Of a DNA stretch of 64,000 nt, positions 1 through 64,000 are shown one piece after another. The notes under the pieces are model-generated. The model was not told the origin of the DNA. It searched no databases and was given only the letters and a program-made list of their open reading frames with translations. The DNA is from a virus. The DNA lies in IMG/VR virus record IMGVR_UViG_3300047509_000103, positions 16,858-80,857 of that record; one strand, written 5' to 3'. Numbering within the stretch: position 1 is the first letter of the stretch; each line of letters begins with the position of its first letter. Made by a program: the position numbers and the translations under genes.

Positions 1-1
1 A

Positions 2-325
2 GGCGTCTATCCGCCGATGGTTCGCGAACTCGGATTCACCGCCGAAGAATGGCACGAGGAAATGCTGATCCGGTATTTCGGCAAGGTCGAGCACACGACG
101 CCCGGCGGCCGGATCAATGTAACTCCGATCCGCACCACGACGACGAACGAGAACGGCGACCGCGATGTTTTGCCTGGGAAGGACTTCTGGGATTTTGTGG
201 AGTTCATTCGCAGACAGGCTTCGCTGGCTGGCGTCTATATCGAAGAGCCGGATCCGTTTTGGAAGGAGCGTCGCGAAAAGCTGTTGAAGGAAAAGCGCAG
301 CGACGAATCGAGGGCGCAAGCATGA
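2..325 (+). CDS. NinB-like recombination protein, 5' end outside window
   Basis: The frame is already open at the window edge and reads through the first ATG at 17, so the true start is probably upstream. The visible 100 or so residues contain a WHEEM segment, a TT-rich strand and the pattern FWDFVEFIRRQASLAGVYIEEPDP. This resembles the C-terminal part of lambda NinB-type proteins, which act in phage recombination by aiding exchange at single-stranded DNA. The call rests on pattern similarity and on position at the head of a recombination/replication operon; it is not certain. The stop overlaps the next start by four bases (ATGA). An unrelated conserved phage protein cannot be excluded. Confidence 0.45.
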   Translation, partial: GVYPPMVRELGFTAEEWHEEMLIRYFGKVEHTTPGGRINVTPIRTTTTNENGDRDVLPGKDFWDFVEFIRRQASLAGVYIEEPDPFWKERREKLLKEKRSDESRAQA

Positions 326-495
326 GCTGGCGCAACCTAAAAAAGCGGCAGATCGCTGCACTTGAAACCGCGGAGTATTACCGCCTTCGGATGCTGGCTG
401 AGAAGAAGCCGCAACAGGACTATTCAGCACGCATCGCGGCTCAGCGCAGCAAAGCCAAAGCAATGATGAAAGACGCGCTGGGTCTGCTGAAATGA
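322..495 (+). CDS. small basic phage protein, function unknown
   Basis: A 57-residue, lysine- and arginine-rich, probably all-helical protein (MSWRNLKKRQIAALETAEYY...). It starts inside the stop of the previous gene (ATGA), and its own stop overlaps the next start in the same way, which argues for real translational coupling. I do not recognise a family. Its place between NinB-like and Ref-like genes suggests an accessory role in phage DNA metabolism, but nothing in the sequence shows this. Confidence 0.65.
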   Translation: MSWRNLKKRQIAALETAEYYRLRMLAEKKPQQDYSARIAAQRSKAKAMMKDALGLLK

Positions 496-869
496 GCCTC
501 GACAAAACCCCACAGCTACGCGACGAGAAGTATCTCGCATGGGTGCGCACGCAACCTTCGTGCATCAGCGGCCAGCTCGGCTGCGTCGCACACCACGTCA
601 TCAGCAAGCGGTTCAGCTCGCAGAAGACGTCCGACTACATGGCTATCCCACTGACCGACGCAGAGCACAAGAAGCTGCACGAATCGTGGCCTGAATGGGA
701 AAAGGTGCACGGCGAGCAGCGCATGCACTCACTGGCCACGCTGCTCAATGCCATCGCCGCAGGCTTCCCATTCCCGACGTCGACTGCAGCGCATGCGAAA
801 CCGCGCAAGCACGCTGCGGTTGGCACAGGCCTTACGTCTAGCAAAATTGTTGCGAGGCCATACGCGTGA
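492..869 (+). CDS. Ref-like RecA-dependent HNH-type nuclease
   Basis: This 125-residue protein has the pattern of the phage P1 Ref / RecA-dependent nuclease family: a DEKYLAWVR motif near residues 11-19, CVAHHV at 31-36, HKKLH at 59-63, and a W...HGEQ segment at 66-75. The histidines would form the metal site of an HNH-like fold. Ref nucleases cut DNA at RecA filaments and stimulate recombination. The N-terminal DNA-binding part of P1 Ref is absent, as is usual in short phage relatives. It overlaps both neighbours by four bases in a recombination operon. Confidence 0.75.
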   Translation: MSLDKTPQLRDEKYLAWVRTQPSCISGQLGCVAHHVISKRFSSQKTSDYMAIPLTDAEHKKLHESWPEWEKVHGEQRMHSLATLLNAIAAGFPFPTSTAAHAKPRKHAAVGTGLTSSKIVARPYA

Positions 870-1051
870 ACTGCCCGGCACGCCAGCGGTGGAAGAAAGC
901 CTACCGCGCTTTTCGAGTGTGGCGCCGTGAGACGAACAAGGCGTACGCCGATGAATTGATAAACGGCCGCGGTTTATTGGAACTGCCAACCGATCCAGAC
1001 CAAGACGTCCGCCACATTCCGTGGGCCGAGGTGATTGGAGCGGTGGCATGA
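866..1051 (+). CDS. hypothetical phage protein, 61 residues
   Basis: A short protein starting at a GTG that overlaps the previous stop (GTGA). The N-terminal half is basic and aromatic (RQRWKKAYRAFRVWRRE) and the C-terminal half is acidic and proline-bearing (PTDPDQDVRHIPWAEV). No family is recognised. The coding call rests on four-base overlaps at both ends and the unbroken operon. Confidence 0.6.
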   Translation: MNCPARQRWKKAYRAFRVWRRETNKAYADELINGRGLLELPTDPDQDVRHIPWAEVIGAVA

Positions 1052-1434
1052 CTGCGCAGGCCGAGATGGCACTACGTCGCATAGTGCAGGAGCTGCCGCG
1101 ATTCTCGTATCGCTTCGGCGACGAGGTGGAGCTGCACCAAGGCATCGCGAAGGTGCTCACCGACGCGGGCATCGCCTTCGAGCGGGAGGTGGTCGCATCG
1201 AAGCAGGACCGTTTCGATTTCCTTTGCACCGGTGGCGTGGTGATCGAGGCGAAGGTGCACGGTGCATTGATGCCAGCGATCGATCAATGCTCGCGCTATG
1301 CCGCGTTGCCAGACGTGCATTCGGTGGTCTTGGCGACGACGCGATTCTGGGCCGGCATGCGACCGCTGAAAGCTGACGCGCAGCTCAACGGCAAACCGAT
1401 CCTGGTGGTGAAGCTGAAGGGGATGTCGTTTTGA
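1048..1434 (+). CDS. predicted PD-(D/E)XK nuclease-like protein
   Basis: The start is taken at ATG 1048, which overlaps the previous stop, rather than 27 bases upstream. The 128-residue product shows the core of the PD-(D/E)XK nuclease fold: helix with E47, strand DRFDFL with D57, strand VVIEAK with E67 and K69, and an Arg/His-rich helix. This resembles GxxExxY/VRR-type phage nucleases that process recombination or replication intermediates. It immediately precedes an SNF2 helicase, so the two may act together. Catalytic activity is inferred from residue pattern only. Confidence 0.65.
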   Translation: MTAQAEMALRRIVQELPRFSYRFGDEVELHQGIAKVLTDAGIAFEREVVASKQDRFDFLCTGGVVIEAKVHGALMPAIDQCSRYAALPDVHSVVLATTRFWAGMRPLKADAQLNGKPILVVKLKGMSF

Positions 1435-3176
1435 TCACCTACGGCGAAGTAAAACTCGGCAGTGGCGACTGGTGGATCAAGTGCGAGCCGTTCGTCAGCG
1501 CGCGGCTCAAGCGTGTGTTCCCGCGCGCGCCGCAAGCTGCGGCTGAGTGGCTGCGCATATCGGCATCGGCCGAGAACACGCGCGAGCTGCGCTGGTTCCT
1601 GCAGCGCTACCCGATGGCGGTGGACAACAAAAAAGAGCTGAATCGCCGCGCGAACGAACACGTTGACAACGAGACGCGGCTTGCAGACCTGATGGCTGGT
1701 CACATTGCGCCGCCATCGATCGAACTGGCCGAGCCGCCGCGCGAGTACCAGACCTTTGCTGCGCAGATGCTCGACGTGCGCAAGGGCTATTTGCTAGCCG
1801 ACGATCTCGGCCTGGGCAAAACGGTGTCAGCAATCTGCGGATTGGTGCACACGAATGGCCTGCCAGCCTTGGTGGTCTGCCCGGCGCACCTGCCGCGGCA
1901 GTGGCAGAAGATGATCAATCGATTCGCGCCAGCGCTGCGCACGCACATCCTAAAGAAAGGGCAGGTGTACGACTTGGCGCCGCGCAAACGTGTGCGCCAG
2001 GCGGATCTGCTGCCGAATTCTATTCCCGACGTGATAATCACCAGCTACCACAAGCTGCGCGGCTGGGCTGAAACGCTGGCCGGCCTGATAAAATTCGTGG
2101 TGTTCGACGAGTGCCAGGCGTTGCGCAGCCCCGGCACAGGCATATACCGCGCTGCAGATCTTGTTTCGGCTCGCGCCACCTGGCGTATGGGCTTGAGCGC
2201 GACGCCGATCTACAACTACGGTCACGAATTCCACCATGTGATCGACGTGCTCAATCCGGGTGGTCTGGGGCAGTACGACGAATTCATCCGCGAGTGGTGC
2301 TCGCCGCTGCCGAACGGCAAAGCGCGGATCAACGACACGAAGCAATTCGGCGCGTACATGCGCCGCGAAGGACTGATGTTGCGGCGCACGCGCGAAGAGG
2401 TGAAGCGCGAGTTGCCTGAGCTGACGAAGGTGATTCACGACATCGACGCCGATGAAGCGGCGCTCGACGACATGAAGGGCAACGCTGTTGCACTGGCGAG
2501 GATCGTGCTCGGCCAAGCAGAGCGCTACCGCGGCGAGCGGATGCAAGCCGCAGGCGAATTCGATGCAATGATGCGCCAGGCCACCGGCATCGCAAAAGCG
2601 CCTTACGTAATCCAGTTCGTGGATATGCTGCTCGACAGTGGCGAGCCGATCGTGCTCTACGGCTGGCACCGCGCGGTGTATGCAATGTGGTGCGAAGCGC
2701 TCGCCAAGCACAACCCGGTGATGTACTCCGGGTCCGAGTCACCCACGCAGAAAGACGCCGCGATCGAGGCATTCGTAGCGGGTCGCACAAAGCTGCTGAT
2801 CATGTCGCTACGCAGCGGCGCCGGCGTCGACGGGCTGCAGGGCACAGCCAACACCGTCGTCTTCGGCGAACTGGATTGGAGCCCGGGGGTACACGAACAA
2901 TGCGTCGGCCGAGTGCATCGCGACGGCCAGGATTCCGCGTGCACTGCTTACTTTCTTGTTGCCCAAGCTGGCTCTGACCCTGTCATCGCCGAGGTGCTCG
3001 GCGTCAAGCGCGAACAGATCGAAGGTGTGCGCAACCCAGACGGCGCGATGGTCGAGCGCATCGAGACTGGAGAAAACAACATCCGCCGCCTTGCGCGCGA
3101 ATTCCTGCAGCGCCGCGGGCACGCGCAGCCAGAAGAAACATCGGTCACTCCAATCAGCGAACTGGTGATGGCATGA
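1431..3176 (+). CDS. SNF2-family DNA helicase/translocase
   Basis: A 581-residue superfamily 2 ATPase. Motif I is DDLGLGKT (124-131), motif II is DECQ (226-229) in place of DEAH, motif III is GLSATP (254-259) and motif VI is QCVGRVHRDGQ (490-500). The order and spacing are those of SNF2/RapA-like translocases, with an N-terminal extension of about 100 residues. Phage SNF2 proteins remodel or translocate on double-stranded DNA; the exact substrate here is unknown. It starts at TTG 1431, overlapping the stop of the nuclease-like gene (TTGA), with GAAGGGG upstream as ribosome-binding site. Confidence 0.9.
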   Translation: MITYGEVKLGSGDWWIKCEPFVSARLKRVFPRAPQAAAEWLRISASAENTRELRWFLQRYPMAVDNKKELNRRANEHVDNETRLADLMAGHIAPPSIELAEPPREYQTFAAQMLDVRKGYLLADDLGLGKTVSAICGLVHTNGLPALVVCPAHLPRQWQKMINRFAPALRTHILKKGQVYDLAPRKRVRQADLLPNSIPDVIITSYHKLRGWAETLAGLIKFVVFDECQALRSPGTGIYRAADLVSARATWRMGLSATPIYNYGHEFHHVIDVLNPGGLGQYDEFIREWCSPLPNGKARINDTKQFGAYMRREGLMLRRTREEVKRELPELTKVIHDIDADEAALDDMKGNAVALARIVLGQAERYRGERMQAAGEFDAMMRQATGIAKAPYVIQFVDMLLDSGEPIVLYGWHRAVYAMWCEALAKHNPVMYSGSESPTQKDAAIEAFVAGRTKLLIMSLRSGAGVDGLQGTANTVVFGELDWSPGVHEQCVGRVHRDGQDSACTAYFLVAQAGSDPVIAEVLGVKREQIEGVRNPDGAMVERIETGENNIRRLAREFLQRRGHAQPEETSVTPISELVMA

Positions 3177-3292
3177 CCCTCTTCGACCTACGCCACTTCT
3201 GTGAATCCCACGTGCCGTGGTGGTCACCGCTGATCGTTGCAGCGTCAATTATCGCGATCGTGCTGTACGTGATGTGGAGGGCAGGGCGGTGA
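3173..3292 (+). CDS. 39-residue single-pass membrane protein
   Basis: A very short gene between the helicase and HNH genes, overlapping both by four bases (ATGA at the start, GTGA at the end). The product MTLFDLRHFCESHVPWW... has one strongly hydrophobic segment at about residues 18-34 and ends in WRAGR, giving an N-out or N-in single-pass protein with a basic tail. Function is unknown; such microproteins often modulate host membrane processes. Overlap at both ends is the main support. Confidence 0.55.
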   Translation: MTLFDLRHFCESHVPWWSPLIVAASIIAIVLYVMWRAGR

Positions 3293-3744
3293 CGGACGAA
3301 AGGAAAGTCGATTCGCTTGGCCGATCGTATATCAGCCGAAAGAAGTTGCGACCTTGCGCTCAGTGCGGCGACCAGATTAAACGCAAGGGCACCGCCGTTA
3401 AGTATTGCTCGCGTAAATGCTACGGCACCGCGGCTGCTGGCGTCCCGAAACCACCTGAACAGGTAGCGGCCAGACAGGTTCCGCGCGGCGACAAGCATTG
3501 GGCTTGGAGTGGTGCGTCTGTTAGTGAAAAGGGCGGCAGAGCACGCGCGCTTAGGCAGTACCGAAGCGCTGGCCGTTGTTCGCGTTGCGCCGCCACGCGC
3601 GGCGAGCGGCACCACAAAGACGGGAACACCGCGAACAACGACACGTCGAACGTCGAGATCCTGTGTCGCCGTTGCCACATGGAGGTGGACGGTCGTCTCG
3701 CACTGCTGATTGCTAACCCAGGCAAAGGGTGTGTATGTCCGTGA
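3289..3744 (+). CDS. HNH endonuclease with N-terminal zinc ribbon
   Basis: The start is chosen at GTG 3289, overlapping the previous stop. The 151-residue protein has an N-terminal Cys4 knuckle (CAQCGDQI...YCSRKCYG), a central linker with GDKHWAWSG typical of phage HNH proteins, and a C-terminal CSRC...HHKDGN...NVEILCRRCH module. The last holds the zinc and catalytic HNH residues. Such enzymes nick or cut DNA and behave either as free-standing homing nucleases or as packaging helpers. Position far from the terminase genes favours a homing-type element. Confidence 0.85.
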   Translation: MTDERKVDSLGRSYISRKKLRPCAQCGDQIKRKGTAVKYCSRKCYGTAAAGVPKPPEQVAARQVPRGDKHWAWSGASVSEKGGRARALRQYRSAGRCSRCAATRGERHHKDGNTANNDTSNVEILCRRCHMEVDGRLALLIANPGKGCVCP

Positions 3745-5162
3745 AGATACTTACGGGCGATTGCCGCCAGGTGCTGGCCACGCTGCCAGCCGAGAGCGTG
3801 CACAGCATCGTGACCGACCCGCCGTACGGCATCGGGTTCATGGGCAAGGAGTGGGACCATAAGAACATCGTGGCGCGTGCCAAGCAACGCGCCGGCCACG
3901 CGCAGCCAAAGCATCGCAACGGCACCGAGCGCACAGCGCCTAGGCGAGCGCTCGCCGAAGAAGCTGGCGCATACGACCTCTCGCCAGCAGCGATGCGCGC
4001 TTTTCAAAGCTGGACTGCTGAATGGGCAGCGCAAGCGATTCGTGTGCTGAAGCCTGGCGGCATCGTTCTCTGCTTTGCTTCGACCAGGACGTATCACCGT
4101 ATGGCCTGCGGTCTTGAGGACGCCGGTTTCGAGGTGTTCGATCAAATTGGCTGGCTGTTCGGGTCCGGCTTCCCGAAAAACCACGACTTCGCGAAAGATC
4201 AGGAGGCGAGCAAAGCTGCCGGTGCGCGCGTCATCAAAGCGGAATTCACCGGGCACCAGATGGCCGTTGGCTTTGGTACCGCACTGAAACCGGGATGGGA
4301 GCCGATCGCCGTCGCGCGCAAGCCCATCAGCGGCACGTATGCAGAGAACGTTCTATTGCACGGTTGCGGCGCGCTGAATATCGACGGATGCCGAGTGGAG
4401 ACAGAAGACCATATTGGCGGCGGTGCCTATTCGGCGAACGGGAACCGAAACGTATCTGGATCGTTGTCACCAACTGGAATGAATCGCGCTGGCGCGACCG
4501 CTGCGCAAGAGTTCGTCCAGCCGAAAGGCCGGTGGCCAGCAAACGTTGTGCACGACGGTAGTGATGAAGTTCTCGCCGCTTTTCCGAGTGTTGCCAGCGG
4601 CATACCCAGCGGCACCAAAGCCGGTAACAACAACAACGTTTTCGGTCAGTTTGCCGGCGGTATTCCGGTGACAGGCTACGGAGACGCCGGCAGCGCCGCG
4701 CGTTTCTACTATTGCGCCAAAGCTAGCAAGGCTGATCGCGAAGCCGGTTGCGATGGTCTTCCGACCAAACGCGGCGGGATGGTGAGCAATACCAGCGGCC
4801 AGCACATGACGCGGCGGGATGGTGGCGAGCCAGGCCAGCGCGCCAATCACCACCCCACGGTCAAACCCACCGAGTTGATGCGCTGGCTTGTGCGGCTCGT
4901 CACGCCACCGGGGGGGGCAGTGCTCGATCCATTCCTTGGTTCGGGCAGCACGGCGCGCGCGGCGAGCATCGATGGCTTCGACTGCATAGGCATCGAGCTG
5001 GACCCGGAATACGTGGCGATTGCCAAGCATCGGGTGAGCGGCGACGCGCCGCTATTCGCCGATCACGCAGCCAGCGGCAGCGCCGGCAGCACCACAACAG
5101 CCAGTGCCTCATCCTCAAGCGATGGGTCGCCAGAGACCAGTTCGAGGTCGGCGCCGACATGA
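3735..5162 (+). CDS. DNA methyltransferase, beta class (N6-adenine or N4-cytosine)
   Basis: Catalytic motif IV DPPYGIGFMG lies near the N-terminus (28-31), followed by a long variable target-recognition region and then motif I LDPFLGSGSTARAA (from 398), the S-adenosylmethionine site. The order IV then I defines the beta class. The product is about 475 residues from ATG 3735; a GTG six bases upstream is less likely. The C-terminal 35 residues are a low-complexity Ser/Thr/Ala tail. Phage methyltransferases of this kind protect DNA from host restriction or mark it for regulation; no cognate restriction gene is nearby. It slightly overlaps the HNH gene. Confidence 0.9.
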   Translation: MSVKILTGDCRQVLATLPAESVHSIVTDPPYGIGFMGKEWDHKNIVARAKQRAGHAQPKHRNGTERTAPRRALAEEAGAYDLSPAAMRAFQSWTAEWAAQAIRVLKPGGIVLCFASTRTYHRMACGLEDAGFEVFDQIGWLFGSGFPKNHDFAKDQEASKAAGARVIKAEFTGHQMAVGFGTALKPGWEPIAVARKPISGTYAENVLLHGCGALNIDGCRVETEDHIGGGAYSANGNRNVSGSLSPTGMNRAGATAAQEFVQPKGRWPANVVHDGSDEVLAAFPSVASGIPSGTKAGNNNNVFGQFAGGIPVTGYGDAGSAARFYYCAKASKADREAGCDGLPTKRGGMVSNTSGQHMTRRDGGEPGQRANHHPTVKPTELMRWLVRLVTPPGGAVLDPFLGSGSTARAASIDGFDCIGIELDPEYVAIAKHRVSGDAPLFADHAASGSAGSTTTASASSSSDGSPETSSRSAPT

Positions 5163-5278
5163 CGAAATACCAGGATGTTCGGCGAAGTTAGCAATTCAGT
5201 TTCCATAGCACTTATTCCAAGTTAGCCGAAGATTACGCGCGTTTAGCTGAACATACAACCAATATCGCGGAAGTTGAC

Positions 5279-5941
5279 ATGCAAACCCCTACGATAGCCG
5301 ACTGTGTCAAAGCCCTCACGCCGAACGAGTTGACGCTAGACGTCCTTTCCCGTCGGCTGAACTACGAGCCGGCCAAATTGCTGCCGATGCTGCAGGCCGG
5401 CGCCAGCCTGGGCTACGTCCGCTGCGGCAAGTCGAACGGGCAGATGTTCTGGAGTACCGGCGCGGCACCGCCGCCCGAGCCCGTGGCACCGCTGCCGAAG
5501 TACGTGCCATCGGTCAAGAAGTACAAGAAACGCCGTACCAAGGAGCAGATCGCCGCCGATCTGGCCGAATTGCAGCGTAAGCGGCTTGAGCGTGATGCCA
5601 ACCGCACGCTGAAAAAGCGCCAGCGGATCAAGCCTGGCGAGCCCAACGTGATCACTGAGCCGCCCAAGCAAGAAAACCGCGTGGCCGGCTGGCCTAAGAA
5701 ACAGCTCAGCGGCGCCGCCAAGCGCGCCCTGAGCAAGCTGCGCAACCAACACATCGTCGTGAGAGCCCATATGCCAGCACTGCCGGAGCTTTCGATCAGC
5801 AGCACCGAGCACGGCGTGAGCATCGAGACACGGATGGAGCCGAACCAGGCGCCAGACCAGCAGGTGCACATCCTCGCCGGTGACGTGACCGCCCTGGTCG
5901 ATGCGCTGATGAAAGTCGAATTGTTAGGAGCGCCGCGTTGA
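5279..5941 (+). CDS. hypothetical protein with winged-helix-like N-terminus
   Basis: Residues 1-60 (TPNELTLDVLSRRLNYEP...GYVRCGKSNGQMFW) have the helix-turn-helix plus wing pattern seen in small DNA-binding phage proteins. The middle (80-150) is very basic with KKYKKRRTKEQIAADLAELQRKR, and the C-terminus (165-220) is a mixed alpha/beta segment. It opens the replication part of the operon after a 116-base gap, the first real gap in the window. This may mean a promoter or operator lies at 5163-5278, where GTTAGCCGAA and TTTAGCTGAA occur as near repeats. A DNA-binding replication accessory or regulator is plausible but unproven. Confidence 0.65.
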   Translation: MQTPTIADCVKALTPNELTLDVLSRRLNYEPAKLLPMLQAGASLGYVRCGKSNGQMFWSTGAAPPPEPVAPLPKYVPSVKKYKKRRTKEQIAADLAELQRKRLERDANRTLKKRQRIKPGEPNVITEPPKQENRVAGWPKKQLSGAAKRALSKLRNQHIVVRAHMPALPELSISSTEHGVSIETRMEPNQAPDQQVHILAGDVTALVDALMKVELLGAPR

Positions 5942-5977
5942 AGATTCAGCGCGAGATAGCAAAAGAGGGCGGCGGCG

Positions 5978-6889
5978 ATGCGTGAGTACGGCGCTGTATC
6001 GCCGAAGTTCTGGACGGGCCGGACAGGCAGGAAGCTGCGTGGGCAACCAGAGGCGCAGATCCTCGCGTTGTACCTGATGACCGCGCCGGGCTCGACGATG
6101 ACCGGCGTTTACTACTGCCCACACGTCTCAATGGCAAGCGAAACAGGTCTTGGAATAGAAGGGGCATCGAAGGGGCTTGCATGCCTCATCAAAGAGGGAT
6201 TTTGCCAGTACGACGAGGAAAGCGAGACGGTGTTCGTCGTCACGATGGCCGAGTGGCAGATTGGTGAATCGCTCGACCAGAAGGACAAGCGTGTGCTGGG
6301 TCTGCGCAAGGAAGTGGCGCGCATGACGCCTACCGCATTGCAGCGACGTTTCATCGATGTTTACGACGCGCTATATCACCTGCAAATGCTGCCAAAAGAC
6401 GGATGGCCCTTGGAAGGGGCATCGAAGGGTGGTCGAAGCCAGGAGCAGGAGCAGGAACAAAGACAGGAACAAGAGCAAAAAGAAAGACACACGCAATCTG
6501 AAGCGTCTCTACAGGCGCCCCCAGAAAAAGCGCGTGTGTCAGATCAAACGCCGCCGGAGCCAGAAGAAAAACCCAGCTTCGCCGGCACCGTGTGCAAATC
6601 GCTCCGGGCGATGGGAATTCTGATTACCCCAACCAACCCAGAACTGCTGGATCTGATCAAGCAGGGCGTGACGATCCGCGAGCTGACCGATGCCGGCACG
6701 ACGGCGCGGGAAGCGGGCAAGACATCGGCCGGCTACGTGTTCGGGATCATCCGCGGACAGCGCGAGGACGCCAAGCGCAAAGCTGCGCTTCCATCGGCTC
6801 GTGCCAGTCCAGGATTCAAGTCATCGCACATCACTGACGACTTCAGCGAAATCGACTACGGCAGCAACCTCCCGGAAAACCCAGCATGA
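5978..6889 (+). CDS. phage replication initiation protein (O-like)
   Basis: A 303-residue protein with the plan of lambda O-like initiators: an N-terminal domain (1-135) with MREYGAVSPKFWTG and TPTALQRRFIDVYDALY, then a Gln/Glu-only low-complexity linker at about 145-165. After it comes a C-terminal domain (SFAGTVCKSLRAMGI...GYVFGIIRGQREDAKR) widely shared among phage replication proteins, where it contacts the helicase loader. The next gene is a DnaC-like loader, overlapping by four bases, which matches the usual O/DnaC pair. It presumably binds an origin, but I did not identify iterons. Confidence 0.75.
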   Translation: MREYGAVSPKFWTGRTGRKLRGQPEAQILALYLMTAPGSTMTGVYYCPHVSMASETGLGIEGASKGLACLIKEGFCQYDEESETVFVVTMAEWQIGESLDQKDKRVLGLRKEVARMTPTALQRRFIDVYDALYHLQMLPKDGWPLEGASKGGRSQEQEQEQRQEQEQKERHTQSEASLQAPPEKARVSDQTPPEPEEKPSFAGTVCKSLRAMGILITPTNPELLDLIKQGVTIRELTDAGTTAREAGKTSAGYVFGIIRGQREDAKRKAALPSARASPGFKSSHITDDFSEIDYGSNLPENPA

Positions 6890-7746
6890 ACGCGACTGCA
6901 GAAGCCAACCCAAACACCGTCACCGAGCCACGAACCTACACGCCGACGTGCGAAGAGCACGGCTACGCGATCGGCGATGACATGGTCTGCCCAACTTGCG
7001 AAGCCCAGCGCATGCTGCACGAGACGGCTGAGCACGATCGCTCCATGCAGGCAAAAACACGCTTGGTCGAAGCTCAGCGCATTGCCCAAGCCAAGATCGA
7101 GCGCCAGATCGAAAGCGCTGGACTGCCGGCACGATTCCGCGACTACCGACTGGACACGTTCCCGCGCAGCGCGATCGTTCTGAAATCGGCAGAGCAGAAA
7201 GCCGAGCTAGACGTCGCGATCGCCGCATGCCGCACGTTCGTGAACCGCTGGCCGCAGATGCGCAAGGACGGTACGAACCTGATCATGATCGGATCCACCG
7301 GTACCGGAAAAACCGGCCTGGCCTGCTCGATCGTCAACGCTGTTATGCAAGAGCACCACGCCACCGGAATGTTCATAAGCGCCTACGGCGCGGTGAGGCA
7401 CCAGCGCGATACATGGGGCCGAAAGGGAAAACGCGAGATCGATGCGCTCAGAGAACTGGTCGAGCCAGACATCCTGGTGCTGGACGAGGTTGGAGTAAGC
7501 CTCGGCGGCGACGCCGAAATGCTGATGCTCTGGGAAGTGATCAATGGCCGGTACCAGGAATCAAAACCCACCATCCTGATCAGCAACGTGCCAATGGATG
7601 ACTACGAGCAGCGCGCGATCAACGGTACGGTCGAAATGCGGGCAGGCCTGAAACGCCGTCTCGGCGGCCGTGCGATGGACCGACTGCTGGCAAACGAATC
7701 CAGCGTGATCCGCTGCCAATGGCCGAGTTTGAGAGCGAAGGCATGA
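6886..7746 (+). CDS. DnaC-like helicase loader ATPase
   Basis: A 286-residue AAA+ protein of the DnaC/IstB type. Walker A is GSTGTGKT (136-143), Walker B is ILVLDEVG (196-203) and an arginine-bearing C-terminus follows (AGLKRRLGGRAMDRLL). The N-terminus carries C22, H25, C35 and C38 in a zinc-ribbon arrangement seen in phage loaders. Its role is to load replicative helicase at the origin recognised by the upstream O-like protein. It overlaps both neighbours by four bases. Confidence 0.9.
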   Translation: MNATAEANPNTVTEPRTYTPTCEEHGYAIGDDMVCPTCEAQRMLHETAEHDRSMQAKTRLVEAQRIAQAKIERQIESAGLPARFRDYRLDTFPRSAIVLKSAEQKAELDVAIAACRTFVNRWPQMRKDGTNLIMIGSTGTGKTGLACSIVNAVMQEHHATGMFISAYGAVRHQRDTWGRKGKREIDALRELVEPDILVLDEVGVSLGGDAEMLMLWEVINGRYQESKPTILISNVPMDDYEQRAINGTVEMRAGLKRRLGGRAMDRLLANESSVIRCQWPSLRAKA

Positions 7747-8045
7747 ACCGCCGCCGTGACGACCGTCGCGGCCCTAGCGAGGAAACTCGGATGAGCGGCA
7801 ACCGCGGAAATGGAAATATCGCTGACGGCGACAAGCAGATGGCGCTGATCGCGCGAATTCTCGCGTGCACAAGGCCTACACCGATCAACGAGGTTATCGC
7901 CGCAACCCAATGCGCCAGGGCGACGGTGTATCGGGTCGTAAACCGGATGCAGAAGCACTTCCCGTTGGAATACGTGCGCGGCAACAACTGGCAGCCGGGC
8001 CGCATCCACATGCGCCACGCCATCGGCGGTAGGAGATATCAATGA
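7743..8045 (+). CDS. small putative helix-turn-helix protein
   Basis: Started at ATG 7743, which overlaps the loader stop. After a basic, disordered N-terminus of about 35 residues the protein has MALIARILACTRPTPINEVIAATQCARATVYRVVNRMQ. This has the spacing of a helix-turn-helix, with ARATVYRVVNRM as the likely recognition helix. About 100 residues. It could be a transcriptional or replication regulator; no family is recognised with certainty. Confidence 0.6.
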   Translation: MNRRRDDRRGPSEETRMSGNRGNGNIADGDKQMALIARILACTRPTPINEVIAATQCARATVYRVVNRMQKHFPLEYVRGNNWQPGRIHMRHAIGGRRYQ

Positions 8046-8527
8046 GCCAGCTACTGCTGTGCGCACTGCATCGCCGTGGCAAGCCGAGCACGGCCGGCGA
8101 CATTCACGAGACCGCGCTCGGCCTGGCGATGAATGCTGGCTGGCCGCGATCGGAATGGCCGACCAACCCGAAGCAGGTGGCAGCGCTGCTTAAGGGGATG
8201 ATCAAAGCGGGGGATGTGATGCAGGTTGATTGCAGCCGAGAAAACGGCCGCGACGTGCCGATGTTTCAACCGATCTGCGGCGCTGGTTTCGACTCGGAGT
8301 ACGAGATGCCGGATCCGCCGGCGAAGCCGAAGAAAAGCGACCTGGATGGAATGACCAAACCCCAGATCTACGCGCTGGTCGACGTGCTCGAAGCCCTGGT
8401 GCACGAAGGCGCGCGGCAACGGCGCGAGCTCGGCTCACTGTTGGTCCGCCAACTGGAAGAGTTCGAACGCACCACCGAGCGCGCCAAACGCCAGCTACTG
8501 GCTGCCGGCATCGAGGGCAAGCTATGA
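8042..8527 (+). CDS. hypothetical protein, winged-helix-like
   Basis: 161 residues. The first 85 (LLLCALHRRGKPSTAGDIHETALGLAMNAG...QVAALLKGMIKAGDV) look like a winged-helix fold with a hinge, and the last 55 form a long charged helix (MTKPQIYALVDVLEALVHEG...LVRQLEEFERTTERAKRQ), probably a coiled coil. This combination fits a DNA-associated accessory protein. It overlaps both neighbours by four bases in the replication operon. No specific function can be assigned. Confidence 0.6.
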   Translation: MSQLLLCALHRRGKPSTAGDIHETALGLAMNAGWPRSEWPTNPKQVAALLKGMIKAGDVMQVDCSRENGRDVPMFQPICGAGFDSEYEMPDPPAKPKKSDLDGMTKPQIYALVDVLEALVHEGARQRRELGSLLVRQLEEFERTTERAKRQLLAAGIEGKL

Positions 8528-9075
8528 GCAAGAACACTGTGCGCTGGACTGAGGAAGAGTACGCAGCGGTGCTTGCGAACGGAACGCAGGATTTGGGAAA
8601 TATCCAGATATTGCGGCGCAGTCAAATGTTCAAAGTGCCACTGAGCGCGGGTATCCACCACGGCAATCAAATAGCCGTCAAACAGGAAACCAAGACTCGC
8701 CGCGGAGATCCAGAGCACCAGGAACAGGCCCAATTCATCGCCGAGCTTGAGGCGCTGGCCAAGCGCGACCGCCGCTACGCGCTCGCGGTGCATCGCACCT
8801 ACGCAATTCCGAATGGTGGGCACAAGAGCAAGCGCGTGCGCGGACGACACAAGGCTGAAGGGCTCAAGTCGAGCGTTCCTGATCTGTTTGTGAGTCTGCC
8901 CGTCAACGACTTCTCGGGCTGCTACATCGAGATGAAAAGCCTCACCGGTGACCCCGACCGCGACCAGCGCAAGTGGCTGAACGAATCGATCGACCTGGGC
9001 TACATGGCCGCGTGCTGCCGCGGCTGGAAGCAAGCAATGATCGTCTGGCTTGCCTACGTGGATCCGTCGCTATGA
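8524..9075 (+). CDS. VRR-NUC domain nuclease
   Basis: 183 residues. The C-terminal half shows the VRR-NUC variant of the PD-(D/E)XK fold: AIPNGGHKSKRVRGRHKAEG (94-113), VPDLFV with D120, and YIEMKS with E136 and K138, ending in a conserved Trp-bearing strand. The N-terminus has the WTEEEYAA motif often found ahead of this domain. VRR-NUC proteins are structure-specific or Holliday-junction-type nucleases in phages. It overlaps the neighbours by four bases; the start at ATG 8524 is set by that overlap. Confidence 0.85.
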   Translation: MSKNTVRWTEEEYAAVLANGTQDLGNIQILRRSQMFKVPLSAGIHHGNQIAVKQETKTRRGDPEHQEQAQFIAELEALAKRDRRYALAVHRTYAIPNGGHKSKRVRGRHKAEGLKSSVPDLFVSLPVNDFSGCYIEMKSLTGDPDRDQRKWLNESIDLGYMAACCRGWKQAMIVWLAYVDPSL

Positions 9076-9422
9076 GCAAGCCAATCCTGACGCTCAAGCT
9101 GACTCCGTACCCGTGGACGCTCACGTTGTGGACCGATCGGCAGGCAATGGACCGGCATCTGAAGAAGATGCGCCCTGACCGCGAGACGGATCCGACAGAC
9201 GTCGGTGGCCGCTGCGTGTCGATGCTCGATATGCGGCACACCGCGCTTGGAATCTACCAGCGAGATCTGGGTGTGCTGGTCCACGAACTACAACACGCGC
9301 TTTGCCACATTTTCGACGAGATTGGAATTCAGACAAATGCCGGAAACAGCGAGCCAGCGGCATACATGCTGCAGTTCATGTTCAACGAGTGCCGGCGCGC
9401 GATGTTTGGGAGAAGGAAGTGA
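9072..9422 (+). CDS. small HExxH zinc-peptidase-like phage protein
   Basis: A 116-residue protein with a gluzincin-like signature: HELQH (71-75) followed 19 residues later by E94 in EPAAYMLQFMF. This is the usual place of the third zinc ligand. The N-terminal half is beta-rich and has no signal peptide, so it acts in the cytoplasm. It resembles short phage proteins annotated as metallopeptidase-like whose substrates are unknown. It lies in the early operon, which suggests action on a host or repressor protein early in infection. Peptidase activity is inference from motif. Confidence 0.6.
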   Translation: MSKPILTLKLTPYPWTLTLWTDRQAMDRHLKKMRPDRETDPTDVGGRCVSMLDMRHTALGIYQRDLGVLVHELQHALCHIFDEIGIQTNAGNSEPAAYMLQFMFNECRRAMFGRRK

Positions 9423-10510
9423 TGCAGCCGCGGCACCTGACCGCCGAGATCCTGCGCGCACTCGAAGCAGCGCCGATGACGCTGACCGAGCTGTGCCAAG
9501 CGCTCTGGGTCGTCACTGGAATCGAGGTGAGCCGTCGCCTGAAGCGCTTGGCAGCACTCGGCTACGTCCGTGCGCGCTACGTGCACACCTACACCACAAA
9601 AATCCCGATAACCAAGATCGAAGGGTTGTCGCGTGTCGTCTGGTACCTGAAGAGTCAGCCGGCACCGACGATCGATGTGCGCCGCGATCAGAAGCCGCCA
9701 GCGCTACCAAAGCGCACCAGCGAGCCACGCGCGCAGCGGCAGAAGGTCAACCCATTCGCCAACGAGCGCCGCGAGCCTGCCGAGGTACTGGCGATGCTCG
9801 CCGGCCGCACAAACTTCCTGACACCGAACGAGGGGCGATCGACTGATGGCTCCAAGCTGGTGCCGATAGACGTTGCGCACGCCTTGCCAGCCGCATCCGA
9901 CAAGTTCGGCGCAGCGGTCGCAATGGCTGTGGCGTGCCAGCGCGAGGCAGAGTGGCCAAAGGTGAACAAGTTGGGGTTTGTGCCGCTGTTGCGCGAGCTC
10001 ATACGCCAGCGCGCGTTCCCTGGCGTGGTTTCTGGCCCGCTCAAGCACCGCGCCCGCATCGTGCTATGGGACGCGTTCCACGACTACATCCGCCCGAAGC
10101 AGCGGCAGTCGTTTAGGAAAGCCGCCAAAGCTGCCCGCATCACTGAAAGCGCCTACCGGTTTCTGCACAAGTACATCACCGCATATCTGGAAGACCACAA
10201 GAACACCGCCGCTGGCGAGGCGTGTTTCTTCCTGTTCGCTCCAGCAGCAGCGAAGCGTGGCGAGCACGCACTCGTGCTAACCGACGACGAGGGCAAGGTG
10301 AGTGTGCTGCACGCGATCAATGCGCTCGAGCTGATGATCGCCGCCGACAACCTATTCAGCAGCCAGGCCGACGAGAGCGAACGCGTCGTGGCCCTGATGG
10401 CAGAAATAGCAAACGCACGCGGTCGCAGCCGATCGGTAGGCGTCTTGCGCCTGCACGGCGTCGACCATGTTGCGGTGTACATCAACCCAACTGAGGAAGC
10501 AACTGCATGA
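9422..10510 (+). CDS. hypothetical protein with N-terminal winged helix, possible late regulator
   Basis: The start is at ATG 9422, one base into the previous stop, with GGGAGAAGGAAG as ribosome-binding site. 362 residues. The first 85 form a winged helix (LTAEILRALEAAPMTLTELCQALW...VSRRLKRLAALGYVRARY); a basic linker follows. Residues 225-275 contain a second helix-turn-helix-like segment (RKAAKAARITESAYRFLHKY). Two DNA-binding-like segments and a position at the end of the early operon would suit an antiterminator or activator of late genes, but no family match is certain. Confidence 0.55.
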   Translation: MQPRHLTAEILRALEAAPMTLTELCQALWVVTGIEVSRRLKRLAALGYVRARYVHTYTTKIPITKIEGLSRVVWYLKSQPAPTIDVRRDQKPPALPKRTSEPRAQRQKVNPFANERREPAEVLAMLAGRTNFLTPNEGRSTDGSKLVPIDVAHALPAASDKFGAAVAMAVACQREAEWPKVNKLGFVPLLRELIRQRAFPGVVSGPLKHRARIVLWDAFHDYIRPKQRQSFRKAAKAARITESAYRFLHKYITAYLEDHKNTAAGEACFFLFAPAAAKRGEHALVLTDDEGKVSVLHAINALELMIAADNLFSSQADESERVVALMAEIANARGRSRSVGVLRLHGVDHVAVYINPTEEATA

Positions 10511-10746
10511 AAAACATCACAGGTTTCGTTCTGAGCTTGGCGATCGGCATCGCCGCCGGCGAGATCCACAACCGGCTGCACGCCGCGGCGCCGACAGTGC
10601 CAGCACCGATCACCATCACAGCAACCGACGCCCTGGGCAACGTGCGCACCGGCACCGCGACCTGGACGAGCATGGACTACAACGCCAACGCGATCACCAT
10701 CGCCTACACGCACGACACGCTGACGTGCAACGGGTTCGAGCCATGA
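10507..10746 (+). CDS. small exported or membrane-anchored protein
   Basis: 79 residues beginning MKNITGFVLSLAIGIAAGE, an uncleaved or cleavable hydrophobic N-terminal segment (residues 5-18). A Thr-rich beta domain with a TATWTSMDYNANAITIAYTHDTLTC stretch follows. It overlaps the previous stop (ATGA). It would be exported or anchored with its C-terminal domain outside the cytoplasm. I do not recognise a family; superinfection exclusion is one possibility among many. Confidence 0.55.
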   Translation: MKNITGFVLSLAIGIAAGEIHNRLHAAAPTVPAPITITATDALGNVRTGTATWTSMDYNANAITIAYTHDTLTCNGFEP

Positions 10747-10808
10747 CCACCCAACCAGCGATGACAGGCGAGGAAGTGCTGGATGCGATGCTACTCGCTC
10801 TTGCTTGA
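10743..10808 (+). pseudogene. truncated duplicate of the gene starting at 11008
   Basis: A 21-residue frame (MTTQPAMTGEEVLDAMLLALA) whose first 13 residues match the start of the intact gene at 11008. The DNA is a perfect 33-base repeat, followed by unrelated sequence and an early stop. It looks like the leftover 5' end after a small gene was inserted through repeat-mediated recombination. It could still be translated because it overlaps the previous stop, but a function is unlikely. Confidence 0.6.
10749..10781 (+). repeat. 33-bp direct repeat, left copy
   Basis: Bases 10749-10781 are identical to 11011-11043. The repeat encodes the shared N-terminus TQPAMTGEEVL and brackets a single small gene (10820-11011). 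It is a scar of a duplication or cassette insertion. Confidence 0.9.
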
Positions 10809-10819
10809 GAGGGACTGTG

Positions 10820-11011
10820 ATGGCCAATAAGAAGGTGAATATTCCAGAAGGTTGGGCTTTGGTGCCAGTCAATCCCACCAATAAGCAGTTTATGGCTGCC
10901 GAGAAAACAGGGTTTCATTCTTACACCGGAACGTTCTGCCTTGATCCTTTCGCGGTTTACGAAGCGATGATTAAGGCAGCGCCGAAGTACAAACAAGCGA
11001 GGCAGCCATGA
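10820..11011 (+). CDS. small phage protein with VPxxPTxxM...YxAMIxAAP module
   Basis: 63 residues from ATG 10820, preceded by GAGAGGGACTGTG. The protein is one copy of a module common in phage patchwork genes: LVPVNPTNKQFMAAE, a short variable centre, and VYEAMIKAAPKYK. The same module ends the patchwork gene at 14515-16068 (LVPREPTQAMREA...YKAMIAAAP). Function is unknown. It sits between the two copies of a 33-bp repeat, so it is probably a recently gained cassette. Confidence 0.65.
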   Translation: MANKKVNIPEGWALVPVNPTNKQFMAAEKTGFHSYTGTFCLDPFAVYEAMIKAAPKYKQARQP

Positions 11012-11400
11012 CCCAACCAGCGATGACAGGCGAGGAAGTGCTGCGCGAATTGGATGATGTTGTGGGAGTGCCTGTGCCGGTCGGCCCTTACGGCAAGAAA
11101 TTACATCGCATCCGCACCGCCGTCGCCTCCCTGCTGGCCGAACGGGATGGGTTAAAGGTGGAGAATGAGCGTATCGCTAGATTTGCCGAAATAGGATCGC
11201 TTGATAGCTGGATACGGCTTTCTGATGACGACAAACGCAAGTGGTTCGTGATGTTCACTGATCGTGAAGCTGAGTACCGAGAAATTATCAGAGACTTGTG
11301 CGAACTGAGACAAGAGGGCTGGAACATCTGCACAAAGCCTGTTTGGCAGGAACGGGTACAGAAAGCGTGGGCACGCGCGTTCGGGTTGTTCGAGCCGTGA
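11008..11400 (+). CDS. hypothetical phage protein, 130 residues
   Basis: It overlaps the preceding gene by four bases. It is helical and charged, with a HRIRTAVASLLAERDGLKVENERIARF segment that looks like a coiled coil and a Trp-rich C-terminus. LxxLLAERDxLxxE segments of this kind recur in phage patchwork genes, including 13074-13397 in this window. The role is unknown. The gene follows the second copy of the 33-bp direct repeat, which forms its first codons. Confidence 0.65.
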   Translation: MTQPAMTGEEVLRELDDVVGVPVPVGPYGKKLHRIRTAVASLLAERDGLKVENERIARFAEIGSLDSWIRLSDDDKRKWFVMFTDREAEYREIIRDLCELRQEGWNICTKPVWQERVQKAWARAFGLFEP

Positions 11401-11500
11401 CCCCTACCGCTGCCACCCAAGGCTAGTGAGTGAGTGTTAGAAGCGCGAAAAGCTCGTTGATTTGAAACCTGGCCTTACTAACTTACTTTGAGGAATCGTT

Positions 11501-11971
11501 ATGGGACGTGAAGTGAAACGAGTACCGATGGATTTTGATTTTCCGATTGGCGCGTCGTTCGCGGATGCTGAATACAACAAGCACTGCGCGACGTGTGACA
11601 AGGAAGACCATGACGATTGCGAGTGGCCTTTAAATGATCCGCCGACCGGCGAAGGTTGGCAGCTTTGGCAGACCGTTAGCGATGGTCCGATCAGTAAGGT
11701 CTACGCGACCGCCGATGAACTGATCGACTGGATGTGTCAGCCCGTGCCGAAGGAAAAACAAACACACAGTTGGCGTGATCCGCGCGAAAACCCGGAGTAC
11801 CCGCACATGCCATGGGCGCAGGGCTGGCGCAGAGAAATAGCAGAGCCGTTTGTGAAACAATGTGGATGGGCACCGAGCATGATTGTCTGTGGGGGAAAGG
11901 TGATGGATGGCGCAACGGCAATGGTCGAAGGACTCGACAACTCGGTTAGTAATCCCGGTTCAACAGAGTGA
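11501..11971 (+). CDS. conserved phage protein of unknown function
   Basis: 156 residues from ATG 11501 with GAGGAAT as ribosome-binding site. It has the pattern MGREVKRVPMDFDFP...WPLNDPPTGEGWQLWQTVSDGPISKVYATADELIDWM found in many Pseudomonas, Burkholderia and related phages. Two Cys/His-bearing stretches (CATCDKEDHDDCEWP) may bind zinc. The gene stands free of its neighbours, with 100 and 72 noncoding bases around it, unlike the overlapping operon genes, so it may be expressed separately. Function unknown. Confidence 0.75.
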   Translation: MGREVKRVPMDFDFPIGASFADAEYNKHCATCDKEDHDDCEWPLNDPPTGEGWQLWQTVSDGPISKVYATADELIDWMCQPVPKEKQTHSWRDPRENPEYPHMPWAQGWRREIAEPFVKQCGWAPSMIVCGGKVMDGATAMVEGLDNSVSNPGSTE

Positions 11972-12043
11972 GGGATTTTCGCGCTCTTTCCATATGGCTG
12001 GATTTACTACCGGGATAACTAACCTAACTTGAGGAAAACTGAA

Positions 12044-12718
12044 ATGAAAGCAAAAGCGAAAACCAATGTAAAAGCGAAAACTGGCCCGATTGAAATTGCT
12101 GTGATTGCGGATCGTTCCGGATCGATGTTGTCAATCGTAGACGACGCAATCGGCGGATTTAACGAGTTCCTTGCTCAGCAGAAGAAGGAAAAGGCACCGT
12201 CCAATGTGACGCTGCTGTTGTTCGATACCGCGTTCGACTACTACTGCAAAAACCAGCCGGTCAAGGATGTTGTACCGCTGAATCGTACCACCTTCGTTCC
12301 GCGCGGTAGCACGGCTCTGAACGACGCCATTGGTCGCACGCTGGCTGACCTTGAGGCTCGCGCACCAGCAAAGGCCATCATCTGCATTCTGACTGACGGC
12401 CAGGAAAACGCCTCGCGCGAGTTCACGACTGCGCAAGTGAAAGAGAAAATCAAGGCAGCGGAAGCGCGCGGCTGGAACGTCGTGTATCTGGCCGCTAATC
12501 AGGACGCTTTTGCGGTCGGCGCTGCGTTCGGGATCAACGTACAGAACACCAGCAACATCCAGGCGACTGGCGCGGGCATGCGCGGATTCAGCGCATCTCT
12601 TTCAACCGCAACGCAAAACTATGCGGCGACCGGATCGGCAACGATGAGTTCAACTGGAGAGTCAGCATCCATGCAAGCGACCTACGACGCAGCGCTCAAG
12701 AAACAAAAGGCGAGTTAG
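12044..12718 (+). CDS. von Willebrand factor A domain protein
   Basis: 224 residues with a complete metal-ion-dependent adhesion site: DRSGS (D23, S25, S27), T90 in GSTALND, and LTDG at 116-119. There is no signal peptide and the N-terminal tail is lysine-rich, so the protein is cytoplasmic. The C-terminal 60 residues are Ala/Ser/Thr-rich. Cytoplasmic VWA proteins often partner AAA+ ATPases or take part in stress and conflict systems, but no MoxR-type ATPase is visible nearby. The ATG follows GAGGAAAA. Substrate or partner unknown. Confidence 0.85.
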   Translation: MKAKAKTNVKAKTGPIEIAVIADRSGSMLSIVDDAIGGFNEFLAQQKKEKAPSNVTLLLFDTAFDYYCKNQPVKDVVPLNRTTFVPRGSTALNDAIGRTLADLEARAPAKAIICILTDGQENASREFTTAQVKEKIKAAEARGWNVVYLAANQDAFAVGAAFGINVQNTSNIQATGAGMRGFSASLSTATQNYAATGSATMSSTGESASMQATYDAALKKQKAS

Positions 12719-12733
12719 TAATCCCACCGCCTG

Positions 12734-12757
12734 AGCGCGTTAGCTGTTCGCGCTTTT
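12734..12757 (+). terminator. weak intrinsic terminator after the VWA gene
   Basis: AGCGCG (12734-12739) pairs with CGCGCT (12749-12754) across a nine-base loop, followed by only three further T. A second short hairpin, GCGCTT/AAGCGC, overlaps it. Short U-tract, so termination may be partial. Confidence 0.35.
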
Positions 12758-12786
12758 GACAAGCGCCTATTGAGAGAGGTGAGGAA

Positions 12787-13077
12787 GTGAAGCAGGTATT
12801 GGTGGAAGTGGATATAGGCTTCCATGGTGCGTGGGTTGTCCATCGGCGCGTTGTCGATTGGTCTTATTGGAACGGTGACGTTTACCGCGCCATGATTCAG
12901 CAGGCGATTGACGAATACACGCGCATCTACGGATGGCGAGGTCCGCATGGAGCGAAGTGGATGCTGCAACACCGAGAAAACTGCGTTAGACATTCCGCAA
13001 CGGGACCGTATGGCCCCATTCGCTTACCGACTGAACCAAAGCCTATTTCACTTATAGATTACGAGGCAACCCCATGA
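12787..13077 (+). CDS. hypothetical phage protein, 96 residues
   Basis: It starts at GTG 12787 behind a strong GAGAGAGGTGAGG site. The product MKQVLVEVDIGFHGAWVVHRR...WNGDVYRAMIQQAIDEY is a mixed alpha/beta protein with a Trp- and His-rich C-terminal half. It overlaps the next gene by four bases. No family is recognised. Confidence 0.65.
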   Translation: MKQVLVEVDIGFHGAWVVHRRVVDWSYWNGDVYRAMIQQAIDEYTRIYGWRGPHGAKWMLQHRENCVRHSATGPYGPIRLPTEPKPISLIDYEATP

Positions 13078-13397
13078 ACACATCAGCGGTCAAAACGGAT
13101 AGGGCGAGCGTGGAGGCGATGGTGCAGTGGCTACGTGATTTCGGCTATCTTGATCATGGACGACTGCTAGAGGCCCTGCTCGCCGAGCGTGAGAAGGCGG
13201 ACACGCAGTACGCGCTATTGCTGGCCGCGAGTAAACAGGGCGAGAAGGCGCACGAAATTCGCGCCAAGATTATTCACGAACTGGAAACCAAGCTCGCCGC
13301 CGCCGAAGCCGAGCGTGAGGCGCTGCGCAAGGGCGAGTACATTTGCAAAGAATGCGGGTTGCGCAAAAACGCACAGAGTGAGCCGGCGACGTTCTGA
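13074..13397 (+). CDS. coiled-coil protein with C-terminal zinc knuckle
   Basis: 107 residues: an N-terminal helix (EAMVQWLRDFGYLDHGRLLEALLAEREKA), a long heptad-like helix (HELETKLAAAEAEREALRKGE) and a final CKECG knuckle, which would need a partner pair of ligands. The ALLAERE and AAEAEREALR segments are stock modules of phage patchwork genes. It overlaps the TnpB-like gene by one base (TGATG), so the two are probably co-translated. Confidence 0.6.
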   Translation: MNTSAVKTDRASVEAMVQWLRDFGYLDHGRLLEALLAEREKADTQYALLLAASKQGEKAHEIRAKIIHELETKLAAAEAEREALRKGEYICKECGLRKNAQSEPATF

Positions 13398-14518
13398 TGA
13401 AAGCCCTGCGCCTCAAAGTTCACCCCGAATCGTGGCCTTGGCTAGATCAGGCAGCGCGAGAGGTCAATTTTGCTTGGAACTTCTCGAACGAAACTCGCCA
13501 CAAAGCCGCGCACCCGTTCTTCGGTAAGCCACGCTACCTGTCTGGATGGGACCTGGACAAGCTGGCCACCGGAGCTGGCGAAGTCCTGAAACGGATCGGC
13601 ACGGATACCATCTGCCGCGTCAATAGCGAGCTTGTAACCAAGTGCAAGGCAGTCCGGCGTTCAAGGCTGCGTTGGCGTGTCAGTGCTGGTCCGCGTCGTT
13701 CGCTTGGTTGGGTGCCGTTCAAGTCGGCCAACCTCCGCCGACATGGCAACGCAATCCGATTCCGTGGCAAGACATTCCGCGTATTCAATGCCGGATTGCT
13801 CACTGGCGCGAAGCTGCGACAAGGGTCGTTTTCGCAGAATGCGCTTGGTGAATGGTTCATCAACATAGCGGTTGAAACCGCCTCTACGGACGTACCGGCA
13901 GAGCACGCCGTCGTCGGCATTGACCTTGGCCTCAAAAGCGCTGCAACAACGTCAGACGGCGACGTGCTTGAAGCCAGTCAGTTCTACCGCGGCATCGAGC
14001 CACGCATTGCCCAGGCGCAGCGTCGCGGCCACAAGCGGCAGGCTAAGCGGCTGCACCTGAAAGCTAAGAACCGGCGCGCTGACGCCCTGCATAAGTTCAG
14101 CACAAAGATCGTTGCGCAGTATCAGAACATCCGCATCGGCGACGTGAGCAGTTCCAAGCTGGCGAAGACCAAGATGGCAAAGTCCGTCTTGGACGCTGGC
14201 TGGTACATGCTCAAAACGCAGCTTCAGTACAAGGGCCAGCAGGCCGGTCGCAGCGTTGAAGTGGTCGATGAGGCATACACAACACGCGCATGCAGCAACT
14301 GCGGAGCCTTAACCGGCCCAGCAGGTTTGGACATGCTCGCTGTAAGGTCGTGGCGCTGCTCGGATTGTGGAACCGAGCACGAGCGGGACGTTAACGCCGC
14401 TCGCAATATCGCCATGACCCCGCCGAGATGCCGGCGGCCATCTGCGGGAACGAGAGCCAGAACTGGCGTCACGAGGATCGAATCGCAGGCGGTTGAGCAT
14501 CATCGGAGAATTTTATGA
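13397..14518 (+). CDS. tnpB: stand-alone TnpB-like RNA-guided nuclease homologue
   Basis: A 373-residue member of the IS200/IS605 TnpB superfamily. RuvC-I is GIDLGLKS with D176; RuvC-II is IRIGDVSSSKL with D249 where canonical TnpB has Glu. The zinc finger is C299, C302, C321, C324 and RuvC-III is HERDVNAARNI with D331. No TnpA, no insertion-sequence ends and no flanking repeats are visible. Instead the gene overlaps the previous gene by one base and the next by four, so it is a fixed member of the phage operon. TnpB proteins cut DNA guided by an RNA from their own 3' end; nuclease-dead phage relatives act as repressors. Which applies here depends on D249. Confidence 0.85.
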   Translation: MKALRLKVHPESWPWLDQAAREVNFAWNFSNETRHKAAHPFFGKPRYLSGWDLDKLATGAGEVLKRIGTDTICRVNSELVTKCKAVRRSRLRWRVSAGPRRSLGWVPFKSANLRRHGNAIRFRGKTFRVFNAGLLTGAKLRQGSFSQNALGEWFINIAVETASTDVPAEHAVVGIDLGLKSAATTSDGDVLEASQFYRGIEPRIAQAQRRGHKRQAKRLHLKAKNRRADALHKFSTKIVAQYQNIRIGDVSSSKLAKTKMAKSVLDAGWYMLKTQLQYKGQQAGRSVEVVDEAYTTRACSNCGALTGPAGLDMLAVRSWRCSDCGTEHERDVNAARNIAMTPPRCRRPSAGTRARTGVTRIESQAVEHHRRIL

Positions 14519-16068
14519 ATCAGGCAGAGCTGGCCAACATCGTTGCGGAGATGCGTTCGCAGGCAAATAATGAGTGGAACGACAAGCTTGGCAAGCACGC
14601 CGACAAAGACGACTTGAACGACTGGGCAGACCGTCTAACCGCCCTTGGGTCGCCTGCACCTAACGCGGAAGCACTCAGGGCGCTGGTTCGGAAGTGGCGT
14701 GCGCACTTTGGCGGCGACAGAATTGTTAGCGGCGAATGGAATCTTGGCTATACAGGCGCAGGAATCGAATGCGCGAACGAACTGGAAGCCGCCCTTGGGT
14801 CAGGCCCGGATGGGAAGATGGGTGAAGCGGGCGCATCCGGGCCAACTGAAACGCCAACCGTTGAGGCGTTGCGTGCGGCATTGCTGGAATGCGCGCGGAT
14901 GGCTGAGGCGCTCAAGCTGCCGTGCGGCGATGATCCAGAAAGCGCGCAGGCGATTCGCAACGGACAGTATGCCTCGATAAGCCATGTGGCCCATATCGCA
15001 CTCGGCACAATAAAAGGCGCGGCTATACAAACTTCTGCGCAAATAGCATGGGATTTGCGCTATTCCATAGATTACATGATCACTTACCTTGAAGACGCCC
15101 CAACGGAAGTTGTGCGCAATTGGAAGCGCGTTGAGGCTTCTGCCAAGAAGGATGGTAAGCAACTCTCAGCGTTGAACGTGACTATGTGTGAAATACCTGA
15201 TTTTTGGATATGCGTAGCCGGAGATGGTCGCGATGCTGAGTGCACCATAGCATTCGGTCCTATCAAACGAGACGATCCGAACAAGGGGGAAGTCGAGCGC
15301 GAGCTATGCAATCAACACATAAACGATTTGCTGATTGAAGAACCTGGCAAGCAATTTCACCTTGTCGCTGCTTACCTGCACCCGGCCTCACCCTCAACGC
15401 AGCGCGAGGAAGATCACTCCATCCCGCTTGGCACTGATGCTATACCCGACCTTCCTTTCGAGCTTGACGTACTCGCTGGTCATATTGGGCTAGTCGAAGA
15501 CATCATTTGGGACGCTGAAAACCACGTACCCAATCACACAACAGATGCTGGTATTGGTGGCATCCGAGCGGTAGCGCAGAACCTACTTGGCGGAATGAAA
15601 GGAACGCAGGAACGTTTGCAAGCCTGCGTCGGCAAAGGAACCTCGCCGTCAAACGCTGAGAGTTGCTCAACTCAATCCCCGCTTCTCACAAAAGGTGTAC
15701 CGGCAGGGGGTGAGGCGGAGCCGGTGGCGTGGCAATACCGCTACATCGATCCGCAGGAAGGTCCGGGGTTGTGGCAATCGTTGCATGAGCAAAATTTGGA
15801 AACTATCAGGCGCAGAAAAGATCACGAAGTGCGTGCACTCTACACCCACCCACCGCTTGCGAAAGCCCCTTTGGGTGACATGGTGCTGGTGCCGAGGGAG
15901 CCGACGCAGGCAATGCGTGAAGCTGCCGCAAACGCGGCAGTACCGGATAACGGTACGTTCTATTACCCATTTGACGCGAACGATATTCAGCATGCCTACA
16001 AAGCCATGATTGCTGCGGCACCGCCACCCGCTGAGCCTCACCCTGAAACGCCAAAGGGTGAGGAATGA
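14515..16068 (+). CDS. patchwork phage protein built of exchangeable modules
   Basis: 517 residues with no single fold evident. It reads as a string of short modules that recur in phage genes of unknown function: LRALVRKWRA (about 55), ALRAALLECARMAEA (about 125), a WDLRYSIDYM...NWKRVEA segment (about 178-212), EPVAWQYRY...EVRALYTHP (about 402-445) and a final VLVPREPTQAM...YKAMIAAAPPP. The WDLRYS segment also occurs in the minus-strand gene at 63640-63975. It overlaps the TnpB-like gene by four bases. Function unknown. Confidence 0.7.
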   Translation: MNQAELANIVAEMRSQANNEWNDKLGKHADKDDLNDWADRLTALGSPAPNAEALRALVRKWRAHFGGDRIVSGEWNLGYTGAGIECANELEAALGSGPDGKMGEAGASGPTETPTVEALRAALLECARMAEALKLPCGDDPESAQAIRNGQYASISHVAHIALGTIKGAAIQTSAQIAWDLRYSIDYMITYLEDAPTEVVRNWKRVEASAKKDGKQLSALNVTMCEIPDFWICVAGDGRDAECTIAFGPIKRDDPNKGEVERELCNQHINDLLIEEPGKQFHLVAAYLHPASPSTQREEDHSIPLGTDAIPDLPFELDVLAGHIGLVEDIIWDAENHVPNHTTDAGIGGIRAVAQNLLGGMKGTQERLQACVGKGTSPSNAESCSTQSPLLTKGVPAGGEAEPVAWQYRYIDPQEGPGLWQSLHEQNLETIRRRKDHEVRALYTHPPLAKAPLGDMVLVPREPTQAMREAAANAAVPDNGTFYYPFDANDIQHAYKAMIAAAPPPAEPHPETPKGEE

Positions 16069-16322
16069 ACGTTGGCGACATGGTGATGCTTATTGGCTGC
16101 GACGACTTCATGCCGCCAATCGGCAGCGTTGGTGAAATCGTTGGAACCGACCTAACTGGCGGCATCTTTGACTTCGAGGTGCATTTCCCGGATCACCCGT
16201 GGCCCGGTTCGCGTGTCGATCCAACGTGGCCAAACTGGCTGATACCACCGTACTGGCTGATGAAAATCGAGCCGCCGAAACGAGCCGTCGTCAGCACGAC
16301 TGTAGGGTCGAGCACAGCTTAA
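16065..16322 (+). CDS. small SH3-like-fold phage protein
   Basis: 85 residues, overlapping the previous stop by four bases. MNVGDMVMLIGCDDFMPPIGSVGEIVGTD...FEVHFPDHPWPG has the strand pattern of small SH3-like barrels found in phages: a GD-x-V start, a G-x-V/I-G-x-I turn and an aromatic strand. The C-terminus is a short tail. Possibly a protein or nucleic-acid binding accessory; no precise role can be given. It is the last gene before a terminator. Confidence 0.6.
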   Translation: MNVGDMVMLIGCDDFMPPIGSVGEIVGTDLTGGIFDFEVHFPDHPWPGSRVDPTWPNWLIPPYWLMKIEPPKRAVVSTTVGSSTA

Positions 16323-16355
16323 AATTCAGATGCGGGACACATTTGCACAAAACAC

Positions 16356-16384
16356 TTGACAGCGCGCTCGCAAAGGTTCAATTT
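16356..16384 (+). promoter_or_regulatory. possible promoter, -35 element only convincing
   Basis: TTGACA at 16356-16361 is a perfect sigma-70 -35 hexamer, but the best -10 candidates 16-17 bases downstream (TCAATT or CAATTT) match the consensus poorly. Its place at the head of the late region, about 90 bases before a terminator, is the main reason to list it. Confidence 0.25.
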
Positions 16385-16452
16385 CCCCATCCGGGATAAG
16401 AGGTAAACTCCCTCTACGTCCGCACACATTTGAATTTTTTACGATCAGATGA

Positions 16453-16481
16453 GGCCCGCCAAGCGCGGGCCTTTTGCTTTT
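16453..16481 (+). terminator. intrinsic terminator at the early/late boundary
   Basis: GGCCCGC (16453-16459) pairs perfectly with GCGGGCC (16465-16471) across the loop CAAGC, followed by TTTTGCTTTTT. This is a textbook rho-independent terminator on the plus strand, separating the patchwork/SH3-like genes from the lysis region. Confidence 0.85.
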
Positions 16482-16589
16482 TCCTGCCGCCCATATTGTC
16501 TGTCCTTCGGCAGAGACCTGGCCCACTGCGTGATCAGGCCGGTCTATTCGATTCACCCCGCAGCGGGCTCCAGACGGAATACACCTAGC

Positions 16590-16703
16590 AGCGCCGAGTG
16601 GCGCCGCGTCCCAATCGAGCGTTGTCTGGTACGGTGCGCAAATTGCCATCGTCGCAAAACGGCTCGTGAATTAGGTTGGTTTAGAGGTTCAAAAGCCGCC
16701 TGA
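16590..16703 (+). pseudogene. C-terminal remnant of an HNH endonuclease
   Basis: The frame ending at 16703 encodes EWRRVPIERCLVRCANCHRRKTARELGWFR. This closely follows the C-terminal pattern (I.KC.VRCANCHR.KTA..GW) of a common bacterial/phage HNH family. The upstream Cys pair and the catalytic His region are missing in all three frames, and the open frame would begin inside the terminator hairpin. I therefore read it as a decayed gene end. Confidence 0.45.
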
Positions 16704-16794
16704 TCCGAGGATACGCCGGGCGCCTTGTAACCGAAGCGCCCCGTCATTTTCAGGTCTGGCGACAACCGCGCCGACACCACAATCAGGAGTCACC

Positions 16795-17502
16795 ATGTCA
16801 CGCACACCACCCGTACCCGCTATTGCACCCGAGTTCGACACCGTCACAGGCTGGGATAAGCACCCAAGCAAGGTTGGCGGTCTTCGCAACCGATTCGTCG
16901 CCGAAGCAATCGCTGACATCGCGGCCGCCGGCTCACCCGAGATTGCAGCACACATCCCGCCGATCACCGTGGGCCGGTTCCTGATCGCGCCCGACAGCGG
17001 CACCAGCCTGCTCGAGCCGGATCTGGAGCGCTATCAGGTGCCCGACGCGGCGCAGGCGGCAGCCCTTGGCCTGACGGCGCAAGACCTTGTCCAGATTCGC
17101 GATAACCTGCGCCTGCTCAATGACTGGCAGGTATCCGTGTTCAAGGAGTCTGGCAAGTACGAAAGCAAGCCGCAGGACACCTACCGTGGCGAAGCCGGCC
17201 GCAGTGGATTCCCGAAGTACGTGCCGATCATGCAGCCGAAGTTTGGCCCGGACGGCAGCCCGGTCATGGCGACCATCTCGCCCATGGAAGCGGCACTCCA
17301 GTGGCAGTTCTACCACGCTTGTGTCGCCGAAGAGCAGACGAATTGGGCTGGCCAGACGTATCTGGCCCATGGCCCCATCCAAGGCGATCACTTCGTCGCC
17401 GACTCGTGGTTCGATCTGCGCGACGGTCGCAACCTCGCGCGCTACTACCGCAGCTGGGCCATCTCGTTCGGCGTCGACATCGATCCCGAACCGTCCACCT
17501 GA
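16795..17502 (+). CDS. hypothetical protein opening the lysis region
   Basis: 235 residues from ATG 16795 with AGGAG seven bases upstream. No signal peptide or membrane segment. The C-terminal half is rich in Trp, Tyr and His (LQWQFYHACVAEEQTNWAGQTYL...WFDLRDGRNLARYYRSWAISFG) and looks like a folded globular domain. I do not recognise a family. Being first in the late transcript and next to the lysis genes, it could be a virion or host-takeover protein, but the sequence does not tell. Confidence 0.65.
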   Translation: MSRTPPVPAIAPEFDTVTGWDKHPSKVGGLRNRFVAEAIADIAAAGSPEIAAHIPPITVGRFLIAPDSGTSLLEPDLERYQVPDAAQAAALGLTAQDLVQIRDNLRLLNDWQVSVFKESGKYESKPQDTYRGEAGRSGFPKYVPIMQPKFGPDGSPVMATISPMEAALQWQFYHACVAEEQTNWAGQTYLAHGPIQGDHFVADSWFDLRDGRNLARYYRSWAISFGVDIDPEPST

Positions 17503-17505
17503 CTT

Positions 17506-17646
17506 GTGAGCGCCGCGGACAGCCAATGGTGGTTATGGGTAGGTATTGCCATGGCCATCATTGTCCCGGCGCTTTGCGGTTTGTTTTACCTGCATTGCCG
17601 CGAGAAGCGGCTCCAAGTCGACGAAAGCGACGCTGCAGGATGTTGA
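17506..17646 (+). CDS. 46-residue single-pass membrane protein
   Basis: It starts at GTG 17506 just after the previous stop. The product MSAADSQWWLWVGIAMAIIVPALCGLFYLHCREKRLQ... has one membrane segment (about 9-29) followed by a basic, then acidic, cytoplasmic tail. The size and topology match pinholin-like or spanin-like lysis accessories, and the lysozyme gene follows closely. Other membrane proteins in the cluster are equally good holin candidates, so the role is open. Confidence 0.5.
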   Translation: MSAADSQWWLWVGIAMAIIVPALCGLFYLHCREKRLQVDESDAAGC

Positions 17647-17659
17647 CTGGAGAACGGTT

Positions 17660-17815
17660 ATGAGCCTCGGCGCGATCTTGTTGATCATCCTGATCCTGGC
17701 GCTGGTCGGCGCCTTCCCGGCATGGGGTTACCACAATTACGGCTACTACCCTTCGGGTGGCGTTGGCCTGCTCCTGCTGATTGTCATCGTCCTGCTGGTG
17801 CTCGGCCGCATCTAG
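17660..17815 (+). CDS. DUF3309 family two-pass membrane protein
   Basis: 51 residues starting MSLGAILLIILILALVGAFPAWGYHNYGYYPSGGVGLLLLIVIVLLVLGRI. This is the hallmark of the DUF3309 family: two very hydrophobic helices joined by a Tyr/Trp/Gly-rich turn. GGAG precedes the ATG. DUF3309 proteins are common bacterial membrane proteins of unknown function. In a lysis cassette, immediately before the lysozyme with which it is contiguous (the lysozyme GTG directly follows its stop), it may serve as a holin or have been recruited from a host. Confidence 0.8.
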   Translation: MSLGAILLIILILALVGAFPAWGYHNYGYYPSGGVGLLLLIVIVLLVLGRI

Positions 17816-18286
17816 GTGTATCCGCCCAGCTTGCAGGCTCTCGCCGATGGACGTCGGTGGGAAGGGTACTCGCTTGTCGTTTACCCAGACTCACGCGGTC
17901 TGCCGACGCAAGGGATCGGTCGTCACCACGGTGTGAACTTTGGTGATGCGCCAATTACCGATGCCATCGCCAGCCTGTGGTTCGCGCAAGACTGGCAGGA
18001 TGGTTACGCGACCGCGCACGGGATGTTTCCAGCGATCGACACTATCGATCAAGTGCGCCGCGAGTCACTGATTTGGATCCTGTTCAATATGGGGCAGGGC
18101 ACGCTTTCTCAGTTCGTCGCGTTCATCCAGCACGTCAACGCTGGAGAGTGGCCAGAGGCCGCGTTCCACGTGCTGACGAATATGGCTCATCACTTGACGC
18201 CTTACGTGCAGCAGGTCGGCGCGCGCGCTGAAGAAACCGGACTACGCATCGCCACTGGCGAAGTCTTATTGGAATTCAGAGCTTAG
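17816..18286 (+). CDS. endolysin, glycoside hydrolase family 24 lysozyme
   Basis: 156 residues from GTG 17816. The T4-lysozyme-type catalytic triad is present with the classic spacing: E16 (WEGYS), D25 (YPDSRG) and T31 (PTQGIG), followed by the GIGRHHG turn and a helical C-terminal lobe. It hydrolyses the beta-1,4 bond between N-acetylmuramic acid and N-acetylglucosamine to break the cell wall at the end of infection. There is no signal peptide or anchor, so release depends on a holin. Confidence 0.9.
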   Translation: MYPPSLQALADGRRWEGYSLVVYPDSRGLPTQGIGRHHGVNFGDAPITDAIASLWFAQDWQDGYATAHGMFPAIDTIDQVRRESLIWILFNMGQGTLSQFVAFIQHVNAGEWPEAAFHVLTNMAHHLTPYVQQVGARAEETGLRIATGEVLLEFRA

Positions 18287-18296
18287 GAGATCACTC

Positions 18297-18557
18297 ATGC
18301 ATTACAGGAACGGCCGTGAGGCCAAGAACGGTGACAAGGTTGTATCTCTGGCTGGCTACGGCAGCGGACCGGTCAACATCAATGCCATTGGCGTTCTGTT
18401 CGATGCCGCGCCCGGCAACGACTTCTGCAATGGCTACATCGCTTCGATCATTGGCGGCCCAGTCGTCGTCGCATGTATGTGCGATTGCCTGCATCTTGAT
18501 GATCTTGCGGCCCTGATCGTCGCCGCCGGCCTGGACAAGCGCCCGCCCGGGAAATAG
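18297..18557 (+). CDS. conserved small phage protein
   Basis: 86 residues with the pattern MHYRNGREAKNGDKVVSLAGYG...NAIGVLFDAAPGNDFCNGYIA...CDCLHLDD...LDKRP. This recurs in many temperate phages next to lysis or small late genes; its beta-rich start suggests a small barrel. A good ribosome-binding site (AGGAGATCACTC) precedes the ATG. No function is known. Confidence 0.75.
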   Translation: MHYRNGREAKNGDKVVSLAGYGSGPVNINAIGVLFDAAPGNDFCNGYIASIIGGPVVVACMCDCLHLDDLAALIVAAGLDKRPPGK

Positions 18558-18559
18558 CC

Positions 18560-18769
18560 ATGAAAGCGGAAAACTTCTGCTTCTGGCTGCAAGGCTTCTT
18601 CGAGCTGACAGACCCGAAGCAAGTGACACCCGAACAGGCCGAGCAAATCAAGACGCATCTCGCGCTTGTGTTTCAGCACGATCCGGCGATGGCGCACAAA
18701 GCGCCACCGCCAATTCCGGTGCTGGTGCCGCACCGCACTCCCGGCCGCGAACCAGTGCTGTTCTGCTGA
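18560..18769 (+). CDS. conserved small phage protein
   Basis: 69 residues: KAENFCFWLQGFFELTDPKQVTPEQAEQIKTHLALVFQHD, then a proline-rich tail. The first 40 residues match a short family found in phages of Pseudomonas, Burkholderia and Xanthomonas, often directly after the gene type seen at 18297. It starts two bases after the previous stop. Function unknown. Confidence 0.75.
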   Translation: MKAENFCFWLQGFFELTDPKQVTPEQAEQIKTHLALVFQHDPAMAHKAPPPIPVLVPHRTPGREPVLFC

Positions 18770-18770
18770 C

Positions 18771-19076
18771 ATGCGCACCGTATCCGGGATCTGCAACATG
18801 TGCGGGCGCCTAGCTCGCCAGCTCGAGCGATCGAAAGGCTGGAGCGTTGTGCAGATAGGCGTCACGCAATTGCAGATGCACCACGAGTGCGCTGAGCAGT
18901 ATCGCGGCGACGGGTTGCTCCCGACAGCGACGTACAGGCGCCGCACGGATTCACTGCGTGAGCGAGTAGAGCGCGCTAATGCTGTTGAGACATTGCCGCG
19001 TCGCCGCCCGCGGCCGCCGGAAGGCAAGCTGTGGTTCGGCGGTCTGCGCGACGAACGCGCCCTTAACTTCCACTGA
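18771..19076 (+). CDS. small putative zinc-binding protein
   Basis: Started at ATG 18771 just after the previous stop. About 101 residues with CNMCGRLARQL near the N-terminus and HHEC some 30 residues later, which could make a C-C-H-C zinc site. The remainder is very basic (YRRRTDSLRERVERAN...PRRRPRPPEGK). It is a possible nucleic-acid binding protein, but no family is recognised. Confidence 0.6.
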   Translation: MRTVSGICNMCGRLARQLERSKGWSVVQIGVTQLQMHHECAEQYRGDGLLPTATYRRRTDSLRERVERANAVETLPRRRPRPPEGKLWFGGLRDERALNFH

Positions 19077-19084
19077 GGCGGCAC

Positions 19085-19468
19085 ATGAAAGTCCAGTGCA
19101 ACACTCGTTGCCAGCGCGTCATCGCGTACCTGCTGATCAAGCTGAACCAGCCCACGACATGGGCAGGGTTCGCGACCGCTGCAACCGCGTTTGGGATCAA
19201 CTTCTCGCCCGAGAAGTGGCAGGTCATATCGACCACTGGCATGTCCGTCGTGTCCTTCTGCCTGTTCCTGGCGAGCGAAGGGCGAAACAAGCCGGACAAC
19301 CCCAATCTGAGCACTGTGCTGAGGGGCGAAATGCCGCCGCCCAAGGCTGCCATCGTGCCGCCCAGCACCGATGGGATGGCAACGCTGACCCAAGCCCAGG
19401 TGAAAAGCGAGGTTGTGGATCCGGCCGGCGAAGTGCACGCGCAACCTACGGACAAGCCAAATGGCTGA
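19085..19468 (+). CDS. putative holin-like membrane protein
   Basis: 127 residues. Two hydrophobic segments follow a basic N-terminus: about 25-40 (WAGFATAATAFGINF) and 47-63 (QVISTTGMSVVSFCLFLA), separated by a short charged turn. A hydrophilic tail of about 60 residues follows. This organisation (KLNQPTTWAGF...) is common in phage proteins annotated as holins. It lies downstream of the lysozyme with other small membrane proteins. Holins form the membrane lesion that releases endolysin; assignment is by topology and neighbourhood. Confidence 0.55.
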   Translation: MKVQCNTRCQRVIAYLLIKLNQPTTWAGFATAATAFGINFSPEKWQVISTTGMSVVSFCLFLASEGRNKPDNPNLSTVLRGEMPPPKAAIVPPSTDGMATLTQAQVKSEVVDPAGEVHAQPTDKPNG

Positions 19469-19562
19469 CCTGATCGCATCGGCGCACTGGTGGCTACCAC
19501 TGGTGCTTGGCGCCGGAGTCGAACTGATTCTCGGTTGGATGAAGATGCGGGGGCGCAGATGA
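19461..19562 (+). CDS. 33-residue membrane microprotein
   Basis: MADLIASAHWWLPLVLGAGVELILGWMKMRGRR: one hydrophobic helix (about 10-26) and a basic C-terminus. It overlaps the end of the holin-like gene by eight bases and the start of the next gene closely follows its stop. Probably a lysis accessory such as a holin modulator; support is topology and position only. Confidence 0.45.
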   Translation: MADLIASAHWWLPLVLGAGVELILGWMKMRGRR

Positions 19563-19895
19563 ATGACAACGCCACTGGAACAAGCCGACCTCATCATCAC
19601 GGAAGTGGAGGGGATTTTCGCAGACCCGACTTTGAACGCCGCCCAGCGGGCTGGCAGTCTCTTACCTTATGTGCCGAGGCTCCTAAACGCGACGAAGGAT
19701 CTACGAGAATTCCATCTTGGGTACAGCTTGGAACATCGCCGCATTTCCGCGCTGGTATCAAAGCTGCTGCGAACGATGCTCGACGCATCTACTGGGGAGC
19801 TGAAGTGGGTTGCGGACTTGCCGCCTGGGAAAGCGCCGGAATTCCGGCGTGCGTTGACTGACCTTCAAACCCATTTTAAGCAGACCCCAGTATGA
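19563..19895 (+). CDS. hypothetical helical protein in lysis cluster
   Basis: 110 residues, all-helical by pattern (LEQADLIITEVEGIFADPTLNAAQRAGSLLPYVPRLLNATKDL...), without signal or membrane segment. The ATG directly follows the previous stop, and the gene overlaps the lipase gene by four bases, so it is probably expressed with it. It might be a lipase chaperone or an unrelated virion protein; I recognise no family. Confidence 0.6.
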   Translation: MTTPLEQADLIITEVEGIFADPTLNAAQRAGSLLPYVPRLLNATKDLREFHLGYSLEHRRISALVSKLLRTMLDASTGELKWVADLPPGKAPEFRRALTDLQTHFKQTPV

Positions 19896-20728
19896 CCACA
19901 GCGGCAGAGTACGCATGCCTTGCCGGTTACGCGGAAGCGATGAATGCGGCAGGCTTGTTGGCGCCACCGATCGACACGCGCGCGAACGATTGGCAAATCG
20001 TCGGCTATATCACCGCCCAGAACGCGCTGTTCAACCTGCAGCGCGTTGGCGTCGGCCAGCGCGTGTTCTTCGGTTTCCACGCGTTCAGAATGTCCGATCC
20101 AAGAGAGCACGTCGTCGTCATACGCGGCACCGAGAGCGCGATCGAATGGATAGAGGACGCCGACGCGATACTGGCGCCGGGACCGCCCATCGGGTTAGTG
20201 CATCGTGGTTTCTGGAGCATCTACCAGAGCGCGCGATACTTCTCGCACGGCGCGCTTGGTGATGGCTTGCTCGCCGCGCAGGGCATCACCGCAGCAATGC
20301 CGATCGGCGCATCGGTGACATTCATCGGTCACAGCCTAGGCGGACCAATAGCTACATACATGGTACATGACACCGCGCGTATTCCATTCGCCCCGCGGCA
20401 GCGTGAATTCTCTCTCGGTGCTGTGCTGTTCGCGAGCCCGCGCCCAGGCGACCGTGCCTACGTCGAGAACTTCGACGAGGTGGTCGGCAAGCTGAACTAT
20501 TCATGTTACGCATACGAACGCGACCGCGTTCCGCACTTGCCGGTCTGGATTCCGACGCTGCCGTTCAAGTCACTGCTTGGCACGACATGGATCAAGCCAT
20601 CGCAGTCGCAGGCAATCATCAGCGATACGCCTGGGTGCTGCCATGCAGCCACGTCTTACGCACGAATGCTTGATTATGCTAGTGCCGACGGCACAAATAG
20701 CTGTGTATTGGGACCGAGACCCAGCTGA
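19892..20728 (+). CDS. class 3 lipase-like alpha/beta hydrolase
   Basis: 278 residues with the lipase class 3 layout: VVVIRGTES (oxyanion strand, 74-82), nucleophile elbow GHSLGG with S148, FASPRPGD (180-187), D211 in RDRVPHLP and H251 near the C-terminus, giving a full Ser-Asp-His triad. No signal peptide. Such enzymes hydrolyse acyl esters in glycerolipids. In the lysis cluster it could attack membrane lipids after holin action, or be a virion enzyme acting during entry. It overlaps the previous gene by four bases and the HNH gene by one. Confidence 0.85.
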   Translation: MTTAAEYACLAGYAEAMNAAGLLAPPIDTRANDWQIVGYITAQNALFNLQRVGVGQRVFFGFHAFRMSDPREHVVVIRGTESAIEWIEDADAILAPGPPIGLVHRGFWSIYQSARYFSHGALGDGLLAAQGITAAMPIGASVTFIGHSLGGPIATYMVHDTARIPFAPRQREFSLGAVLFASPRPGDRAYVENFDEVVGKLNYSCYAYERDRVPHLPVWIPTLPFKSLLGTTWIKPSQSQAIISDTPGCCHAATSYARMLDYASADGTNSCVLGPRPS

Positions 20729-21210
20729 TGTTCGACAAGATCGCTTGGCAGCGCCAATGGCGCGCTGAGAATAAAGAACGCAACACCGGATATCACATTG
20801 CCGCTTACAGGCGCGATCCGGAAAAGCACAAAGCAGCGCACAACAAATGGCGCGATGCGAACGTGCAAAAAGCGAATGACGCGACATCGCAATGGCGTGG
20901 CAGGAACAAGGAAAAACTGCTCGCTTACTCGCGCGACTACGCTGCTAGAAATAGAGCAAGCCGTGCCGCGAATCAAGCGAAGCGTCGCGCTTTGAAGCTA
21001 TTGGCAACACCGCTGTGGGCAGACCACGAGTTGATTGAACTCATCTATGCCGAGGCTGCGCATCGTGGCTTGGAAGTTGATCACGTGATACCGCTTCAAG
21101 GCAAGACTGTTTGTGGCTTGCACGTGCATACGAACATGCAATTGCTCAGTGCTGGCGAGAATTACAGCAAGCGCAACAAGTACCCGTATCCATCAAGGAT
21201 TCCACTATGA
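20728..21210 (+). CDS. HNH endonuclease with repeat-like basic N-terminus
   Basis: 160 residues. The first 95 are basic and Ala/Asn-rich, with repeated YRRDPEKHKAAHNKWR-type helices like those ahead of many phage HNH domains. The C-terminus has LEVDHVIPL, VCGLHV, NM and ENYSKRN, the conserved residues of an HNH fold. The same C-terminal module is found in the minus-strand protein at 59874-60494. It begins one base into the lipase stop and overlaps the lipoprotein gene. It lies about 1.3 kb upstream of the terminase genes, so it may be either a homing nuclease or a packaging helper. Confidence 0.85.
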   Translation: MFDKIAWQRQWRAENKERNTGYHIAAYRRDPEKHKAAHNKWRDANVQKANDATSQWRGRNKEKLLAYSRDYAARNRASRAANQAKRRALKLLATPLWADHELIELIYAEAAHRGLEVDHVIPLQGKTVCGLHVHTNMQLLSAGENYSKRNKYPYPSRIPL

Positions 21211-21818
21211 AACGCATCTCGCAGTTGTGTCTCATCGTCGCATTCGCAGCCATTTCTGGCTGCGCTGCGCTTCAAGCTACGAATTCCAAAATTCAGCAGG
21301 ATGTGCAGAAGGTCGAGGCGAAGATTGCCACCGACGTTCAAGCCGCATCGGTGCCGGACTTGGAGAATGCAAAGCTCGGCGCCGCGAACCTGCCGGAACC
21401 GCAGAAAACTGACGCGCTGACCTGCATCAACGAGCAGGAAGTGTATCTTGGCTCGGTCGTTACAGCGCTCACGGCTGTTCAGACAACGACTACGACGCCT
21501 GGGCCCGCTTTCAATCCGTTGCAGCCCGGTATTTTTACATTGGCCGTTGACGCCCAGTTGCAGGCCAATACGAGCAACATCGATCCGCTGGCGCTATTGA
21601 CCGCTGCGATACCGCAGGTTCCGCATCAACTGGTGAAGGACTGCCTGATCGTGATCACTGATTCAAAGGTGGCAATCGCAAAGCTCGGACTACAAGCGGC
21701 AACGTTGGCGGCTAGCGTCGCGAACATAGGTGCTGCAGCCAAGCTCAAGGCTGGTGCTTCGGCGCTAAAAGCCGGAGAGGCCGCCTTGAAGGTCGAAGCA
21801 GCTGCGGTGCATCCATAG
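21207..21818 (+). CDS. predicted lipoprotein
   Basis: 203 residues from ATG 21207, overlapping the HNH stop. The N-terminus MKRISQLCLIVAFAAISGC has a lipoprotein signal with lipobox AISGC, so Cys19 would be lipidated after cleavage. The mature part is Ala/Thr-rich and helical (NSKIQQDVQKVEAKIATDVQ at its start, long alanine-rich helices at its end). Phage lipoproteins serve as outer spanins or as superinfection-exclusion factors. It is longer than usual outer spanins and no partner inner spanin is evident, so its role is open. Confidence 0.75.
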   Translation: MKRISQLCLIVAFAAISGCAALQATNSKIQQDVQKVEAKIATDVQAASVPDLENAKLGAANLPEPQKTDALTCINEQEVYLGSVVTALTAVQTTTTTPGPAFNPLQPGIFTLAVDAQLQANTSNIDPLALLTAAIPQVPHQLVKDCLIVITDSKVAIAKLGLQAATLAASVANIGAAAKLKAGASALKAGEAALKVEAAAVHP

Positions 21819-22016
21819 GTGGCTGCGGTCAAATCCTCAGCCGTCTCGGACATCGAGTACGACCACGCCAAGCAGCAAATGCACGTCGTGTTCAAGGGTG
21901 GGAAGAAGTACACCTACCACGACGTGCCGGCCAAGGTTCATAGCACGGTGGTCAGTGCCGCCAGCATCGGCCAGGCGATGGCCAAGCACGTGCTCGGCAA
22001 GTATCGACACACGTAG
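21819..22016 (+). CDS. KTSC domain protein
   Basis: 65 residues, starting at GTG 21819 directly after the previous stop. VKSSAVSDIEYDHAKQQMHVVFKGGKKYTYHDVPAKVHSTVVSAASIGQAMAKHVLGKYRHT matches the KTSC domain, a small beta-rich fold fused to lysyl-tRNA synthetases and common as a stand-alone phage protein. Its biochemical role is not established; RNA or protein binding has been suggested. The family assignment is firm, the function is not. Confidence 0.85.
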   Translation: MAAVKSSAVSDIEYDHAKQQMHVVFKGGKKYTYHDVPAKVHSTVVSAASIGQAMAKHVLGKYRHT

Positions 22017-22027
22017 GAGAAATACCA

Positions 22028-22291
22028 ATGAACCGGCGTGAGTTCTTCGCGATGACTGCAGGCGCTGCGTTGGGCGGGATAGTTGCTGGCGCGGTTGCCA
22101 ATCAGCTGACTCCAGCGCGCCCGGCGATTGTACCGGCGTGCATGGAGATGTCGCCAGATCTGCCGCAGAGCAATACGGCGCAGTTGATGCGTTCGACTTT
22201 TCCGAGCGTTTCGGAGATTCAGGAGCAGTTGGCGAATTCGGCGATGTCTGCCGTAAATGTCGGCGCTAGCATTCGTAGGGATCAACCATGA
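22028..22291 (+). CDS. small protein with Tat-like signal
   Basis: 87 residues. MNRREFFAMTAGAALGGIVAGAVANQ contains a twin-arginine motif (NRREFF) and a Gly/Ala-rich hydrophobic segment, as in Tat-exported proteins. The rest is a short soluble segment. It ends at ATGA of the next gene. Export through Tat by a phage late protein would be unusual; it may instead stay anchored by the uncleaved segment. Function unknown. Confidence 0.6.
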   Translation: MNRREFFAMTAGAALGGIVAGAVANQLTPARPAIVPACMEMSPDLPQSNTAQLMRSTFPSVSEIQEQLANSAMSAVNVGASIRRDQP

Positions 22292-22500
22292 AGATCACAA
22301 CCAAACAGCGCGACGCGTTGCCGGCGAGCAAGTTCGCGTTGCCCGAGCAGCGCAAGTATCCGGTTAACGACCGAGCTCACGCCGCGAACGCCAAGGCGCG
22401 CGCCACGCAGCAGTTCGACAAGGGCAACCTGAGCATGTCGGCCAAGCAGCAGGTTGTCAGGGCCGCGAACCGCACGCTCAGTCGTGGCCGGGGTAGCTGA
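22288..22500 (+). CDS. conserved small phage protein (ALPEQRKYP type)
   Basis: 70 residues with the recurrent phage pattern LPASKFALPEQRKYPVNDRAHAANAKARATQQ...KQQVVRAANRTL. Proteins of this type are found near phage head genes and in prophages; their function is not known. It overlaps the previous gene by four bases and lies just before the terminase small subunit. Confidence 0.75.
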   Translation: MKITTKQRDALPASKFALPEQRKYPVNDRAHAANAKARATQQFDKGNLSMSAKQQVVRAANRTLSRGRGS

Positions 22501-22508
22501 GAATCGTC

Positions 22509-23066
22509 ATGGCAACCAAGCAGCGTAAACGCCGGGACGGCCATGTTCCGGCGAAAGGTCAGCAGGACGTCACCAAAGCTGCGCAGCCAAAGCGTAAGAA
22601 GCGCAAAGCAAAAGCCCCAAAGCCTAACGGTAGACCGTCTGACTACAGGCCGAGGTTTTGCAAGAAGGCGCAGGAAATGGCGCATGGAGGCGCAACCGAT
22701 CGCGAAATCGCGGAAAAGCTGGGGGTGCACGAAGTCACACTCTATCGCTGGCAGCACGAGCACCCAGAGTTTCGCAGTGCCATAAAGCTCGGGAAGGAGG
22801 CTGCAGACAAGCGCGTCGAGCAATCTCTCTACCGTCGCGCCATTGGCTACAGCCACGACGCCACGAAGATCATGCAGAACAACGGTGTCCCGGTGATCGT
22901 TCCGTACGTCGAGCACTTTCCGCCTGATCCGACATCAATGATCTTCTGGCTAAAGAACCGCAAGCCGAAGGATTGGCGCGACAAGATCGACCACGAGCAC
23001 GCTGGTGCGAATGGTGGACCGATTGAACTGACAGCGATCAGATTGGTGCCATTGGGGCGCGAGTGA
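22509..23066 (+). CDS. terminase small subunit
   Basis: 185 residues. A very basic N-terminus (KQRKRRDGH...PKRKKRKAKAPK) precedes a GRPSDYRPRFCKKAQEMAHGGATDREIAEKLGVHEVTLYRW helix-turn-helix (about 41-81). The C-terminal part has EHFPPDPTSMIFWLKNRKPKDWRDK, typical of small terminase proteins. It would bind the packaging start site and regulate the large subunit encoded four bases into its end. No pac or cos site was identified. Confidence 0.85.
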   Translation: MATKQRKRRDGHVPAKGQQDVTKAAQPKRKKRKAKAPKPNGRPSDYRPRFCKKAQEMAHGGATDREIAEKLGVHEVTLYRWQHEHPEFRSAIKLGKEAADKRVEQSLYRRAIGYSHDATKIMQNNGVPVIVPYVEHFPPDPTSMIFWLKNRKPKDWRDKIDHEHAGANGGPIELTAIRLVPLGRE

Positions 23067-24454
23067 ACAGCGATGCGGGTGTGTTGCGAATAGCGATTCC
23101 GGAGAAACTGATTCCGGTATTCGAGGGGCGCGCGGACGTGCGCGGCGCCTATGGCGGCCGCGGCTCTGCCAAGACCCGCAGTTTCGCGAAGATGGCAGCC
23201 GCATTCGGAATGCGGTATGGGCAAGCTGGTATCAAGGGTCAAATCCTGTGCGCCCGCCAGTACATGAATTCACTGGACGATTCCTCACTTGAAGAGGTCA
23301 AGCGGGCGATCGAAGAAGAGCCGTTTTTAGCGGCGTACTACGAGGTCGGTGAGAAATACATCTGCAGCCGCGACGGGAACATCAGTTTCGGGTTCGCTGG
23401 GTTGCACCTGAGCATCGATAGCATCAAGTCGAAGGGCCGCATCCTGTTGTGCTGGGTCGACGAAGCAGAGCCAGTGCTTGAATCGGCATGGAATACGCTG
23501 GAACCGACGCTGCGCGAAGAAGCCGACGGCTGGAATGCCGAGCTGTGGGTGACGTGGAATCCGAAGCGCAAGAGTGCCGCAGTCGAGAAGCGTTACCGCA
23601 ATAGCTCGGATCCACTGATCAAGATTGTCGAGCTGAACTGGCGCGACAACCCCAAGTTCCCTGGCAAGCTGGAGCGCCAGCGTGAACGAGATCTGGAAGG
23701 AAGTCCGGACGAGTACCCACACATCTGGGACGGCGCTTACCAGACGGTCGTCAAAGGCGCTTACTACGCGCAGCAGATTGCGGCCGCAAAAGCCAGCGGT
23801 CGAGTCAGCCGTGTGGCTGCCGATCCTTTGCTGACGTTTCGTGTCCACTGCGATATCGGCGGAACCGGAATCAATTCTGACGCCTTCGTGATGTGGGCTG
23901 ACCAGATTGTTGGTCGCGAAGTTCGGCTGCTGGACTATTACGAGGTCCAAGGCCAGCCGGCCGCTGCGCATGTATTGTGGCTACGCGAGCACGGTTACGT
24001 TCCAGGCAATACGACGATTGTGTTGCCGCACGACGGTGCCCAGGCTGACAAGGTTTTCGCAATCACGTATCAAGGCGCATTCCAGGCAGCTGGGTACGAC
24101 ACGATCGTTATCCCCAACATGGGCAAAGGTGCTGCGAAGCTACGCATCGAGGCTGGTCGCCGATTGTTTGGCGCAATGTGGTTCGACGCAGATGGCACCG
24201 AAGTTGGGTTGGACACGCTGGCGTGCTATCACGAGAAGATCGACGAGAAGCGCGACATCGGACTGGGACCGGAACACGACAGTGCATCGCACTGCGGTGA
24301 CTCCTTTGGTCTGATAGCGGTTGATTACGAGCTCAACAAGCCAAGTGGCACGCGTGTTGGCGGTAATAGTGACACCTACAACGCGGTCGCTCACTGGAAG
24401 CGCAAGCTGCGCCAGCGAAATGGAACCACTGGTCGAGGGGCAATGACGGCCTGA
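23063..24454 (+). CDS. terminase large subunit
   Basis: 463 residues from GTG 23063, overlapping the small-subunit stop. The packaging ATPase has Walker A GGRGSAKT (31-38) and Walker B ILLCWVDEAE (127-136). The C-terminal RNase H-like nuclease has D264 in HCDIGGTG, D324 in LPHDGAQ and a late HDSASHCGDSF. The order and length fit the PBSX/P22-like group. It drives DNA into the procapsid and cuts concatemers, acting at the portal encoded next. Confidence 0.95.
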   Translation: MNSDAGVLRIAIPEKLIPVFEGRADVRGAYGGRGSAKTRSFAKMAAAFGMRYGQAGIKGQILCARQYMNSLDDSSLEEVKRAIEEEPFLAAYYEVGEKYICSRDGNISFGFAGLHLSIDSIKSKGRILLCWVDEAEPVLESAWNTLEPTLREEADGWNAELWVTWNPKRKSAAVEKRYRNSSDPLIKIVELNWRDNPKFPGKLERQRERDLEGSPDEYPHIWDGAYQTVVKGAYYAQQIAAAKASGRVSRVAADPLLTFRVHCDIGGTGINSDAFVMWADQIVGREVRLLDYYEVQGQPAAAHVLWLREHGYVPGNTTIVLPHDGAQADKVFAITYQGAFQAAGYDTIVIPNMGKGAAKLRIEAGRRLFGAMWFDADGTEVGLDTLACYHEKIDEKRDIGLGPEHDSASHCGDSFGLIAVDYELNKPSGTRVGGNSDTYNAVAHWKRKLRQRNGTTGRGAMTA

Positions 24455-24484
24455 GCATTTTGGCGCAGTAGACGTTCACCACAG

Positions 24485-24510
24485 ACCCGGCCTCGAGCCG
24501 GGTTTCGCAT
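24485..24510 (+). terminator. hairpin between terminase and portal genes
   Basis: ACCCGGC (24485-24491) pairs with GCCGGGT (24497-24503) across CTCGA, followed by TTCGCATTTC. The U-tract is interrupted, so this may be a partial terminator or attenuator tuning portal expression. Confidence 0.5.
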
Positions 24511-24526
24511 TTCTGAGGACTGACCA

Positions 24527-26782
24527 TTGGCAGCGATCCCAAACAATGTCGCCGCCCCATACGGCGCACCTGGCGATCCTGGCAACGAAGCCGAAACGGC
24601 GATGGGGGTATTCCAGCGCATCGAGGAAAAGTATTACCGCGGGCATATCGACTACATGCTGCACGCGCGGCGCATGGAGGACATGTACCTCGCCGGCGGC
24701 CGCCAGTGGCGCGCAGACGATGCGGCAAAGCTGGAACAAGAGGGCCGACCTGCATACGAGGTCGACATCATCAAGCCGGCTATCAACGCGATCATCGGCT
24801 ACCAAATCGCGAACCGTGTTGACCTTTCCTTCGTTCCGCGCGGCGGCGACAGCGACGAAAACTCCGCTCGCATAATGAGCAAAGTTGTCCGGCAGATGTT
24901 GGATAACGTTAAGTGGCGCCAGATCGAGACGAATTGTGTACTGGACGGTTTGATCCAGCAGCGCGGGTATCTCGACTTGCGCATGAGCTACGACAACAAC
25001 GATCTCGGCGAGTTGGAGATCCGCTGCATCGACCCGTTGGATGCGATGCCGGATTTGGACGCCAACGAATACGACCCCGACAAGTGGGCTGATTTTGACG
25101 AATCACGCTGGCTGACGGCGACGCAGATCGAGTCGCAGTACGGCAAGGACGCGGCCGATCAAATCGTCGGATTCTCCGATCACTTGTCGGACGAAGAGAA
25201 CTGGGGCGTTGAAAACGGTGTCGATCGCCGCGGCTTCGACGACTACTTCGGCGCCTACGCCTACGGACGTGCGTACTACGGTCGCAAAGGGCCATGGCGG
25301 CGCTACCGCATCGTGCATCGCCAGGTGAACGAGTACGCGAGCACCTTGGTGGCGCGCTGGCCTACCGGCGATGTGCGATCGTTGACCGGTTCCTCGCGTG
25401 AGGAAATTGGATACCTGCTACAGAAAGGCATCCCCGTATTCAAGCGCCGCATGCGTCAAGTACGCATGATGGTTGCAGCACCAGGCACGATGCTGTTCGA
25501 CGGCAGGAGCCCGTACAAGCACATGACGCCGGTGCCGTTCTTCCCCTACTTCCGCCGCGGACGGACGATAGGTGCCGTGGACGCCCTGGCGAGCGTGCAG
25601 GAGATGCTCAACAAGTTCATCTCGCAGTATGGCCACGTCATCAACAGCAGCGCGAACGGTGGATGGGAAGGCGAGGCCGACAGTCTTGCCAACATGGACG
25701 ACGGCGAGTTCGTGGATCGCGCTTCGGAAACCGGCCTCGTGTTGCTGACGAAGCCAGGTAAGAAAGCGCCGACGAAGATCAAACCGAACGACGTGCCGCA
25801 AGGCATCGCTGAAATGATCCAGTTCGCGTACAAAAACGCGCAGATGGTGAGCGGCGTTGACGAGAACCTGATGGGCGCCAACCAGAAGGACTTGTCCGGC
25901 GTTGCGGTGCAGAGCTACCAGTACGCGAGCCAGATGAAGCTGGCACCCATGCTCGACAACGTGAGTTTGATGCGGCAAACGATGCTGGGCCGCGTCCTCG
26001 ATATAACGCAGGAGTACATGGGCGCAGAACGCGTGATGCGGATCAGCGAGGAAAACTCCTACGGCGCGCAGCAACATATTCCGTACACGTTGAACCAGCG
26101 CATGGACGACGGCTCGGTATTGAACGACCTGACGATTGGCACCTACGACCTGGTTGTCGATGAGCAACCGGCACAGATCACTTTCGACAATTCGCAATTC
26201 GAGCAGATGGAAACAATGCGCAAGATGGGCATTCCGATCTCGGACGCCCGGATGATTCGCGCATCGAATCTGTCGAACAAGAGCGAGATCGCTGAGGAAG
26301 CGGAACAGAAGGCCAATACCGCGGCCAACATGAGCGCGCAACCGAATCCGCTGGCGGACGCGAGCATTGCCCTGGCTCAGGCCAAGGCTGCTCTGGCGCA
26401 GGCGCAGGCACGCAAGGCGCAGGCCGAAGCGGTCGAGGCGGCCATCGAGTCGGAGTTCAGCGCAGTGCAAACCGCGCAGACCATCGTTATGACCCCAGCC
26501 GTCGCGACGCTGGCCGACCAGTTGCTCAAGTCTGGCGGCTTCGTCGACGCCGATGCGCCACCGATCGTGCCGCAGGTTCCCCCAGGCACGCAGATGACGC
26601 CGGCACAAGAGGCCGAAATCGCTGGGCAGCACAAGAACACGCACCCGCTGTTCCCTGCGCATGCCGACACGGGGCTGAACAAGGGAATCAGCAAGCCAGC
26701 TGATCCAACCGCAGTTCCTGTCGGCGCACCGCAACCACCCGGGTCAGTACACAACCCGGACGACGGTATTTCTTCGTTCTGA
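24527..26782 (+). CDS. portal protein, P22-like
   Basis: 751 residues, starting at TTG 24527 behind GAGGACTGACCA. The N-terminal 250 residues (HARRMEDMYLAGGRQW, KPAINAIIGYQIANRVDLSFVPRGGD, RGYLDLRMSYDNNDLGELEIRCIDP) follow the P22-type portal family of podoviruses. The centre carries the long alpha-helical stem region, and the C-terminal 130 residues are Ala/Gln-rich coiled coil (QAKAALAQAQARKAQAEAVEA) resembling the P22 portal barrel, then a proline-rich tail. The dodecameric portal is the DNA channel and the docking point for terminase and tail. Confidence 0.95.
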   Translation: MAAIPNNVAAPYGAPGDPGNEAETAMGVFQRIEEKYYRGHIDYMLHARRMEDMYLAGGRQWRADDAAKLEQEGRPAYEVDIIKPAINAIIGYQIANRVDLSFVPRGGDSDENSARIMSKVVRQMLDNVKWRQIETNCVLDGLIQQRGYLDLRMSYDNNDLGELEIRCIDPLDAMPDLDANEYDPDKWADFDESRWLTATQIESQYGKDAADQIVGFSDHLSDEENWGVENGVDRRGFDDYFGAYAYGRAYYGRKGPWRRYRIVHRQVNEYASTLVARWPTGDVRSLTGSSREEIGYLLQKGIPVFKRRMRQVRMMVAAPGTMLFDGRSPYKHMTPVPFFPYFRRGRTIGAVDALASVQEMLNKFISQYGHVINSSANGGWEGEADSLANMDDGEFVDRASETGLVLLTKPGKKAPTKIKPNDVPQGIAEMIQFAYKNAQMVSGVDENLMGANQKDLSGVAVQSYQYASQMKLAPMLDNVSLMRQTMLGRVLDITQEYMGAERVMRISEENSYGAQQHIPYTLNQRMDDGSVLNDLTIGTYDLVVDEQPAQITFDNSQFEQMETMRKMGIPISDARMIRASNLSNKSEIAEEAEQKANTAANMSAQPNPLADASIALAQAKAALAQAQARKAQAEAVEAAIESEFSAVQTAQTIVMTPAVATLADQLLKSGGFVDADAPPIVPQVPPGTQMTPAQEAEIAGQHKNTHPLFPAHADTGLNKGISKPADPTAVPVGAPQPPGSVHNPDDGISSF

Positions 26783-26794
26783 GTAAGCCGCCGC

Positions 26795-27010
26795 ATGAAA
26801 ACCGCCGAATACTGGTCAGATTTGCGTCGTTGCATTCAGCGCATCATCCAAGCGGCTCGGCCGATCAATCTCTACCTGTCCCAATGTGGGCATCCAACGT
26901 TTATGCCTGGCGTCGGCTGTTCGCTGGTCGGCACATATACGACGCAGGTGACGTTGCAGCAGCTTATTGACGATATCGATGAAGCGGATCGCGAGCGCCG
27001 GGAAAGGTAA
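26795..27010 (+). CDS. hypothetical 71-residue protein
   Basis: MKTAEYWSDLRRCIQRIIQAARPINLYLSQCGHPTFMPGVGC... contains Cys and His residues that might bind a metal, and a C-terminal acidic helix (LQQLIDDIDEADRERRER). It lies between portal and scaffold genes. No strong ribosome-binding site is seen. No family recognised; the coding call is moderate. Confidence 0.5.
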   Translation: MKTAEYWSDLRRCIQRIIQAARPINLYLSQCGHPTFMPGVGCSLVGTYTTQVTLQQLIDDIDEADRERRER

Positions 27011-27049
27011 ACATTCGCGAAAACGGTTTTTATTCAACGGAGCACTCCA

Positions 27050-27271
27050 ATGGCAAAGTCGAAGAACAGCACAATGATGGGCGGTATGGATCCCGACTGG
27101 CAGACCGAGAGCGACGTTCGCACGCTCGGCGAGGCGCATCGCATCAAGGGCGATCCGAAGCGGCTCAAGGCAGCGAAGGAGCATGCGAAGAAGAAGTTGG
27201 AGTCGATGGCTCGGATCGCATCTACGTCTGCCGTAGACGACGACGGCGACGACGATAACAACAACGACTGA
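27050..27271 (+). CDS. small charged phage protein
   Basis: 73 residues, with CGGAG ahead of the ATG. The pattern MMGGMDPDWQTESDVRTLGEAHRIKGDPKRLKAAKEHAKKKLESM occurs in several podophages near the portal and capsid genes. The C-terminus is a run of Asp and Asn, making a strongly acidic tail. An intrinsic terminator follows. Function unknown, perhaps head assembly. Confidence 0.7.
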   Translation: MAKSKNSTMMGGMDPDWQTESDVRTLGEAHRIKGDPKRLKAAKEHAKKKLESMARIASTSAVDDDGDDDNNND

Positions 27272-27290
27272 TCGCAAGACCAGCAGCAAG

Positions 27291-27311
27291 CCGCCCCGAA
27301 GGGTGGTTTTT
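27291..27311 (+). terminator. intrinsic terminator before the scaffold gene
   Basis: CCGCCC (27291-27296) pairs with GGGTGG (27301-27306, one G-T pair) around a CGAA tetraloop, followed by TTTTT. It sits just before the scaffold gene and could set the ratio of portal to scaffold/capsid transcript. Confidence 0.75.
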
Positions 27312-27334
27312 GTGCATGAAATTTGGAGCAAGCA

Positions 27335-28381
27335 ATGGCTGACAAAGAAAACGAGCCGCAGAAAGAACTGCCGCTCGACAACCAGCAGGTGGACGATGCT
27401 GATATTTCCGACTTCGACGATGCGGCAGCCGGTGTCGGTTCACCGCCGGCCGCTGCGCCAGCGCAGGATGACGCCAGCACTGCTGCTGCCGAGCAACCGG
27501 ATGGCAAGCAAGCGGAAGAGGAAATAGATCCGGAAATTCTCAAGGCCATTGCGGCTGATGATGAGTCGCCAGCTGCAGCGGCAACCGACGACGATCGAAT
27601 GATCCCGAAGGCGCGCTTTGATGAGGTCAACGGCAAGTTCAAGGACGTCGCGTCGCGCCTTGATGCTATTGAGGCCGACCGCAAGCAGGCCCAAGCGAAG
27701 GCCGCTCCCGGCCGCGACTTCGACGCTGAAGAAAAGGAGTTGGAGGCCAAGCAGAAGGACTTGGAGGACAAATTCGAAAGCGGTGAAATCGACGCCGACG
27801 CGCACCGCGCGCAGGCTGCCGACTACGTCAAGCAACTGCGCCAGCTCGACCGCGAACGCGGCCACGCTGAAGGACTTGGTACAGGCCTTCAAGAAGCGGA
27901 TAAGCGCGTCGCCAAAGAACGCCAAGAGGCCGCGCAGAAGGCATGGCAGGCGAAGATTGGTGCGTGGGAGAAGGCCAACGCCGACAAACTCGAAAATGCC
28001 GCCTACAAGGACAAGGTCGAGGAACTGTTCACGAAGTTCGGCAAAGACCCGAGCTTGTCGGATGACGACCTGATTGCCAAGGTCGAGGAAGGTGCCCAGG
28101 CATGGGTTTCGCAGATGGCGAAACTACTTGGCCTCGGCGAGAAGACGCCGGTAGCCGATCCTGATGCAGTTCCTGCAGCCGATCCGCACGCCGCTCGCAA
28201 CGCGAAGGACGCAACAGCGCAGGCGCGCGCTAGCGCATTGCCATCGGCATCCGTGCCAGGCAGCGCCGGAAACCGCAGCACGCGCGGCGCGATACCTGGC
28301 AAGGTCCAGGATCTTACTCAAAAGGAAATCGATGGGCTGCTCAAGGAAGACGGCGCCGCGAAAGATATCGCAGACTTCTGA
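27335..28381 (+). CDS. putative scaffolding protein
   Basis: 348 residues from ATG 27335, chosen because GGAG lies eight bases upstream; a TTG 12 bases earlier is less likely. The protein is acidic, Ala- and Lys-rich and almost entirely disordered or coiled coil. It has a long heptad region (EEKELEAKQKDLEDKFESGEIDADAHRAQAADYVKQL...) and a C-terminal TQKEIDGLLKEDGA helix like the capsid-binding helix of scaffolds. It lies between portal and capsid genes, as expected. Scaffolds template procapsid assembly and then leave. Confidence 0.75.
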   Translation: MADKENEPQKELPLDNQQVDDADISDFDDAAAGVGSPPAAAPAQDDASTAAAEQPDGKQAEEEIDPEILKAIAADDESPAAAATDDDRMIPKARFDEVNGKFKDVASRLDAIEADRKQAQAKAAPGRDFDAEEKELEAKQKDLEDKFESGEIDADAHRAQAADYVKQLRQLDRERGHAEGLGTGLQEADKRVAKERQEAAQKAWQAKIGAWEKANADKLENAAYKDKVEELFTKFGKDPSLSDDDLIAKVEEGAQAWVSQMAKLLGLGEKTPVADPDAVPAADPHAARNAKDATAQARASALPSASVPGSAGNRSTRGAIPGKVQDLTQKEIDGLLKEDGAAKDIADF

Positions 28382-28399
28382 ACCTAAGAGGAATTTTCA

Positions 28400-29032
28400 A
28401 TGAGCACCGTAGATTCCCAGTATGCGATAGGCGCGAATGCGCAGGAGCTGTCTGACTCTGTCGCCGCCTTGATCGCGCTTGGCTATGAGCCGACGGATAG
28501 TCCGTCTTTCAACGGCACGCACTTCATCCAGCGTTGCGACAATGACGGCGGTGCATCGATTGGCGACGGTGCGACCATCGCCGTGCATAACTCTGCCGGG
28601 GCGGATTCGCACAATGCCGTAGCGGAGGTCGCTGCTGGTGTTCTGACGGATGTGAAGTTTGCGTCCACCATTGCGATGGTGGACAACGCCGATACGGTCG
28701 TCGTGAACAATTCCGCCGGTTCTCCTGTGGCCGGAACGCACAGCGCCGAAGTTGCCGCCGGTGTCCTGACGGATGTGAAACTGGCGGCTACGGTTGCCCC
28801 GGTCGTGAATGCTGCGACCGTCGCCGTACACAATTCGGCTGGCTCGGTAGTCGCAGGTACACACGTTGCCGAAGTTGCGGCAGGCGTTCTGACCGACGTA
28901 AAACTCGCCGCCACCATTGCGCCGGTTGCAAGTGGGCTGGCGCTCACTGGAGTTACGCCGACCGGATCGTACGTGACCACGGTCACGTTCACTGTTACGG
29001 CCGGCGTCATCACGGCGATTGCACTGAGCTAA
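28400..29032 (+). CDS. decoration- or fibre-like head protein with three tandem repeats
   Basis: 210 residues. Residues 1-50 are a DUF1737-like unit (ELSDSVAALIALGYEPTDSP...FIQRCD), shared with the next gene. Residues 57-179 are three repeats of 40-41 residues with the theme TVAVHNSAGSxVAGTHxAEVAAGVLTDVKLAAT. These look like turns of a beta-solenoid or triple-stranded fibre. A short beta tail (SGLALTGVTPTGSYVTTVTFTVTAGVITAIALS) ends the protein. Lying just before the capsid gene, it is probably a capsid decoration or head-fibre protein. Confidence 0.7.
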   Translation: MSTVDSQYAIGANAQELSDSVAALIALGYEPTDSPSFNGTHFIQRCDNDGGASIGDGATIAVHNSAGADSHNAVAEVAAGVLTDVKFASTIAMVDNADTVVVNNSAGSPVAGTHSAEVAAGVLTDVKLAATVAPVVNAATVAVHNSAGSVVAGTHVAEVAAGVLTDVKLAATIAPVASGLALTGVTPTGSYVTTVTFTVTAGVITAIALS

Positions 29033-29075
29033 AGCAGATACATCCACAAAACCGTTAAAGCAGGAGAATTTTCAA

Positions 29076-29537
29076 ATGACCATTTCCAGTTCATCGTTTG
29101 CAGTCGGAGTCGACGTAAAGTCGCTGAGTGACTCAATCGCTGCCCAGATCGCGCTTGGCTTTCAACCAGCCGATAACCCCATCCAAATGCACAACCTGCT
29201 TATTCAGCGTTGCGATAAGGTGACAAGCTCGCAAGTGCTCGCCGCTGGCGATGGTGCGATCGCCGTTGCGCAAGGCACGGTCATCATCACCAAAGGAAGT
29301 GCCGCGGCACTGACTCTGGCTGCGCCCACGACCGCGCAGGCTGGCACGCGTATCACGATCACCAGTTCGACGGCCTTTGCGCACGTCATCACTGCGACCG
29401 GTCTACTTGAAAACGGTACGACAGGCGGTCCGCACAACACCGCGACCTTCGCGGCGTTCCCGGGTGCCACCATCACGCTCGAGGCCTACAACGGTCTGTG
29501 GTTCCTCGTGTCTAGCGTTCTCGTGACGATCGCGTAA
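29076..29537 (+). CDS. second decoration-like head protein
   Basis: 153 residues. The N-terminal 47 residues (SFAVGVDVKSLSDSIAAQIALGFQPADNP...LIQRCDKV) are homologous to those of the preceding gene. The C-terminal 95 residues (GTVIITKGSAAALTLAAP...TATFAAFPGATITLEAYNGLWFLVSS) form a different beta-sandwich-like domain seen in many phage head or tail accessory proteins. The same anchor with different outer domains suggests decoration of the same capsid site. AGGAGAATTTTCAA precedes the ATG. Confidence 0.7.
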   Translation: MTISSSSFAVGVDVKSLSDSIAAQIALGFQPADNPIQMHNLLIQRCDKVTSSQVLAAGDGAIAVAQGTVIITKGSAAALTLAAPTTAQAGTRITITSSTAFAHVITATGLLENGTTGGPHNTATFAAFPGATITLEAYNGLWFLVSSVLVTIA

Positions 29538-29552
29538 GACATTTGTCTCCAT

Positions 29553-29826
29553 GAGCCGATGAAAGTCGGCTCTATGCCAGCGATGGCCTGGCTCGCTGAT
29601 CGAGAACGATCGTTTCAATTTTTGAGAATACCTCGCTTCGGGAATCGAATGCGGGTCGGGTTATTGCGTGCCTAAAACGCAATTCGATCGCTGAGTACAG
29701 CGGTTCCGCAGCACACGGCTGCGATACCAACGTGTGCCCTTTGGCGGGCTCAACGCCACGGCTTCGTCCCACGACATAGGGACGGTTCCGCGTGACCGGC
29801 GAGACGGGTCGTTTGTGTCGATTCCC
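29553..29826 (+). ncRNA. highly structured leader RNA upstream of the capsid gene
   Basis: This 327-base noncoding stretch is packed with perfect stems: 29553-29559/29566-29572; 29578-29583/29593-29598; GATCG-AGAA-CGATC at 29598-29611; 29663-29669/29677-29683; 29689-29693/29698-29702; 29707-29712/29718-29723; 29742-29746/29754-29758; 29765-29770/29779-29784. A nine-base pairing, GGGAATCGA (29640-29648) with TCGATTCCC (29818-29826), closes the last two-thirds. A competing local stem uses 29644-29649 with 29683-29688. The loop of the 29707 hairpin (ACACG) can pair with CGTGT at 29731-29735, a pseudoknot. There is no U-tract, so it is not a plain terminator. Its function, probably control of capsid expression, is inferred. 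Confidence 0.55.
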
Positions 29827-29864
29827 AAACCACTCCTTTTCCATCTCTCACGAGGTAACTCATC

Positions 29865-30983
29865 ATGGCCGTTACTGGCAATTTATCCCCAGCAGAAAAG
29901 AAGTTCCTTTTCCGCAAAAAGCTGCAGCAGGAATACCAGGAAGACTTTTTCTTCACTGGCGCGGAAGGTCAGGGCACGGCTGTGATCGAGAAGATCACCG
30001 AGCTGTCCCGCAACTCCAAGGGCGAAGAAGCTGCGTACTTCCCGCTGATCCCACGCCTGACCGGCGGTGGCATCATCGGCGACAACACGATGCATCATCG
30101 TGAGCGCCAGGCAAGTGCTGCATGGCAGAAGTGCAACTTCTCCGCGTTCGCCAACGCGATCGTCAACAAAGGCGCATTGTCGGATCAGAAATCGCTGATT
30201 CAGGTGCGCACGATCCAGCGTCCGGTGCTCGGCAAGTGGCTGGCCGACGCGAACGAGGATCAGGCCGTTCTCACCGCTTCCGGCATCAGCTACCTCTACA
30301 ACACGGATGGCTCGCTGCGCGTCACGCCGGAAGGTCAGGATCCATGGACGATGCTGGACTACGCCAACGACGTATCGGCGCCGTCTGTCAACCGTCACTA
30401 CAACTGGAACGCCAGCTCAAATTCGTTGGCGTTGGTAGCTGATCACGCACTGGTCTCAACGGACAAGTCTTCCTACGGCTTGCTGCCGGAGATGAAGGCC
30501 ATTGCGATGGACAAGCGCATCACACCGAGCCGTCTCGGGGGTCGTGATGTGCACGTCGCGCTCTGCCACACAAGCGTGATGTCGGGACTGTGGAAGGACG
30601 ATGACTTCCGCAGGTCAGTCGTGCAATCCGGGGAACGTGGCTCGAACAACGCGTTCTTGAAGTTCGGTCACTTCACCATTCACGACCTGCTGATCGTTCC
30701 GTACTCGCGTTGCTACAACACGCGAGGCGCCGTATCCGGCACCAACAAGTTCGGATCCGGATTGAACGTGGATGGCTCACGCATTCTGCTGATGGGTGCG
30801 CAAGCACTTGCCCGTGCCGACTTGGGTCCGCCCGAGTGGTTGGAGCAGAAGGACGACTACGGCCGCACGACCGGTTTCGGCGTGCAGCACTTCGGTGGCT
30901 GGCTCAAGCCGGTGTTTCCGAGCTCCTACGACAACGGTTCGAACGAGGACTTCTCGATCGTATCCGTCGACGTGGCGATCTGA
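29865..30983 (+). CDS. major capsid protein, N4 gp56 type
   Basis: 372 residues, with GAGG nine bases ahead of ATG 29865. The N-terminus (MAVTGNLSPAEKKFLFRKKLQQEYQEDFFFTGAEG) and central segments (NTMHHRERQASAAWQKCNFSAF; GGRDVHVALCHTSVMSGLW; FGHFTIHDLLIVPYSRCYN) follow the N4-gp56 family of capsid proteins, an HK97-like fold without a protease domain. It forms the icosahedral shell around the scaffold. The long structured leader upstream and the following spaced gene suggest separate control of its high expression. Confidence 0.85.
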   Translation: MAVTGNLSPAEKKFLFRKKLQQEYQEDFFFTGAEGQGTAVIEKITELSRNSKGEEAAYFPLIPRLTGGGIIGDNTMHHRERQASAAWQKCNFSAFANAIVNKGALSDQKSLIQVRTIQRPVLGKWLADANEDQAVLTASGISYLYNTDGSLRVTPEGQDPWTMLDYANDVSAPSVNRHYNWNASSNSLALVADHALVSTDKSSYGLLPEMKAIAMDKRITPSRLGGRDVHVALCHTSVMSGLWKDDDFRRSVVQSGERGSNNAFLKFGHFTIHDLLIVPYSRCYNTRGAVSGTNKFGSGLNVDGSRILLMGAQALARADLGPPEWLEQKDDYGRTTGFGVQHFGGWLKPVFPSSYDNGSNEDFSIVSVDVAI

Positions 30984-31046
30984 CCCGCGCACGGCGGCCA
31001 GTCGTAAGGGCTGGTCGCCACTTCACCCAACACGAGGTAAAAATTC

Positions 31047-31445
31047 ATGAGCACGACCAATCAGTTCCAGCGCACCGTCCCGCTCGTCTCTCCAGTGGAA
31101 CTTGGAAAGGCGAACAACGGCATCGGCAATGCCATCAATACGATTTTGAGAAGTGGTGCAACTCTCACCAACATCAAGGCGTATGTCCGGACCGCATTCG
31201 ATGGCTCCGGCACGGTCACCCTGACTGTGACCGATGGTACGACGACGTTCATCAACGCGCAGAGCGTCAAGACGGCCAGCGCCACTACGCCGCTGACAAA
31301 CGCCGACTCGGACAACGACTATCCGACCGGCGGCACGATCCAGGCCTACATCACCGACCAGAACAGCGACAGCACGAAAGGCCAAGTCGTCGTCAAGTTG
31401 TTCTACGAGGACGGCAAGGTCGTCGACATCTACGACAACGGCTAA
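31047..31445 (+). CDS. small beta-rich head protein
   Basis: 132 residues, GAGGTAAA before the ATG. The product is Thr/Ser/Asn-rich with alternating strands (SGTVTLTVTDGTTTFINAQSV, GGTIQAYITDQNSDSTKGQVVVKLFYEDGKV), typical of capsid-stabilising or decoration proteins placed directly after the capsid gene. It is followed by a strong terminator, so it closes the head transcription unit. Family not recognised. Confidence 0.65.
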   Translation: MSTTNQFQRTVPLVSPVELGKANNGIGNAINTILRSGATLTNIKAYVRTAFDGSGTVTLTVTDGTTTFINAQSVKTASATTPLTNADSDNDYPTGGTIQAYITDQNSDSTKGQVVVKLFYEDGKVVDIYDNG

Positions 31446-31475
31446 TCCAGCAGCCCAAGAGACGCGCAGTAAGCA

Positions 31476-31509
31476 AGCCGGCGGCACATTTCGTCGCCGG
31501 CTATTTTTT
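31476..31509 (+). terminator. strong intrinsic terminator after the capsid unit
   Basis: AGCCGGCG (31476-31483) pairs perfectly with CGCCGGCT (31495-31502) over an 11-base loop, followed by six T (31504-31509). It ends the capsid transcription unit; readthrough would supply the tail genes. Confidence 0.9.
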
Positions 31510-31520
31510 GGAGTAAGCAC

Positions 31521-31904
31521 ATGCGTTTCAGACATAAAACCGGAGTCAGGTTGGCATCCCTGGCCGGCCCGATCGTTTGGGTTGGCAAGGACTGGTTGGA
31601 ACTTCCGCCGAGCCTGTTCCAAGAAATGGCGATGAAAGCGGGATGTGAAGTCGACACGAGCACGATTCCGTCGTTGCCTCCTGCACCGGAGCCAGTCACC
31701 TCGCCGCTCATGGTGAGCGATAACGTGCGGCAGGTCACGCGCACCGCGCTGATTAAGATGATTTCGCGCAATGCGGATGGTGATTTCACCAAAGAAGGAT
31801 TGCCAAACCTCAAGACACTGTTGCGCGAGTCCGGCACTCCTGTCGACAAAGAAGTTGCGTTGTCGATCTTCGCCGAGCTGCAGCGTGAGGCAGAAGAAAC
31901 GTGA
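31521..31904 (+). CDS. hypothetical head-completion region protein
   Basis: 127 residues. The first 45 form a small beta domain (MRFRHKTGVRLASLAGPIVWVGKDWLELPPSLFQEM) and the last 55 a helical domain (DNVRQVTRTALIKMISRNADGDFTKEGLPNLKTLLRESG). It resembles the small proteins that sit between capsid and connector genes in podophages. It overlaps the next gene by four bases (GTGA). Role in head completion is inferred from place. Confidence 0.65.
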   Translation: MRFRHKTGVRLASLAGPIVWVGKDWLELPPSLFQEMAMKAGCEVDTSTIPSLPPAPEPVTSPLMVSDNVRQVTRTALIKMISRNADGDFTKEGLPNLKTLLRESGTPVDKEVALSIFAELQREAEET

Positions 31905-32623
31905 CCGTAGATGACCTGGTTTGCACATTCAGGCAACGGGCAGGCGATAACGCTTTGCCGCATCTGTGGCATACCAGTTTTCTGTATCAAGTCGCGAGCG
32001 AAGCAGAACGCGAAGCATGCGTTCGCGCTCGCCTGATATGGGACGAGACGAGCAGCTTTCTTACCATTCCCATCGTCGCTGATCAGCCGATTTATGCGCT
32101 CGATCAGCGCATCGACCGTATTGAGCGCGTGACATTTTTCCCGACAACGGGGCGGCCGTGGGATTTGATTTTGGCCGGGATCGATCGAATCGAGCAGCAG
32201 CGCGGCGGCCACTTGTATACCGGATGGGACTGGCACACCGGATACGGCAACGATTCGGACTGGCAACGCAGAAAAGGACGCCCAGAGTACGCAGTGCGCC
32301 TTGAGAACACGCTTCGGCTGTGGCCAATGCCGCATGGCAACTATGGTAGTGGCACGATCCAGATCGCGTGCTACCGCTATCCGCTCGATGCGATGGAAAC
32401 GCCGGTAGACGAGCCGGAAATTCCTGTCGAAAACCACGACGGCTTGGTCGACTGGATGCTGTACAGAGCCTATTCGACGAAGGACCAGGACGACCAGGAC
32501 GATCAGCGCGCACTGGGTGCACTTGCGACGTTCAACGCGCGCTTCGGCGAACGCCCCAGTGCCGACGTATTGCGCAGGCATCGCGAGAAGCGTCGCGTAA
32601 CGACACGCTACGGAGGTATTTGA
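31901..32623 (+). CDS. putative head-tail connector (adaptor) protein
   Basis: 240 residues from GTG 31901. The plan is like the podophage adaptor proteins (gp4-like of P22, gp11-like of T7): an N-terminal helical segment (DDLVCTFRQRAGDNALPHLW...EAEREACVRARLIWDE), a central beta region (FLTIPIVADQPIYALDQRIDRIERVTFFP; YAVRLENTLRLWPMPHG) and C-terminal helices (LVDWMLYRAYSTKDQDDQDDQRALGALATFNARFGE). It would form the ring beneath the portal. Assignment is by pattern and gene order. Confidence 0.65.
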   Translation: MTVDDLVCTFRQRAGDNALPHLWHTSFLYQVASEAEREACVRARLIWDETSSFLTIPIVADQPIYALDQRIDRIERVTFFPTTGRPWDLILAGIDRIEQQRGGHLYTGWDWHTGYGNDSDWQRRKGRPEYAVRLENTLRLWPMPHGNYGSGTIQIACYRYPLDAMETPVDEPEIPVENHDGLVDWMLYRAYSTKDQDDQDDQRALGALATFNARFGERPSADVLRRHREKRRVTTRYGGI

Positions 32624-32624
32624 A

Positions 32625-32783
32625 ATGGCTGCCACTTACAGCGCATACACCATTCTTGTTTACCCGTCGATGGCCGAACTGATTACAGCGGTCGCGGCGC
32701 TGCTTTCGACACAAAATCCGATTGGGGCGCCATTCCCCGATCATGAAGGCAATTGGTGCCAGGCGATGGGCACGTTTATCTGA
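32625..32783 (+). CDS. 52-residue protein, unknown function
   Basis: It starts one base after the connector stop with GGAGG nine bases upstream. MAATYSAYTILVYPSMAELITAVAALLSTQNPIGAPFPDHEGNWCQAMGTFI is compact and could form one helix and two strands. The stop overlaps a further ATG (TGATG). No family recognised; coding is supported by the ribosome-binding site and spacing. Confidence 0.55.
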   Translation: MAATYSAYTILVYPSMAELITAVAALLSTQNPIGAPFPDHEGNWCQAMGTFI

Positions 32784-32842
32784 TGGCAACCCAATTTGGT
32801 TCCTACTCGCCCGTTGTTTTGGGCAACACCGAAACGCTCTGA
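32783..32842 (+). CDS. 19-residue coupled microORF
   Basis: ATG 32783 overlaps the previous stop (TGATG) and encodes MATQFGSYSPVVLGNTETL before a stop, nine bases ahead of the next gene. It is either a true microprotein or merely a translational bridge. Confidence 0.3.
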   Translation: MATQFGSYSPVVLGNTETL

Positions 32843-32851
32843 GGACGAGTC

Positions 32852-33310
32852 ATGGAGAAACGTTTCGGGCAATACAGCACCACGGTGCCGATGGCGCTGA
32901 CGTGGGTCGAGCAGATCACGTTGTATCAAGATGAAGAGCAGACGATGCCGGTTGATTTGACCGGACTTGCCGCACGCGCGCAACTGCGTCTCACGAAATG
33001 CACGTATGTGGATCCAATCGCTGGCGCGCCAAATCCTGTTCTGGAATTGACGACTCCAAACTACTACGGACCCACGCCGCCAGAAGTCCCCGTTCCGGCG
33101 TGGCCAGTGCTGGCCGTCCTGTCTATTCCAACACCGGCCAACGGAACCATTCTGCTCGACGCGCTGAAATCTCAATACGTTCGATACTTGAGCCCAACGA
33201 ACGCCAAAGTGAAATACTACTGGCAGATCGTTTTGGTAAACCAAGAGACGCTTGACTACGCGCCCGTCGTTGAGGGCGCTGTGGTGCTGTTGCCGGCCAC
33301 GACCCTATGA
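32852..33310 (+). CDS. beta-rich virion protein, unknown function
   Basis: 152 residues, GAGGACGAGTC before the ATG. It has an immunoglobulin-like strand pattern ([40 protein letters not shown]...) with proline-rich loops, similar to the many small baseplate or fibre-anchoring proteins that begin with a property-modifier strand set. It overlaps the collagen-like gene by four bases, suggesting it anchors or assembles with that fibre. Not assigned to a family. Confidence 0.65.
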
Positions 33311-34080
33311 CGGGTGTCTATTGCGGTGACGGCTCGGTGAAAGTTTCTCTGAGCAGTGAACAGGTAAGCAGGGTCGATCAGATCCGGCCGGTCAATACCG
33401 GTGGCCAGGGATTTCAGGGCCCGCCCGGTGCAACGGGCGCAACCGGAGCAACCGGTGCAACCGGTACCACAGGATCTACAGGTATTACTGGCGCAACGGG
33501 CGCAACCGGCGCAACCGGCGCACAGGGGGCAATAGGTTCTACTGGTGCTGTCGGGGCCACTGGTGGAGTAGGCCCTACAGGAGCAGTAGGCCCTACGGGC
33601 GCACAAGGTATTACTGGCGCTACAGGCGCCACCGGTGCAACTGGTCCCGTCGGTCCTACCGGTCCAACAGGACCGGCAGCACCGTTCAACTCGGCGATGA
33701 CGAACGGCGAAGCGACAACAATAGTTGCTGGAATGGCCGTCTATATCAGCGCCGCTGACACGGTGAAGATGGGCCTGGCAAGTGCGATGGCCACGAGCAA
33801 CATCTTCGGAATAGTGACAGCCGCCAGCATTGCAGCAAGTGCGATAGGAAACGTCCAGCACGTCGGCGTGGTGTCGCTAGCGACTGCGCTATGGGATGCG
33901 GTCACAGGGCAATCAGGCGGCCTCACTGCTGGCTCGATGTACTACCTGGATCCGGCGACCGCCGGGCACATGACTACCACGGTGCCTGGCAGCGGAAACA
34001 TCGTTGCCGTGCTCGGCCAGGCGAAAAGCACAACCGATTTCAAGTTCCAGCCACGTTTACCGGAAGGACCGTTACCTTGA
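33307..34080 (+). CDS. collagen-like phage fibre protein
   Basis: 257 residues. After a 33-residue head comes a Gly-X-Y region of about 30 triplets (residues about 33-123; [16 protein letters not shown]...GPTGPTGP), which should form a collagen-like triple helix. A C-terminal globular domain (about 125-257; [27 protein letters not shown]...[13 protein letters not shown]) resembles trimeric phage structural domains. Such proteins act as rigid trimeric fibres or decorations. The DNA is a repetitive tract prone to length change. It overlaps both neighbours. Confidence 0.85.
33415..33672 (+). repeat. collagen-triplet coding repeat tract
   Basis: Degenerate nine-base units such as GGCGCAACC and GGTGCAACC are repeated through the collagen-like region of the gene. 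The tract is a likely hotspot for slippage and recombination with other collagen-like phage genes. Confidence 0.85.
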
Positions 34081-37000
34081 TTCGCTACCTACTTGCACTG
34101 CTGCTGACTGCCAACGCGTTTGCAGCGACGAACACGCTCGTCACCAGCAATCCACCGAATCACGGCTTGGTGGCAGCAAAGGACACCAGTGCCGGTGCCG
34201 GCGATGCGGCCAAGGTGCCACTGCTCAATTCATCTGGCCTCATCGATCGCACGATGATACCGGTGCTTGGCACGACGACGTATTCAGTCGATTCCTACGG
34301 TGCTGTCGGAGACGATTCAACCGACGACTCTACCTCTGTGCAGAACGCAATCAACGCGGCTGCGGCAACTGGCGGCGTCGTTACGTTCCAGGCAAAAACC
34401 TATCTCATCAATTCGCAGCTGACTATTCCGAACGATGCAGGAAGTCCGGTAGCGCATCAACGTCCGATCAGGTTGCAGGGTGCAGGTTCGCACATGAACG
34501 GCCAAGGCGTCGCGGCGCCGTATGGCGGGACGATTCTGGATCTACGCACCAACGCCACAGACGGCAAGTTGGTCAGCTATGGCCTTGGCTTGCTCGAGCT
34601 GCGCGACATTACGTTCACCGATAAAGGTACAAATTCAAATGTATATGTGCTCGTCACGAACACGACATTGCACGCGCAGGACAATGCCTTCATAGGTAAT
34701 CCGTCGAAGTCAGCTACTACCTGCGACCAAGATGCGATCGTACTGGGCGGAACAACGCACACGTTTGGCAACGGGCCGACGAATTCGTTTCAAGGTTACG
34801 GCACCGTCATCAGCAACAACTTCTTTGATCGCATTCGCCGCGCGGTCTATCTGCGCGTGGATGCGAACACGAGCATCGTTCGCGATAACACGGTCTGGAC
34901 GAACAGCGGAAGCAATCTGGCCAATGGCGCAGTGATTGAGTTGGATGGTGGAGTCTATACGGCCACTGGCAACACGATTGAAGGCAACCTGGTCGAGATC
35001 GGCAACTACACCTATGGGATCAAGCTAGCGAACGGCAGCGCCAACACACTCATTGGCAACGATGCCTTTGATGCCAGTGGCTCGACCATTGCGATGGTGC
35101 GCGCTGAATCCACAGCGACGCGCAACGTCATTGTCGGAAGTCTGGCTGGCGGTTCGCCGGCGATATATTTCAGCGACGGCAATTCATCGCCGTCAAGCAA
35201 TACCTATGTATCCACCGATCAAGGCCATCCGTCGAACTTTGGGCCTGCGTACTTTTTCGACGACGCTGGCAATCAGCCGACGAAGTTCGACAACGTATTG
35301 TTTCCCGGTGGCAATGGCAAGACGACGATTCAGCCAGCAGCCACGTCGACTGGTTCAGCGCTCATGCTGCGGGCACTGCGCAGTGCAGCAGAGTCAACGT
35401 GCCCAAGCGGCAGTGCATGGGACATCACCTATGCCGGCGACATCGACTTTTACAGTTCAAGCTCTTGCGGCACGCAGCTTGGGCAGATCACGAACTTTGG
35501 TCGCAACTGGCTCGCCAGCGGAACCGGCGGCGCAATGTTGCAGGACAGTGGGAGCGGTGGATCGAACTTCACGCTGAAAAACGCAACGGTCCTATTTCAG
35601 AATCACGCTGGAACGCAATACGCATCGATCGGATCGAGCGCAACGTCATTCACGCCGCAAGTAAGCGCCGCGAGCTACGTCGCCAACGGTACGGGCGGGG
35701 CTGGATACATCGAATTGCAAACGCAGTCGGCGAAGCCAGGAACGCCTGGCACAAGTAACCTGCGCATGTATTCCGATGCCTCGGGGCGGTTGGCGTGGAT
35801 CGGCTCAAACGGATTCCAGCGCGTTTTCGACGGCACAGGCAACACGGCAGATCGAATCTACACGCTGCCTGACGTCGCTGGAACGATGCTTAACACGGGC
35901 AACGTGGTGAATATCCTCACCACAACCGGCGCATTGAAGGGCAACGGAAGCGGCACGATAACGCAAGCCGCGTGCGCTGATCTGTCCAACGGCGCGGCCG
36001 GATGCTCTGCAACATCGCTGCCGCCGAACGGATCAGCCGGTGGCGATCTAGCTGGCACGTATCCCAACCCGACGCTGGCCAATATCTCCACCGGCACGAC
36101 GATGCCGGGAACGATCGTCGCGACGAATACGGCCGCACCGTCCTCGCCAGCATCAGGTAAGGACACGCTTTACACCGACTCGACTGATCTGCGACTGCAC
36201 GACAAGAACGCATCAGGCGTTATCGGTACAACTGTCGTTGCCGACACTGGCGCGACGAACAATTTCCTAACGGCAATATCTGCTGCTGGTGCAATATCCA
36301 AGGCGCAGCCTTCGTGTGCGAGTCTTAGCAATTCCGTTGCTAGCTGTTCAACTGACGCGACGAACGCGACGAACATTTCGAGCGGCACGCTCGGCGCGGC
36401 GCGGCTTCCAAACCCCACTGCGTCAACTTTGGGCGGCGTTGAGTCGCTAGCCGCTACCTCGCATCAATGGATCAACACGATCAGCACGAGCGGCGTGCCA
36501 TCGAGCACGCAGCCCGCATCGACAGATTTAAGCGATAGCGCGACTGTCGCAAAGACCACTGACGTACAGGTATTCACATCCACTGGAACATGGACGAAGC
36601 CGACAGGCGCGCTTGCAGTATTCGTATATGCAGTTGGCCCAGGCGGTGGTGGCGGGTCAGGACGGCGCGGCGCAACCTCATCAATAGTGGGCGGCGGCGG
36701 TGGTGGCGGAGGTGGCGCGGTCGTGTTTATGACTATGCCAGCTACGGTCCCTGGCGCAACTGTCGCTGTGACAATCCCTGCTGGCGGGACTGGTGGCACC
36801 GCTCAGACTGTAGATTCAACCGATGGCGTTGCTGGTGGACTACCAACAGGTAGCACGCAGTTCGGCGCTTTGTTACTCGCAGCGCGCGGCGGCGGCGGGG
36901 CAGCTGGAACGAATGGTGCGGCGACCGGCGGCGGTGGCGGTACTGGTGTCTTAAATGGTGGTGCCGGTGGTGCTGCCAGCGCTACTGGTTTGCTCGGAGC

Positions 37001-37370
37001 GAATGGCGCAAACGGCAACGGCGGCGGCGGCGGCGGCGCGGGCGCAGGCATAACGTCAGGCAATGCCGTGAGCGCCGGTGGCAACGGCGGCATTGGCAAC
37101 GCCATGTCCACTCTTTTTACTGGCGGAACAGGTGGCGCTGCGACTGGCGCGAACGGAACGCAAGGCACCGCATCAACAACCAACTTCGCAGTGGGTGCTG
37201 GCGGCGGCGGCGGCGGCGGAAGTCTGCTCGCTGGGGTAGGCGGTTCCGGCGCGGCGGGTCAGTTGTACGGATCAGGCGGCGGCGGCGGCGCTGGCGCCAA
37301 CAATGGCAACAATTCAGGAGCTGGCGGTGCTGGGGGTGGTGGCGTCGTGGTTGTGATTACCACGCGATGA
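34077..37370 (+). CDS. tail spike/fibre with beta-helix and glycine-rich tip
   Basis: 1,097 residues from TTG 34077, which overlaps the collagen-gene stop (TTGA). The start reads [16 protein letters not shown], a Sec-type signal sequence, odd for a virion protein. After about 60 residues comes a pectate-lyase-like start ([24 protein letters not shown]...[13 protein letters not shown]) and a right-handed beta-helix to about residue 480. Collar modules with [20 protein letters not shown] follow. The last 250 residues are glycine-rich ([12 protein letters not shown]...), as in glycine-rich fibre tips. It should bind and perhaps cleave surface polysaccharide; no catalytic residues could be assigned. 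Confidence 0.85.
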
Positions 37371-37441
37371 CCACGCCCGACAAGTCCATCGCCGAGCGCG
37401 CGTTCTGCGCAATCGAGAAGCGGTCGACGGCTATCGCTTGA
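37367..37441 (+). CDS. 24-residue coupled microORF
   Basis: ATG 37367 overlaps the tail-spike stop (ATGA) and encodes [24 protein letters not shown]. Its stop overlaps TTG 37438 of the next gene (TTGA). It may only couple translation of the zinc-ribbon gene to the spike. Confidence 0.35.
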   Translation: MTTPDKSIAERAFCAIEKRSTAIA

Positions 37442-37620
37442 ACATCGTGCCAGCAGAAGAACGCGAGCGCCGCAAGGCGCTCTGCGCCGCATGCCCGTAC
37501 CTAAAAGTTTTTCAGCCCGTAAGGCCCTTTCCGCCAATCGACCGGTGCGGCAAGTGCGGCTGCCCGATCCACACAAAAGTGCATGCAAAGGCCGGCAGTT
37601 GTCCTGACGGCAAGTGGTAA
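37438..37620 (+). CDS. small six-Cys zinc-ribbon protein (first copy)
   Basis: 60 residues from TTG 37438. Cysteines C16, C19, C37, C40, C42 and C55 lie in the pattern CAACP...CGKCGCPIHTK...CPDGKW, a small zinc-ribbon family common near phage tail genes. A paralogue lies at 38925-39143, so the two flank the propeller-like protein gene. Probable role is structural or assembly-related; unknown in detail. Confidence 0.7.
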   Translation: MNIVPAEERERRKALCAACPYLKVFQPVRPFPPIDRCGKCGCPIHTKVHAKAGSCPDGKW

Positions 37621-37647
37621 TAACCTCTGAGCAGGCTTAAAGAAACG

Positions 37648-38928
37648 ATGGCGACTAAGGGCGGCCAAGAACCAGTCACGCTGGCGTTCGGCGGCGGCGT
37701 CGCCAACCGCATGTCCGAGACGAAAGTCCCAGAAGGCTTCGCGCGAGCAGCGAAGGACGTGGACATTTCGGAAGACGGTGTTGTGTCCAAGCGCGGTGGC
37801 TTCACGCAGTTCATCGCGCTGGCCGGAGCGAACTCGTTCTGGTCCGATCCGCAACTGGACTTCGCGCTGGTCGCAGCGGCCAATACGCTGTACCACATGG
37901 ATGCGTCAGGCGTGTTGACTGCGCTTGCGACCAACCTGACCGGCGCGGACGTGCACTACTGCATGACGCCCATTGGGGTTTACTGGTCTGACGGCCAGGT
38001 CTGCGGTTGCGTGGATGTGCTCGGCGCTGCGCACCCGTGGGGCGTAGAGACGCCGCGGTTCGTCACGGTGTCGCAGGGCGCAGGCTCGCTGCCAGCCGGC
38101 GAATACGCGGTGACGGCGACGTTCTCGAGTGCGCGCGGCGAGGGCGGCGCGCCGGCCTCGCTTTTCATTACGCTCGCTGCGCCTGGTGGTATCTCGGTAA
38201 CAATCAGTTCCGCGCTCGACACCAGCATCGACGAAGCGCGCGTCTATGTCACGACGCCGAACGGTCAGGAGCTGCAATACGCGGCATCGTGGGCGCCGGG
38301 CGGCACGCTCGTGATAGGCAACACGCCGCGCGGCCGGCCCCTGCGTACTCAGTACCTGATGCCGTTGCCGCCGCTGCGCTATCCAGCGCTGTCGAAGGGG
38401 CGTTTGTTCGGCGCAGTGGATCGCTTCCTGATCTGGTCGGAGCCGCTGTACTACGGCCTGTACAACCCGACCAAGAACTTCACTGCGCTGCGCGGGCAGA
38501 CCATCACGATGGTCGCGTTGGCCGACGAGGCAGGGTTCTGCGCCTACATTGGCACCGATCGCTTCACTTACAAGTTTGCTGGTGATTCGATCGAAACAGC
38601 GACCATGACGCCCGTATCGCACTGCGGTGTGATGCCCGGGTCCATGGCGCGCGTCGCGCCGGACGCAGTGAAGATCGAAGGCACGCAAACGTGGGTGCCG
38701 GCATGGGTCGACTCACGCGGTGTTCCGTGGGCCGGGGCGAACGGCAACGTAGTGCAGTTACACGACAAGTTCGCCTACCCGCAGTTCGACCACGTTGCGG
38801 CGATCTTTGACCAGCGCGATGGCAACAGCCGCTACATCCTCAGCGGTCGCGGCGGTACGCCATCGGTACTTGCCTTCAAGGATTCCTTCACCGCGCAGGT
38901 CATTGATGCTGGCGGCGGTAGTGCTTGA
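37648..38928 (+). CDS. putative beta-propeller tail hub protein
   Basis: 426 residues. Short repeated beta blades (KDVDISEDGVVSKRGGFTQFI; ANTLYHMDASGVLTAL; DVHYCMTPIGVYWSDGQV; KGRLFGAVDRFLIWSE; DEAGFCAYIGTDRFTYKF) and periodic Trp, Tyr and Gly suggest a beta-propeller. The layout resembles P22 gp10-type hub proteins that close the tail machine of podophages. The family could not be verified from sequence alone. It lies between the two zinc-ribbon paralogues. Confidence 0.55.
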   Translation: MATKGGQEPVTLAFGGGVANRMSETKVPEGFARAAKDVDISEDGVVSKRGGFTQFIALAGANSFWSDPQLDFALVAAANTLYHMDASGVLTALATNLTGADVHYCMTPIGVYWSDGQVCGCVDVLGAAHPWGVETPRFVTVSQGAGSLPAGEYAVTATFSSARGEGGAPASLFITLAAPGGISVTISSALDTSIDEARVYVTTPNGQELQYAASWAPGGTLVIGNTPRGRPLRTQYLMPLPPLRYPALSKGRLFGAVDRFLIWSEPLYYGLYNPTKNFTALRGQTITMVALADEAGFCAYIGTDRFTYKFAGDSIETATMTPVSHCGVMPGSMARVAPDAVKIEGTQTWVPAWVDSRGVPWAGANGNVVQLHDKFAYPQFDHVAAIFDQRDGNSRYILSGRGGTPSVLAFKDSFTAQVIDAGGGSA

Positions 38929-39143
38929 ATAGGGCTATCGATCTTCTCAAAGCCGCTCTGCCGGCGACAGCAGCAACCACGCAAGTCATAGCGCATCGGC
39001 GCGCAGTGTGTGATGCGTGCCCAATGAGCGAAACAAAACCGCAGCGCAGCGGAGAGCCGCTGCAGGTGTGCAAGGTGTGCAATTGTCCAATCCAGCGCAA
39101 AACGGCCAGGGCCGATTCCCATTGTCCACAGTCAAAATGGTGA
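38925..39143 (+). CDS. small six-Cys zinc-ribbon protein (second copy)
   Basis: 72 residues from TTG 38925, overlapping the previous stop. Cysteines C29, C32, C49, C52, C54 and C67 repeat the spacing of the first copy (CDACP...CKVCNCPIQRK...CPQSKW), with a 25-residue N-terminal helix added. The two genes are clearly paralogous but diverged, so the duplication is old or they were acquired separately. Confidence 0.7.
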   Translation: MNRAIDLLKAALPATAATTQVIAHRRAVCDACPMSETKPQRSGEPLQVCKVCNCPIQRKTARADSHCPQSKW

Positions 39144-39147
39144 AACC

Positions 39148-39750
39148 ATGAATTTTTCTGCTGCTGTCCGCAACGAATTGGGTCGCGCGCTGCGGGGCCA
39201 TAAGTATGACAAGACACCGAGCGGCATCATGTTCCCAGCCGCCGGAATCCTGTTCGGTGGAGTTTTCGGTCGCAAGGATCTTCCGCCAGGCGCGCATCCA
39301 GAAGATATGCCGTGGGCATTTGGCCCAAACGCCGTCGGCAACGAATTTATCAACGACGTGTTGAACGCGAAGTTCAACGGAGTCGGTGGCGGCACCGCCT
39401 GGTACTTCGCACCATTCGCCGATAACTTGGCACCCACCAGTTCGCTTACCGCAGCGACATTCGCAGGAACCCAGGGCGAGTACACCACGCAGTACACCGA
39501 GGGCAGCCGTCAGACCTTCACGAGCAACGGCACGTCGACGGCGCAGAGCGTGAGCAACTCTGCTTCGCCAGCGGTGATCACCGTGGGTGGCTCGCCGATC
39601 ACCCCCTATGGGGCGGGCATTCTGTCGGTGAACACCAAGGGCGGCACGACGGGAGTCTTTGGCGCTGGCGGCCTATTTGGGTCTGCCAACGCGCTGTCTT
39701 CGGGAAGCAAGTTGATGATGACGTACACGCTCACAGGGACTTCAGTTTGA
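39148..39750 (+). CDS. virion protein with beta-rich C-terminal domain
   Basis: 200 residues. After an N-terminal helix (MNFSAAVRNELGRALRGHKY) the C-terminal half (EYTTQYTEGSRQTFTSNGTS...GILSVNTKGGTTGVFGAGGLFGSANALSSGSKLMMTYTLTGT) has the strand order of a domain widespread among small phage structural proteins. It probably belongs to the tail or decorates the fibre base. No enzymatic motif. Confidence 0.65.
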   Translation: MNFSAAVRNELGRALRGHKYDKTPSGIMFPAAGILFGGVFGRKDLPPGAHPEDMPWAFGPNAVGNEFINDVLNAKFNGVGGGTAWYFAPFADNLAPTSSLTAATFAGTQGEYTTQYTEGSRQTFTSNGTSTAQSVSNSASPAVITVGGSPITPYGAGILSVNTKGGTTGVFGAGGLFGSANALSSGSKLMMTYTLTGTSV

Positions 39751-39759
39751 GCTGAAGCA

Positions 39760-42693
39760 ATGCTCCCGAACTACAACCTCGTCGAGCTCGGCGAGCGGGC
39801 TTCTGTTTACGCGCGCGCATTCGGTCGAAAGATGATCGCGCTTATTGCAGCCTCGAGGATCAAGAACAACAAGCTGTACCGGTTGCTTGAAGACGGCACT
39901 GAACTGATTGCGACACGCGCGAACAAGCAGTACCGACTGACCATCACGACGCCAGTTAGCGCGCAGCCGATATTCACCACACTCATGTCGTCGATCTGGA
40001 TACCACGCGGTTTTGTTGTGCATCCAGCATCTGATGCGGCGCCGGCGGGTTGGGGATTCCCGATCATCCCGCTGTCGACGCTGCCGGGAGGCGAGTTGAA
40101 CCCGTTCAATCTCGCGCCGGGAACTGACCCCTTCTACTGGACTGTCGGCGGTGGCTTAGGGCAAGTGCTGCTCACGCGTGTTGGTTCGCTTGGATCGGGT
40201 GTTCCGTTGTACCCAAAGGCAGGAGGAATCGCGCCTCCCATGCTGTTTTGCTACACCGCTGGGCTGGCCCCAAAATTGCTGGCTACGCCCAAGGATGTCA
40301 CGCTGGACAAGACGGCAAATGACTCTGCTTTGCCGTACACGGCCTACCGTGCGGAATTGCAGCCGTACTACGCTAATTCGCCTTCATCTGGCGCGAGCGA
40401 AGCGGCAACGATCGCGCTCAACAAGGAAACCGAGTACGGATTGCTGAATGCGCACCGTGTCGGCATGGGCCTTCAGCCGCTAAACCGCTCGCTGCGTGGT
40501 TACTACGACTCCGGCCAGATCAAGGCCGAGATGGAATTTGCCAATAGCATCTTTGGGCACTACAGCGCGGCGCTTCCACTGACTTACCGAACGCCGGAAG
40601 ACGCCATTTCGCGCGATGGGGTGACGCGGTTGATCACCGCGAGCGCGGCAGATGATCGCAATATCAATCTGAGTGGCGCGGAGATCCTGATTGTGTTGAC
40701 GCAGGATGGAGGCGTGACGCAGATCGGCACTGATCCGCACGGCTTCGGGATTTATAACGTCACCGCGCCCGGACCGGCGATCAACCCCAGCGCCGCATTC
40801 TCTGGCTGGCTGTCATCGCCGCCGCATAAGGCGATCATCGAAGACACGTTGTGGCAGAGCAGCAACTCTTTCTTTGAGCCAGGCTTCAAACATGGGTGGG
40901 CGAACGCGCACTTCGTGCAGCGCGAACAGTGGATTGCTTGCGGCAATCAGAGTTGGTTTTCAAGCAACGTCGAAATTCCGGTGGTTACGTGGAACGCGCC
41001 GCCGTCGCTGGCACTGACGTGGGAAACTTGGCCCGTCACTCTTAGCGGCAATCCGGCCAATCCATTCAACAGCTCGCCATGGTTTCCGCTGACGGATCCG
41101 GCGACGGGCGTCTTCTGGCTCAGTCAAGCGCTGGTTGGTTCGACATTCGAGCTGGAGGGATTCGACAACCGCATATTCATTCGTGGGCGTTGTATCGCCG
41201 TGGCGCCGGAGGGAGGCTTGATCTGGGCGGCAGGCGTCCAGAAGTTTGCAACTCCGGGAGTTCCAGCGGTCCCGGCAACGTCAACGACCCAAGCCATCGC
41301 CGCGCAGCCGCCTGGCGCGTACCGCCTGATCGCGCTGGTGCACAACGCCGCCGATCAGCCGGTTGGCATCCAGACCGCCGGCATGACGTCGGTGCTGCAC
41401 GTCTACTATGTGGATCTTCCTGACAAGCTGCTCTATGCCTGCAATCCGCAGTGTGTGATTCGCGGCGTCTACGGCAAGGAAGATGCCGCCGCGTGGCCTT
41501 GGATCACCCTGAATAGCCCCTTCTCGTGGCGCGACGCGGGCACGGTGGATGTTTCGCGCAGTGTGGTAGCAGGTTCGCAGAACCTGCTCAAGTACGCCAG
41601 CCAGTGGCGCTTCAGCCCTGACGGAACGCGTGCGTGCTGCCTGCGTGATGTTGGCGCCTACACTGATTACTCCGCCGTGTACGACAACGGCGCAAGTATC
41701 GGCACAGGGTATTTTGTCTCGACCGGCTTGCAGCCTGGACTGCTTGAGCTGGTGTTCAACTCAACCGCCATCGGCATGTCGGCGGTGCTCAATTATCGCG
41801 GGTTGGCTCCCGGCGCGACACCAGTTCACGTCGCGGGTGACCAATACAGCGAAGGCAGCGCCGTCCGCGTGATGACGCCCATCGCGGTGGATTACGATGC
41901 GAACAACAACGTGCTGGCGGCGTTTTCAATCCAGACCGCCGACCCGGCGCTGATGCCACCGTTCGCTGACTTCAATCAAAAGACAGAGAATGGGCGCTTC
42001 GATGTTGGCTTCGGGCCGTTTACCTCAGCCGCACCAAGTAGCCTAACCTACCTTTCTCGGGTCGGTTCCTACCTCGTCACGCCGGATTTGCCAGTGCACC
42101 CGCAACCGCCCATCGTGCTGGACGTGGTGGACGGTGTATTTGTGTCCGTTGGCACGCGCACCAGCGGGCTCGCCGATACTGGCGACGACGAGATAGGCAT
42201 CGACAACCCCGCCTTCGTGCCTTGCCTCATCGGCACCGACGTGCCAGTCATTCGCGTTGACGTTTACCGGCAAGGACAGCGCCTGAACGAAGCGTGGTAC
42301 GGCAACCCAACGAACACGATAGTCACCTTTCAGGACGTGTCGCCTTACTTGGCCGGCGTACGGCAAAACGCGTATCAACTGCTCTACACGACCTGCTCCC
42401 TGGTGGTGCCGGCGTATGCGAAGAATCGCAATGCAGACTGGATGCTGACCTACAACCTGATTCCGCAGCCCTTCGTCAGTCAGAAGCTGCCAATGACCGC
42501 AGACCTGGATTGCACGACCAATCCGACCCACGCGCCGCGTGTCGATCCAACGGTGCTCGTGTTCAACGAGTACACCGACGTGACCTGGCTAGGTGGCTGG
42601 TGTGGATCTTCATTCCTGGCGCAAGACGCCCTGCAAACGGAAATCGGCACCACGGGTAGCAACCCGAGGCTGCTCTACGCGAGGACGGTTTGA
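39760..42693 (+). CDS. 977-residue virion protein with CAP-like domain
   Basis: No signal peptide. Residues about 218-365 look like a CAP/SCP domain: ETEYGLLNAHRVGMGLQPL (N230, H232, R233), GAEILIVL, and the terminal signature AFSGWLSSPPHKAII with W350 and H356, as in the W..SPpHR.nI motif of bacterial CAP proteins. The rest is beta-rich with many Trp and Pro and no recognisable fold. CAP domains bind lipids or cell-surface ligands. Here the protein is probably part of the tail or adsorption apparatus. The virion role is inferred from position. Confidence 0.65.
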   Translation: MLPNYNLVELGERASVYARAFGRKMIALIAASRIKNNKLYRLLEDGTELIATRANKQYRLTITTPVSAQPIFTTLMSSIWIPRGFVVHPASDAAPAGWGFPIIPLSTLPGGELNPFNLAPGTDPFYWTVGGGLGQVLLTRVGSLGSGVPLYPKAGGIAPPMLFCYTAGLAPKLLATPKDVTLDKTANDSALPYTAYRAELQPYYANSPSSGASEAATIALNKETEYGLLNAHRVGMGLQPLNRSLRGYYDSGQIKAEMEFANSIFGHYSAALPLTYRTPEDAISRDGVTRLITASAADDRNINLSGAEILIVLTQDGGVTQIGTDPHGFGIYNVTAPGPAINPSAAFSGWLSSPPHKAIIEDTLWQSSNSFFEPGFKHGWANAHFVQREQWIACGNQSWFSSNVEIPVVTWNAPPSLALTWETWPVTLSGNPANPFNSSPWFPLTDPATGVFWLSQALVGSTFELEGFDNRIFIRGRCIAVAPEGGLIWAAGVQKFATPGVPAVPATSTTQAIAAQPPGAYRLIALVHNAADQPVGIQTAGMTSVLHVYYVDLPDKLLYACNPQCVIRGVYGKEDAAAWPWITLNSPFSWRDAGTVDVSRSVVAGSQNLLKYASQWRFSPDGTRACCLRDVGAYTDYSAVYDNGASIGTGYFVSTGLQPGLLELVFNSTAIGMSAVLNYRGLAPGATPVHVAGDQYSEGSAVRVMTPIAVDYDANNNVLAAFSIQTADPALMPPFADFNQKTENGRFDVGFGPFTSAAPSSLTYLSRVGSYLVTPDLPVHPQPPIVLDVVDGVFVSVGTRTSGLADTGDDEIGIDNPAFVPCLIGTDVPVIRVDVYRQGQRLNEAWYGNPTNTIVTFQDVSPYLAGVRQNAYQLLYTTCSLVVPAYAKNRNADWMLTYNLIPQPFVSQKLPMTADLDCTTNPTHAPRVDPTVLVFNEYTDVTWLGGWCGSSFLAQDALQTEIGTTGSNPRLLYARTV

Positions 42694-43175
42694 TGCAAGT
42701 CTCCACTGGATTCAAGAGCCTGATCTTGGGGCGCAACAGTTTCAGCGATATTTTCAACGGCGGCGCGATCAAGATTTACAACAATGCGCAGCCGCCCAGT
42801 CCGGACATCGAAGACTTCGGCGCCACCGTCATCGGTATGATTACGTTGAATGGGCAGCCCTGGAACTTTGGCAGCTCAACCAACGGCATCACCTTCGTTC
42901 TTGAAGGCGCCTACGTCTACAACAACAATGCAGAGAACTGGATCCTCACGCCATCAGTGTCGCTTGAGGCTGCCTGGTTCCGGCTCTACAGCCCGGTAGT
43001 TGGCGACGTTGGCCAATCCTCCACCGAGTTCGCGCGCATCGACGGCACGATCTCGGAGTTGGGCTCTGCCATCGGCGCAGACATGTACATGGCCGACACC
43101 GCACTCACTGTCGGATCCGGCTTGGTCGCGAACTATTTCCTTTACACGATTCTTCCCATACCCACCGGAGATTAA
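42693..43175 (+). CDS. virion protein, unknown function
   Basis: 160 residues, starting one base into the previous stop. The first 40 residues (MQVSTGFKSLILGRNSFSDIFNGGAIKIYNNAQPPSPD) resemble the start of small phage proteins of the SLIL-DIF type found in tail operons. The rest is beta-rich (FVLEGAYVYNNN...AAWFRLYS...FARIDGTISELGSAIGADMYMAD). No function assigned. Confidence 0.65.
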   Translation: MQVSTGFKSLILGRNSFSDIFNGGAIKIYNNAQPPSPDIEDFGATVIGMITLNGQPWNFGSSTNGITFVLEGAYVYNNNAENWILTPSVSLEAAWFRLYSPVVGDVGQSSTEFARIDGTISELGSAIGADMYMADTALTVGSGLVANYFLYTILPIPTGD

Positions 43176-43178
43176 CCC

Positions 43179-43688
43179 ATGTCGCAATACTCCATCACGT
43201 TGCGTGACGCGCTGCTAGCCGCGATGAAATCGTCGCTTGGCAGCACGCTGCAGATGACCCTCTACAATTCGGCCACAGGCACCATCCCAGCTACCGCGGA
43301 TGAAGTGCTGACGTCGCTGTTGAGCACGGACATCACCAAACTGTGCGTGTTGACAGCGAACGCCGGCTCAAGTCCAGGCATGACCTTCGGCACACCGGCC
43401 AGTGGCATCATCAACAAGACCGGCGCGGAGACGTGGCAGAGTAACGCGACCATCGGCGCATTCACTGGTTTCCAGTCAGGTGCCAGCGCATTGCCAGCAC
43501 ACTTCTTCCGGTTGTGTGTCTATGGCAACGACGGCTCGGCCGGCGACACCGGATCGACGGCTATCTTCCAGGGAACGGTCGGCACGGTGGCCGGCGTGTT
43601 CGATCTGTACCTACCCACAGCGACAATCACTGTCGGTACGCAGGTAGGGCCGGTCTCGGCCTTCCAGGTCGTCGACGGGAATGGCTAG
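43179..43688 (+). CDS. virion protein, unknown function
   Basis: 169 residues. The N-terminal helix MSQYSITLRDALLAAMKSSLGSTLQMTLYNSATGTIPATADEVL and the beta-rich rest (AHFFRLCVYGNDGSAGDTGSTAIFQGTVGTVAG...) follow the same plan as the preceding gene product, a short helix then strands ending in a shared FRL motif. The two may be distant paralogues. It overlaps the next gene by eight bases. Confidence 0.65.
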   Translation: MSQYSITLRDALLAAMKSSLGSTLQMTLYNSATGTIPATADEVLTSLLSTDITKLCVLTANAGSSPGMTFGTPASGIINKTGAETWQSNATIGAFTGFQSGASALPAHFFRLCVYGNDGSAGDTGSTAIFQGTVGTVAGVFDLYLPTATITVGTQVGPVSAFQVVDGNG

Positions 43689-44415
43689 TTGGAAAGACAT
43701 CACCGGACCTGCCTACTGGCAAGCAGCAACACTGGTAGATAGCGGGCATGCGATTCCGGCATTCGGAGAGTTGATAGACACAGCGCTGAGTGCTGACTTC
43801 TGCGTACTCCCGGCGATCTTTTATGCACTCAGCGGCGGCAGCGTCTATCTGAACGCCGTCGGTGTCGCGCCCATTGATGGCGCGTACATGGCCCGGGCCG
43901 GAACGTTAGGCTATCCGCACTACGTTTTCTCTGTTGGTATGTGGGTTCCTACGGGCCTAACCTATTCGGCACGCATTCTGCCAATCTTGAAGTACATTGG
44001 CCCGGTGATACCCAGTCGCAGCGATGTGCGTGTGACCGTCAGCGCCCCGTCTGCTGGATCAGGTGTGACGACAGTGTTCAACGTGCCTGGTCCTTGGAGC
44101 GCGGTGACTGCCATCCCGCAGCCATCCGGTTTCGGTGCATCGGGCAACATGACCGTGCCAGCGGTTTATTCGCCTTCTTTCGACCCCATGCTTGGCGGCA
44201 GTGCCGTCGCAACACTGGGAACAGGTGCCGCTTTTTCTCCGATCGGCGGGGTTGCGTTCCCCTATCCTAATGGGCCGGATATCCTGAGCGGCATCGTGGC
44301 ATCGGCGCAGGACTCGTCGGGGCATCTGGTGTCAGTCGCCACGATCACGAAAATCGAAGTCTACAGCGACTTTGTCGAACCATTCTGGGCTGAATTGCTT
44401 GGCACGGAGCAGTAA
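43681..44415 (+). CDS. virion protein, unknown function
   Basis: 244 residues. The N-terminus (MASWKDITGPAYWQAATLVDSG) overlaps the previous gene by eight bases. The protein is rich in Gly, Pro and aromatic residues with probable beta-sandwich character (VTVSAPSAGSGVTTVFNVPG; KIEVYSDFVEPFWAELLG). No signal peptide or enzymatic motif. Likely a tail component by position. It shares its last base with the next start. Confidence 0.65.
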   Translation: MASWKDITGPAYWQAATLVDSGHAIPAFGELIDTALSADFCVLPAIFYALSGGSVYLNAVGVAPIDGAYMARAGTLGYPHYVFSVGMWVPTGLTYSARILPILKYIGPVIPSRSDVRVTVSAPSAGSGVTTVFNVPGPWSAVTAIPQPSGFGASGNMTVPAVYSPSFDPMLGGSAVATLGTGAAFSPIGGVAFPYPNGPDILSGIVASAQDSSGHLVSVATITKIEVYSDFVEPFWAELLGTEQ

Positions 44416-44669
44416 TGGCACTGACAAAAATCACACCCTCGGTGAACGTGCCACCGATCCTTCCAACGCCACCGATTAGCGCGTACACCTACTGTCCACC
44501 ACCGCCTCCAGCACCGCCTCCGATCCAGCCATCCAATCCACCCGCCACACCGCCAGGTAGCGGAAACAATGGCGGTGGCGGTGGTGAATGCTTAATACTG
44601 ATCATTCCGCCTTTCTGTCCGCCGGGACTGCCGTGCCAGCCTGGCACCGTTGAGATTATCTGTCCATGA
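44415..44669 (+). CDS. proline-, glycine- and cysteine-rich virion protein
   Basis: 84 residues starting MALTKITPSVNVPPILPTPP. The centre is a proline tract (PPPPPAPPPIQPSNPP) followed by GSGNNGGGGGE, and the C-terminus has four Cys in LILIIPPFCPPGLPCQPGTVEIICP. It looks like an extended linker or peptide that threads through a larger assembly. Overlaps on both sides support that it is a real gene. Confidence 0.6.
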   Translation: MALTKITPSVNVPPILPTPPISAYTYCPPPPPAPPPIQPSNPPATPPGSGNNGGGGGECLILIIPPFCPPGLPCQPGTVEIICP

Positions 44670-45148
44670 GCGGCGACTGCGTTACCTACCCAGGCAGGCC
44701 TGGGTCACCAGGCCGGGCAGGATACATCGACTACAAGCCGGACTTCGGCTGGGACGCTGGTGCGAACAGCTCGGCGCAGATCAATGGACCCTGCATTTTG
44801 GACTTCACTGTGCCAAACCCGGTCGGCGTACTTATCGGATTGACGGACGTGCTGAACCAGTTCCTCAACCCCCACACGTACTTTCACGCACTACTTTTCC
44901 AGACGGCTGGAGGCCTGTCGACGTGGAGCGTGCTCGAGCGTGGCGTCGTCGTGCAAGCGGCGCAGGTACGCACGTTCACCACGACTGACGAAAACGGGCA
45001 GCCCGCAGACGATTTTTCCATTGAGCGCACCGGCAACTCCGTCAACTACTACATGAACGGCACCATCGTGCTGGTGCGACCGTGCCTGTTCACTGGCATC
45101 GCCCTTGTCTCGGCCATGCTTTACGCCTCGGGCGATTACGTCGGATGA
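44666..45148 (+). CDS. virion protein, unknown function
   Basis: 160 residues, overlapping the previous gene by four bases. The start MSGDCVTYPGRPGSPGRAGYIDYKPDFGWDAGANSSAQINGPC is followed by a lectin-like strand series (FHALLFQTAGGLSTWSVLERGVVVQAAQVRTF; FSIERTGNSVNYYMNGTIVLV). The pattern NSVNYYMNGTIV is reminiscent of concanavalin-like beta-sandwiches that bind sugar. Such a domain in a tail gene could help adsorption, but this is tentative. Confidence 0.6.
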   Translation: MSGDCVTYPGRPGSPGRAGYIDYKPDFGWDAGANSSAQINGPCILDFTVPNPVGVLIGLTDVLNQFLNPHTYFHALLFQTAGGLSTWSVLERGVVVQAAQVRTFTTTDENGQPADDFSIERTGNSVNYYMNGTIVLVRPCLFTGIALVSAMLYASGDYVG

Positions 45149-46554
45149 GCATTACCTTCACCTCCAGTTCCACGTCTGACGCACTCGTCGGGCAGGTCTT
45201 CACCAAATCGCGGCGCAATTCGTGCGTAGCCACCGAGTGGACGGCTTTTGCGCTGATTCATTCGCGCCGCAACAAGCTGCGAATGCCAACGCAGCCCTGT
45301 GCGCTGACGCAGACCAACAAGCGCAACCGTACCTTCGCACGAACATTGGGAACGGCCGGAGCGTTTATCACGTCGCGTCGCAATAGCGACTTCGGCGTGG
45401 TGTTCGAGATTCCGCAGCCATCTGTCGGCTTGTGCCACACCAAGCGCAACACACTGACCGCGCAATGCGTCATCGCCATCCCCGGCGTGGCTGATGTCAC
45501 CAGCAAGCGCAATCGGCTGACCGCAACCACTTACAGCCGCTTCCTGATTGAGCGTAGCCGCCGCAATCTGTGCTTCGGAATCCAACGACCGCCCATCCAG
45601 AACCCGATCATTCTAGAGCAGTACGGCGGGTATTTACTGATTGAGTTCCGGGCAGATACCGCCTACAAGATCCTGTTCGACAACATCGGATTCCACGCGG
45701 GCTCGCCATCGGCGCAAGCGGTGCTCGCGCTCCTGGACAGCATCGCGTTCCACGGGACGGTGACGCAGCAGGTGAACTTGCATGCGCTGATTGCGGCGCA
45801 GTTGGCGTTTGGCGACGTGTCGTTCGGCGCGCCTGCTGGCATCCTGAGCGACACGGTGAGGTTCTCGGATTCCAACATCGCACTGGCGATGCGTTTGGCC
45901 ACATTGCTTGACTCGTTCGCGGTGTCGGCGGCACTGACCCGCAGTGCCGCGATCTTCGCGTTCCTGTCCGACGCATTCGAGTTCGATGCCAGCCTAAGCG
46001 TTCAGCAGCATATTTTGCAGGCGCTGCAGGACGGGTTTGAGTTCGGCATGACGCTGTTCACCGGCGCCGATACCTATACGGCGTGGGTGATGACGACACA
46101 GACGCGCGCGATGACCAGTTACTCGAACTACGCCTTCAACAGCTACGCGCCGTTCTGCCGCAGGCTGTTCGCCGCAAAAGACGACGGCGTGTACGTCCTC
46201 GAAGGCGCCACGGATGCTGGGCAAGCGATCAATGCCAGCGTGCGCTCTGGCCTTCTTGATTTCGGCTCACGGCAGTTGAAGCGCGTCGAGCGCGCGTACC
46301 TGGGTTACACCGCGGACGGCACGCTGGCATTGCGCGTCACGACAACATCGCCGCAAGGAAAAAAGATTGCGTACACCTACCGCATGGTCAAGACGCCGAG
46401 CGCCGACGCGCCGCGCGAAACACGCGTCATCATCGGCAAGGGATTGCAGTCCGTCTATTGGGCGTTCGAACTTGACAACAGCCTGGATGGTGGCGACTTC
46501 GAACTGCACGACGTAACCGTGCTGCCGATTATTCTCTCAAGGAAGGTACGCTGA
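45145..46554 (+). CDS. virion protein with SRRN/KRN repeats
   Basis: 469 residues from ATG 45145, overlapping the previous stop. Residues 20-150 hold seven degenerate repeats, each marked by RRN or KRN (Asn at 25, 43, 61, 80, 102, 123, 141; spacing 18-22). Residues about 190-300 hold a second repeat of the type LLDSIAFHG / LSDTVRFSD / FLSDAFEFD. The C-terminal 150 residues (TYTAWVMTTQTRAMTSYSNYAFNSYAPFCRRLFAAKDDGVYVLEG) resemble a domain shared by large phage tail proteins. Role: tail structure. Confidence 0.7.
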   Translation: MSITFTSSSTSDALVGQVFTKSRRNSCVATEWTAFALIHSRRNKLRMPTQPCALTQTNKRNRTFARTLGTAGAFITSRRNSDFGVVFEIPQPSVGLCHTKRNTLTAQCVIAIPGVADVTSKRNRLTATTYSRFLIERSRRNLCFGIQRPPIQNPIILEQYGGYLLIEFRADTAYKILFDNIGFHAGSPSAQAVLALLDSIAFHGTVTQQVNLHALIAAQLAFGDVSFGAPAGILSDTVRFSDSNIALAMRLATLLDSFAVSAALTRSAAIFAFLSDAFEFDASLSVQQHILQALQDGFEFGMTLFTGADTYTAWVMTTQTRAMTSYSNYAFNSYAPFCRRLFAAKDDGVYVLEGATDAGQAINASVRSGLLDFGSRQLKRVERAYLGYTADGTLALRVTTTSPQGKKIAYTYRMVKTPSADAPRETRVIIGKGLQSVYWAFELDNSLDGGDFELHDVTVLPIILSRKVR

Positions 46555-47792
46555 TGGCTGCCCCGCTGATTTTACCCATCGAACTGACACCAGCGGTTCC
46601 GATTGTCCAAGACGCCTACGCGAACTGGAGCGGCATCGCGCTGACTGCGTTCAAGACTGCGCAGCAGCTTGTCTACAATCTCACCGATGTCAGCATGTCA
46701 TGGACGGACTTCAACATTCCGTTCGATGTTGGCGCAGCGCCGACCCCACGCTCACCGCCAACGGCGCCGATCCCGCTCGATGTAAATGATCCAGGCGCGC
46801 CACCAGCGCCACCGTCGTTTCCGGCATTCAGTCTGACGAACACGTTGATCGGAATTAATCCGCCAAACGAAAACTTCTCGTTCACGCCAGGCCAGTACGC
46901 CGACGACATGCTCGGCAATGTGAAGTCGACGATCAAGGCCATGATGGCTGGCGATTTCGTGCTGCCGGAGCCGGCGGCCACAGCGTTGCGCAACCGCGCG
47001 TTCGACGCGGCCAACAAGGAAGAGGCACGCAACACCGACCTGGCAATCAGCGACTTCGCCGCTCGTGGATTCGACGAGCCACCGGGCTTACTCAACGCGC
47101 GCTTGGTCATCGTGCGCGACGCCGCGCAGTTGGCGCGCATGGGCGCGAATCGCGACGTCTACATCCAAGACCAGCAAATAGCGCAAGAGAACCTACGCGC
47201 TGGTGTGAACGCCGGCGTGCAGCTGGAACAGGCGCTGATGACCCTGTTCACCTCGCAGGAGCAGATGCAGCTCGAGGCGGCGAAGTTCGCTCTGGACATC
47301 GCGGTACAAATCTTCGATGCGCGCGTGCGCTTGGCTGTGGCCTTGGAGCAGATCACGGCCGCAGAGGCAAGCGCATACAGCGCGCAGATCAATGCACTTG
47401 CTGAGGCTTATCGGGCGCAAATCGAAGGCTATGGTGCGGTAATCAAGCGCATTGAAGTCAAGAAAGACGTGTTCCTCGGTGACGTTGAGCTGTACAAAGC
47501 ACAGTCGGAGGTGATTCTTGGGGCGAATCGGAATGACGTCGAAGCGTTCCGCGCAATAGTTGCGCAGAAGGAAGCGCAGCTCAATGCACTCATCAAGGAA
47601 GCAGATCAGAACTTCGAGCAGGTGCGGTTCTTCACCACGTTGCTGCAGGAAGCAAAGAAGGCACTGGCGACGATTCAGGAATCGCTTGCCAGCGCCGCTA
47701 TGAACGCTGTGCATGTGGGTGCGTCGCTCGGCTACTCCGGCAGCGAGTCTGTTTCGGTTGGCACATCTATCAGCGGAACTTTGGACGACTAG
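46554..47792 (+). CDS. coiled-coil virion protein
   Basis: 412 residues. A proline-rich N-terminal part (about 60-95) precedes a long region of helices. The C-terminal 250 residues are Ala/Gln/Glu-rich with heptads (QLEQALMTLFTSQEQMQLEAAKFALDIAVQIFDARVRLAVALEQITAAEASAYSAQINALAEAYRAQIEGYG). The end (AVHVGASLGYSGSESVSVGTSI) is Gly/Ser-rich. This resembles internal or ejected proteins of podophages. It precedes two other probable ejection proteins. Confidence 0.7.
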   Translation: MAAPLILPIELTPAVPIVQDAYANWSGIALTAFKTAQQLVYNLTDVSMSWTDFNIPFDVGAAPTPRSPPTAPIPLDVNDPGAPPAPPSFPAFSLTNTLIGINPPNENFSFTPGQYADDMLGNVKSTIKAMMAGDFVLPEPAATALRNRAFDAANKEEARNTDLAISDFAARGFDEPPGLLNARLVIVRDAAQLARMGANRDVYIQDQQIAQENLRAGVNAGVQLEQALMTLFTSQEQMQLEAAKFALDIAVQIFDARVRLAVALEQITAAEASAYSAQINALAEAYRAQIEGYGAVIKRIEVKKDVFLGDVELYKAQSEVILGANRNDVEAFRAIVAQKEAQLNALIKEADQNFEQVRFFTTLLQEAKKALATIQESLASAAMNAVHVGASLGYSGSESVSVGTSISGTLDD

Positions 47793-47815
47793 GATCACTG
47801 ACAGGATACGCACAC

Positions 47816-49564
47816 ATGGCACTCGATCCGAGCTACCTGAACGACATCAATGGCGACAGCGATAAGACGCAATCTGTCTACAAGCCGAAGCGGAATCTAT
47901 CTACTGCCGGCGTGCCATCTGTTGATAACGCATCGGCGAATCCAACCACTGAGGCGGGTAAATCGGTATGGGACAATTTCAGTCCAGGTGCAGCAACTGG
48001 GTTGAATATTAGGTCTTTCTCCAATGTGCAGGACGACACGCAGCGCGCGTCCGCTGCAGCACAAAACAAGGCTGATAACACTGCGATGTATGGCGATCCG
48101 GCAAAATACATTGCCGGGTCGAAACCGCCTGTAGACCTACGTCAACCAGCACCTTCCGTATTCAGCCCGGACGCTTCGCAACCGACCGTGCTTAACCCGC
48201 TTGGGCGAGTGACGACAGGCGTGCAGCCGCCCATCGTGCCGCCAGCTCCATCAGCACCTGCCAGAAGTCTCTCCGGATCGCCGCCGCCCGGCGCTGCTGG
48301 TGCGATGGTTGGTGCCATTCCTGCGGTGGCAACCGCTGGACCAATATCAAAGCCTGGCACTGCTGGTGCGACGGACAATGGCGATCCCGCCAACACTCCA
48401 GACATCACTTACGACCCGCAGAACCGAGGTTTGCCGAACACCACCGCGAGCATCCCCGATGCGAAAGCATTGGCTGCTGTGCGCGACAAGGCCATCAGTG
48501 ATTACCAGGCGCCGTCGACAGGCGCTCCGAAGTCGTTCGCTGATCGCGCAACGGCGTCTGGTGGTGTGAAGCAGGCGGACGGCTCCTACGCATTCAGCAA
48601 CATGCCGGCGCAGCCTGGATACAACGCTAACCTCGATTCGCTTGGCGACAACGCCAATGTCGTCAGCGCGCGGAACATGGCAAATCCAGGGCTCGGGACG
48701 AACGGCTACACCCCGACGACTGATCAAGGTGTCGGCTCGACGGCGTATCGAGGATTGACCAACGCCATCGCTGATGCGCGCAGCGACAACCAGAAAACGC
48801 AACGAGGCGCGCTGTCGGACATTTATTCGATGGCTAACCAAGACCCGCGTTCAGTGTCTGGAACCGCTGCGCGCAATGCGGCGATCGACCTCAAGAGCGA
48901 TCTTGAATCTGCTGGTCGATATGCGCACGGAAGAAACATCGCACAGGTACAGCAAGCGGCGATCGATCGGTATAGGAGCAGTATTGGTGCTGCTCCCGGG
49001 ATGCTGTCGGAAGGCATGCACGACGAGGCCGGCACGAATGACGAGGCGATGCGTGGCCTCACGTCACTCGGCACCGCAACGTTGAACAACGATGCGCGCG
49101 TGAACGCCGCGGAGGCGCACGCGAATGCAGTGATCCACGGCGCCGACCAGCGGCTTACTGGAACGCAGTACAACGCGGACCAGCGGTTGACAGGCACGCA
49201 AGACACCAACTCGGCACGTCTTGGCGTGGCTGGTACCGCTGCTGATGCAAGGGTTGCCGCTTCGGCCAATGCAACCAACCGCACGGCCGCATCCGTAGCG
49301 GCGAATGAAGCCGTTGTGGATGAGTACATCAAAAATCATCCGAGCACCACGCGAGAGGATGCGTACAAGCTGGCCAGGCTTCCCTACCCATCAGCATCTG
49401 TGCAGATGCAATCGAGAAACCTCTCGCAACCGGCGAGCGCGCCTCAATCAAGCGCGCAAACGCCTAGCGTTCCGGCGGGCATGAAGTCGTTCGCTGGTTA
49501 TTCATCGCGCGGCAATCCGGTGTTCCTTGACGCAAATGGCAACAAGCACGAGGCCGTTCAATAA
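47816..49564 (+). CDS. disordered internal virion protein
   Basis: 582 residues, Ala-, Pro-, Asn- and Asp-rich, with almost no hydrophobic core before residue 330. A helical stretch (AYRGLTNAIADARSDNQKTQRGALSDIYSMANQ) follows at about 305-340. A near-perfect tandem repeat ADQRLTGTQYN/ADQRLTGTQDT lies at about 442-462. The C-terminus ends with a small FAGYSSRGNPVFLDANGNKHEA unit. It directly precedes and overlaps the giant gene; probably an ejected or core protein. Confidence 0.65.
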   Translation: MALDPSYLNDINGDSDKTQSVYKPKRNLSTAGVPSVDNASANPTTEAGKSVWDNFSPGAATGLNIRSFSNVQDDTQRASAAAQNKADNTAMYGDPAKYIAGSKPPVDLRQPAPSVFSPDASQPTVLNPLGRVTTGVQPPIVPPAPSAPARSLSGSPPPGAAGAMVGAIPAVATAGPISKPGTAGATDNGDPANTPDITYDPQNRGLPNTTASIPDAKALAAVRDKAISDYQAPSTGAPKSFADRATASGGVKQADGSYAFSNMPAQPGYNANLDSLGDNANVVSARNMANPGLGTNGYTPTTDQGVGSTAYRGLTNAIADARSDNQKTQRGALSDIYSMANQDPRSVSGTAARNAAIDLKSDLESAGRYAHGRNIAQVQQAAIDRYRSSIGAAPGMLSEGMHDEAGTNDEAMRGLTSLGTATLNNDARVNAAEAHANAVIHGADQRLTGTQYNADQRLTGTQDTNSARLGVAGTAADARVAASANATNRTAASVAANEAVVDEYIKNHPSTTREDAYKLARLPYPSASVQMQSRNLSQPASAPQSSAQTPSVPAGMKSFAGYSSRGNPVFLDANGNKHEAVQ

Positions 49565-52500
49565 TGGATTTGAAACCCTACGATGGCGACGTACTGAGCG
49601 CACCGCCTGCGCCACAGGCTACGCTACAGCCATACGATGGTGATGTATCAGCGACGGCGCCCGCCCGCACGTTGACGCAGGGCGCCGATCAACCAGGGTT
49701 GATGAACGGCGCTGGGAATCTATGGCGAGGACTGAGCGATTCTGTCGGCAACATCGCGAGCAGCGCCAAGGGCGCGTTGGAAACTGGCGCCGGGCAAACC
49801 GTCCGTGGACTCGAAGATGTCGCCAGCCGCATTCCAGGCGCTGCGACGCCAGAACAGGCAAGCGAAACAGCAGCGGCGCTTGACAAGACACCACTGCGCG
49901 CACTCGCCCCAGCGGGGCTGTCGTTCAGCGACATCATCAATGCACCGAGGACGTTAAAGGCCGCCGGCGAAGCCGCGCAGGCCTCGACGACGCCGGAATT
50001 CAAGGAAGCCACGAGTAAGGGCATTCTTGATCCTGGCGGATTCACGCCGACAAACATCGCTAGCAAAGCGGTTAACACGGTCGCTGGCATGGCGGCTCCG
50101 ATGGCTTTGTCAATGGTACCTGGCATAGGTCAGGTAGCGGGCCCAGCAGCGTTCGCTTCCCAGGGCGAGGCGGCCGGCCGCGAAGCAGGCGAGCAGCAGG
50201 TCAAAGCGCTGACCGACGAACAGATTGCTGCGATTCCTGGTTACGAGGGGATGTCTCCTGCTGATGCCCGCGCAAAGCTATCTGATGATGTTGCAAACAG
50301 ACAGGCACTAGTGCAAGGCACGTTCGGTGGCGTACTCGGCGTAGTGGGAAAGATACCTGGCGTAGAGGCGCTTGGGGACGCGGCCGCGGGCACGCTGAGT
50401 AGGGTGTTGTCGAAACCGATTGCCAATCGCGTTGGCGCAGGCATTGGCGAAGCTGCTGGATTCGGCGGCATCAATGCGGCCGGGCAGGTTGTCGGCAACG
50501 TCACGAATCCGATTCCGACGGACACATTCGCGGGAGTGCCAGAGGCTGCGGCAAGCGGGTTGGCGCCAGGATTTGCGATGGGCGCACTGCGCGGACTTCA
50601 TGCGCCGGCAGAAACAAAACCCGGGAACACCAACGCCGACCTACTCAAGGCCGCGAATCCAGGTGCGCCTGATGTGCGTGCGCCAGGGCAATCGGAAGAC
50701 GCCCAGGCCGTCGTCGCACCAGGTTCTGGTACTGCACCACCACCGCCGGCGGCTCCTGCGCCACCCAATCCGATCGATCAGGAAATCATCAAGCAGCGCG
50801 CTGCGCCGACCGGCCCGATCGGCAAAGTCGTTGCCAACATGCAGACGACGGACGAAGCCGGTCCTATACCTGATGCTTCGCTCAACGTAGAGCTTGCCAA
50901 TTCCGCTCAGCCGCAAAACGACGCCAACGCGCCATTGCAACTGACGCACGACAACACGATCAAACTGGGCGGCCCGATTGCGCCAGCGGAGCCGTTCGGC
51001 GGCGCGGGCCTCGATGAGCCATTCCAGGGTGCTGACGCGCGCGCAGCCAGCGATGCTGTGCCGCCACAACCGCCGCCAGCAAGTAGCGAACTTGCGGTAC
51101 AGCCGCAAACCCCGCCACAGCCGCTACCGTTCGTGCACGCGCAGGACTTGCGCGAAATGGTTGACCAGCGGATCAGCGCATTGCACGACGCCTTGCACTC
51201 GCGCGACCGCCGTATGACACAAGAAGAGTTGAGCCAGTACCAGCAACTGCTGGCGAACTACGACCAGCCATACGAGTTGGCCGGCCTGATGGGCGTGTCG
51301 GTTGACCCGGCGACGATCGGCAAGACGAAGGCGGCTGGAAAAGATGCCGCCGTCGCGCCGAAAGCAGTGAACCCCGCGCCCGTTGGCGCCGGCGAAACGC
51401 AAGTCCAGGAAGCCCAGCGCACGCCGTTCGATCTTCCTGGCGCGGCGCAGCAACGCCAGTTTGTGGCAGACATGCAGGCGCATGGCGTGCCTGACGACGT
51501 CATCCAGCAGCACATGCCGCACGCGCCGAAAGACAGCGTGACCGGCTTCTATGACGCGCGCGCGGACAACATGAAGACGCAGACGGTGCAGCGCGCCATC
51601 GACCACGTCGGCAATACTGGCGAGCCGGCGCAGTACGTGTCCGGAGATATCTTCAATCTCGGCGGATTGAACAGTCACGTCGGCAACAAGGCCGAGGCGG
51701 CGAACGTGCACTACCGCGCCGTGTCTGAAATTCTCGCCGATGAACTTGGCAAGACTGGCGCCGACGTGATCCCCATGCGCACCGGTGGCGACGAGGTCGG
51801 TGCGCTCGTGGTGGGCAGCCATCCAGACGCGACGCGCCAGGCTGTTGCGCGTGCACAGCCACGTATTTCGGAGTACGCTAAACAGAATGGCCTGGATGCG
51901 ATACCGCATTCAAGGCGCCCAGGCGAGCAGGGCTTCGGCATGCACATTGGTGTTGCCGATATCAAGCCTGAGAGTACGGTAAAGGAAGTTCTCGACACCG
52001 CCGACAATGGCGTCAACATATCGAAGCATGGTGGAGACAATGTCGCACGAAGCACGGCTGGAAAGACTGGGGCTACTTCACCTGAAGGACAAACCGGAAG
52101 AGCTGTACCAGGCGTCGTTGAAAGCGGTGTCGGACGCGCACCTGAGAAACGTGCTCCGGGACGCCAAGCGGGAACAGGACAAGGCCAAAAGCCAGACGAA
52201 GGCGAAGTAGCCCTCGCCACACAACCGAAACCCAAGACGCCGCCGAAAGGTGGCGTTTCTGCTTCTGTAGGCACGATCACGCGTGCCGAGGATGGCACGC
52301 AAGCCGTTCACACCAGCGTTGGCCAGCGCAAATTCAACGACACCGACTACGATGTCGGGCTGCTCGGCTCATCGCAGAAAGACGGCACGGTCGTGTTGCA
52401 ACGTGGGCTTGACTACACCGTTCCGGACAAGCCTGAATACTCGCGCATCAAGGGCCTGGACGTGCGGCCGCTGTACGCGGAGCACGAAGCCGTTGAGCGT

Positions 52501-55500
52501 GACACAGAGGATCGCGGCACCAACTACAGCAAGTCGCACTACGATCACGCGATTCCTGCTGAGCACAAGATGCTGCTCGAAAAACTTGGCCTCAAGGCGG
52601 GTACGCCAGAGGCCGACGAAGCTATCCGACAGTACGATGCTTTCAGCGACGAACAGGTCAAGCAAGCCGCTGCGGTCAAGAACCCGAAGGTTGCACCGGA
52701 TCTGCTTGAGCTCCCCTACGAGCATCCACACAATGCCGAGCAACGCCGTCTGCTGGCCGAGACGGAAACCAACAAGACGAACGTCGCCAAGCCGAATGTC
52801 GGTGATGCCGACGCACATGCCGATCTACGCCGCGCGCTGCAACGCATCGCGAGTGGCGACGCACCGGATCGCGTACTGGCTGGCGAAAACCGCGACACCA
52901 TCAACGCAGTCGCCAAAGCGCTCGGGAAGGAATACAGCCCGAAGGCCAGCGATGCGAAAGTCATCGACAACCTTGGCAAGCTCGCGATCGCCGATCGGAT
53001 GAGCGCGGCGCGTGCCGCCCACGGCAAACTGCCTGGTGGCGCTGTCGACGAGGCCGCGCGCGCGTCTGCCGCGCACCCCGAAGCAGAGAAGCCAGCCACG
53101 CCAGCGCAGCAGGAAGCTGGCAATCACAAGATGGGGCACGTCGACGTGCACGGCATGGACGTCACCATCGAAGTGCCAAAGGGCGGCCTGCGCAAGGGCA
53201 CGAATAAAGCCGGCGTCCCGTGGGAGCGCGAACAGCGTGCGGGGCTGATCGATCGCGCCGGGCAGCGCGCAGTGACGGTTGCCGGCGAGAAGTTCAGCAG
53301 CGAGCCGGACGCGTTGCGGGCTTTGCATGCCGAGATTGATAAACAGAAGGGCGACGACGCGTCGGCAAAATACACCATTGAAATTGGCGGCAAACAGTAC
53401 ACCGCGAAAGACAAGGCAGAGGAAGCAATTCGCAGCACGCTCGGCGATCACGAGCCGTTTGAGGCGACGATTGGCGACAAGACGTTCATCCGCCGCTATG
53501 ACGCCGCAAAGGAAATCGCGCATGCGCTGAACAGCGAGAACGGCGAAGTGGCGAACAAGCGCGTCGGAACCCTGTATGGGTTTCCGCTTGTGGCAGACGC
53601 TGACGCACACCAGCGCCACGGTGTGCAAGTATTCACCACGTCGTTGAGCGTGCTTGGCAAGGACGGCCAGGTTCTACTGTCGCGTGAGACAGAGGAACGG
53701 CCGACGGCCGAAACAACGCCGCAGGCGCTTAGGGGCGCTCTATCAGGGCTCGCGGCAGATCTTGCTGACAACTACGCGGCGAAGCGTGAGGCAGATGTAA
53801 ACCGCAACATCGAGAACGCCAAGGCCGATATTCCAGACATCAAAGAGCGGCTTAGCAAGCCGTTTGAGTACGCTCAGGAGCTGGCAGACAAGCGCGCACG
53901 CCTGCACGCGGTGGTTCAGGAACTGGCGGCAAGTTCAGAATCCAACAGCAGACGCACGCCGGACGAGCCGGCGCCACCGGCAGCGCCTGGATCTTTCTCC
54001 AAGAGTGCCGGCGAAGGTGGCGGCGCTAAAACGACCGAGCTGCGCGCCGCGATCGCCGAAGCCACGAAGAACTGGGGCGACAACGCTCCTGACTGGCGCG
54101 TCGTCGACACGCCCGAGCAACTGCCAGCAGCAGCGAAGCGCGACCCGGGTTACACGAAGGCGCGCGGCTACTACGACGGCAAGACCGCATATGTAGTGGC
54201 GAGCAAGCACGCCGATGTCGAGGGAGCACTGCGCACGCTAGCGCACGAGGCTGTTGGTCACCATGGCATTGAGAACATCGTCAACGACCATGTCAAGGGC
54301 GGCTGGGACCAGCTCGCCGGCGACATCGATCGGTTGCGCACGCAAGGCCTCGGCAGCGAGAAGATGCGTGCGGTACTGGCCGACGTCGAGAAGCGCTACC
54401 CAGGCGCCGACAAGACCACCTTTGCGAAAGAAACATTGGCCGTGATGGCCGAGCGCGGCATCAAGAACGGTCTGCTGGCGCGCGCGGTGGCCGCGGTACG
54501 CGCGTTCGTCCGCAAGCTGCTTCCAAGCCTGAAGTTCGGCGAAGCGGATCTGGGTAAGCTGCTGCAGCACAGTGACGAGTATCTGAATGACGCCGAGGGC
54601 CAGCGCGCGCGGCAGGAAACGGTAGGCGCGATGGCGTTCGACAAGGCGCCGCCCACCGACTCGCCGGAATTCAAGAAATTCTTCGGCAGCAGCAAGGTCG
54701 TCGACAAGGCTGGTGTGCCGCGCGTGGTGTTCCATGGCACGGGTGAAGACTTTTCAGTGTTCGACCCTGGCAAGAAAGGCGCTGCTACATCACACACGAC
54801 GGCGCCGCTTGGTCACTTTTTCACCGAAGACCGCGCGCGCGCCGCGCGGTACGCGGAGAACGCCAGCGGCGGCCGCCCAGCCGACGAGCGCATCGTCGAC
54901 GCGTATTTGAACGTCCGCAAACCCTACGAGATGTCGCTCAAGGAGGCACAGGAAATTGATTCGCCCGAAGACGCACACGCGCTGCAGGAGCGTCTGCGCG
55001 CCGAGGGCTACGACGGCGTGCACATCAAGGAGCCGGGCACGTGGATCGCTTTCGACAACAATCAGATAAAAAGCGCTTCGGAGAACCGCGGAACGTTTGA
55101 CCCGAATCACCCAGACATCACGTACCGCCGCACCGATCGCACCGCCGACAACACGCACGATTCTGTCGCGTCCGCGCGTCGCGAGGCTGGTAACGTACTC
55201 GGCAGTGGCAGCCTTGAGCGGTTGGAAAAGGCCGGCGTGCAATTCATCACGCGCGCCGATCTGGATAGCATGGACTTGGCAGCAGGATCGGCGCGCTTTG
55301 CCGATGGCTCGTCGGTGAGTGGCCGTCCACTGACCGAATCCGAGAAGGATGGTGTCCGTGGCGTAACAATTGATGGCACGCCGCATATCGTCGCCGACAA
55401 TATCCCGAAGGGGGATGTCGCCAAGACCATCGTGCACGAGGTTGTACACGCGAACATCGAGCAGGTGCTCGGCGGTACGCAGGGCGTGCGAGAGATCGCC

Positions 55501-58500
55501 AACATTATCCATCGCCTTGCCGGGCTGAAGGACAAGGCTGGCAACCTTCTGCATCCCGAACTGCGCGCTGCGGTGGACGAAATACCAGCCGACACGTCGC
55601 CGAACAAGTATCACGAGGAAATCATCGCGCATGCCGGCGAGTTCCTGCACGACGATAGCCTGTGGCGTCAAATCAAAGACAAGGTTCTGACGAACCTGGC
55701 CAAGCTCGGCATCGGTCGCAAGTGGGCAGACACCAACGAAGCGCTGATCCGCGGCATCGTGCGCGACACGATGCGGGATTACCAGAATCCAAAGGCGGTA
55801 GCAGGTCGCGAAGTCCCGGCCGGAAAAACTGCTGGCACCGCGGGCGAATCGCCCATTTCTGATCAGATCAAGACGAATGTGGGATCGCCAATTTCTGATG
55901 AAACTCCGGCGCCGAAACCTGGTGCCGAGCCGATCGCGACTGGCGACCGCGTGCGCGTCACGACCGGCATTGCCGCCGGCAGGGAAGGCACGGTCATTCG
56001 CCGCGATGCCGACGCTACGCGCATCCGTCTGGACAATGGCGAAGAAGTCGGCTTGTCGAACAAGGTGGTCGAGCGCGCCGAAGTGAAGCAAGCCGGTGAG
56101 CCGCGCGGCGCCGACACGGACACCACCGGCATCAAGAACGCCAAAACAGCGGAATGGGCTGCGGCGCACGGTCAAGAGCACGTCCGAGCCGAGGTTCATG
56201 GCCGAGAAGCCGCTCAGGCCGAGGCGCGTGATCGCCTTGCGCGCGATCCAGCCGCAGGCCAGAAGCTCGCTACTGAGCTGTCAGAGAACCCGCGCCGTGC
56301 CGTCACTGACACGGACGCAGCGCTGATGAACCTGCACTTGGGCGATGTCCGGCGGGCGCACGTGGCGTCTGTGGACAAGGTCAACGCCATGGCTGACTCG
56401 AAAGACGAGCAAGCCAAGGTCCGGGCGCAGCTGGAAATGGAGGGTATGGATGCGCAGTTGGGCACGGCCGAGCGTGCCGGTGCAGTGGTGCGCGAGCGCT
56501 GGCACTCGCTTGGCATGGCGTTGCAGGACGAAGTTACTCCGGAGGGTTTGTTCGCCCGCTGGAAGAATTACGTCCAGGCGCGCGGCGGCGGCAAGCCGCT
56601 GTCAGCTGAGGCTCAGGGCAAGATCAAGGAACTGACGGACAAGATCGCCAAGCTGGAGCAGCAGATCTCCAGCAAGCGCGGACGCGGCACGACCGCGCGC
56701 GATCCGAAGGAGCGCTACGCAGCGATCCGGGCCAAACTGGAAGAAATCGCCAAGCGGCAGGATACGGCTGCCGCCTACGCACGCGACAATGGAGTCAGCT
56801 TCGCAGAGGCGATAAAACGGTTCCAGAGCGACGCGCCGAAGCCAACCGCAGAGCAGCTCGCGAAAAACGCCAAGGCTGAATCAGCCATCGAGCGGGAAAT
56901 GAAGCAGGGTGGGTCGAAGCAGGACGACGTTGCTTTTGCCCGCAGCAGGGACGACGAAGAGCGCAATCTGGTACGCCAGATGGCCAGGGCGTTGGTCGAG
57001 GGTGGCGAGACGGATGCGCAGGAACTGGTCAATCGCATCCATGAGGATGTCGGCGCGACGGCCAAGCTATCGCGCGACATGGTGCGCAACATCATCGCTG
57101 GCGTGGTGAAGGGTGCGGCTCCAACAAAGCCAGAACTGACGGTGCGGATGGAAGCTATCCGCAAGGAACTTCGCGCCGAGTACGCCGCCAACAAGCAGGA
57201 CAGCCGCCGCGATACGACGCGTCAGAAAGCGCTGCGCAAGCAGATGGGCGACATCGAGCGCCGCATCAAACAGGGTGACTTCTCGAAGGTAAAGCGGGAA
57301 GCGCCGAAGTACAGCGAGGACACCTTCGATCTGCAGCGGCAGGTGAACATTGCCAAGCGTGGACTGGAGAAGGCCGCGACCACCGCCGAGAACGCCAACA
57401 AGAGTCTTCCTGGGCGGATCGCTGACGGTGCGATCAAGATGCAGCGTCTTTTCATTCTGTCCCACCTGTCGGCCTTGCAGAAATTGCCTCTGGCCGCTGT
57501 GACCAAGATGGCGATTACGCCGCTTGAGGAAGCCATCGGCTCTGCACTTCGCCGCATTCCCGGTTTGTCCAGGATTGCCGAGATGGCCCCGCGCCACGGA
57601 CATGGCTTCACGCCGGCGGCCGAGGCGGAAGGCGTGCGCGGTATCCGCATGGCCGGCAAGGGTGCTGGGCAGCTATTCCGCCAAGGCTACGACTGGCTGG
57701 ACGACGAGTACGGATCGAAGTGGAAGGGTGCCGATGAGTGGTCGAACCTGTCAGGTCGCGTCCATTCGATGATGAAGGAGCCGGCAAAGCTCAATGAGTT
57801 CTACCGCAGCTTCTACCTGCGTAGCCAGCACGCGCGCGATCAGGCCATACGCGACGGCATGACGCCGACGCGGGCCGACGCCTACATCGACCAGCCATCG
57901 GTAAAATACATGATCGGCGAAGCGGCTTATGCCGACGCGCAGGAAGCCATCATGCAAGGCAAGAATGCGTTGGTTGACGCGATCGACAGCGCGGTGCGCA
58001 GCATTGGTCACTCCAGCGCCGGCGGAAAAGTGGTAGAGCGACTGTTCAACATCCTCGTTCCGATCAAGAAGGTTCCAGGCAATATCGTCAAGGAGGCTAC
58101 GAGCTACGCCGGTGGTGGAATCAAGGCGCTACCGAAGCTGATCCAGGCCGTACGCAAGGGCGTCGATAGTCTGACGCCGGAGCAGGCCGACTACGTGATG
58201 AAGAACCTGAAAAGGCAGTCCGTTGGCGTGGTGCTCATGGGGATCGGTTACACGCTCGGCCCGGCGATTCTTGGCGGTATTGAGAACATCTTCAACGACG
58301 ACCGCGACGAATACAAGAAGCGCATGGCCAGTGGCAAGCCGCTGACCGGAACCGCCAAGGTAAACGGTGTGTACCTGAATCCGAACTTCTTTCATGCGCC
58401 GGCAACATCCGCGATCCAGGCCGGCGCGCAGTTTCGGAAGATGCTCGATGACGAAGGCCGCAAGGCAACCTTCGAGAAAGGACTTGGCGACATGCTGAAG

Positions 58501-58845
58501 ATCGCTGGCAGCTACGCCATCAACGAAGGCCCGAGCATCGGCTCGCTGTACAAGACCTACAAGTACGCGCACTCCGGCAACAAGACCAACGAGATCATCG
58601 GCCACACGCTACAAGGCATGGTTGTTCCCGGGTTGGCGACGGATTTGGCAAAGGGAATGGACTACGACAAGGCGAAGGACCAGAACCGCGACAACCCGAC
58701 ATGGCGCAATCTTGTTGACGTGCCTGGCGGCCAATTGCACGCGCGCACGCGCTATCCGCAGTCGGTGTTGCAAGGGGTCCAGGAAGGCATACCTTTCGCC
58801 CGTAACCTTGTTCCGGATCGTAAGCAGCCTGCGAAGTCGCCGTAA
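49564..58845 (+). CDS. giant polyvalent virion protein with GGDEF-, ART- and peptidase-like domains
   Basis: 3,093 residues. In order: two YDGDV repeats; Gly-zipper hydrophobic helices (about 100-330); a GGDEF-like domain (656-825) with SVTGFYDARADN, GDIFNLGGLN, TGGDEV (740-745) and ADNGVNISKHGGDNV; a unit with HEAVE (974-978); beta-rich repeats; a zinc-peptidase-like HEAVGHH (1561-1567); an ADP-ribosyltransferase-like domain (about 1700-1845; VFHGTGEDFSVFD, GHFFTEDRARAARYA, EGYDGVHI, FDNNQIKSA); a second HEVVH (1958-1962); a KOW-like unit (about 2125-2180); coiled coil; and a C-terminal region (about 2700-2960) like large polyvalent-protein domains. Such proteins are carried in the virion and enter the cell with DNA. 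Enzyme activities are inferred from motifs. Confidence 0.9.
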   Translation: MDLKPYDGDVLSAPPAPQATLQPYDGDVSATAPARTLTQGADQPGLMNGAGNLWRGLSDSVGNIASSAKGALETGAGQTVRGLEDVASRIPGAATPEQASETAAALDKTPLRALAPAGLSFSDIINAPRTLKAAGEAAQASTTPEFKEATSKGILDPGGFTPTNIASKAVNTVAGMAAPMALSMVPGIGQVAGPAAFASQGEAAGREAGEQQVKALTDEQIAAIPGYEGMSPADARAKLSDDVANRQALVQGTFGGVLGVVGKIPGVEALGDAAAGTLSRVLSKPIANRVGAGIGEAAGFGGINAAGQVVGNVTNPIPTDTFAGVPEAAASGLAPGFAMGALRGLHAPAETKPGNTNADLLKAANPGAPDVRAPGQSEDAQAVVAPGSGTAPPPPAAPAPPNPIDQEIIKQRAAPTGPIGKVVANMQTTDEAGPIPDASLNVELANSAQPQNDANAPLQLTHDNTIKLGGPIAPAEPFGGAGLDEPFQGADARAASDAVPPQPPPASSELAVQPQTPPQPLPFVHAQDLREMVDQRISALHDALHSRDRRMTQEELSQYQQLLANYDQPYELAGLMGVSVDPATIGKTKAAGKDAAVAPKAVNPAPVGAGETQVQEAQRTPFDLPGAAQQRQFVADMQAHGVPDDVIQQHMPHAPKDSVTGFYDARADNMKTQTVQRAIDHVGNTGEPAQYVSGDIFNLGGLNSHVGNKAEAANVHYRAVSEILADELGKTGADVIPMRTGGDEVGALVVGSHPDATRQAVARAQPRISEYAKQNGLDAIPHSRRPGEQGFGMHIGVADIKPESTVKEVLDTADNGVNISKHGGDNVARSTAGKTGATSPEGQTGRAVPGVVESGVGRAPEKRAPGRQAGTGQGQKPDEGEVALATQPKPKTPPKGGVSASVGTITRAEDGTQAVHTSVGQRKFNDTDYDVGLLGSSQKDGTVVLQRGLDYTVPDKPEYSRIKGLDVRPLYAEHEAVERDTEDRGTNYSKSHYDHAIPAEHKMLLEKLGLKAGTPEADEAIRQYDAFSDEQVKQAAAVKNPKVAPDLLELPYEHPHNAEQRRLLAETETNKTNVAKPNVGDADAHADLRRALQRIASGDAPDRVLAGENRDTINAVAKALGKEYSPKASDAKVIDNLGKLAIADRMSAARAAHGKLPGGAVDEAARASAAHPEAEKPATPAQQEAGNHKMGHVDVHGMDVTIEVPKGGLRKGTNKAGVPWEREQRAGLIDRAGQRAVTVAGEKFSSEPDALRALHAEIDKQKGDDASAKYTIEIGGKQYTAKDKAEEAIRSTLGDHEPFEATIGDKTFIRRYDAAKEIAHALNSENGEVANKRVGTLYGFPLVADADAHQRHGVQVFTTSLSVLGKDGQVLLSRETEERPTAETTPQALRGALSGLAADLADNYAAKREADVNRNIENAKADIPDIKERLSKPFEYAQELADKRARLHAVVQELAASSESNSRRTPDEPAPPAAPGSFSKSAGEGGGAKTTELRAAIAEATKNWGDNAPDWRVVDTPEQLPAAAKRDPGYTKARGYYDGKTAYVVASKHADVEGALRTLAHEAVGHHGIENIVNDHVKGGWDQLAGDIDRLRTQGLGSEKMRAVLADVEKRYPGADKTTFAKETLAVMAERGIKNGLLARAVAAVRAFVRKLLPSLKFGEADLGKLLQHSDEYLNDAEGQRARQETVGAMAFDKAPPTDSPEFKKFFGSSKVVDKAGVPRVVFHGTGEDFSVFDPGKKGAATSHTTAPLGHFFTEDRARAARYAENASGGRPADERIVDAYLNVRKPYEMSLKEAQEIDSPEDAHALQERLRAEGYDGVHIKEPGTWIAFDNNQIKSASENRGTFDPNHPDITYRRTDRTADNTHDSVASARREAGNVLGSGSLERLEKAGVQFITRADLDSMDLAAGSARFADGSSVSGRPLTESEKDGVRGVTIDGTPHIVADNIPKGDVAKTIVHEVVHANIEQVLGGTQGVREIANIIHRLAGLKDKAGNLLHPELRAAVDEIPADTSPNKYHEEIIAHAGEFLHDDSLWRQIKDKVLTNLAKLGIGRKWADTNEALIRGIVRDTMRDYQNPKAVAGREVPAGKTAGTAGESPISDQIKTNVGSPISDETPAPKPGAEPIATGDRVRVTTGIAAGREGTVIRRDADATRIRLDNGEEVGLSNKVVERAEVKQAGEPRGADTDTTGIKNAKTAEWAAAHGQEHVRAEVHGREAAQAEARDRLARDPAAGQKLATELSENPRRAVTDTDAALMNLHLGDVRRAHVASVDKVNAMADSKDEQAKVRAQLEMEGMDAQLGTAERAGAVVRERWHSLGMALQDEVTPEGLFARWKNYVQARGGGKPLSAEAQGKIKELTDKIAKLEQQISSKRGRGTTARDPKERYAAIRAKLEEIAKRQDTAAAYARDNGVSFAEAIKRFQSDAPKPTAEQLAKNAKAESAIEREMKQGGSKQDDVAFARSRDDEERNLVRQMARALVEGGETDAQELVNRIHEDVGATAKLSRDMVRNIIAGVVKGAAPTKPELTVRMEAIRKELRAEYAANKQDSRRDTTRQKALRKQMGDIERRIKQGDFSKVKREAPKYSEDTFDLQRQVNIAKRGLEKAATTAENANKSLPGRIADGAIKMQRLFILSHLSALQKLPLAAVTKMAITPLEEAIGSALRRIPGLSRIAEMAPRHGHGFTPAAEAEGVRGIRMAGKGAGQLFRQGYDWLDDEYGSKWKGADEWSNLSGRVHSMMKEPAKLNEFYRSFYLRSQHARDQAIRDGMTPTRADAYIDQPSVKYMIGEAAYADAQEAIMQGKNALVDAIDSAVRSIGHSSAGGKVVERLFNILVPIKKVPGNIVKEATSYAGGGIKALPKLIQAVRKGVDSLTPEQADYVMKNLKRQSVGVVLMGIGYTLGPAILGGIENIFNDDRDEYKKRMASGKPLTGTAKVNGVYLNPNFFHAPATSAIQAGAQFRKMLDDEGRKATFEKGLGDMLKIAGSYAINEGPSIGSLYKTYKYAHSGNKTNEIIGHTLQGMVVPGLATDLAKGMDYDKAKDQNRDNPTWRNLVDVPGGQLHARTRYPQSVLQGVQEGIPFARNLVPDRKQPAKSP

Positions 58846-58846
58846 C

Positions 58847-59134
58847 ATGCAGCGCAAACCGCCGTACACGCCGACGAAGTTCGCGATTCTCTACACGCCA
58901 CCCGACTATTCGCCCGTGGTTGCAGAGGGCGAGTACGTCATACACAACCATCGCAAGGCATTCTTCGTCACCGGCGTTTCGCCGAGCAAGCGCATTCCTG
59001 GCAAGGTCAACCTGAAGGTGTTGCGATGGCCGCTAGACGAAGTGTCGGCCGGTGCCGTTGTGCATCACACTGTGCCGCATCGTAAGCCGCGATCTCTCAA
59101 GAATCGGCTGAAGCTTACGCCGAGCTTTGCTTAG
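58847..59134 (+). CDS. small beta-rich protein after the giant gene
   Basis: 95 residues from ATG 58847, one base after the giant stop. MQRKPPYTPTKFAILYTPPDYSPVVAEGEYVIHNHRKAFFVTGVSPSKRIPGKVNLKVLRWPLDE is basic and looks like a small barrel. It is the last plus-strand gene; its 3' end overlaps the convergent minus-strand gene by 20 bases. Unknown function. Confidence 0.6.
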   Translation: MQRKPPYTPTKFAILYTPPDYSPVVAEGEYVIHNHRKAFFVTGVSPSKRIPGKVNLKVLRWPLDEVSAGAVVHHTVPHRKPRSLKNRLKLTPSFA

Positions 59135-59426
59135 CGAAGACGCGATAATTCTGGCTTGCGTAGTACGTGGCGCCTCTGATATCAGTCTCTAAGGGATAAA
59201 ACTCGCACAGCACCACGCCGTCAAGTAGCCATTCTTCGCGCTGGTCGTGCCCATAGGTGACGTTCGTTAGCCTTCCACGAAGAGATTCGATGTTGAATTT
59301 GCCGAGGACTTTTGTGAGCGCGCCGATGATGACCTCGTCGCGCTGCGCAACAATATTTTTCATCATCCGCGATACCAATTGTTGGCTGAGCTCGCTCACG
59401 GTTTTGCCTTGTTCCGCATCCACCAC
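59115..59426 (-). CDS. hypothetical minus-strand protein
   Basis: 103 residues. An N-terminal helical half (ELSQQLVSRMMKNIVAQRDEVIIGALTKVLG) and a beta C-terminal half (WLLDGVVLCEFYPLETDIRGATYYASQNYRVFAKQ). It converges on the plus-strand gene and overlaps the preceding minus-strand gene by 31 bases. No family recognised. Confidence 0.6.
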   Translation of the reverse strand: MVDAEQGKTVSELSQQLVSRMMKNIVAQRDEVIIGALTKVLGKFNIESLRGRLTNVTYGHDQREEWLLDGVVLCEFYPLETDIRGATYYASQNYRVFAKQSSA

Positions 59427-59617
59427 GCTATTGCTTCGAGTTGGTCGGCGGTGAAGCTAATATCATCGCTAAATCGTGCTTCAGCTTCGTTTGTTGACCA
59501 TGCAAAATAAACTTCGTCGCTAGGCTCGTGCACGTAGGAAAGGTGGTCACCGTACAAGCCGAACATGAATATTGGTTCGAGTAATTCTCTGGCGCGCTGT
59601 TCGTCCATTGTAGTCAC
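59396..59617 (-). CDS. hypothetical minus-strand protein
   Basis: 73 residues, starting at GTG 59617 which overlaps the previous stop (GTGA); ATG 59608 is an alternative. Acidic and aromatic (MFGLYGDHLSYVHEPSDEVYFAWSTNEAEARFSDDISF), ending in DQLEAIAWWMRNKAK. Probably an accessory gene of the lysogeny arm; function unknown. Confidence 0.6.
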   Translation of the reverse strand: MTTMDEQRARELLEPIFMFGLYGDHLSYVHEPSDEVYFAWSTNEAEARFSDDISFTADQLEAIAWWMRNKAKP

Positions 59618-59862
59618 CCGAGGTACCGCGCTAGGTGCTTGTCGATCACGTCACTCAGATGTAGCGAAGTCGGCCAATCGTTGTCGCCGTGGTGTTCGCA
59701 CACCTGGCGTAATGTGGCGATCGCCGCTTCACGTTCGAGTACCCATGCCACCTTGCCCGTTTCCGGATCGGTGTACCCAAGGCGTTGTATACAGTGTTGC
59801 AACATTGAGAGCGTCGCCGCGCGACCGCCTTGCTCGTAGATGCACTCTTCCTGCTCGGTCAT
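59614..59862 (-). CDS. hypothetical minus-strand protein
   Basis: 82 residues. The start is placed at ATG 59862, which has AGGAT nine bases upstream; an earlier ATG at 59895 would overlap the HNH gene by 22 bases. The product (EEAIATLRQVCEHH-type helix, WVLEREAAIATLRQVCEHHGDNDWPTSLHLSDVIDKHLARYL) looks like a small helical protein with Cys/His residues. No family recognised. Confidence 0.55.
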   Translation of the reverse strand: MTEQEECIYEQGGRAATLSMLQHCIQRLGYTDPETGKVAWVLEREAAIATLRQVCEHHGDNDWPTSLHLSDVIDKHLARYLG

Positions 59863-59873
59863 AAGCGTCGATC

Positions 59874-60494
59874 CTAAAGTAGTTCTGGTTTCCATGCGTT
59901 GCGCTTCACGTGGTTTTCGTCATGCACTATGACACGCATGTTGTTCTCTACGTGGAGCCCGCAGACCAGCGGATGGATTAGTGGAATGACGTGGTCGACC
60001 TCGTGCCGCGCGCCAGTCTGTTGTGAAAGTTCGCGCGCCAGTACATAGAGCGCCCGTATAGCTTTGCTGTCCGCCCAAGGTGTTTTCTTTGCTTGGTTTC
60101 GTCTCTGCCGACGGCCATCCGCATCAAGTTTGGATCGCTCTTGCCGCTGCGCCCATCCGTTAAACCGCGTTGAATTTTCTTGTTGTATCTGCTGCCTGAC
60201 GTCCAAGTTTTGAATTGCTTCTACCACACGATACAGATCAGCCAACGTGGCGGTTGCTGACGCAATGCGAATTCTCTTTGGGCGGTCATCTACAACGCGT
60301 GAGTCGGCCATCGTGAGATAGCCAGGCATTACGGTGTACCAATGCTTTGAACGGCGATCCCAGTAGCACCACTTTGGGATCTGACGCTGATCGATGTGCG
60401 CCGGCAGCGTGCTGTTGATTTTGCGTGGCCTACCGCGCCCGGCACCAAGCAGTTTTTCAGGCGGTTCGCTCCGTAAAACTGACGGTTGTTTCAT
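59874..60494 (-). CDS. HNH endonuclease with integrase-like N-terminal domain
   Basis: 206 residues from ATG 60494 (a TTG at 60536 would add 14). Residues 19-55 (GRGRPRK...IPKWCYWDRRSKHWYTV) and 74-98 (RIRIASATATLADLYRVVEAI) match residues 2-38 and 46-70 of the integrase at 60958-62091; by hand count 20 of 37 and 13 of 25 positions are identical. RGRP is an AT-hook-like core. The C-terminus (about 137-206) is an HNH module (HEVDHVIPL, VCGLHV, ENHVKRN) shared with the gene at 20728. The gene lies immediately left of attP, so the borrowed domain may direct cutting to att DNA. Confidence 0.85.
   Translation of the reverse strand: MKQPSVLRSEPPEKLLGAGRGRPRKINSTLPAHIDQRQIPKWCYWDRRSKHWYTVMPGYLTMADSRVVDDRPKRIRIASATATLADLYRVVEAIQNLDVRQQIQQENSTRFNGWAQRQERSKLDADGRRQRRNQAKKTPWADSKAIRALYVLARELSQQTGARHEVDHVIPLIHPLVCGLHVENNMRVIVHDENHVKRNAWKPELL
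60471..60479 (+). promoter_or_regulatory. possible integrase arm site, left outer
   Basis: CCGTAAAAC, the first of four copies of CCGTAAAA in the same orientation around the attP core. It lies inside the start of the HNH gene. Arm-site function is inferred from repetition and position. Confidence 0.35.
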
Positions 60495-60522
60495 GCGTTT
60501 ATATCCATGAAGATTGAAATGT

Positions 60523-60531
60523 CCGTAAAAT
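60523..60531 (+). promoter_or_regulatory. possible integrase arm site, left inner
   Basis: CCGTAAAAT, second of four CCGTAAAA copies, about 45 bases left of the tRNA-derived core. Confidence 0.35.
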
Positions 60532-60575
60532 GGCAAGTTTTCAATGTATTGAAATTATAATCTTTTTTGACTTAC

Positions 60576-60638
60576 CGCAAGGGACTTAAAATCCCTCGGC
60601 CCTAATCGGCCATGCCGGTTCGAGTCCGGCCCCGGGCA
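60576..60638 (+). other. attP: attP core: 3' part of a tRNA-Leu(TAA) gene
   Basis: The sequence matches the 3' part of tRNA-Leu with anticodon TAA: anticodon stem-loop AGGGA-CTTAAAA-TCCCT (60580-60596, anticodon 60587-60589), long variable arm, T-arm GCCGG-TTCGAGT-CCGGC (60614-60630), acceptor strand CCCGGGC and discriminator A (60631-60638). The 5' acceptor strand and D-arm are missing, so it is not a tRNA gene. This is the usual form of a phage attP that restores the host tRNA on integration. The flanking integrase fits. Confidence 0.85.
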
Positions 60639-60687
60639 TTCACAATCAAAGGGTTAGCGTGGCGCAACGCCGCGCGCTGCAACTGAC

Positions 60688-60711
60688 CCGTAAAAATCAC
60701 CGTAAAAATCA
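60688..60711 (+). repeat. tandem 12-bp repeat, candidate integrase arm sites (right)
   Basis: Two perfect adjacent copies of CCGTAAAAATCA (60688-60699 and 60700-60711), 50 bases right of the attP core. Shorter matches (CCGTAAAA) lie at 60471 and 60523. Direct repeats on both sides of a core are typical of tyrosine-integrase arm sites. Confidence 0.6.
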
Positions 60712-60720
60712 CTTCTTCGG

Positions 60721-60948
60721 TCAGGGCTTGCTTTCCTCGCCATCCCGGTCCGTGAATTCCTGACCTATTTGTCCCGGCATGCGGCACCATTCGATCCATT
60801 CTCCAGTTTTCACCCATTGCCGCTGGATGACCCATTCGCAACGTTCGAGATCCAGAGAGACGCGCAGGTTTGCGAATACGGTCGGGCCATAGAGTTTGTC
60901 AATAATGACAACATCGTCCGGTCCGATTTCAATTATGTGCTCGGTCAT
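60721..60948 (-). CDS. small protein between attP and integrase
   Basis: 75 residues: MTEHIIEIGPDDVVIIDKLYGPTVFANLRVSLDLERCEWVIQRQWVKTGEWIEWCRMPGQ, an acidic, beta-rich small protein with several Trp. It lies ten bases after the integrase stop and next to the arm-type repeats. No family recognised; it could be an accessory of the integration module. Confidence 0.6.
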   Translation of the reverse strand: MTEHIIEIGPDDVVIIDKLYGPTVFANLRVSLDLERCEWVIQRQWVKTGEWIEWCRMPGQIGQEFTDRDGEESKP

Positions 60949-60957
60949 ATCACCATC

Positions 60958-62091
60958 TCACTCTCCAGCCGGGTTCACAAGTGGAACAGTAAAATCGTAT
61001 ACATCCATCATCGCATCAGTGACATGCCCGCTTGCTTCCTTCCGATCGGCGCGTGTGCCGACTGTGTCGGTGACACCACGGCGCTTGAGCGGATGCAACG
61101 AGAAGCGTTGCTCGGCAGTGATAACACCCTCAGCGATAGCCAGCTTGATCGCATGCTGCCACGCGCTGTCGAACGTACCCTTGCGCAATGCTTTGCCATC
61201 AATGCCCACCAGCAGTGGCCTGTCTTCGGCGCGGATCGGCACCGGCGTGCGGCAACGCGCCCAGGTGGATTCACGCAGTGCGATCGCTGCATCCCACGCG
61301 GCGCGTAGTCGCGGCGACCAGCGCACGCAATTGTCACGGCTGCCCTTGCGCCGATTCGTCACCACGCCGTCGGTGGTGGCGTTCGCATCAGTGAGCGTCA
61401 GCACCTCGATGCCGCGCAGCCGGCACATGAAGGCAAACTCCATTGCCAGCCACAGGTACGGTGCGACGGCGCCGGCGCGGCGCAGCGTGACGCCAGCGCG
61501 CTGCTGGAAGAACTGCAGCACCGCCATCACGGCGACAGGCTCTGGCAGGATCCGCCGCTTGCGTTCCTTGGCCTGGCGCACGCCCTTGCACGGGTTGTGG
61601 TTGCACTTGCCGTTGCGCACGCCCCAGGCGAGCGACCGGCGCAGGTAGCGCAGCAGGTGGTTCGCCTTGGTCGGCGTGGTCTTCGCGATTGAATTGACCA
61701 GTACCTGCATCATTGGCACCGACATGCGCGCCACGTTCAGCGAGGTCAACGTGCCGGCCTTGGTCTTGAATGCGGTGGCGATCGCACGCTGTTTTTCGTA
61801 GCCCGCGCGCGTGCTCGGCGCGAGCTCGCGGAATTCGACATCGTCGTGAAACGCGGCGAGCACGTAGCCCAAGCAGGTGTGATCAACGCCGGCAATGCTT
61901 TCCAGGATGGAGTGCAGATCGGCGAGCGTTGCTTCCGGACCAGCTATGCGCTGCCGGCGCGGCTTCGGATAGGTGTGGATTGTGTACCAGACGCGATCAC
62001 GCCCGTCCCAATAGCAGCGCTTCGGCAGCCGCCGCGGATCCACGCGGGCCGGCATGCTCGAATCCAGAACGCGCGGGCGGCCGCGGCTCAA
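60958..62091 (-). CDS. int: tyrosine recombinase integrase
   Basis: 377 residues from TTG 62091, which overlaps the upstream stop (TTGA); TTG 62178 would add 29 residues. The N-terminal 70 residues (SRGRPR...LPKRCYWDGRDRVWYTI; ATLADLHSILESI) form the arm-binding-like domain shared with the HNH protein. A SAM-like core-binding domain follows, then the catalytic domain with Arg in CRLRGIEVLTL, HPLKRRGVTDT (H-x-x-R box), SGHVTDAMMDVYDF (H and candidate nucleophile Tyr). It integrates the phage at attP/attB in tRNA-Leu. Confidence 0.9.
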   Translation of the reverse strand: MSRGRPRVLDSSMPARVDPRRLPKRCYWDGRDRVWYTIHTYPKPRRQRIAGPEATLADLHSILESIAGVDHTCLGYVLAAFHDDVEFRELAPSTRAGYEKQRAIATAFKTKAGTLTSLNVARMSVPMMQVLVNSIAKTTPTKANHLLRYLRRSLAWGVRNGKCNHNPCKGVRQAKERKRRILPEPVAVMAVLQFFQQRAGVTLRRAGAVAPYLWLAMEFAFMCRLRGIEVLTLTDANATTDGVVTNRRKGSRDNCVRWSPRLRAAWDAAIALRESTWARCRTPVPIRAEDRPLLVGIDGKALRKGTFDSAWQHAIKLAIAEGVITAEQRFSLHPLKRRGVTDTVGTRADRKEASGHVTDAMMDVYDFTVPLVNPAGE

Positions 62092-62300
62092 CGGCAAATT
62101 TCCGGTGAGTACGCCTCGGCGCTGCCGGTCACCACGACGCGCCCGCCCGCCTGGTTTATCAGATCGATTGTCGTCCAAGGTTTCCCCGCCTTGCCGATGA
62201 ACACCGTGATGCCCTGCTTGCGAAGGTTGCGCACCACGTCGCCGGCGCGTTCAAGGCCGGTGATGCTGCACAACTCTTCGAATGGGACGAGCGCGGTCAT
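62088..62300 (-). CDS. excisionase-like DUF4224-type protein
   Basis: 70 residues from ATG 62300. MTALVPFEELCSITGLERAGDVVRNLRKQGITVFIGKAGKPWTTIDLINQAGG has the winged-helix pattern of short proteins (DUF4224 type) encoded directly upstream of phage integrases, where they are thought to control directionality or transcription. It overlaps the integrase TTG by four bases. An upstream ATG at 62324 is possible. Confidence 0.7.
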   Translation of the reverse strand: MTALVPFEELCSITGLERAGDVVRNLRKQGITVFIGKAGKPWTTIDLINQAGGRVVVTGSAEAYSPEICR

Positions 62301-62317
62301 AGCAGGGAATTGGATGC

Positions 62318-63643
62318 TCAGCAAGGCTCGGAAGTGGAAGGTGGGGTAGATCCATTCGTCACGAGTTCACAACCCGCCTTAGCCAGATCGACCACCCGAC
62401 ACGGTATTGTGATGCCGCCAAGCTTCGGATCGCAGCGATCCACATTGCACGGCCGGTTGTGCGTGTTGCACCAGTACCGTATCCCCTGATTCGCCGATAG
62501 CGCGCTTGGATTCTTGATCGGCCACAGTTGAAACGCTGTCGGCGTGCATTGGCATCGCGCAGGAATCGACGTAGCAAGTGGCAGTCGCACCACACGCAGA
62601 CAGGACGTGCAGCAATACCAGCGGCCATCCGTCGTCGCAGCCTGAGCCGATAGCGCGGCTTGGAGGGCGGTGCGCAAGAACACATCGTTGCAGTAAACTT
62701 CATCAAGATCATCGGCCGCTGCGTTGTAAGCGATGGCCGCACGGTCTACCATGTCATCCGTCACCACACGATCTACCGTGGCAGGGCAGTATGGCTTCAA
62801 CTTTGGATCAGCGGTGTGCGCAACTGTGCCGCCTTCGCGCAAAAATCGCGCATCAGCGTCATCCTGCGATTTGTCTTCAGGTTCCAAAAGCACTCTATTC
62901 GATACGGCCGTGGTGCTTAGGTAGTGCTCGCAAAGTGCGGCTACGTTGTAGGCGTCAGTCCGCCCGATAACTAGCTCTTGTCCGCCTTTGTCACGCACGA
63001 GCAAAAATCGCTCAAGAATGCGCTCAACTTGGTCGCGCGTCAGTTCACTCACTCCAACTACTGGCGAACTGTCAATTGCTGGCGGATTAGTAGTTGCGGC
63101 TTTGATGCGCTCGAATCTTCCGTCCAGCATTTCAATGTCCGCGCGAACGAAACACTTGCCATCTTCGGCGCGGTAAACGTAAGCAGGTTGCATCGTCTTT
63201 TCGATAAAGCAGCGCGTCTCAATTTTGTAGACGCCGCCGGTTTTTTTGTGGCGCACAAAATCGCCGGGAGCGAACTCGTTGTAGCCAGTTAGCAATACCG
63301 CCGGTTCTGTTTCCCATTCGATAGTAAGGCCGAATGATTCAAGCGCCTTACCCATGCAAACGTACTGCGCATCGGCTTGCTGCATGGACTGATCGTTGTA
63401 GGCGGTCACGGCCTTATCCAAATCTGCGCGACTCACCATCCATTCGTCGGCGTCCGGCCCATCGGTCTTTGGGGCGGACGGAGGTTCACCTGCGTAAGCG
63501 CACGGCCAGGGCACGCCACAGACGACGCAGCAGCCATGCAGCTTACCGTTCGCCGGATCATGTTCACTACCACAGCAGGCGCGGTGCGCTATCAGTTGCG
63601 CTAGTCGCTCGGCGCTGACAATCGGCTGGAATGCGTCGCTCAT
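62318..63643 (-). CDS. patchwork protein with several Cys-rich segments
   Basis: 441 residues from ATG 63643, overlapping the upstream stop (ATGA). It is another mosaic: a CCGSEHD...GCCVVCGVPWPC zinc-like segment at the start and an FVRHKKTGGVYKI strand pair (SH3-like, about 120-150). LTRDQVERILERF and TDDMVDRAAIAYNAA...LRTALQAALSA modules common in phage mosaics follow, and a C-terminal WYCCTSC...CQC...CNTHNRPCNVDRC block. Function unknown; probably a lysogeny-arm or early accessory gene. Confidence 0.65.
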   Translation of the reverse strand: MSDAFQPIVSAERLAQLIAHRACCGSEHDPANGKLHGCCVVCGVPWPCAYAGEPPSAPKTDGPDADEWMVSRADLDKAVTAYNDQSMQQADAQYVCMGKALESFGLTIEWETEPAVLLTGYNEFAPGDFVRHKKTGGVYKIETRCFIEKTMQPAYVYRAEDGKCFVRADIEMLDGRFERIKAATTNPPAIDSSPVVGVSELTRDQVERILERFLLVRDKGGQELVIGRTDAYNVAALCEHYLSTTAVSNRVLLEPEDKSQDDADARFLREGGTVAHTADPKLKPYCPATVDRVVTDDMVDRAAIAYNAAADDLDEVYCNDVFLRTALQAALSAQAATTDGRWYCCTSCLRVVRLPLATSIPARCQCTPTAFQLWPIKNPSALSANQGIRYWCNTHNRPCNVDRCDPKLGGITIPCRVVDLAKAGCELVTNGSTPPSTSEPC

Positions 63644-63975
63644 GACTTCCCCTCCGCGGCTGCCTGTACGCGCTTCCAATTGTTCACGACTTCAATTGGC
63701 GCGTCTTCAAGCCATCCAATCATGAAGTCGATGGAGTAGCGCAAGTCCCACTCTGCGCTCCTATCACGCTTGGTTGCGACAAGATTTGCGATGTATTCCT
63801 CAAGCGACACTTGATCGCGCCGCCAATCGATTTCATCGTGCGGATAGTTGAAGCGAGCGCATAGACTGCGGTGGAAATTCTTGAACGCAGCAGTGTCATC
63901 CCCGCCAATCGTGCGATTGCGCAATTCAAAGGCATACGATTGCAGCCAGCCAGCGGCATGAATCCTGTCCCTCAT
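63640..63975 (-). CDS. phage protein with WDLRYSIDFM module
   Basis: 111 residues from ATG 63975. The C-terminal 40 residues (EWDLRYSIDFM...DAPIEVVNNWKRVQAA) are the same module as in the plus-strand patchwork gene at about 15046-15147. The N-terminal half (WLQSYAFELRNRTIGGDDTAAFKNFHRSL...VSLEEYIANLVATKRDR) is helical. The upstream region lies at the window edge within an inverted repeat. Function unknown. Confidence 0.65.
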   Translation of the reverse strand: MRDRIHAAGWLQSYAFELRNRTIGGDDTAAFKNFHRSLCARFNYPHDEIDWRRDQVSLEEYIANLVATKRDRSAEWDLRYSIDFMIGWLEDAPIEVVNNWKRVQAAAEGKS

Positions 63976-64000
63976 CGTGCAATCGCACGATTGGCGGGGA
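63899..64000. repeat. 22-bp perfect inverted repeat at the window edge
   Basis: 63899-63920 is the exact reverse complement of 63979-64000, with 58 bases between. The left arm lies inside the minus-strand gene (codons for NRTIGGD), the right arm just upstream of its ATG. The right arm also holds a small hairpin, ATCGTGC-AATC-GCACGAT (63974-63991). The repeat may continue beyond the window. Confidence 0.75.

Follow-up and report, generated by a model that had tools for sequence, protein, structure and literature searches.

The HNH endonuclease gene beside the phage attachment site (attP) in this viral genome is almost certainly a chimera of an HNH nuclease and the arm-binding domain of a tyrosine integrase, and the comparisons described below suggest that its product is probably a cutter aimed at the attachment sites that the integrase recognizes. 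The window, which is the whole stretch of 64,000 nucleotides that was analyzed, covers the final 64 kb of a virus record of 80,857 bp. The minus-strand genes of interest follow each other in the order xis, int, a 75-aa open reading frame (ORF), the attP region and the HNH gene (Table 1). The integrase was identified by its PHROG matches (phrog_14425, E = 3.4e-56; phrog_1 integrase, E = 6.6e-20) and by alignment, and is missed by the Pfam Phage_integrase model. The 75-aa ORF (60721-60948) is without relatives in Pfam or PHROGs. It was probably inserted at a later stage, since the arm-type sites directly follow the 3' end of int, without an intervening ORF of this kind, in four relatives (loci L133-L136). 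The structural genes are separated from the integration module by 9.3 kb that encode a giant protein of 3093 aa (49564-58845, plus strand). The phage genome also includes a transposase-family gene (13397-14518, plus strand; phrog_506, E = 6e-62) with a neighbour encoding 517 aa (14515-16068, plus strand). A search for the host by means of the tRNA-Leu sequence gave no match in 398 Xanthomonadales genomes.

Table 1. Features of the integration module and the chimeric HNH gene. Positions are those of the window.
Feature	Position	Strand	Remarks
Chimeric HNH protein	59874..60536	-	220 aa in the longest frame, TTG-initiated; likely ATG at 60494, giving 206 aa; phrog_26577 and endonuclease VII matches
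Integrase-type arm-binding domain of the HNH protein (residues 34-112)	60201..60437	-	BLASTP, profile and model
HNH nuclease domain (residues ~140-220)	59877..60119	-	PHROG matches; D181, H182, N199 and N208 invariant among viral relatives
Tyrosine integrase (int)	60958..62178	-	Longest frame; likely TTG start at 62097; PHROG matches and alignment
N-terminal arm-binding domain of the integrase (residues 32-99)	61880..62085	-	BLASTP with the HNH protein
Excisionase-like gene xis	62088..62324	-	Overlaps the int start; phrog_1266 excisionase, E = 3.7e-14
75-aa ORF	60721..60948	-	Function unassigned; between int and the P' arms
attP core region	60576..60639	+	3' half of a tRNA-Leu gene; anticodon loop TTAAAAT; core identity GGGACTTAAAATCCCTC at 60581-60597
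Arm-type site P1	60471..60478	+	CCGTAAAA; within the HNH coding sequence
Arm-type site P2	60523..60530	+	CCGTAAAA; just upstream of the likely HNH start codon
Arm-type site P'1	60688..60695	+	CCGTAAAA
Arm-type site P'2	60700..60707	+	CCGTAAAA; 12 bp from P'1

The HNH protein and the integrase share an N-terminal domain

When the two proteins were compared by BLASTP, residues 34-112 of the HNH protein aligned with residues 32-99 of the integrase, with 34 of the 79 positions being identical (43%, E = 8e-19). The match is judged to be far beyond chance because a profile built from integrase N-termini only retrieved the HNH protein at E = 3.9e-19 among 25,277 frames. The blocks RGRPR, PK.CYWD.R, WYT and ATLADL all fall inside the alignment, and the identity of 20/37 that had previously been counted by hand agrees with it. 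Both searches thus bear out the original prediction that the HNH gene and int, with attP between them, begin with the same domain. The version in the HNH protein differs from that in the integrase by a loop that is about 11 aa longer. Of the 18 positions with a conservation of 90% or more among 45 integrases, 16 are kept in the HNH protein and 13 in the cognate integrase, which argues for continued constraint on the domain.

For fold prediction with AlphaFold, the N-termini of the HNH protein and the integrase were modelled on their own and not as full-length proteins. Both models consist of three strands followed by a helix (mean pLDDT 72 and 76), and the predicted folds thus have the same beta-beta-beta-alpha order. 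In the HNH protein the predicted beta-beta-beta-alpha unit has an RGRPR tail. The PDB matches that Foldseek returned for the integrase model included the arm domain of lambda Int on P'2 DNA (2wcc, rank 3, E = 0.72) and the AP2 domains 3igm and 6sy0, and the HNH model also matched 3igm; none of these matches was significant.

The C-terminal half of the HNH protein matches phrog_26577 (E = 1.1e-20) and also endonuclease VII (phrog_1035). Of the catalytic residues, D181, H182 and N199 are shared by all 80 viral relatives and N208 by 77 out of 77, and to judge from this alignment they are intact. All 220 codons are open, with a coding-like GC content by codon position (63/43/57%). Close relatives of the whole protein were absent from IMG/VR, plasmids yielded matches to the HNH half only, and defence-system libraries gave no match. 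A second HNH gene (20728-21210, plus strand; 160 aa), whose product has 43% identity with the nuclease half of the chimera, is located about 1.3 kb upstream of the gene for the small terminase subunit. We also considered a role in packaging, as for HK97 gp74, but this is unlikely for the chimera as the terminase gene (22509-24454) is about 35 kb away and is adjoined by the other HNH gene.

Outside the HNH gene the domain was found only in integrases

The original prediction had left room for the domain being a generic unit, and in the collections searched this turned out not to be the case. Among 50,697 GenBank phage records, which were searched with E-values up to 10, there were 10 credible matches, all of which are integrase loci; the eleventh match was noise (E = 2). 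In IMG/VR, the domain is followed by an integrase body at 77 of 79 loci, the remaining two being cut by a contig end. The bacterial searches covered about 770 genomes in total. In the 397 Xanthomonadaceae genomes among these we found 38 N-terminal matches, 36 of them in integrase-sized frames (380-542 aa), and in a class-wide genome sample the domain occurred in integrase-sized frames only. Two short carriers of 62 and 249 aa were considered as non-integrase cases and rejected, as they represent an IS-disrupted and a frameshifted integrase. Hence, in GenBank phages, IMG/VR and the bacterial genomes, all copies of the domain outside the HNH gene belong to intact or decayed integrases. Conversely, none of the 80 viral relatives of the HNH half has an integrase-type domain. 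Other phages in which an HNH protein and int share this domain, a search for which had been proposed originally, were not encountered in any of these three collections. The fusion, which is known from one instance on one metagenomic contig, is accordingly unique within the collections searched, bearing in mind that pattern-based scans can miss distant cases.

The HNH gene overlies the arm-type sites of attP

The repeat CCGTAAAA occurs in four copies on the same strand, all of them around the tRNA-Leu core, and nowhere else in the 80,857-bp record, while 0.84 copies would be expected per 64 kb. The two left-arm sites overlap the HNH gene, the site at 60471 being inside it and the site at 60523 being positioned just upstream of the ATG. 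The attP core region shares 22 identical bp with the tRNA-Leu(TAA) gene in L133. Moreover, the arms of a prophage that is integrated in tRNA-Leu(TAA) (record G765, locus L303) are arranged like those of the present attP, with distances of 54 versus 52 bp between P1 and P2, 107 versus 107 bp between the core and P'1, and 12 versus 12 bp between P'1 and P'2. The sole spacing that differs appreciably is that between P2 and the core (47 bp in the prophage versus 58 bp here). Because of this common layout, the assignment of the arms can be considered solid on comparative grounds.

This prophage of 18,571 bp has tail and baseplate genes within only about 18 kb, and no head or terminase gene was recognized among the larger ORFs that were scanned. 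It could thus represent a remnant or a tail-like element, and near its right end there is a complete tRNA-Leu(CAA) gene.

The domain belongs to an integrase subclade that is associated with one arm repeat

Phylogenetic analysis with IQ-TREE placed the domain of the HNH protein inside a single integrase subclade that is marked by the CYWD motif (support 99/97), and this placement was retained when the cognate integrase was left out (97/85). A sister relationship between the HNH domain and the cognate integrase, as a duplication inside this phage would produce, was suggested by FastTree (0.838) but is at best tentative in IQ-TREE (90/62; AU p = 0.435), both branches being long; that of the HNH domain amounts to 1.24 changes per column.

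All five members of the CYWD subclade for which there is sequence beyond int have CCGTAAAA (TTTTACGG) repeats adjoining a tRNA gene, an association for which we claim no p-value since the members are related and not independent. In four of them the repeats form a 12-bp-spaced pair directly 3' of the int stop codon, and in L132 they form a 54-bp pair. Outside the subclade, a tandem CCGTAAAA pair was found in L127 only. The 12-bp-spaced repeats of other integrase groups include TTTTCCCG, TTTTTCCG, TTTTACCG, TTTTGCCG and ACGTAACA, and CGGGAAAA is the repeat of another integrase subclade. Such a co-segregation of subtype and repeat is what would be expected if the N-terminal domain reads the arms, where the arm specificity of the integrases is itself deduced from the repeats. 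If so, the HNH protein is predicted to read CCGTAAAA or a close variant of it, and we consider it reasonably likely that the protein binds the arm repeats. The long branch and the longer loop of its domain may reflect a changed specificity. We infer, with good support, that the HNH protein is targeted to attP or att hybrids, because its domain is homologous to that of the integrase, has the same predicted fold, is otherwise confined to integrases and belongs to a subtype that is tied to CCGTAAAA arms. The targeting that had been proposed originally therefore stands as a prediction, and stimulation of recombination, destruction of competing attachment sites and homing, the outcomes envisaged with it, are candidate consequences.

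Several features of the integrase family itself were also observed. Tandem pairs of arm repeats with a 12-bp spacing, frequently located directly behind the int stop codon, are present at L127, L005, L093, L100, L103, L104, L113, L114, L122, L125, L145 and other loci. The repeat sequence varies with the N-terminal subtype (TTTTACGG, TTTTCCCG, TTTTTCCG, TTTTACCG, TTTTGCCG, ACGTAACA), and the specificity code of the arm domain may be readable from such pairs of subtype and repeat. The integrase gene adjoins the 12-bp pair at L133-L136, whereas at L132/L293 (G764) it is situated across attP, where its 3' end overlaps P1 of the 54-bp pair. The position of int with respect to the arms thus seems to have switched between these two sets of loci.

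Possible functions of the chimeric protein

An HNH gene that is free-standing and encodes a separate DNA-binding domain is typical of homing endonucleases (PMC10448857, PMC2248197). The reading that we prefer, albeit tentatively, is that the chimera is a homing-type element directed to the arm repeats. A free-standing HNH endonuclease would have captured its arm-binding domain from a tyrosine integrase that belongs to the CCGTAAAA subclade, and would thereby have replaced or gained its targeting module. Guided by the captured domain, the nuclease would reach arm-type repeats at att sites, and its HNH domain would cut the DNA near the bound repeats. The target would be a related, co-resident phage or prophage whose attP has the same arms but which lacks the HNH gene, and the cut would be made beside this attP. 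Repair or recombination would then copy the HNH gene, with flanking att and int DNA, into the cut relative, or the rival would be lost. The arm repeats would be an ideal conserved homing target because every relative in the integrase subclade must keep them, and the position of the HNH gene against P1 fits a homing gene at its own target. It is possible, if somewhat doubtful, that any relative with the same arm code would have its integration module either invaded by homing or destroyed. The main difficulty for any model that involves cutting is that the phage's own attP has intact arm sites to which the protein would bind as well, and such models therefore need self-protection by a separated cleavage site. 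The own attP could be spared if the HNH gene, by its location against P1, interrupts the cutting position. Against homing there also count the single instance on one metagenomic contig and the result that no sister phage lacking the HNH gene, as a homing polymorphism would entail, was found in IMG/VR. The suggestion that the HNH gene might displace an integrase found no support, int being intact here and the relatives with the same attP carrying int and no HNH gene nearby.

Four other explanations have to be weighed against an att-directed homing nuclease. It is rather unlikely that the gene is ordinary HNH cargo in a non-essential gap beside attP, its position reflecting where phages tolerate extra genes and its N-terminal domain providing loose generic DNA affinity or an altered specificity. 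HNH genes are indeed common in phages, this genome has a second one, and the N-terminus of the chimera has diverged, as its loop and its long branch indicate. However, the domain was found in no other cargo gene of any collection searched, 16 of the 18 residues conserved in integrases are kept, and the gene overlies the arm sites themselves. Alternatively, the protein could act against rivals in the manner of Odn of phage ICP1, cutting the att sites of competing prophages or satellites that have the same arms without gene conversion and so blocking their excision, integration or survival. The pairing of arm domain and arm repeat parallels the covariation of the Odn domain with iterons (PMC8263062), and the same arms are indeed present in a tRNA-Leu(TAA) prophage. 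We nonetheless regard this as unlikely, because self-sparing would be needed at an attP with four perfect arm sites and nothing directly indicates that such rivals occur in the same host.

A regulator or accessory factor would bind P1 and P2 to repress its own gene or to compete with the integrase at the left arm, and this competition would tune integration versus excision, with nuclease activity being secondary. The likely start codon at 60494 is positioned between P1 and P2, and autoregulation of integrase genes is common where the promoter overlaps the att arms (PMC2951348). This explanation is quite improbable, as no promoter for the HNH gene passed a consensus scan and the HNH catalytic residues, which a mere binding factor would not need, are fully kept. 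Finally, a decaying relic or an assembly artefact, in other words a functionless chance fusion, might be suspected from a single instance on a metagenomic contig, but is highly improbable given the open and coding-like frame, the conserved residues that persist in both halves, and an N-terminus that is not an assembly duplicate because it is merely 43% identical to int.

Comparison with known systems

No description of an att-cutting HNH protein with an integrase domain was found in the literature that we searched. The view that no system of this design had been described is nevertheless too strong, as the AP2-HNH endonucleases and Odn (PMC8263062) follow the same principle with different domains. 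What is already known is the combination of HNH with a DNA-binding domain (PMC10448857, PMC2248197) and that of a nuclease with an initiator-derived domain, as in Odn. What was not found in the collections or the literature searched is an HNH nuclease with an integrase arm domain on attP.

The chimera is composed of parts that each have a known source. Its N-terminal domain is of the type found in the tyrosine integrases of phrog_14425/phrog_1 (Smp131, LPPA56, D14A, UFJF_PfPro), with which it shares 16 of 18 residues, but unlike these integrases it has no core-binding and catalytic integrase domains. Its C-terminal ~80 residues, including all invariant catalytic positions, are held in common with the phrog_26577 HNH/endonuclease VII-like nucleases, whose 80 viral relatives, unlike the chimera, are without the integrase-type N-terminal domain. 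The AP2-HNH or HNN-AP2 homing endonucleases (IPA-HNH in ICP1; phages Xop411, Xp10 and OP1) likewise combine a free-standing phage HNH nuclease with a separate DNA-binding domain, and the beta-beta-beta-alpha order predicted here would be of the AP2/integrase-arm type. In IPA-HNH, however, the HNH domain is N-terminal and the AP2 domain C-terminal (PMC10448857), whereas in the present chimera the binding domain is N-terminal and has no Pfam AP2 match. Also unlike the AP2-HNH proteins, the chimera has a domain that is homologous to that of the same phage's integrase, and its gene lies on the attP arm sites.

Odn (Gp88) of the Vibrio phage ICP1 joins a homing-endonuclease-type nuclease to the RepA_N DNA-binding domain of its target, and this domain covaries with the iterons that are bound (PMC8263062). 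As in Odn, the DNA-binding domain of the chimera has been borrowed from a protein of a mobile element, in this case an integration protein. Odn differs in that a T5orf172 nuclease with a RepA_N domain is aimed at satellite origins, and in that the predicted target repeats of the chimera are also present in its own genome, namely as the four CCGTAAAA sites at its own attP. If the proposed function is correct, related temperate phages would compete over attP and this contest would drive the diversification of arm sequences, which would help to explain the distinct 12-bp-spaced arm repeats of the integrase subclades. Along with replication origins and conserved genes, attachment sites would then be among the targets that nucleases reach through a stolen address domain.
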